In this document: positions 1 to 22,997 of the stretch, one piece after another
Numbering within the stretch: position 1 is the stretch's first letter
Layout: every line of letters starts with the position of its first letter
Source of the DNA: a virus
IMG/VR virus record: IMGVR_UViG_3300032249_000148
Location: 1 to 22,997 of that record
Length of the DNA stretch: 22,997 nt
Direction: 5' to 3' (one strand)
Program-made: the position numbers and the translations under genes
The notes under the pieces: model-generated
The model's database searches: none
The model's input: the letters and a program-made list of their open reading frames with translations, nothing else
What the model was told of the DNA's origin: nothing

Positions 1-2940
1 TCGTTCCGCTGCTCGTTTGATCTTCGCTTCGTTTACAGCGCGGATGTTATCAAGCTGTCTTTGCGCCCCTGCGGGGTCAATTATAGTAACGGGCGCTGGG
101 CCGCTAGACGTGGTAGCACGATCCGCTGCCTGACGTGCTGCTTCTGCATCATTAGCTGCTTGGTCTGCGGCGTCTTTCTCTGCTTTAGCTGTTTTTTCTT
201 GAGCTTTAGTAGTTAGCCCGACAAGCTGAAGTCTTTCCAAATTTTTACGTTGGATATCAAGCTGCCGATCATATTCCGCTACCGCATCTTTAGTTAAATT
301 TGCGCGTACCCACTCGTCTAATTTTTTAAGATCCGCTGCCGAAGTTTTATTATAATGCTTCGTATCTTTTTTAGATTCGACTTTCGTAAGATCAGATTCT
401 TCTTCCCGTTGTTCTTTTGTCAATCCAAGCTTTGGGCGAGCTATACTTTCAGCCCCAAAAACTATATCGTGCGCAAGATTGATCAGGTTATCTACCACCC
501 TTGGCATGGTGAAATAGCCCTTGAAGGTCGAATTAGCTTTCTTTTCAGCTACAATTGCAGCCCTATCCGAAGGTATACCCGTTTCCCTAGGCGCGTACAT
601 TTTGTACGGTAACCCAAGAAGTTCCTGCTGACTTCTAGCAATAGCCGGTACTTGGATATCAACTATGTGATTAAATAAATTCTGAGATAAGCTGTTCTGT
701 TTGTGTGCGTTTTTCCACAGAAGTTTAAGTTCTGGTTTTAACTTTTTCCATTCCGGTTCAAACTCATACTGTCTGTACTGTTCGTTCCATTCTTTTTCCG
801 GGGTATCTAATTTAACCCGCTGTCCGGGGGTCACAGGCTCCAGAACTTGCCTTCCAGCAGTTTCTTGTCTATGTGCCCTAACAATTTGATTTGCAAGTTC
901 AATTGAAGGTGGGTTTTGAGCCCACGTGTTTTGCAGTTTCTCTGACAGGTCGTCAAAAGCAGGCGCATCTTTAGGGGTAAAGTCGTCTTCATTCCACCGT
1001 TGACGTGGAGTTCCGGGTTCGTACTCACCTTCGTCTTTGGGGCGCACTGGGGCTGGGCGCGGCATCTTGTCCTGTGCGTGCGCGTACTGACCCATCACAT
1101 AGGCGTCATTTGTCCCAAATTGTTGAACAAAATTTTCATACACCCGCGTTAGATTTGCAAAAGCCTCTGGAGATTTTGTCTGGTTAAACGCTTGTAGGGC
1201 TTGTTCAAAACCCCGCTTACCCTCTGCTATTGCAGAGGGCTGTGTTGCTTCTCCCACTCCAGCTTGTTGAGAAGGTTGTTCAGCAGGTGCCACTCTAGAG
1301 GGTGGAGATGTTGCAACTCCTGCGGGGGGTACTCCTCCTTGGGGTTCGCTAGGTACATTAGGGCTTGCTCCACTTGGGGGAGTGAAAGTTGGAGCAGGTG
1401 TTGCGTCGGCTTGGACGTTAGGTTGGGCATTTTGTTGGGCCTGTTGCGTTGCTGCGGCGCGGTCTTGGGCTTCAATTTCCCGTTGAGCCATGGCGGCTTC
1501 GGACGCCGCTTTTTGTCTAGCTTGATACTCAGCAACTTGCTGCTCTTGTCGCCGTTGATTAGCTTCCTGCGCTTGCTGCAACGCAGCTTGTGCCAAAGCG
1601 GCGTTTGCTACTTCGTCATTTTGTACAGCTTCCCTAGCAGTAGCCGCGTTGGTTTGTTCTTCTAGAGACGGATCAGTTGAGGGAGCGGCAAATTTTACCG
1701 AAGCTCTTGTCTGCGGGTTGTCTTTGAGGACACCGTTCTGGACGAGCAGTTGGAACTCGTCCTCGGTAATAGCCTCTTTAGCTTTGCGCTTCTGCATAGC
1801 CGCTGCAAGATTCTCAGCGGGGCCGGGGCCAACAGATCCAGCAAGTTTAGTCTCGTTGAGGGGTAGCTCAGGCTGTTTTGCGGGGGTCTCCCGCATCGTC
1901 TGAACCAAAGCGCCCGGAGTACCAATAACCGTACCAGCAGCCGCACCCTTGGCAGCGGCGGTCAATAGCCGGTCTACATTTTTAGGATCAGAGAACCCAC
2001 CCGGAACGCCAGCAAGTTGCTCAGCAATTATATCAACTGATTCTTGGACAGTTTCAGTGGTACTCTCAGTAGCAGCAGTTTTGCCAATTTCTTTAGCAAG
2101 CCGCAACTTGAAACTCTCTGGCACGATGGTGGATCGTTCAGCAAGTTCTTTTGCTACTTCGGCTTGCCCACGTGCTCCTAGCTGACGCGCCAACCGTGCA
2201 GGGAGAGCACCATCAAGGAGGGCTTTAATCCCGCCAGCACCAAAAGCAAGTCCGGGCCTTAGTTCCCCGCCGGTCTCTTCGTAAATACCCGCAAAAGATT
2301 CAGGCGCGTTAATACCAAAACTACCTGTACCGATACCAACGCTCAGGCCAGTATCCCCAGCTTTTGCTCTGGCAGCGGGAGCGAGTCGGTTACCTAGGCG
2401 GGTAGCATATGCTTCAGCCGCCTCCCCAGCCAGACCACGTTGCGCCGCAGCACGAGCAGCAGCCGCTTCAACAGCACCTTTGGCAAGCCCACGCGCAGCA
2501 AGAGAGCCAGCCCCTCCGGTCAGCGCCATCAAACCTAGGTTGCCTACGTTTTCACCAACAGACTCTGCAATAAATCCGGGTATGTCTGAAACGCCACGAA
2601 CTTTATTAACAGATGAGAAAGACGTAGGGTATTGCTCTTCAAGCTCTTGGCGCTTTGCCTTACCCGTTTCCAAATACCTAGTGGCGGCTTCATCAAACCC
2701 TAGCGCAGACGCCCCAAGACCCATAGCCTCACTGCCGGAGGCACCGAGCCCACCAATTCCCCGTTTAAGAGAATTAGTAAACTGCCGCCCAAGAGGGATA
2801 TCCCTTGGGTCTGGGCGAGTCTCTAGGTCAATCTGTTTTAGGCGGTCCTGAATCTTTGCAATAGTTGCATAAATAAATTCATCGGAGTCCGTATCCTTAA
2901 AACCTAACGGACCTGCGCCGGGAACATTTACTAGCTTCAT
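1..2940 (-). CDS. N-terminal 980 residues of a giant polyvalent or ejected virion protein
   Basis: An uninterrupted frame from the ATG at 2940 to the window edge, with no stop, so the protein is longer than 980 residues. It begins MKLVNVPGAGPLGFKDTDSD. Residues about 55 to 160 hold Gly/Ala-rich helices (GRQFTNSLKRGIGGLGASGS, ESVGENVGNLGLMALTGGAG) with likely membrane activity. Ala-rich helices to about 360 include TESTTETVQESVDIIAEQLA. Residues about 424 to 505 are a Gln/Ala/Glu coiled coil and 505 to 573 a Pro-rich linker. The rest is charged helical sequence. The N terminus matches the start of very large phage proteins that carry enzyme domains further along. Any such domains lie outside the window. 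Confidence 0.85.
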   Translation of the reverse strand, partial: MKLVNVPGAGPLGFKDTDSDEFIYATIAKIQDRLKQIDLETRPDPRDIPLGRQFTNSLKRGIGGLGASGSEAMGLGASALGFDEAATRYLETGKAKRQELEEQYPTSFSSVNKVRGVSDIPGFIAESVGENVGNLGLMALTGGAGSLAARGLAKGAVEAAAARAAAQRGLAGEAAEAYATRLGNRLAPAARAKAGDTGLSVGIGTGSFGINAPESFAGIYEETGGELRPGLAFGAGGIKALLDGALPARLARQLGARGQAEVAKELAERSTIVPESFKLRLAKEIGKTAATESTTETVQESVDIIAEQLAGVPGGFSDPKNVDRLLTAAAKGAAAGTVIGTPGALVQTMRETPAKQPELPLNETKLAGSVGPGPAENLAAAMQKRKAKEAITEDEFQLLVQNGVLKDNPQTRASVKFAAPSTDPSLEEQTNAATAREAVQNDEVANAALAQAALQQAQEANQRRQEQQVAEYQARQKAASEAAMAQREIEAQDRAAATQQAQQNAQPNVQADATPAPTFTPPSGASPNVPSEPQGGVPPAGVATSPPSRVAPAEQPSQQAGVGEATQPSAIAEGKRGFEQALQAFNQTKSPEAFANLTRVYENFVQQFGTNDAYVMGQYAHAQDKMPRPAPVRPKDEGEYEPGTPRQRWNEDDFTPKDAPAFDDLSEKLQNTWAQNPPSIELANQIVRAHRQETAGRQVLEPVTPGQRVKLDTPEKEWNEQYRQYEFEPEWKKLKPELKLLWKNAHKQNSLSQNLFNHIVDIQVPAIARSQQELLGLPYKMYAPRETGIPSDRAAIVAEKKANSTFKGYFTMPRVVDNLINLAHDIVFGAESIARPKLGLTKEQREEESDLTKVESKKDTKHYNKTSAADLKKLDEWVRANLTKDAVAEYDRQLDIQRKNLERLQLVGLTTKAQEKTAKAEKDAADQAANDAEAARQAADRATTSSGPAPVTIIDPAGAQRQLDNIRAVNEAKIKRAAER

Positions 2941-4706
2941 CCACCAATACTCGACAGATAATCAGTGCCCATTGTCACGCCCGAACCCCCGCCACTTGTG
3001 CGAGTACCCCTAAAATAGTCATCTTTATACGCATCTTTAGCGGCTGCAACAGCGGCCAAAAACTTTGGATCAGTGGGCTTCATAGTTCCCATCTTAATAG
3101 CATTTAGCAGATTTTCCCCGCCTAGTTTTTTAAGACTAGCAATGTATTTTATCGCTTCGGAGTTACGCAAGGGGTCCATAAATATTTGGTCCGCGCGTTC
3201 GTCTACTTTGGCTTTATCTGAGACCGTAGGGAGATTTTTATCTTCCATCCCTTTCATACGCAAGGCAAGATTCATCAAACCCATCTGGCTAGTAAGCCCA
3301 GCTTTTTCAAGCGCGTGCTGATTTCTCATACCAGCAATCTCCAACGCATTACCCAGTTTAGCGCCTTCAATCTGCCGTTTAGTATCAGACCCAGCAACAT
3401 CTTTGAGCATTTCCGTGCTGGCTTTCTTTGCGTCTAAGTCAAATTTAGCTGCATCTTTCAAAGCGCGGTCGTGGTTAGCTAATTCAGTTAGAGCACCTTG
3501 ACGGTCGCCTTTCTCATCCAACATGCGAGCTTTAAGAAGATCCATTTGAGCTTGACGGCGTAGACGCTCAGCGGCGGCACGGGCAGCATCCGCTCTGTCG
3601 CTATAGTCAATACCTTCACTCACGGCACGGCCCAACGCAGGGCCGAATGCACCACGGCTGGACATCAACGCGCCGCCCATTTTACCGAGCATTTGATAGA
3701 ATTCGCTTTCTTTACCAGCGTTGTTTGCAGCTTTTTCTTCGTCAATCAGCTTTTGCATCATATCAAAGTGGGGCTTGGAATATTCTTGATTCTTTCTAAA
3801 CTTTTCGTTTATAAACGCTTCACGTTGCGCTTCCGACATAGCGGGAGATTTGTAATTTTCAAACTCTTGGGCGCGTTTAAGAGCACTTGCCCTGTATGCC
3901 TGCTGTTCGGGGGTTTCCCTCTCACTAAAGTCCGCAAGTCTTTTAGCGGCGGCAGAAAGTTCACTACCACCACTACCACGGCCACTAAATCCACCACCGC
4001 CACCTATACCCCCTGCCATTCTTGCAAGGTCGGCTAACCCACTAGACCTATCTGGAACTCTAATAATTTCGGGTTTACCTTCGTCTTTCTTAGCGTCTTC
4101 TTTGACGGCAGGTGGTACTTTCTTTTCCTCTTTAGGTGGACGTGGGTACGCACGGGGGTCAACAAGAGGGTTAAAGTCTTTGTTCTCGGGTTGTTCTTTA
4201 CCCGAACCCAATACAAGATTTTCCCAACCAGCGTATTGACTGGGTATAGGTTCTTTTGATCCTTCAGCAAACGCAATGATCCCACCCCCGGCCATCTTCT
4301 TCGGCCCTTGCATAGCAGGTAGTCCCATAATGGGATTAGGCTTTGCTTGCGGTGGCTGCTGTTGCTGCTGGGGTTGCGGTTGCGGTTGAGGCTGGGGTTG
4401 AGGCGCAGCCTGTTGCGGCATCGGTTGTTGGGGCGGCATCATACCCTGCTGAGGCATGGGCTGCTGAGGCTGTGGGCTAAGCGTCTGTACGGTCGAGTCC
4501 ATCACCGTGGGCATCTGAGGATTAGGCGCGTTCATAGCGGCTAACTCGTTCTGCATCTGCGCGCGGCGGCTCAACTCCAATCCCGCTAAAGTCTTTAGGG
4601 GGATGTCGCCAATAACCCGGTCGTTAGGAGTCTGAACAACTTGCGTCAGATACTGGGTCGGCATGTACCGCAGGTCGCGGCGGGTCTCTTCAAGTGTCGG
4701 TCCCAT
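2937..4706 (-). CDS. Probable internal virion protein, coiled-coil, with GGG motif
   Basis: A 589-residue protein, starting MGPTLEETRRDLRYMPTQYL, with an AAGGA site 6 bases upstream. Residues about 75 to 125 are Gln/Pro-rich. Around 136 to 150 is KKMAGGGIIAFAEGS, the shared GGG motif. A charged Pro/Lys linker and a Gly-rich patch (about 232 to 249) follow. Residues about 255 to 480 form long Ala/Glu/Arg helices (AARAAAERLRRQAQMDLLKA) that look like coiled coil. The C terminus reads KDAYKDDYFRGTRTSGGGSG. No enzyme motif is visible. The neighbours on both sides are large virion-like proteins, so an internal core or ejected protein is likely. Its stop overlaps the next ATG (ATGA). Confidence 0.78.
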   Translation of the reverse strand: MGPTLEETRRDLRYMPTQYLTQVVQTPNDRVIGDIPLKTLAGLELSRRAQMQNELAAMNAPNPQMPTVMDSTVQTLSPQPQQPMPQQGMMPPQQPMPQQAAPQPQPQPQPQPQQQQQPPQAKPNPIMGLPAMQGPKKMAGGGIIAFAEGSKEPIPSQYAGWENLVLGSGKEQPENKDFNPLVDPRAYPRPPKEEKKVPPAVKEDAKKDEGKPEIIRVPDRSSGLADLARMAGGIGGGGGFSGRGSGGSELSAAAKRLADFSERETPEQQAYRASALKRAQEFENYKSPAMSEAQREAFINEKFRKNQEYSKPHFDMMQKLIDEEKAANNAGKESEFYQMLGKMGGALMSSRGAFGPALGRAVSEGIDYSDRADAARAAAERLRRQAQMDLLKARMLDEKGDRQGALTELANHDRALKDAAKFDLDAKKASTEMLKDVAGSDTKRQIEGAKLGNALEIAGMRNQHALEKAGLTSQMGLMNLALRMKGMEDKNLPTVSDKAKVDERADQIFMDPLRNSEAIKYIASLKKLGGENLLNAIKMGTMKPTDPKFLAAVAAAKDAYKDDYFRGTRTSGGGSGVTMGTDYLSSIGG

Positions 4707-4715
4707 ATCTAGTCC

Positions 4716-5816
4716 TTAAGTCGTAGTTTTTGTAGCTGGCTGGCCGCTCAATTTATTAAGCCGCTCAAGAAGGCTTAGACCAGTCAGCGCACCACCAACA
4801 GTAGAATTTAGAGCGGAAGTAGGCTCGCCGTAAAAATTAGTGGTGGTCATTGGGTAGTTCTTAATGACGCTGTTGAGCCAATCAATTTGAGTCTTCGGGT
4901 AGTCCCGCTGTTCTTTGAACAAGTTGTAGTCGGAAGTCAGACCTTGCTGAGTAATGTCACGTTGTGTATCGCCAAGATCAGCCATCTGTTTGTTTGCAGC
5001 GAGTTGGTTAATTGCTAGGTTATTACCAAAATTGCCTTGGTCTTGCGCCGTTTCACCCGCAAGCTTAAGGTAGTTGAGCCCTTGATTGGACCCAAACTGC
5101 CCGGACTGTTCTTTAGCTTTTAGCGCGTCAAGCAGTCGGTTCTGGTCCGCGTTATACTGGGTTTGGGCAGCGCTATAGGCATTCTCATATCCCTTGCCGG
5201 TTATGTCGGCAAGTCTAGTACCTAGATTACGCTGGTTTTCCGCAGCAAGTAAGTTACCCCCACCACCCCCAAATCCGCCAGTCTTAATCAAGTTAGCTTG
5301 ATTCTTCACCTGCTCAATACCTGCGTTGCGCCTAGCTTCCGCAAGCTGTGGATTTAGAATCGTCGACAGATACGGGTTCATGTAGCTGTTAAGCGCGTTC
5401 TGATCAAACTGATTGTTGATCCCCGTTGTGTTAGACGTGAACGTCGTGCCCGTGTACGCGGGCTGGGTAGCCGCAGATTTGTACACGTCCTGCATGTTTG
5501 TAGTGGCGTTTGTCTGCGCCGTGTTAGGGCCGGTCAGGTTTTGGACACCCGTGAACGCTTTGTTCTGAAGATCTGATGCACCAGCAACGGTCTTCCCACC
5601 GTAGACTTGGTATGGATTGCCAGCCGCATCAATCGCAGCATTGACAATACCCCCGACAACGGGAGCAGCCCAGTTTGATACGGTAGTTTCTTGTACACCT
5701 GTGGCAACGGGAGCGGCCCCGGCAGCGGGGGCCGTAGTTGTGGTTGTGGTCGCGCCGCCCGCGTCAAAGTGTCGAACACCCATATTATCGGGGTAGAGCA
5801 AATTGTAAAGGCTCAT
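4716..5816 (-). CDS. Probable internal virion protein
   Basis: A 366-residue protein, starting MSLYNLLYPDNMGVRHFDAG at an ATG with an AAGGA site 5 bases upstream. A FDAGG motif is followed by a Thr/Ala-rich linker. Then comes a helical region (QFDQNALNSYMNPYLSTILN, AEARRNAGIEQVKNQANLIK) with a GGFGGGGGN break around residue 180 and long helices (LGTRLADITGKGYENAYSAA). Near the end is FKEQRDYPKTQIDWLNSVIK, a pattern I recognise from unnamed virion proteins of aquatic podoviruses. The role is likely in the internal core or in DNA ejection; the assignment rests on gene order and composition. Confidence 0.78.
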   Translation of the reverse strand: MSLYNLLYPDNMGVRHFDAGGATTTTTTAPAAGAAPVATGVQETTVSNWAAPVVGGIVNAAIDAAGNPYQVYGGKTVAGASDLQNKAFTGVQNLTGPNTAQTNATTNMQDVYKSAATQPAYTGTTFTSNTTGINNQFDQNALNSYMNPYLSTILNPQLAEARRNAGIEQVKNQANLIKTGGFGGGGGNLLAAENQRNLGTRLADITGKGYENAYSAAQTQYNADQNRLLDALKAKEQSGQFGSNQGLNYLKLAGETAQDQGNFGNNLAINQLAANKQMADLGDTQRDITQQGLTSDYNLFKEQRDYPKTQIDWLNSVIKNYPMTTTNFYGEPTSALNSTVGGALTGLSLLERLNKLSGQPATKTTT

Positions 5817-5824
5817 GGTAATCC

Positions 5825-8800
5825 TTACTTCGGCGTAAATTTAGCCGGGTTGATCTGCTTGCCCTGCTCTTTGTTGCCGGTGCGGGCGTGACGGATGCGG
5901 TCCATCATGGCATAAAGTTGTTTAGCACCGGCCTCAGAGTTGCCGTTTCCTAAATGAGATACCACGTCGGCAGGGATCACAAACTCACCACCGCTAAGTC
6001 TCGCCGGTTGCTTGTTGTCGATGGTAGCAGGAATTTTATCAGCCATGCCATCTTCGGCGCTCTTAAGATAGTGCAGCCCACCGCCTTTGGCGTACCCATC
6101 AATTTCTCCACCCTCGGCACGTTGGACCGGAGTGCCTTTAAGGGCTCCATACACCTGACCTTGGCTAAGACCGAGCCCCTGCATACCCATCGGACTAATA
6201 CCTTTAGGACGCCCTGCGTACCCAATAAGCCCACCAAGCCCAGCGGCCAGCAGCATCTTCATTAGGTCTGGGTTCTTTTTAGCCGCGTCGGATAACTGTT
6301 TGAAGACGTTAGAGGCAGAAGAAGATTTAGTGGGGGAGCCGGTGATTGCGGCGTCTTTGATGTCTTTTTGGTATTGCCCCGTTAGGTCTTTACCGCCGCC
6401 GTAGCTGGCGTTTTCGCTGGGCAGGCCGCGAAGATAACTGTTGATATCTTCTTCACGCGCGCTCTCATCGCCGTACGCCCAATCGTACCCGACGCTATCG
6501 CCGAGAGCATCAAAACCATAGTCACTAGGGGAACTAGCCCATGAGTTGTCGGCTGGGAGGGACCTAAGGTAGCTGTAGACATCTTCGTCAGGCATACTAC
6601 CGCCATCGTACCCGATACCTCTAAGTTCTATCGGACTATCAAAATCAGCGTACCCGCCGTCATAAAAATTAGTCTTCACTTCACCACCACCTTTTAGTCC
6701 TGTTTGGGTCCAACCGGCTGGGGGTTGCCATGTTCCAGTTGGGTCTGTGTAATACCGATTCGTTGACTGATTGAAATACTGTTTTGCCGCAGGGACGGTT
6801 GCAGCGGGGGCTTGTGTTGTAGCAACTGCTGGGGCTGGCGTTGTTGTAAGTGCTGGGGTTGACGCTGTTGTAAGTGCCGATATTTGCGCCGTTGTAATTG
6901 CCGGGACTTGTGTCGTTGCAATTGCCGAGATGTTTTGCGTTGGAAATATTGTACGCGTATTTGAAGTCGATAACGTCTGTAGACCTGCCGCTGGAGTTGT
7001 AGTTCTAGCAGGGGTGGTTGTCGTTGCTGGTTGGGTTGTAGTTGCCGGTGGGGCTGTAGCTGTAGTTGTTTGGGATGAGGCGTGCGAGGTGGGGCCAGTG
7101 TAAGGTTTTCTAGTTTCTCTAAATGTAGCAGTACCAATATTACGGTTCTCAACTTCGTCAAAATAGCTTAGTAAATCCTCACCATTGATTGAACTAAAGC
7201 CATAAGAATTACCTACACCAACCACTTTATGTAACGCTTGTAGCATCTCTTGAGCGGTCAGACCATAAGGATCTACACCGTAGCCACGCAGTACGGTTGC
7301 AACTTCATCGGGTCGTAGCCGTATATCAGGCGAAGACCGATTGTCCACAAACCCCGATAGGGCTTTTCTCAGTATTTCTTGCGTTGCTTCGATATCTGCT
7401 TCGGTCCCAATCGGAATGTTTGTAGTTCCAACTACTGTATACACTTCGGTGGGGTTTAGTCTAGCTAGTTCAACTTCTAATTGTTTTAAACTTAGACCAG
7501 TTGGATTTACACCAGCGTTTTTAAGAAAGTCTCTAGCTAACTTTGAACTAACAGTGCTAGTATTACGAGATGATGTAGTTCCGCCTGAAGAGAAATTTTC
7601 CACTTTACCACCGCCTTTTAAGTTTGTTTGAACCCAACCGGCAGGGGGTTGCCATGTCCCGGTAGAGTCTGTGTAGTATTGATTTGTTTGCGCGTTATAG
7701 TATTGCTTGGGTCGAGGAGCAGCTATAGACGTAGCTTGCTGAGAGGTGACGGCTGGAATATTTGCCGTAGCCATCGTAGCTGGGGCCATTGTCCTATTTT
7801 CTGGCGTGTTATACCAGTCAAAAAACTTCACGCCGCCTTGACCACCAGTTCCCGTCGCCCCAGTCTGACGCCAATAACGCGCTTCAGAAGTTGGCAGTGC
7901 TTGCAGTCCACGAGGTTCAATCGTAGTTATAGCAGGGGGGATTGTTGTTGGTGGGATTGTTGTTGGGGTTGTTGTTGGAAGCGTAGTGATGTTATCTGTT
8001 AGAAGCGTAGTGATTTGCCTTGATGAAAGCGTAGTAATTTTATCTGTTGGAAGCGTGGTGATCTTATCTGTTGGAAGCGTAGTGATCTTATCTGTTGGAA
8101 GCGTAGTGATCTTATCTGTTGCAAGCGTGGTGATCTTATCTGTTGGAAGCGTAGTGATCGTATCTGTTAGAAGCGTAGATGGGGGTGAGTATGGTGTATC
8201 TACAACCACCGTAAACACTGTGCTGGGATCTATTTTAGCTAGTTCATCACCTAATTGTTTTAAATTTAAACCGGCTGTATTTTTACCGGCGTTTTTAAGT
8301 GCGTTTCTAGCTAAAGTTTCGCCAACAGTGCTAGTATTACGAGGTCTTGTAGTTGTTCCACCCGGTGTTCCACCCGGTGTTCCACCCGTGGTTCCACCCG
8401 TGGTTCCGCCCGTGGTTCCGCCCTTGGTTCCATCCATGGTTCCGCCCGTGGTTCCGCCCGTTGTTCCGGGTGTAGGTAATGGGGGGCCAAGAAGATCAGA
8501 AATTAGCAATCCATTATTATTAGCAACAGTGGTTAATGTCGCAATTTGCGAGGGGGTTAATTGACTGGTAGTTTCCCCCTTATTATCAACTTTAGAATCA
8601 GCTTTAGAGTCAGCTTTAGAACCAGCTTTAGTTCCTAGATCTCCGGTAAGAAGACCGTTAGCATTGGCAAAATTAAAGGTGGCAACCTGTTCAGCAGTTA
8701 GTTGCGGAGTCCCTGTGGATGCTCCAGCGGGAGCACCGGTTTTAGCCCCAGAAGTAGTAAGAGGGTTATTCCCTACAATGTCAGCCACACGAAGAGAATT

Positions 8801-10699
8801 ATTTTCACCCCCAGTGAGATTAGTAGAGTCAGTAGGAAAACCTCTAGGCAATCTTGCCGTAGATTGCGGGATAGAAGTATCAGCTTCAAGACCGGGTTTA
8901 GTTACCGCGTACCTAACCCCATCAATGTTAACTGTAGTAAACGGGGTACTACTACTTTCATCTGCGGGTTCTAAAAATCTCCAGCCTTCTGGCAACGAGT
9001 AATTGCTTTTAGCAAACTGATCTGCAAGCTCATAGGCTTCAATAGTCCATCCGCCTAATGGCTCAGGGGTGCCGGGAGGGGCGTCCTGCTGCGATGCCCA
9101 ACTTCTATTAAGCCCTTGATCTACAAGAGTATTTAATCTCTCTAGCCTATCGGCTGGCGCTCCCGTAGTAACTATTCCACCATACCCAGTCTGGATATTA
9201 GAACCAGAACCAGATTGAACTCCTCCTTTGCTAACCGCGAGGTCGATAGATGGAATTTTTGGTTTGCCTGATGTGTTTGTAACCGCCGTATTCCCACCCG
9301 CGTCAGATATCCTAGTACCAAGATCGGCAACGGTCAGCCCTTCATTTATATTGGGGACGTTCTGCCCTACAGTTTTAAACCCCTCCATAATTGCGTTTGC
9401 TTCAGCATTACCGGTATTTCCAGAGGCTACTCGTACTGCGGCGTTTGCTGATCTATTTTCAATTGGAGCCGAACCGGGGGCTTTTGCGTTGGTTGTCTGG
9501 GCAAGACCTAAAGCCGCGTTGTATAAGGCAGTGGGGTTAGGGTTGGGGGAACTAAGCTGTTGCACCAAAGATGCAGCCCTACCAGCCATAACCGTGTCGG
9601 GGCTATTTTTAAGCTCCCCAGATAGTTGAAGAGCCAACCCATAGTCAGGGTTGTCAGACATCAAGGTGGTAGCAATCGTGGCAGCTTTAGAAAGCTCCGG
9701 CAGGGTGAAGCCGTTCTCACCCCCAACCTTAAACGTAGATAGTGTTACAGGTTTTCCGTCCGAACCTACAAGCGGTTTTCCATCCACATCTTTAAACTGA
9801 TAGTCACCCACCCCCCGCATTTGGCCGAGGGTCATCAACGCCCCCGGTATATTTCCAGTCTTTACAGCGTCAACAAACCGAAGACCAATAGCCGTTTCAT
9901 TAAATCCACCAGCACTGGCAAGGGTAGCCAGCCCGCTAACAACATTACCTTGATCAAATGCTTGATACGCTGTGTAAAGTTTAGCTACCCCACCCACAAT
10001 ACCGGGGTCCCCCGCCATAATAGGACCAGCGGTTCTTAGTACATCTCCAATATCTTTAATGTTTCCAGCGCCAGCTTGGAATGCTACGTTTCCTGCGGCT
10101 ACGTAAAGGGGTGGAACCCCACTAGCCATCAACGCTAAGTTAATAACAGGTATAATTGGCCCGAGGTCTTGCGCAAATGCGCCCCAACCAGATTTACTAT
10201 ACTGCTGAACTGGAACTGCAATTGTTGAACCATCAGCCTGTTGAATCGGCTGAAAATTATATTCGCTATATCCGTCACCTTTGTTCTCAGAACCAAACAT
10301 GCGGCCATAAGCGGAAATTGTCTGGTTATTAGTTTTGTTGTAGTATATTGGTAATTGTTCTTCTGGGATTATTGTCGCTGATTCGCCGCTCCCTGCTTCA
10401 TAAGCAGGGCGAGTTTCATACCGTACACCAATATCCCCAATACTCGTAACGCCGTAATCTTTTGCCAAAATTTTGGCAATGTTCTGCATGTGCGTGTCGG
10501 CGGACAGAGGAGACGCATTTTTGTAAACGTCCGCTTTCCCTTGGATTGCGCCCATCTGTTTGAGAAGGGTTTCATATCCGGTGTTCCATGTCGCACGATC
10601 TGCATCGGCAGCGGCGGTGCCCTCTATAATAGGCGCATATTCGCTGCGGGTATCTACGGTATCAGGTTCGATATCACCCGATTCTAAGTTTCGCGCCAT
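5825..10699 (-). CDS. Giant repeat-rich structural protein (1624 residues)
   Basis: I place the start at the ATG at 10699 (MARNLESGDIEPDTVDTRSE), one base after the preceding stop; an extension to 10759 would only read through that gene. Residues 177 to 265 hold hydrophobic, Gly/Ala-rich helices (LGPIIPVINLALMASG, GIVGGVAKLYTAYQAF), as in virion proteins that enter membranes. Residues about 590 to 1290 are disordered Thr/Gly/Pro sequence with short tandem repeats and two related helical modules (RNTSTV-x(n)-KNAG). Two Trp-rich modules (YYTDSTGTWQPPAGW) each end in a GGG motif. Residues 1375 to 1432 repeat SYLRSLP and SYLRGLP. The C terminus (SGGEFVIPADVVSHLG, KQLYAMMDRIRHART) is a recurrent phage domain with no known role. 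I infer an internal or ejected virion protein. Confidence 0.85.
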   Translation of the reverse strand: MARNLESGDIEPDTVDTRSEYAPIIEGTAAADADRATWNTGYETLLKQMGAIQGKADVYKNASPLSADTHMQNIAKILAKDYGVTSIGDIGVRYETRPAYEAGSGESATIIPEEQLPIYYNKTNNQTISAYGRMFGSENKGDGYSEYNFQPIQQADGSTIAVPVQQYSKSGWGAFAQDLGPIIPVINLALMASGVPPLYVAAGNVAFQAGAGNIKDIGDVLRTAGPIMAGDPGIVGGVAKLYTAYQAFDQGNVVSGLATLASAGGFNETAIGLRFVDAVKTGNIPGALMTLGQMRGVGDYQFKDVDGKPLVGSDGKPVTLSTFKVGGENGFTLPELSKAATIATTLMSDNPDYGLALQLSGELKNSPDTVMAGRAASLVQQLSSPNPNPTALYNAALGLAQTTNAKAPGSAPIENRSANAAVRVASGNTGNAEANAIMEGFKTVGQNVPNINEGLTVADLGTRISDAGGNTAVTNTSGKPKIPSIDLAVSKGGVQSGSGSNIQTGYGGIVTTGAPADRLERLNTLVDQGLNRSWASQQDAPPGTPEPLGGWTIEAYELADQFAKSNYSLPEGWRFLEPADESSSTPFTTVNIDGVRYAVTKPGLEADTSIPQSTARLPRGFPTDSTNLTGGENNSLRVADIVGNNPLTTSGAKTGAPAGASTGTPQLTAEQVATFNFANANGLLTGDLGTKAGSKADSKADSKVDNKGETTSQLTPSQIATLTTVANNNGLLISDLLGPPLPTPGTTGGTTGGTMDGTKGGTTGGTTGGTTGGTPGGTPGGTTTRPRNTSTVGETLARNALKNAGKNTAGLNLKQLGDELAKIDPSTVFTVVVDTPYSPPSTLLTDTITTLPTDKITTLATDKITTLPTDKITTLPTDKITTLPTDKITTLSSRQITTLLTDNITTLPTTTPTTIPPTTIPPAITTIEPRGLQALPTSEARYWRQTGATGTGGQGGVKFFDWYNTPENRTMAPATMATANIPAVTSQQATSIAAPRPKQYYNAQTNQYYTDSTGTWQPPAGWVQTNLKGGGKVENFSSGGTTSSRNTSTVSSKLARDFLKNAGVNPTGLSLKQLEVELARLNPTEVYTVVGTTNIPIGTEADIEATQEILRKALSGFVDNRSSPDIRLRPDEVATVLRGYGVDPYGLTAQEMLQALHKVVGVGNSYGFSSINGEDLLSYFDEVENRNIGTATFRETRKPYTGPTSHASSQTTTATAPPATTTQPATTTTPARTTTPAAGLQTLSTSNTRTIFPTQNISAIATTQVPAITTAQISALTTASTPALTTTPAPAVATTQAPAATVPAAKQYFNQSTNRYYTDPTGTWQPPAGWTQTGLKGGGEVKTNFYDGGYADFDSPIELRGIGYDGGSMPDEDVYSYLRSLPADNSWASSPSDYGFDALGDSVGYDWAYGDESAREEDINSYLRGLPSENASYGGGKDLTGQYQKDIKDAAITGSPTKSSSASNVFKQLSDAAKKNPDLMKMLLAAGLGGLIGYAGRPKGISPMGMQGLGLSQGQVYGALKGTPVQRAEGGEIDGYAKGGGLHYLKSAEDGMADKIPATIDNKQPARLSGGEFVIPADVVSHLGNGNSEAGAKQLYAMMDRIRHARTGNKEQGKQINPAKFTPK
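6652..6788 (-). repeat. Trp-rich module, second copy
   Basis: Codes for KQYFNQSTNRYYTDPTGTWQ followed by PPAGWTQTGLKGGGEVKTNF and YDGG. It pairs with the copy at 7579 to 7707. The two copies share most residues but their DNA has drifted, which suggests an old duplication under selection. Confidence 0.88.
7425..7572 (-). repeat. Helical module, second copy (RNTSTVSSKLARDFLKNAG)
   Basis: This stretch of the giant protein gene codes for RNTSTVSSKLARDFLKNAGV through LSLKQLEVELARLNPTEVYT. It is clearly related to the segment at about 8187 to 8345 (RNTSTVGETLARNALKNAGK, LNLKQLGDELAKIDPSTVFT), so about 50 residues have been duplicated. A more distant third copy may lie at about 7225 to 7330 (LRPDEVATVLRGYGVDPYGL). 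Confidence 0.85.
7579..7707 (-). repeat. Trp-rich module, first copy
   Basis: Codes for KQYYNAQTNQYYTDSTGTWQ followed by PPAGWVQTNLKGGGKVENFS and SGG. The copy at 6652 to 6788 is nearly the same, so the segment has been duplicated with the helical module. The PPAGW and KGGG elements are constant. Confidence 0.88.
7981..8172 (-). repeat. Eight tandem 24-bp repeats coding for ITTLPTDK-type units
   Basis: Eight consecutive 24-base units, plus strand consensus GCGTAGTGATCTTATCTGTT followed by GGAA. They encode an 8-residue unit (ITTLPTDK) with small changes, for example ITTLATDK and ITTLSSRQ. Units 3 to 8 (8029 to 8172) differ from the consensus by at most about three bases, unit 1 by two, unit 2 by more. 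They lie inside the 1624-residue protein gene, in frame. Confidence 0.95.
8187..8345 (-). repeat. Helical module, first copy (RNTSTVGETLARNALKNAG)
   Basis: First copy in protein order of the roughly 50-residue helical module. It lies between the 12-bp linker repeat and the 24-bp repeat array and matches the copy at 7425 to 7572 at most positions of its RNTSTV, LKNAG and LKQL cores. Confidence 0.85.
8358..8465 (-). repeat. Nine tandem 12-bp repeats coding for GGTT-type units
   Basis: Nine consecutive 12-base units (plus strand CCACCCGTGGTT and variants) encode a flexible Gly/Thr linker of GGTT, GGTM-D, GGTK and GGTP type. They are in frame within the 1624-residue protein gene and lie just before the first RNTSTV helical module in the protein. 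Confidence 0.95.
8591..8626 (-). repeat. Three short 12-bp repeats coding for a Ser/Lys/Ala/Asp linker
   Basis: Three 12-base units (plus strand TTTAGAATCAGC, TTTAGAGTCAGC, TTTAGAACCAGC) encode SKAD-type repeats (GSKADSKADSKVDN) in the 1624-residue protein. A degenerate fourth copy follows at 8627. Confidence 0.85.
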
Positions 10700-10700
10700 T

Positions 10701-11030
10701 TTAACCCACTTTCCAATTTGTGCCATCTGAATACACAGGCACATTAGTTGACCCGCCACCGGCTACCGTGGTGCCAAATGTGGACACAGAAGAATCTGTT
10801 ACAAACGCTCTAGACCCTACACCGGCAGTTGCTGCACTGGGTAGGTCGGCTACGGCCATAGGCACATTAGCTTTTAACTGACCAATAACCTTATCCCGCT
10901 CGTTGAAGTACAACCGCAAGACGCTACTAAACTGATCAAAATACTGCCGGTCGTACGTGTTTGGGGCGAGGGGCAGGCTGGGCGCAACAGCCTGAAACAG
11001 TAGATATTCTGACGTAATGAGGTAGCTCAT
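10701..11030 (-). CDS. Small tail-associated structural protein
   Basis: A 109-residue protein, starting MSYLITSEYLLFQAVAPSLP. The first half is helical (RQYFDQFSSVLRLYFNERDK, VIGQLKA). The second half is a short beta segment (GSRAFVTDSSVSTFGTTVAG, GGSTNVPVYSDGTNWKVG) that recurs at the C terminus of many phage tail and fibre proteins. The ATG overlaps the nozzle stop as ATGA. The placement after the nozzle protein and before the giant proteins suggests a tail tip or a linker piece, which is inference. Confidence 0.8.
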   Translation of the reverse strand: MSYLITSEYLLFQAVAPSLPLAPNTYDRQYFDQFSSVLRLYFNERDKVIGQLKANVPMAVADLPSAATAGVGSRAFVTDSSVSTFGTTVAGGGSTNVPVYSDGTNWKVG

Positions 11031-13150
11031 CGTCTGCCATCCTGACGTATATCAATCCGTGGATACCCTAACTGCCACTGGACCCCGAGACCGGTAGATG
11101 CAATCTTCATAATCATTTGACGCCCACGCACCCGAATATATACTTGCCCTGTAAATTGTTCAATCGGTACTTCGGCTGTACGGGTAACTGTAGCGTTGTC
11201 ACTTCCGCCAACAGAGGTAGGACTGTTATACCCTGACCCGGAGTTCTGCATAGGGATTAACGTCATGACGGCGGTGGGGGAGGCTGCGGTAGACCCGTTA
11301 AAAGTTACGTCGGGCAGCATCCGGTATACAAACCCAAATCGGTCACCATCGTCAATATCAAATTCTGCTGAAGAGATATACGCCTCAATTGGCAGCGTAG
11401 TGGCGGTTTCTCCGTTATCGACCCCTAATTCATGGTTTACTAGGTTACTACTATAAGTAGCGGCAACGGGGTAATCACGCAGGCCAGAGTCTAACCACGC
11501 CGTGCGTGCCAGCGTTCCATAGTACCAAATCCCCTGCCCGCCCTTACCGTCAGGCTCAAGATAGTTGTATATAACATAACGGTCAATGGTCGTGTTTGGA
11601 TTGCTTACCGTACCCGTGCCATCCGGCCCTGTGATTGAGCAGTAGAACCACCAGACTTCGTTAAATCCTTCGTTCGTCCCGCAGAATATCTGCTCATTCT
11701 GCCCAAGATTTATGTCTTGAAAAATATATTTACGCAGGTCGCAGTTGAGCGTGTTGACGCGCCCGTCGTACATGTAGAACTTATCGATCCCCATCCAGAA
11801 CAGTCGGCCTGATGCAAGGATCGCCGCATTTTGGCTAACAATTGAAATATTGTCGCCAAGAATATCTTGTCTCCAGACCGCTGCTGGCCCAACGTACTGC
11901 AACGAAAAAATCGCGGAGTCCGTCAATACAACTATCTCTTGGCGAGTTTGAACCGCCGTAATAATTTCAGACCCGTGAGAGAGCACCGCGTAGTTAGCTT
12001 GGCTGTCTTGGCCTAGAGTCCAATTATATGGGTCTTGGAAGTTTGACCACCGGATGAGCATGGGGTTTAACGTACCGGAACCGTAGTCGTTACACCCAAA
12101 AGCAAAGATAAACCGGTTGCTAGATACAAATATATTATTTTGTACCGTAGGGACATCCACTATTTTTGAAATATAAACATTAGCACCTGTCGATGATGTG
12201 TTTACGTACGTCGAACCTCCCTGAGTCAACGATAGATTAGCAGTTACTCCAACAACATTTTCTAAGTAATATGTCGTGTTTGCCGTAATGCCTGTGGGTA
12301 GTGACCCCCCTGTACCAGCCGCAAATTGGACCGGAGTACCGACAGTAAATACCGTAGATAGAGTTACTACCGTAGGCGAGGCGCTGGTAAATGAAACTAA
12401 CCCACCTAAAGAAGATAACAAGACACCTCGTGTGCCAGTCCCGCCCGCTGCACTCCAATAGTAGATACCGCCGCCGCGAGGGGCAAAGATAAGATCTTCT
12501 CCGTAGTTGTTTTGGTTCCATAGTCTAAATTGAGTGGCGGTTGTTGACCCACTACCCCACACCCCACTGCCCCATGTGCCCGCACCCCACCCAGAAATTG
12601 GAAGTTGAATTGAAGCGCCAATGCTAATTTGATACGCAGCGACAACGGCGGACCCACCATATGTACCCGCAGTAAGAGGCGAGGCTAGGGTGATGGAGTA
12701 AGAATTAACATTAATATATGTGATGGCGTATTCAGCATTGAAAACGGCGGTTGTTGAGCCGCTGAACGTAACATAGTCCCCAGTAATAGCGCCGTGAGAT
12801 GCAGCGGTAACCGTTACGGTTGTAGTCCCGTTGGCTGAAAAAGGATTAGCACCTAGAGTAGTGGTAGCACGAAGTGGGGTAATGTCGTAGTATGCGCCGC
12901 CGTTAGAGATGTAAAACTTGAGGTTTGTACCTACCCCGATCAAATTCTGAAATGCTAACGTCACCCAATTCCACAAAGACCGGCAGAGACCAAGAAACGT
13001 ACTGCTAGATATACGTTGCCAACCGCCAACTTTCTCGGGGGTGCCTTGGCGAAACCGGACCTTATCACTATCAAACCAACCGTTTTCGCTGGCGTAGCGG
13101 GTGTTTTCTTTATTTACACCGGGGCGAAGCTGGAGTTTCTTGAGTGGCAT
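11027..13150 (-). CDS. Tail nozzle or hub protein (T7 gp12 / P22 gp10-like)
   Basis: A 707-residue protein. It starts MPLKKLQLRPGVNKENTRYA then WFDSDKVRFRQGTPEKVGGW, a well-known start of short-tailed phage nozzle proteins. Residues about 105 to 170 and 250 to 320 look like beta-sandwich inserts. Between these is a WG-rich stretch (GWGAGTWGSGVWGSGS) followed by RLWNQNNYGEDLIFAPRGGG, typical for the family. The rest is a beta-propeller-like region (RFIFAFGCNDYGSGTLNPML, RWSNFQDPYNWTLG, HGSEIITAVQTRQEIVVLTD). Such proteins form the hexameric tube below the adaptor through which DNA leaves. The start overlaps the holin stop, so lysis genes sit between adaptor and nozzle here. Confidence 0.87.
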   Translation of the reverse strand: MPLKKLQLRPGVNKENTRYASENGWFDSDKVRFRQGTPEKVGGWQRISSSTFLGLCRSLWNWVTLAFQNLIGVGTNLKFYISNGGAYYDITPLRATTTLGANPFSANGTTTVTVTAASHGAITGDYVTFSGSTTAVFNAEYAITYINVNSYSITLASPLTAGTYGGSAVVAAYQISIGASIQLPISGWGAGTWGSGVWGSGSTTATQFRLWNQNNYGEDLIFAPRGGGIYYWSAAGGTGTRGVLLSSLGGLVSFTSASPTVVTLSTVFTVGTPVQFAAGTGGSLPTGITANTTYYLENVVGVTANLSLTQGGSTYVNTSSTGANVYISKIVDVPTVQNNIFVSSNRFIFAFGCNDYGSGTLNPMLIRWSNFQDPYNWTLGQDSQANYAVLSHGSEIITAVQTRQEIVVLTDSAIFSLQYVGPAAVWRQDILGDNISIVSQNAAILASGRLFWMGIDKFYMYDGRVNTLNCDLRKYIFQDINLGQNEQIFCGTNEGFNEVWWFYCSITGPDGTGTVSNPNTTIDRYVIYNYLEPDGKGGQGIWYYGTLARTAWLDSGLRDYPVAATYSSNLVNHELGVDNGETATTLPIEAYISSAEFDIDDGDRFGFVYRMLPDVTFNGSTAASPTAVMTLIPMQNSGSGYNSPTSVGGSDNATVTRTAEVPIEQFTGQVYIRVRGRQMIMKIASTGLGVQWQLGYPRIDIRQDGRR

Positions 13151-13587
13151 TACTTGCTCGCTACACCCTTGTGCTTCTCAAATGACCGCATACCGCCGAA
13201 CCCCAACAGCCCAGCCAGCAGTGTCATGAGTTGCTCAACATCCAGATCCGGTGGGGGGTTCAACTCTTTAGGGATTATGTCATAACCTTGACCAAAAGTC
13301 CAACACCACTGCATCAGGGGGTAGCCAAGGAATTGGTAAGCCAAGCCAAGAACCCCAACCCAGCCGACAGCAGGACGCCAACCAGAGACAAATACGCTAG
13401 GATTCGCCGCTTCAACCACATTGACTTCGACCTGAGCCAAGTCGGTTGTCTGGTCAATCCTCTTTTCCTCAAGGTCAAGCCTGCGCTCTTCCAACGCCAT
13501 TTCGAGGCGTTCTTTATCCGTTGTGTATAGCGAGTCCGCAACCTTGCCAACGCCTTCAATTATCGACCCTATACCCATTAAGTCCAT
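13150..13587 (-). CDS. Holin, 3TM-type
   Basis: A 145-residue protein. An N-terminal amphipathic segment (MDLMGIGSIIEGVGKVADSL) is followed by a charged helix (residues 22 to 60, LEMALEERRLDLEEKRID). Then comes VSGWRPAVGWVGVLGLAYQF (about residues 67 to 86), a hallmark of the holin family with three proposed membrane segments. A second hydrophobic helix (EQLMTLLAGLLGFGG, about 118 to 132) ends with the family's usual MRSFEKHKGV. Holins of this kind make membrane lesions that let the endolysin reach the wall. Adjacency to the endolysin gene supports it. The stop overlaps the next gene's ATG (TAATG). Confidence 0.9.
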   Translation of the reverse strand: MDLMGIGSIIEGVGKVADSLYTTDKERLEMALEERRLDLEEKRIDQTTDLAQVEVNVVEAANPSVFVSGWRPAVGWVGVLGLAYQFLGYPLMQWCWTFGQGYDIIPKELNPPPDLDVEQLMTLLAGLLGFGGMRSFEKHKGVASK

Positions 13588-14096
13588 TACTTGAGTCCGT
13601 GCAAGGTTCGGTTGATCCAGCCGAGTAAGAACTTGGACTGGCCTCGGTCTTTGTTGCAGATTTGCGCGTACCGGCTAATCTTGGCGAGGGCATAGGCTGG
13701 CAAAAACTTCTCCACCGTACAAATGTTCAACCGTTCAAGGGTTTTTGGTCCGATTGCACCGTCTGGGGTTGTTCCGACGATAAGCTGGGCGAGCTTAGAG
13801 GCGATCCCGACTCCAGTGTTGACGGCAAAGTTGAAGATTGTCTCGGCAATAGCTTGGTTCGTAAGGTCGTCACCTCGGATGCGATCCCAGAAATTAGACT
13901 TGTAAAACTCACGAACCATAGGAGTAGCCGATCCAAAATCTTTGCGATCAATGTACTGCCACCCTGTCCAGTCTGGGTTTGGTTTTCTTGCGATCCCTGC
14001 ATAGGTCATACCTCCCCGGTCGCCCGGAATGTTGGTTAGTTGGTACCCACCCTCGTCACGGATCATTTTTTCAAAGGCTTGCTCAAAATTAGCCAT
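13587..14096 (-). CDS. Endolysin, glycoside hydrolase family 108 muramidase
   Basis: A 169-residue protein. The ATG at 14096 gives MANFEQAFEKMIRDEGGYQL; the DEGGY motif with catalytic Glu15 defines family 108, whose members cut the glycan strands of peptidoglycan. The GDRGGMTYAGIA segment follows as in relatives. The C-terminal part (VGTTPDGAIGPKTLERLNIC) matches the small peptidoglycan-binding domain usually fused in this family, and the length is normal. There is no signal peptide, so release would depend on the holin encoded next. The start overlaps the nuclease gene by 8 bases, and the stop overlaps the holin start as TAATG. Confidence 0.93.
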   Translation of the reverse strand: MANFEQAFEKMIRDEGGYQLTNIPGDRGGMTYAGIARKPNPDWTGWQYIDRKDFGSATPMVREFYKSNFWDRIRGDDLTNQAIAETIFNFAVNTGVGIASKLAQLIVGTTPDGAIGPKTLERLNICTVEKFLPAYALAKISRYAQICNKDRGQSKFLLGWINRTLHGLK

Positions 14097-14523
14097 CACC
14101 GTGCATCCTTATATACTCATTCCTAAGGAACGTCACTTTTTTGCGCCCGTCGTGCCGCTTGACTCTACCCAAGGCTGGCGGGTTGTTCAAGTATTCTGCG
14201 GCTCGCAGGATCATGTCCGGGTCATCATCAAAGCTACCTAAAGCCGTGTTACACCGCACACACAAAATCCCACGAACATCATCAGAGTCGTGGCAGTGGT
14301 CTACTGCAAACTTGTACTGCTTGAGCTTGAGGGGTTTGTGGCAAATAGCGCAATTATACCCCTGAAGTTTCAACAGGAAGTCATAATCTGATGGGGACAA
14401 CCCAAAACGGTCAAGACGGTTTACGTCTGACTTGCACTTGCTACAGAGAAAATAATCTTTGCGCCCGTGGATGGTTAGGTCTTCTCGGAGAAACTCTCCA
14501 CGGCAAACGGCACAGAACAGCAT
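14089..14523 (-). CDS. HNH nuclease, recombination endonuclease VII-type
   Basis: A 144-residue protein with two four-cysteine metal sites. The N-terminal one uses C4, C7, C27 and C30. The second, C58, C61, C88 and C91, frames the nuclease motif D75-H76-C77-H78 and DVRGILCVRCN, ending with N92. This matches the phage T4 endonuclease VII family, where the motif aspartate, histidine and asparagine do catalysis and the cysteines bind structural zinc. The family includes Holliday-junction resolvases and free-standing mobile HNH nucleases. Its lone position between fibre and endolysin genes and the hairpin in front favour the mobile-nuclease reading; a resolvase role remains possible. It overlaps the endolysin start by 8 bases. 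Confidence 0.88.
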   Translation of the reverse strand: MLFCAVCRGEFLREDLTIHGRKDYFLCSKCKSDVNRLDRFGLSPSDYDFLLKLQGYNCAICHKPLKLKQYKFAVDHCHDSDDVRGILCVRCNTALGSFDDDPDMILRAAEYLNNPPALGRVKRHDGRKKVTFLRNEYIRMHGDG

Positions 14524-14530
14524 TGGAATA

Positions 14531-14554
14531 CCCCCGGTGGGTCGGCACCGGGGG
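14531..14554 (-). promoter_or_regulatory. Perfect 9-bp GC-rich hairpin covering the nuclease gene's ribosome-binding region
   Basis: On the minus strand, CCCCCGGTG pairs with CACCGGGGG across a 6-base loop. The second arm ends 7 bases before the ATG of the endonuclease gene, and its GGGGG run is the only purine-rich stretch at ribosome-binding distance. A TATTCC sequence follows, not a T tract, so a standard intrinsic terminator is unlikely. The hairpin would hide the start region when the message is transcribed from upstream. T4 homing endonuclease genes such as I-TevI are known to be controlled by hairpins of this kind; the parallel here is inference. Confidence 0.7.
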
Positions 14555-14561
14555 CCAGACC

Positions 14562-14780
14562 TTAGTTATCGGTCTGTTCGTCTTCTTCAGACTCTTCTTC
14601 AGCTTCTTCAGCCATAACAGCAACGTCAAAGTGAGCGTCAACCGTGGCCGAGAACAATTCGGTCAGCGTGAAGCGGCTAACACCGTTAGCATCTGCAACG
14701 GCATAGGTAGCAGCGATCAAAGCTTGCAGCGCGTCAACCGGCTCCGAACCTTCAAGAACTTCAATAATCTGGTCTTTCAT
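14562..14780 (-). CDS. Small acidic protein of unknown function
   Basis: A 72-residue protein, MKDQIIEVLEGSEPVDALQA, with a helical middle (LIAATYAVADANGVSRFTLT) and an acidic tail (AEEAEEESEEDEQTDN). I chose the ATG at 14780 because a GGAG site lies 6 bases upstream; the frame is open further to 14813 but without support. The gene is isolated by gaps on both sides, a 111-base gap before and a 38-base hairpin-bearing gap after. The acidic tail could be a DNA mimic or a binding partner for the many basic proteins encoded here; both ideas are speculation. It does not resemble a holin or nuclease inhibitor that I know. Confidence 0.72.
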   Translation of the reverse strand: MKDQIIEVLEGSEPVDALQALIAATYAVADANGVSRFTLTELFSATVDAHFDVAVMAEEAEEESEEDEQTDN

Positions 14781-14891
14781 GACAAACTCCATTCGTTGGT
14801 AGGGTGGGAGCACCCCGGCGGGCGGGTGACCCCTCTAAAATCTTACAATTTACAGAAGACAGGAAAGTTACTTCTGCGGGTTCTGTATTTT
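14781..14891 (-). other. Intergenic gap at the fibre-to-lysis boundary
   Basis: This 111-base gap is the longest noncoding stretch in the window. Read on the minus strand, it holds a weak inverted repeat (CAGAAG with CTTCTG, at 14871 to 14876 and 14853 to 14858) and a short GC-rich inverted repeat (CACCC at 14824 to 14828 and GGGTG at 14811 to 14815). Neither is followed by a T tract, so neither is a convincing terminator. I see no clear promoter. It may contain a phage-specific promoter that cannot be recognised by eye. Confidence 0.4.
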
Positions 14892-15284
14892 TTACTGAAG
14901 GATTTTATTGGCAGACGCTTGGGAAATTACCGACGCGCCAACCAACAACGCCAAAACGTCCGTGGTGTTAGCTAACTCTTGAGGTGTCGCCATCTCTTGT
15001 TTAGCCGTAACAACTTCAGGTGCAGAGTTGCTATCCCACTTCACCCGTTCTGACAAAGTTAAACCCGCACGGACATTGTTAGAAGTCCATGTGCGTGGCG
15101 CAGGGGGAGCGGGTGGAGGAGGTTCTGGTTTAACCAATTGTCCGCCTACCCACCCATCTCCATTTACAGCATCGTCGGGCACTTCGGTGTTGTAAAACAC
15201 CGCGACATCTGGGTGGTAAATCTCTGACGGGTTGGCGTGAGCAACATCTCGAATACGATTGTCTTCAATCCATGCGTATTTCAT
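14892..15284 (-). CDS. Fibre-associated or tail-fibre assembly-like protein
   Basis: A 130-residue protein. It starts MKYAWIEDNRIRDVAHANPS and EIYHPDVAVFYNTEVPDDAV, then GDGWVGG, which is a recurrent N-terminal domain of small phage proteins encoded after fibres. A Pro-rich hinge (about residues 52 to 64) leads to a helical C terminus (AGLTLSERVKWDSNSAPEVV and TDVLALLVGASVISQASANK). The layout resembles tail-fibre assembly chaperones, and the place directly after the adhesin gene fits, but the family is not certain. An AAGGA ribosome-binding site lies 9 bases before the ATG. Confidence 0.8.
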   Translation of the reverse strand: MKYAWIEDNRIRDVAHANPSEIYHPDVAVFYNTEVPDDAVNGDGWVGGQLVKPEPPPPAPPAPRTWTSNNVRAGLTLSERVKWDSNSAPEVVTAKQEMATPQELANTTDVLALLVGASVISQASANKILQ

Positions 15285-15286
15285 GA

Positions 15287-16342
15287 TTAATATCCTTCAG
15301 TCCAATAGAGAATGACACTTCCTACGCCACCTTGGCCGTAGAAACTGGAGGCGCTACCGCCACCACCACCACCAATGCCTCCATCGCCACCACAAGCACC
15401 ACCACCACCACCAAAGCCACCTTGGCCGCCGCCGGTAACATTAGAACTACACGGGCCGCCACCACCACCACCACCAAAGCCACCCGGGCCACCTTCTGAT
15501 GTTGTTGCTCCTCCTCCTCCTCCTCCTCCTCCGGGGCCACCCGCGCCGCCAGAAACGGAAGTACCATTACCGGCACCGCCACCTGAGCCATTAAGAGTGC
15601 CATAAAGCATTTGAATAAAAGGATTGTCTGGCGATGGTTGCCCTGAGCCAGAACCACCCGCTGAGGATACGCCTTCAGCCCCTCCTACTGCTGCTAATCC
15701 AGCGCCGCCGATTCCCCCATATCCGGGGCCCCCACTTCCACCACCGCCACCACTATTTGAACCCTTGTTGTTAGCTCCAACGCCGCCGCCGCCACTATTG
15801 GTACCAGCTCCACCAGCTCCACCCATTCCACCACCACCGGTTGGAGTTTGAAGACTACCTGCTGCGCCGCCATCTCCACCATTTCCGTAAAACGATCCAG
15901 CGCCACCACCGCCTGAATACCGGCTAGTACTAGTAGCCCCCCCGCTGCCGCCAGAATATGTCAAAGCCCCACGCAATCCAGCAGCGGCGGTTCCAGATCC
16001 TCCAGTTCCGGGCGTAGTTGTGACTGCGGCTGTTCCGCCCGTTGCAGACAACAAAGTGCCAAAAGATGAGGTTCCGCCCGCAGCGCCAACTGTAATGGTT
16101 GGCAATAACTGTCCGGGTACTACATCAACAATCCCAAAGGCAAAGCCGCCACCGCCACCTCCGGCTGGAATAGCACTTTTACCACCACCACCAAAAACAG
16201 CAACGCCTATCTGAAAGACGTTTTGAGGTACAGTTTCTGTAGATGTAGTAACAGTAATTTGCTTGACGTTTGTCCATCTTGGAGGAGCTACGCGGGTTGC
16301 CATATTGGGCGGCATACCAAACCCATACATACCTTTATTCAT
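15287..16342 (-). CDS. Glycine-rich tail adhesin (polyglycine-sandwich type)
   Basis: A 351-residue protein. After a short N terminus (MNKGMYGFGMPPNMATRVAP) comes a beta segment (TNVKQITVTTSTETVPQNVF, then QIGVAVFGGGG) typical of phage glycine-rich fibre domains. From about residue 50 to 335 it is dominated by Gly tracts broken by short variable loops such as SPDNPFIQMLYGTLN. It ends GGVGSVILYWTEGY, the usual closing beta strand. Known relatives include the gp38 adhesin of phage S16, whose glycine helices pack into a sandwich that displays receptor-binding loops; whether this one folds alike is inference. It probably determines host range. The opposite-strand polyproline frames are shadows. 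Confidence 0.83.
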   Translation of the reverse strand: MNKGMYGFGMPPNMATRVAPPRWTNVKQITVTTSTETVPQNVFQIGVAVFGGGGKSAIPAGGGGGGFAFGIVDVVPGQLLPTITVGAAGGTSSFGTLLSATGGTAAVTTTPGTGGSGTAAAGLRGALTYSGGSGGATSTSRYSGGGGAGSFYGNGGDGGAAGSLQTPTGGGGMGGAGGAGTNSGGGGVGANNKGSNSGGGGGSGGPGYGGIGGAGLAAVGGAEGVSSAGGSGSGQPSPDNPFIQMLYGTLNGSGGGAGNGTSVSGGAGGPGGGGGGGGATTSEGGPGGFGGGGGGGPCSSNVTGGGQGGFGGGGGACGGDGGIGGGGGGSASSFYGQGGVGSVILYWTEGY

Positions 16343-16743
16343 CAGAAATCTCCGCCATAGGCAATTACTCTAACGCCCGTTTGAGCCACTGAAGTTGTAG
16401 CGCGTAACGAATACCCGGTTGGGATAGTCAAGGGCATTATGTTTGCATTGCTATTGCTGGACAATATTGAAGACCAAGCTGGAACAGTTGTACTTGATGT
16501 GATGGCCAAGACCGGCATCTGTTGCCACAAAATGTAAGTGGAACCATCATAAATAAACAAATTGATCAAGCCGTTTACGGTAGTAGCTACACCTTGAACT
16601 TCTATGTAATCTATGCGTGTTCCGCTTGCCCCGGCAGTTATAACCGTTCCTACAGTAGTTGGGGCTGTAAGCGACGTATCCGCAGTAGTTAATAAAGCCG
16701 AACCTACTTTTGGAGTAGATGCGTATTGCGCAGAAGTTGACAT
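16342..16743 (-). CDS. Beta-rich fibre-cassette protein
   Basis: A 133-residue protein, starting MSTSAQYASTPKVGSALLTT. The ATG at 16743 has an AAGGA site 7 bases upstream; a TTG one codon earlier is less likely. It is Ser/Thr/Ala/Val-rich with beta-type segments (TRIDYIEVQGVATTVNGLIN, LFIYDGSTYILWQQMPVLAI, GYSLRATTSVAQTGVRVIAY) and ends GGDF. I have seen this protein type repeatedly next to fibre genes of aquatic phages, where it is unnamed. A small head or tail decoration or fibre-tip role is inferred. The stop overlaps the next ATG as TGATG, so it is probably coupled to the adhesin. Confidence 0.82.
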   Translation of the reverse strand: MSTSAQYASTPKVGSALLTTADTSLTAPTTVGTVITAGASGTRIDYIEVQGVATTVNGLINLFIYDGSTYILWQQMPVLAITSSTTVPAWSSILSSNSNANIMPLTIPTGYSLRATTSVAQTGVRVIAYGGDF

Positions 16744-16752
16744 CAATATTCC

Positions 16753-17727
16753 TTAAATAAGTGCAAAAGAATCAGAAGGATTAAATGAACTGGGGGGCTG
16801 ATTACCCCCGGTCGCCATCGTAATAAATGGTTGCGCAACACCACCACCTCCTCCTCCCGTAGCTGATAGCGTCCCTGCGGCAAAACTAAGGCCAGAACCA
16901 ACCGTTACATTAGAGAACCCGCCAGCGTTATTACCATAGAGGATTGACGTTCCAGATGTTGCAGGCGCGTAATCCGTTCCTGATAATGCCGCGCTAATTG
17001 CGGTGCTGTTGCCTTTTAATATCCCGTTAATTGTCGTGGAAAGCGTGATTGCCGGAGTTGTTGAGTCATTGGCTACCGTACCCGCCAATCCATTAGCAGA
17101 CGCTACAGAGACCTTTGTTACAGTCCCTGAACCCCCACCACCCGGCGTAAAGGCTTCCCATGCAGTACCGCCGCTGTTAACCCTGACAGATTGCCCTGCA
17201 CCGGGAGCTAGAGTCGTGTAAGTGTTCGCAGTATTCGCAACTGGGATTGAAGTCGCAGCAATCGAACTTAGTCCCGTACCACCGTTAGCAACTGCTAAAG
17301 TCCCAACATTGAGGGCGGTAGCCGAAGTAGAAGAAATTTTTACAAAGTCCGAACCATTCCAAGCAACGATGGCTTTCTCATTAACGGCTAACGTCACCCC
17401 AGTCGTAGGGCCAGCGCCACGAATAGTGACCGTGTACGTCCCTGACGTATTGATGACAACATAGGCTTTGCTTGCTGCCGGAACCGTGACGGTGATATTG
17501 GCTGACGAGGGGCTACACCGTAGCACCATGTACTGAGATGATGTACTGTCAAGGGCCGCGCCGGTTGTCTTAGTGAGCGTGGTGTCGGTGGTGATTGTCT
17601 GCGTACCGGCAACCGCTGCATCAATATAAGCAGAAATGTAGTTGTTAACCGTGTCGCCCCACGTACCGGACAGTTCTCCCGTAGTAGGAAGGGCAAGTCC
17701 AATAAGCGACGTATAGGTGGTTGGCAT
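16753..17727 (-). CDS. Tail fibre protein
   Basis: A 324-residue protein with a typical phage fibre start: MPTTYTSLIGLALPTTGELS then GTWGDTVNNYISAYIDAAVA. This GTWGDTVN pattern is common at the N terminus of fibres that attach to the tail. Residues 40 to 140 are Thr/Ala/Val-rich beta structure. The NGGTGLSS element around residue 150, also widespread in fibres, precedes further beta repeats and two Gly tracts. The C terminus (QPFITMATGGNQPPSSFNPS) is probably the tip. The likely role is host binding. An AAGGG ribosome-binding site lies 5 bases before the ATG. Being short, it may form a small appendage rather than a long side fibre. Confidence 0.85.
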   Translation of the reverse strand: MPTTYTSLIGLALPTTGELSGTWGDTVNNYISAYIDAAVAGTQTITTDTTLTKTTGAALDSTSSQYMVLRCSPSSANITVTVPAASKAYVVINTSGTYTVTIRGAGPTTGVTLAVNEKAIVAWNGSDFVKISSTSATALNVGTLAVANGGTGLSSIAATSIPVANTANTYTTLAPGAGQSVRVNSGGTAWEAFTPGGGGSGTVTKVSVASANGLAGTVANDSTTPAITLSTTINGILKGNSTAISAALSGTDYAPATSGTSILYGNNAGGFSNVTVGSGLSFAAGTLSATGGGGGGVAQPFITMATGGNQPPSSFNPSDSFALI

Positions 17728-17736
17728 TTTAACCCT

Positions 17737-17907
17737 TTAAACAGTATCTATTTCAACCCAATTAGGGTCTTCAGTGGTGGTAATACTTGTCCAAACTGGG
17801 TTTCCGGTTGTGGTGACATCCGTCCAATTCGGCGTCTGGTCATCATCTATGACACTCCAGTAAGCATAACCAAAATTACTCACACCGTGAATTGTGCTTA
17901 CTAGCAT
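17737..17907 (-). CDS. Trp-repeat miniprotein (56 residues)
   Basis: A short frame with a GAGGT ribosome-binding site 4 bases before its ATG and a TAA stop 9 bases before the fibre start. It begins MLVSTIHGVSNFGYAYWSVI. The C-terminal half holds three copies of a roughly 11-residue unit: PNWTDVTTTGN, PVWTSITTTED and PNWVEIDTV. The repeated P-x-W spacing suggests beta strands, as in fibre or decoration proteins. It fills the only gap between two well-supported genes on the same strand. The product is not one I can name. Confidence 0.72.
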   Translation of the reverse strand: MLVSTIHGVSNFGYAYWSVIDDDQTPNWTDVTTTGNPVWTSITTTEDPNWVEIDTV

Positions 17908-17914
17908 GTATACC

Positions 17915-18337
17915 TCAATTAGAAGATCGGATTAGTGCGTCTGTCACATTGTTCGTGGGGAGCGTGATAGTAAACGTAGTACCAGAGACCGTCTTGTCCG
18001 CCCCAAAGTCCAGCACAGCGATAGACCGGTTGGCTTTACTCGCGTTGTATATCAACGCCGCGCGGGTCGTAAATGAAGCAGTGGGCCAGCTAGGGTTGTT
18101 AAAACTGACGTACGCCGTGTACCCCGAGGAATTAACTGTCACCCCAGTAATTACTATCCCCCCAGCCGTGTACCCCGTACCCGTGACCTCGTTAGTGGTG
18201 GAGTAGGCAGTAGTGTCCGCGTTAAGCGTAGCGTTGCCCGTGTACAGAGCAATTTTAAGCGTGTCTGTTAGCAGGTTATGAATCGCCTGATATAGCTCTG
18301 CTTTAAAGCTAGTGGTCTGAGTCTGGATAATAGACAT
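17915..18337 (-). CDS. Beta-rich virion protein of the fibre cassette
   Basis: A 140-residue protein, starting MSIIQTQTTSFKAELYQAIH at an ATG that overlaps the adaptor stop (TGATG). A short N-terminal helix is followed by a Thr/Ser/Gly-rich beta region (TLKIALYTGNATLNADTTAY, TNEVTGTGYTAGGIVITGVT, RSIAVLDFGADKTVSGTTFT). This is a very common small protein in aquatic podoviruses, usually unnamed or called structural. It may be a small tail or decoration protein. The place between adaptor and fibre supports a tail-associated role. No catalytic signature is visible. Confidence 0.82.
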   Translation of the reverse strand: MSIIQTQTTSFKAELYQAIHNLLTDTLKIALYTGNATLNADTTAYSTTNEVTGTGYTAGGIVITGVTVNSSGYTAYVSFNNPSWPTASFTTRAALIYNASKANRSIAVLDFGADKTVSGTTFTITLPTNNVTDALIRSSN

Positions 18338-18987
18338 CAAAGAACCTCTACACGGGCCTGCCCACTACGGTACGCATCCTGACGATCCTTACCATCGCCC
18401 AACTGTTTGAGCAACGCAAGCGAGTTGTCGTACATACCTTTGTAAACCGCGATTAGTTCCTGTTCACCTTTCATGAACCGAATAGCTTCAACCAGCGCAC
18501 CATTAAGCAATGCAGAGTCAAAATTATCGCCTAACCACGTACTACCGGCAATCACAATAGACTCTGGATAATAGTAATAGTGCAACTCCATCGAATATAT
18601 AGCGTTTGGAGTCGGACCAAGAATAAACGTCAACGATGTTGGTAGTGAGGACTGGGGACCAAAAATAGCGTAGTGGGCTGGGAGCCCGGTGCTAGTTGGG
18701 TTTGGATACGCTTCACGGATAAAATTAACGTCTTTATTCAATAAGAAAGTATAATTACCCGACGCGTTAATAACCGCTAAAGAATATGCGGATAAAAAAT
18801 CATCCGGGCAAGCCAGATACTTATTCCCCGATGCCGTCACCCCGGTCACGTTTTTCCGCAGGTTAGGCAGTTGGACCGTGTTATAGATCTTCTGCTCAGC
18901 CTGCTGCGTAAACATAGCCAATTGATCCTCGGTGAACGAATTCTCCGTGATGTCTTGGATGTTTACACACAGATCGTTATAGTTCAT
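18337..18987 (-). CDS. Head-tail adaptor protein, SU10 adaptor-like
   Basis: A 216-residue protein. It begins MNYNDLCVNIQDITENSFTE and continues with AEQKIYNTVQLPNLRKNVTG, a helical-to-beta pattern that I recognise as the SU10-type phage adaptor. The middle includes DDFLSAYSLAVI, LLNKDVNFIREAYPNP and FILGPTPNAIYSMELHYYYY. The C terminus is helical (LLNGALVEAIRFMKGEQELI and YDNSLALLKQLGD). In phage SU10 the adaptor binds the portal and links it to the nozzle and fibres. The length fits that family. The start overlaps the preceding stop as ATGA. Confidence in the family is good but rests on recognition, not on a search. Confidence 0.85.
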   Translation of the reverse strand: MNYNDLCVNIQDITENSFTEDQLAMFTQQAEQKIYNTVQLPNLRKNVTGVTASGNKYLACPDDFLSAYSLAVINASGNYTFLLNKDVNFIREAYPNPTSTGLPAHYAIFGPQSSLPTSLTFILGPTPNAIYSMELHYYYYPESIVIAGSTWLGDNFDSALLNGALVEAIRFMKGEQELIAVYKGMYDNSLALLKQLGDGKDRQDAYRSGQARVEVL

Positions 18988-19253
18988 GCCATCGGGCCCC
19001 GAGACATTTTACCTTTAGTGGCAGCACCAGTTCCCCGCATCTGGATACCAGAGGTCTTGGGTGGTGGGCACTCGCTGCTAGAGATGTTGCCAACGCTGAC
19101 GCACAGGTCATCAAGGCTCATCGAGCGAGACTTTTTACCGTAGCCGCTGTTACTCAGGTCGACACCAGCTTTCCCAGTCATGTCATGCGGTGCGGCGTAG
19201 GTCGAAGCAGGTCCAACTTCTTTACCGCCCTTTTTCATACTGAAGCCACCCAT
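18984..19253 (-). CDS. Small phage protein with RGTGAATKGK motif
   Basis: An 89-residue protein, starting MGGFSMKKGGKEVGPASTYA and ending SGIQMRGTGAATKGKMSRGP plus MA. The ATG overlaps the upstream stop as TAATG, and the stop overlaps the adaptor start as ATGA. The C-terminal RG-x(5)-KGK-x-x-RG pattern is reminiscent of the RGKTKGR tail of the proteins encoded near 21 to 22 kb. A possible CxxxC-type metal site is not present; there are only two isolated cysteines (C51 and about C62). The function is unknown. Its position directly before the adaptor gene suggests an assembly or virion role. Confidence 0.75.
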   Translation of the reverse strand: MGGFSMKKGGKEVGPASTYAAPHDMTGKAGVDLSNSGYGKKSRSMSLDDLCVSVGNISSSECPPPKTSGIQMRGTGAATKGKMSRGPMA

Positions 19254-19432
19254 TACCGCCCCCTCGCGCCGCTGCGCTGGTTCATGGCACGAGACAAATT
19301 CTTCCCGTACTTCATACGGTCGTCCGTGGTCGGGCCACCGGCTTTCATCTTTTTTGCGCCGGGGTGCATACGCTTTTCGTGACCACGGATTTCCGTGTCC
19401 GCTATAGCTTTAACTTCTTTCTTGTCCATCAT
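19253..19432 (-). CDS. Small basic conserved phage protein (about 59 residues)
   Basis: A short gene encoding MMDKKEVKAIADTEIRGHEK, then RMHPGAKKMKAGGPTTDDRM and a tail ending NQRSGARGR. An AGGAG ribosome-binding site (19436 to 19440) overlaps the stop of the upstream gene. It lies 3 bases from the first ATG and 6 bases from the second (19429), so the second is the likelier start and gives 58 residues. The core HEKRMH and the AGGPTTDDRM run match a small protein that I recall from related phages. The TAA stop overlaps the next ATG (TAATG). The function is unknown; it is basic and carries one KAGG motif of the type shared across this cluster. Confidence 0.8.
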   Translation of the reverse strand: MMDKKEVKAIADTEIRGHEKRMHPGAKKMKAGGPTTDDRMKYGKNLSRAMNQRSGARGR

Positions 19433-19438
19433 GGACTC

Positions 19439-19828
19439 CTATGATGTCGTGACCGTTACTGTACCAACGTATGTCGTTGCAACCAAGTAATTTGGCGTTA
19501 GTGGGTCATCAAACCCCCTAGACCCACCAACCGGATTCCAACCCCACTGAAAAATTCTACTGCCTTCTGACGGAAATCCTGCCACGTTAATGCCAGACTG
19601 ATAGTAACTAAGATCTTTCCGTGGTTCCCTGAGTGCCTGAGGATCATCAATTGGATACATACCAAGCTGTAGCTGTGGCTGATCCGGCGTCCAACACTGA
19701 GGACAGACCTTAATATTTACTAGCTTGGTCTTAACTACTAGCTTTTTAAGATCCTTTAACTTGTACCGAAACCCGCACATGTCGCATTCGGCAATAGCGA
19801 TCTTGCCAGAGGCGAACCGATTACCCAT
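19439..19828 (-). CDS. Zinc-ribbon structural-cluster protein
   Basis: A 129-residue protein with a clear four-cysteine zinc-ribbon pattern near its start: C15 and C18 (CDMC) and C42 and C45 (CPQC). Between and after these are basic residues (RYKLKDLKKLVVKTKL). The middle (GMYPIDDPQALREPRKDLSY) and the beta-rich tail (TTYVGTVTVTTS) look structural. I recognise it as a recurrent hypothetical protein beside neck genes in aquatic phages but know of no assigned role. The zinc ribbon might stabilise a small virion or assembly protein or contact DNA. The ATG at 19828 overlaps the upstream stop as TAATG, and its own TAG stop forms part of the next gene's ribosome-binding site. Confidence 0.8.
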   Translation of the reverse strand: MGNRFASGKIAIAECDMCGFRYKLKDLKKLVVKTKLVNIKVCPQCWTPDQPQLQLGMYPIDDPQALREPRKDLSYYQSGINVAGFPSEGSRIFQWGWNPVGGSRGFDDPLTPNYLVATTYVGTVTVTTS

Positions 19829-20538
19829 TAGCTGCTACCGATAAAATACTGTCTAGGTACAAACCGATCAGCCGCTTTTTCCCGATCTTCATCCGCAGCC
19901 AACTGCCACTGAGATTCGTACTCAGCCTTTAACATACTAAGACGTTGCATCCCCTCAGGAATCTTCATGGCTATATAGTAAGCCAGCCCTGCGGTAAGGC
20001 AGGGTAAGAAACGGAAGTTCACGTCAGCCGTGTTGCTACCTGTGTCGATATTGTCCATCCGACGCAACCGCCAATAGACAAATGTGTAGTAGGGGCTTCC
20101 GCTTGGACCCTGATCTGGGATAGGCCATACGGTGATAGTTGGGGTTTCCTGTTTACGGTCAATATAAACTTGGATTGGACGCGCTTGGCTAAGTTTGTTT
20201 GGGATAGTCGCGTACGTTGACACGCTGATCCGGGTGATAGTTAGATCTGATTGCGTGGCGGAACTGCCTGATCCCGTACGAATTACATGCTCTAGCAGGT
20301 CTACCGTATCCGTTGGCAAATTGTACGTCGCCGTACCTTGGACTAAAGGAATTGATCCGGACTCAATCGTCCACATGTTAATACCACGGTTGGCCCACTC
20401 GGCCATCATGATATTGGCGCTGCGCCGCGCCGTCCGAAGATCATAACCGGTACGCATCTCACGCCCTGCACGTTCAAACGCTTCTTCAGCGAGTTCCGTG
20501 AAGTTCATGTCAAAGTTGGCGACTCCGGAAATTGCCAT
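19828..20538 (-). CDS. Probable neck or head-tail connector protein
   Basis: A 236-residue protein. It opens MAISGVANFDMNFTELAEEA, followed by AGREMRTGYDLRTARRSANI and EWANRGINMWTIE. This helical N-terminal pattern recurs in phage proteins encoded next to adaptors and may be distantly related to the P22 gp4 tail accessory factor family; that link is from memory and tentative. The middle is beta-rich (IPLVQGTATYNLPTDTVDLL, RPIQVYIDRKQETPTITVWP). The C terminus is helical (GMQRLSMLKAEYESQWQLAA). Such proteins form rings between portal and tail. The SU10-like adaptor encoded about 0.85 kb downstream supports a neck role. Both ends overlap neighbours as TAATG. Confidence 0.75.
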   Translation of the reverse strand: MAISGVANFDMNFTELAEEAFERAGREMRTGYDLRTARRSANIMMAEWANRGINMWTIESGSIPLVQGTATYNLPTDTVDLLEHVIRTGSGSSATQSDLTITRISVSTYATIPNKLSQARPIQVYIDRKQETPTITVWPIPDQGPSGSPYYTFVYWRLRRMDNIDTGSNTADVNFRFLPCLTAGLAYYIAMKIPEGMQRLSMLKAEYESQWQLAADEDREKAADRFVPRQYFIGSS

Positions 20539-20771
20539 TATCTAAACCTAGCGGTTTTCTTTGCGATTGTTTTGGGCTGCGCTACAAACTGCTTTCCTGC
20601 CGCTTTACCTGCACGTTTGGCTTTGGTTGTTGCGGCGTACTCAGACGGACTCAAACTCTTAATTGCATCTTCTGGCAAGTACCGTTCACCAGTCTTACTC
20701 GACGGCTTACCACTCTTGGTGCGCCACTTCTGGTCGCCCCAGTCTTTAAGAGACTGCTGTGGAGGTTTCAA
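20538..20771 (-). CDS. Small basic conserved phage protein with TTG start
   Basis: A 77-residue, very Lys/Arg-rich protein, starting MKPPQQSLKDWGDQKWRTKS and ending KKTARFR. No in-frame ATG is available; the TTG at 20771 overlaps the upstream stop as TTGA, a pattern consistent with translational coupling. The core (KSGKPSSKTGERYLPEDAIK, SPSEYAATTKAKRAGKAAGK) resembles a small protein that I have seen beside the GQWSARKAQ protein in other phages. The function is unknown. The charge suggests binding to nucleic acid or to an acidic partner. Its stop overlaps the next gene's ATG as TAATG. Confidence 0.78.
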   Translation of the reverse strand: MKPPQQSLKDWGDQKWRTKSGKPSSKTGERYLPEDAIKSLSPSEYAATTKAKRAGKAAGKQFVAQPKTIAKKTARFR

Positions 20772-21046
20772 TCTCTATACCCCCCACCAGCCGCCTTGTA
20801 CTTCTTAGCAACAAGCTGGGCTTTTCTCGCGGACCACTGGCCCGCCCCAGTACCCTGAGTCGCCGCAGCCTTCACTTGAGACACAATCCGCTTACGAAGA
20901 CTGGGCTTTGTGTAGTTGCCCGCTTCATTGACGTGCCCACCTTCAGCGTACATGGCTACCTGATTCGGATCATCCTTGCGGGTGATCTTTTTCTTACCCG
21001 GCATTTTAGACGGGTCAACTTTACCCATCCCCCGGCTAGACATCAT
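20768..21046 (-). CDS. Small basic phage protein, DUF5872-like (GQWSARKAQ motif)
   Basis: A 92-residue protein beginning MMSSRGMGKVDPSKMPGKKK. The start ATG overlaps the upstream stop as TAATG, and a second ATG follows directly. The C-terminal half (KPSLRKRIVSQVKA, then GAGQWSARKAQLVAKKYKAA and GGGYRD) matches my memory of a domain of unknown function seen in aquatic phages and some giant viruses, probably the one named DUF5872. A MYAEGGHVNEAGN motif before it joins the GG-motif group in this genome. The protein is strongly basic. The conserved Trp, Ser, Arg and Gln run suggests a small fold with a specific role, but none is established to my knowledge. Confidence 0.8.
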   Translation of the reverse strand: MMSSRGMGKVDPSKMPGKKKITRKDDPNQVAMYAEGGHVNEAGNYTKPSLRKRIVSQVKAAATQGTGAGQWSARKAQLVAKKYKAAGGGYRD

Positions 21047-21390
21047 TAGCACATACCGCCGTATTTAAGTCGGGTCTTGCCACGCTGAGCACACCCATCA
21101 ATCGAGCCGCCCTTCTTCATGCCTTTCATTCCGGCCATTCCGCCTTTAGCCATCTTGCCTACGCCATCAGCCGCAAAATCAGGAACCATTTTCCCGTCTT
21201 TTTTGACCATGGTCATACCACCGTCTGCGTAACCGTTTTTCATGTCACCACCCTTAGAAAATTTGCGACCTTTATCAGCTTCTGCGTAGTCTTTGCCCAC
21301 GGACTGAGGAACACCAGCTTTTTTAGCAAATGAAGGCGAGTGAGCAATCGCCTCCATAAAGTTGTGCTGTTTCTTGCTGTGGCTAGGCAC
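21046..21390 (-). CDS. Small Lys/Gly-rich phage protein with a CAQRGKT C-terminal motif
   Basis: A 114-residue protein. I place the start at the GTG at 21390, which overlaps the upstream stop (TAGTG) and gives MPSHSKKQHNFMEAIAHSPS. That N terminus, followed by FAKKAGVPQSVGKDYAEADK, resembles a short conserved phage protein I recognise without a firm name. The frame is open to 21429, but the extra residues only repeat upstream coding sequence. The middle and end are Gly/Lys/Met-rich with repeated GG motifs (FSKGGDMKNGYADGG, MAKGGMAGMKGMKKGG) and finish DGCAQRGKTRLKYGGMC. The function is unknown; it is likely basic and may bind nucleic acid or other virion proteins. Confidence 0.8.
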   Translation of the reverse strand: MPSHSKKQHNFMEAIAHSPSFAKKAGVPQSVGKDYAEADKGRKFSKGGDMKNGYADGGMTMVKKDGKMVPDFAADGVGKMAKGGMAGMKGMKKGGSIDGCAQRGKTRLKYGGMC

Positions 21391-22682
21391 TACACCATCC
21401 TGCCTTTGGTTTTGCCACGCTGGGCGCAACCATCACCGCGACTGACAAATCCGCCTTTCTTGAAGGCTGGGATCTTGCCGCCTTTCTTGGCTGAAAGTCC
21501 TTCCCGTTCAAGCACTTCATCGGTCTTTGGACCACGTTTCTCACCCACCGGCTTGTTAAACTTATTACCCGTAGCTTTAACTTCCCCGCTGGCTTTGGGG
21601 CGACCGGTAGTAGCACTTCCTTTATTTGGGAAGCGCCTATTGTCCGGAGTTTGGCGCTTAGATGCTGCACGCTTAGCCGCTTCTGCTGCCACTTCATCAG
21701 CAGCATTTTTGGAGGACTTATCAGCGGCTTCTTTAGCGCTTTTGCCAGCGGCTTCAAACTTCTCCTTAGCTTCACGCGCCCGACGCATTGGTTCGGTTTC
21801 CCGTACGCCCATCTGTTCCGCAAGGGTTTGTTCTTTAGCAGGTGCGGGTTCTTTTGGTTTAGCCCGTACAACTGCGGGGGTCCTAGGTACGGTAATCTCC
21901 GGTTTCTCTTCGGGAAATTTACCTGTTCCTTTCCCTTCCGCTCTGGGAGCGGATTCAAACATCCGGCCCAGACCCATAGCGCCACGAATACCAGCACCTA
22001 GACCGCGCCCAACTGCGGTAGCGCCTAGCGTGGATTGAGCAAGCTGCCTACCGGCCAAACCTCTGTTGTCAATCTTCTCCCCTTCATATGGGGTTTTTAC
22101 ATCCGTACCGGGGATCTCATCCGGGCTGGCGGCTCTGGTTTTGGGGGTAGTGGGTGGGGTTTTTTCAGCGGCAGGTGCAGAAGGTTTTGTTCTAGCTCCA
22201 CGCGCGTTCTCAATGTTTCTGTAAGAAGTATCTTCTTTAGGAGCAGCGGGTCTGGGTTTGGGAGCGGCGCGTTTAAAAGTTTGGCCCCCGCTGGTAGGAC
22301 TTGCGCTACCTTCGTAGTCGTCACGCTTTGAATCCCTTTGCGTTGGGTAGTCGTAGCTGGTTTCGCCGCGATTTACAGCCGTGCTTTGAACAGAAGGCTT
22401 TACAACCGGAGCGGTTTCCTCTGGCTTAGCAGGGGCTTTGGCTGGGGCTGTAGCTTTGTCTTCGTCAGCAGCTTTCTTCGGAGGCTGACGCTCTTCAATC
22501 GGAGCAGATGGCTCGTCTTTAGAGCGGCGACCCATGAAGAAGTTTTTGATTCCTTCCATAGCTCTTTCGCGGCGCTCGGGATCAAATTCCGTCTTATTAG
22601 TAAAGATTGAGGCGGCGCTTTCTCCCTCACTACTACCAAGACCACCTTCGCTAAAACGCTTGAATTTTTTGAGCTTTCTCAT
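21390..22682 (-). CDS. Low-complexity Lys/Ala/Pro-rich virion-cluster protein with KKGG and CAQRGKT C-terminal motif
   Basis: A 430-residue protein of mostly disordered composition, rich in K, P, A, E and R. It starts MRKLKKFKRFSEGG, which contains an FSEGG motif also found in other proteins here. Residues around 60 to 200 are Pro/Ala/Lys linker. Around 290 to 340 is a charged Ala-rich helix (REAKEKFEAAGKSAKEAADK). The C terminus carries two KGG motifs (KKGGKIPAFKKGG) and then DGCAQRGKTKGRMV. The same CAQRGKT motif ends the next protein. No enzyme signature is present. I infer a virion-associated or assembly protein from its place beside neck genes. Long open frames on the opposite strand here are shadows of the biased codon use. 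Confidence 0.8.
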   Translation of the reverse strand: MRKLKKFKRFSEGGLGSSEGESAASIFTNKTEFDPERRERAMEGIKNFFMGRRSKDEPSAPIEERQPPKKAADEDKATAPAKAPAKPEETAPVVKPSVQSTAVNRGETSYDYPTQRDSKRDDYEGSASPTSGGQTFKRAAPKPRPAAPKEDTSYRNIENARGARTKPSAPAAEKTPPTTPKTRAASPDEIPGTDVKTPYEGEKIDNRGLAGRQLAQSTLGATAVGRGLGAGIRGAMGLGRMFESAPRAEGKGTGKFPEEKPEITVPRTPAVVRAKPKEPAPAKEQTLAEQMGVRETEPMRRAREAKEKFEAAGKSAKEAADKSSKNAADEVAAEAAKRAASKRQTPDNRRFPNKGSATTGRPKASGEVKATGNKFNKPVGEKRGPKTDEVLEREGLSAKKGGKIPAFKKGGFVSRGDGCAQRGKTKGRMV

Positions 22683-22921
22683 TTGTGCTGCTCCATAAGC
22701 CGATCAATCTTACTTTCAAGACGATCAAGGCGGTCAAAGATGCGATTTATGTCCGCGTCTAGCTGCGTCTTGGTAACGTACTCTTTGGCGATCTCTTCGC
22801 GGGTCTTGTTAATCAGTACTTGAAGGCGTTTTACCTCGTCATACATGCTCTTGAGGAAGAACCCAGCAATGCTAACACCTACCGAAAGAACTGCGTTCCA
22901 AATAGTATGTTCCATGACCAT
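22679..22921 (-). CDS. Small membrane-anchored coiled-coil protein
   Basis: A protein of about 80 residues. Near the N terminus (MEHTIWNAVLSVGVSIAGFF) is one hydrophobic stretch long enough to cross a membrane. A charged heptad-like helix follows (EVKRLQVLINKTREE and DRLDRLESKIDRLMEQ). This membrane anchor plus coiled coil occurs in many small phage proteins, including XhlA-like haemolysins and unnamed structural-cluster proteins, and function cannot be settled from layout. The ATG at 22921 overlaps the upstream TGA; an ATG six bases downstream (22915) is equally plausible and gives 78 residues. Its stop overlaps the next start as ATGA, so the two are probably translationally coupled. It lies far from the lysis genes, so a holin role is less likely. 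Confidence 0.75.
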   Translation of the reverse strand: MVMEHTIWNAVLSVGVSIAGFFLKSMYDEVKRLQVLINKTREEIAKEYVTKTQLDADINRIFDRLDRLESKIDRLMEQHK

Positions 22922-22997
22922 CACCCGTTAACTGCCAAGTACTCTTTCCACTCAGGGGCGTCAGCGTTTGCAAGCAGGTACTGCGCTGCAAATTCAA
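22921..22997 (-). CDS. C-terminal end of an unidentified gene, cut by the window edge
   Basis: Only the last 24 residues are inside the window; the open frame reads EFAAQYLLANADAPEWKEYL followed by AVNG and a TGA stop. The stop overlaps the ATG of the next gene (TGATG), which fits the tight packing of the rest of the cluster. No family can be recognised from so short a piece. Its position upstream of small structural genes makes a virion or packaging role possible, but that is inference only. Confidence 0.6.
   Translation of the reverse strand, partial: EFAAQYLLANADAPEWKEYLAVNG

Follow-up and report, generated by a model that had tools for sequence, protein, structure and literature searches.

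The locus described here raises the question of what a phage does with a protein of 1624 residues that is filled with repeats and copied modules. The source is an IMG/VR record of a freshwater bacterial virus, and the whole stretch analysed, called the window below, comprises 22,997 bases. An initial annotation had taken the product, here named P0001, for a virion-like protein built from nested duplications.

Gene and domain organisation

The initial annotation placed the gene correctly at 5825-10699 and omitted its strand, which is the minus strand. The reading frame opens at an ATG at position 10699 and closes at a stop at 5825-5827, and the plus strand over the same interval is packed with stops. 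A GTG 60 bases upstream would yield 1644 residues; the ATG, which sits one base past the end of the preceding gene, is preferred because the relatives align from it. P0001 matches none of the PHROG families, phrog_4287 included, and neither the PHROG nor the Pfam scan gave a match to fibres, lectins or depolymerases. Its modules and the neighbouring genes are given in Table 1.

Table 1. Neighbouring genes and internal modules of P0001, by position in the window.
Feature	Position	Strand	Evidence or remark
Giant protein cut by the record end	1..2940	-	first 578 residues 62% identical to the giant protein of locus L003
589-aa protein of the same module	2937..4706	-	49% identical to the 612-aa protein of L003 in the same place
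DNA-ejection-protein family phrog_4287, next gene downstream of P0001	4716..5816	-	E 3.2e-7
P0001, 1624 aa	5825..10699	-	open frame from ATG 10699 to stop 5825-5827
C-terminal domain (DGMADKIPA...GEFVIPADVVSHLGNG...), residues 1541-1624	5828..6079	-	profile, 150.6 bits
SYLRGLP segment copy 2, residues 1418-1432	6404..6448	-	Smith-Waterman
SYLRSLP segment copy 1, residues 1372-1386	6542..6586	-	Smith-Waterman
Trp-rich module copy 2, GGG end, residues 1306-1350	6650..6784	-	duplication score; AlphaFold three-stranded meander
Second GLQxLxTS copy, residues 1235-1250	6950..6997	-	Smith-Waterman alignment
Helical module copy 3, partial, residues 1134-1158	7226..7300	-	profile match, 30.7 bits, i-Evalue 1.1e-11
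Helical module copy 2, residues 1048-1090	7430..7558	-	profile match, 75.1 bits
Trp-rich module copy 1, GGG end, residues 998-1040	7580..7708	-	duplication score
GLQxLPTSxxRYW...FFDWYxTPENR segment, residues 928-977	7769..7918	-	kept in relatives
Tandem array, TDKITTLP units, 24 bp x 8.6	7973..8178	-	TRF
Helical module copy 1, residues 790-832	8204..8332	-	profile match, 72.7 bits
Tandem array, TGGT units, 12 bp x 9.4	8355..8467	-	TRF
Tandem array, SKAD units, 12 bp x 3.9	8585..8631	-	TRF
Conserved N-terminal half, residues 37-417	9449..10591	-	matched by 15/16 N-terminal-alignment loci, repeats aside
Gly/Ala-rich hydrophobic helices, residues 172-293	9821..10186	-	helices in low-confidence AlphaFold model
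109-aa gene between hub and P0001	10701..11030	-	order shared by L003, L004, L005
Tail hub/stabilization-protein family phrog_3287, upstream	11027..13150	-	E 3.1e-52

Within the N-terminal half, residues 38-228 are the most widely kept stretch, and two relatives (L005 and L019) match this half only up to residue 228. A scan of genome contigs for the N-terminal domain found no relative. Hydrophobic Gly/Ala helices had been proposed near the N terminus. With the hydropathy cut of 1.2 used, this holds for a single segment, residues 182-200 (mean 1.69), while the other helices are weaker and stay below the cut. The three short tandem arrays that had been noticed are all recovered by TRF, and weaker arrays appear at 6807-7059 and 7936-7978.

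Structure prediction was confident for the small Trp-rich module, whose second copy forms a three-stranded meander with pLDDT values of 89-94 over the first three ten-residue blocks from residue 1300. The other AlphaFold models are poor: residues 1-430 reach a mean pLDDT of 55.1, with blocks up to 83 within residues 40-170, and residues 1300-1624 a mean of 56.2. Fold matches of the first model are mostly helical, with Z <=8.3, no viral match is as good as E 0.001, and both models were set aside. The resemblance of the Trp-rich module to MbtH-like proteins is too weak for a claim; the best row (2pst) has Z 3.0, rmsd 3.3 and 46 aligned residues, every row has Z <5, and Pfam MbtH is not matched among the 41 members scanned. 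PDB searches with the profiles of the N- and C-terminal regions found no relative (one row only, E 0.82), and the profile of the ejection family found no match there.

Internal duplications

Copy pairs were aligned by Smith-Waterman and their scores compared with those of 500 shuffles of one partner. By this measure the duplications of the helical, Trp-rich and SYLRSLP modules, all proposed in the initial annotation, are borne out. The helical pair scores 137 (shuffle maximum 51), the region comprising the GLQ segment and the Trp-rich module 220 (maximum 66), and the SYLRSLP segment 48 (maximum 27). A further pair that had escaped notice, QLTxxQ...NGLLxxDL, scores 59 against a maximum of 38. 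The duplication claim rests on these alignments and shuffles, since a BLASTP search of P0001 against itself printed no off-diagonal match.

The helical and Trp-rich modules had been read as parts of one copied unit of roughly 200 residues. Their order, helix followed by Trp, is indeed repeated, but the size differs: the GLQ copies (at residues 931 and 1239) and the Trp copies (1000 and 1308) are both spaced by 308 residues, helical copies 1 and 2 by 258. Nor was this one clean copy event, because a third helix copy lies in between. Nucleotide identity is 78% for the helical copies, which use the same codon at 25 of 29 conserved residues, and 73% for the Trp copies, with the same codon at 15 of 24. 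For the SYLRSLP copies, the nucleotide alignment was out of register and was dropped.

Relatives and length variation

Searches of IMG/VR returned 5 loci with the whole protein and 16 with an alignment of the N-terminal region. With the alignment of the C-terminal region, the best 80 of at least 473 confirmed loci were analysed, and the C-terminal domain, already pointed out in the initial annotation, is real and widespread. Removal of 13 duplicates left 67 non-redundant loci; as these are drawn from the best 80 of 473, all fractions given for them describe the closest part of the family.

Eleven full-length members were compared, ranging from 848 to 1624 residues. Across the family the C-terminal domain is constant and the N-terminal domain mostly so, and the Thr-rich middle varies. 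Three members (L005, L019, L028) retain the residues up to about 228 and diverge after this point, and in L027 and L030 the N-terminus is also largely different. P0001 is the only one of the eleven with two Trp-rich modules. L012 and L017 carry two GLQ motifs ahead of the C-terminal part and one Trp module, a pattern which suggests a shared copying of the unit from GLQ to GGG, followed by loss.

The number of TDKITTLP-type units does vary among relatives, from seven in the window through six in L004 and five in L009 (where the count is cut by the contig end) to four in L012 and L017. In five of seven proteins compared, the units resemble one another more closely within the protein than across proteins, as slippage would give; these five are not independent cases, because the units of L012 and L017 are identical. 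The ALTTAQ repeat of Pfam (PF20080) passes its cut-off in five of the eight relatives scanned (P0002, L010, L012, P0004, L030) and stays below it in L022 (23.5), L018 and L009. P0001 itself does not pass, with a score of 18.3 under the curated cut-off of 26.4. Among the papers searched, none contains the word ALTTAQ. In another relative (L008, 4430-6832), the reading frame enters dozens of prolines right where the contig stops, which may reflect a repeat or an effect of the assembly.

Genome neighbourhood and gene fusion

The function of P0001 is assigned from its genome context. Two features of the flanking genes extend Table 1: the later part of the L003 giant matches DarB-like antirestriction and virion RNA polymerase families, and the window hub matches proteins annotated as "stabilization" or "constituent protein" in other phages. 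The stabilization name is also borne by P22 gp10. The window hub (11027-13150) carries about 80 extra residues (around 255-333) that are missing from its 621-626-aa homologues in L001, L010, L019 and L030.

The tie between the C-terminal domain and phrog_4287 is close. Both lie in one open reading frame in 24 of the 67 non-redundant loci; in 33 further loci the phrog_4287 gene is directly adjacent to the gene with the C-terminal domain, and in 8 it is found at a distance of 365-416 bases. Two loci end at a contig edge, and in all 65 others the ejection family is fused or downstream. The hub lies upstream in 43 of the 67 loci and was not found in 6, despite more than 6 kb of upstream sequence.

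A longer relative (G001, 55,778 bases) shows the wider order of genes: terminase, portal, major head protein, structural proteins, hub, the P0001 relative, ejection protein, the 612-aa protein and the giant. The giant, DarB-like and virion-RNA-polymerase-like, closes the module, and a primase-like gene lies beyond it on the opposite strand. Among 19 of its 53 listed reading frames and the giant, no tail tube, sheath or baseplate family was matched; one structural reading frame has an additional match to a family of tail fibers, and another to a family of tail proteins.

Two further observations concern the window. A gene of the endonuclease VII family (14089-14523) adjoins endolysin and holin genes. 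The motif [FY]xxGG (aromatic-xx-Gly-Gly) occurs 20 times in 22 window reading frames (4716-22682), compared with 7.4 expected by shuffling; several copies stand near the ends of small virion-module proteins, and 6 of the 20 fall in a Gly-rich protein at 15287-16342. The motif is possibly a targeting or cleavage signal.

Counterparts in named phages

When whole P0001 was compared with named phages, only its C-terminus was matched. The C-terminal profile finds DSL-LC04 (E 6.3e-7), GB2A gp065c (3e-11), MinM2 and HTVC027P gp82 among annotated phages, and in all four the ejection-family gene directly follows. HTVC023P gp79 is matched weakly (E 0.093), with one gene between it and the ejection family. 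CRP-902, MJing1 and phiM5 possess the ejection family, and their C-terminal domain search gave no significant match. In phiM5 this family is represented by gp27 (E 5.2e-15), which GenBank describes as detected in the phage particle and as a putative tailspike. PMC10386132, which deals with LUZ24-like podoviruses and counts phiM5 among their relatives, describes internal virion genes as more divergent and mosaic; PMC10149686 relates CRP-902 to the HTVC023P group.

The proteins of DSL-LC04 (WJZ48115.1, 759 aa, "tail tape measure protein") and of Caulobacter phage GB2A (gp065c, 580 aa, "tail length tape measure protein") resemble P0001 in the C-terminal match and in their place before the ejection-family gene. 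By eye, they also have repeats or a Thr/Pro-rich middle and Gly/Ala-rich helices. They differ in being shorter and without a match to the N-terminal, helical and Trp-rich modules of P0001 at E 1e-3. In Synechococcus phage MinM2 (WEV89209.1, 294 aa, "calcium-binding protein") and its Planktothrix phage equals, the C-terminal 97 residues are 41% identical to P0001 and the gene order is the same, whereas the repeat-rich middle and the N-terminal domain are absent.

The ejection (pilot) proteins of podoviruses, such as T7 gp14-gp16 and P22 gp7, gp16 and gp20, are located after the tail genes, as is P0001, and have no sequence match to it in PHROGs or PDB. Large size and a mosaic make-up are ascribed to this class in PMC8954989.

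A probable ejection protein

Taken together, we consider it probable that P0001 is packaged inside the virion of a freshwater phage, probably one with a short tail, and is ejected from it; its C-terminus would serve for docking and its middle as a spacer of variable length. The observations behind this reading are the gene itself, its duplications, the constant ends around a variable middle, the adjacency and fusion, and the operon context; from these we infer presence in the virion, ejection, membrane contact, the spacer role and the tail type. The term "virion-like" of the initial annotation is well supported by genome context and by the fusions, and its suggestion of a large ejected protein fits the phrog_4287 gene next door and the fusion of the C-terminal domain to that family.

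The protein would then be organised as an N-terminal domain with Gly/Ala hydrophobic helices, a Thr-rich, repeat-filled spacer with small helical and beta modules, and a C-terminal docking domain. This last domain would bind the phrog_4287 protein, perhaps also the hub or portal, so that P0001 is packaged and leaves with the ejection protein. During ejection, the hydrophobic N-terminal half may touch or enter the host envelope. The flexible middle would set the reach, and its length would change by slippage in the 12- and 24-bp arrays and by module duplication.

The detection of phiM5 gp27 in the particle counts in favour of this reading, as do the pairing with the ejection family in MinM2, DSL-LC04, GB2A and HTVC027P and the lack of tail tube, sheath and baseplate matches among the G001 reading frames scanned. 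Against it count that the name "ejection protein" derives from PHROG annotation and that phiM5 gp27 is itself a putative tailspike, as well as the missing C-terminal match in CRP-902, MJing1 and phiM5, the six loci without a hub, the single hydrophobic segment, the lack of any PHROG match to P0001 itself, the restriction of the locus counts to the best 80 of a capped list, and the motif of HTVC103P gp79, whose gene lies between those for portal and capsid. For GB2A the indications diverge. Table 1 of PMC11053796 lists a tape measure protein for the GB2A cluster, and neither tubular nor internal virion proteins, which speaks against a simple podovirus reading; the match of GB2A gp064c to phrog_4287 (E 1.6e-9) speaks for it.

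Resemblance to tape measure proteins

P0001 might instead be a tape measure protein, the tail being longer than assumed and the repeat-rich middle acting as a ruler. Besides the naming of the DSL-LC04 and GB2A proteins and the GB2A cluster entry in the table just cited, profile matches, not noticed in the initial annotation, point in this direction. Of the 41 sequences in the C-terminal alignment, as many as 5 match a single PHROG family of tail length tape measures at E <=0.01 (best 7.1e-5). The counterparts in DSL-LC04 (5.9e-9), GB2A (8.1e-8) and HTVC027P match such families too, that of DSL-LC04 five of them and one family of unknown function. By tblastn, the C-terminus of DSL-LC04 matches siphovirus tape measures, mostly with about 60% identity over roughly 45 residues. 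The proteins of Vibrio phage V-YDF132, Arthrobacter phage Persistence and Rhodococcus phage GuyFagieri, which share this segment, are 1279-1738 aa long and, unlike P0001, are encoded in long-tail gene clusters, and in Persistence and GuyFagieri the segment is internal, not terminal.

A first C-terminal profile, built from viral contigs only, gave 7.9 bits for GuyFagieri and 13.3 for HTVC103P gp79 against 6.5 for the best of 800 shuffles, and V-YDF132 and Persistence did not exceed that best shuffle. With five intermediates added (MinM2, DSL-LC04, GB2A, HTVC027P, HTVC023P), the tape measures rose to 16.0-23.9 bits and all four targets, HTVC103P gp79 included, to 16.0-29.4, the best of 800 shuffles reaching 3.9. 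This gain is not independent, because the four targets had been picked by the DSL-LC04 search; the PHROG scans are independent. HTVC103P gp79 (L110, 4930-6225), encoded between portal and capsid genes, ends in a GPGTGTSDSIPA...GEFV segment and matches tape measure families. Its location indicates that the C-terminal segment is not confined to ejection and has spread beyond the tail.

That P0001 itself is a tape measure nevertheless seems unlikely to us. The gene stands between the hub and the ejection-family gene, not behind tail tube and chaperone genes as in Persistence and GuyFagieri, and PHROG scans of the window upstream of P0001 found neither a tail tube nor an assembly chaperone gene. 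The common stretch covers about 45 residues, the window's own C-terminal sequence matches no tape measure family, and the Thr-rich middle varies nearly twofold in length among relatives.

The initial annotation had also suggested a surface filament, a proposal that gained no positive support. In such an adhesin-like protein, the Thr-rich repeats, which pass the PF20080 cut-off in the relatives named above, would form a stalk. We regard this as quite improbable given the fusions of the C-terminal domain to the ejection family, the position of the gene outside the tail-fibre-like genes at 15287-17727 and the lack of any fibre, lectin or depolymerase match in P0001. About as improbable, finally, is an internal protein associated with the head or portal, packaged but not ejected, whose C-terminal domain would be a general virion-targeting tag: the place of the motif-bearing HTVC103P gp79 and the recurrence of aromatic-xx-Gly-Gly motifs in several window proteins would suit it, but the ejection family follows or is fused in every one of the 65 loci whose downstream side is visible.

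Implications for the family

Among the reading as an ejected protein and the resemblance to tape measures, the latter is not new as such, for DSL-LC04 and GB2A already carry that annotation; what the present analysis contributes are the fusions with phrog_4287 and the modular protein family that underlies the resemblance. Among the papers listed by searches on tape measures, podoviruses and ejection, no title or abstract opening describes this C-terminal link, though it may be in print. To our knowledge, comparisons of short-tailed phage pilot proteins with long-tailed phage tape measures usually concern their function. As a tentative and rather doubtful extension, the C-terminal domain may be a portable docking module common by descent to the tape measures of long-tailed and the ejection proteins of short-tailed phages. 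On this view, P0001 would correspond to a tape measure in which the ruler was lost and a Thr-rich spacer prone to slippage was gained; the length of this spacer might tune the reach of the ejection conduit.

At least 473 stretches encode relatives of the C-terminal domain, uncharacterised so far, which the gene fusions now tie to DNA ejection. Because length varies nearly twofold within a set of close relatives, the spacer idea lends itself to direct tests. If the tape measure resemblance reflects descent, it would connect short-tailed phage pilot proteins with long-tailed phage tape measures at the sequence level.
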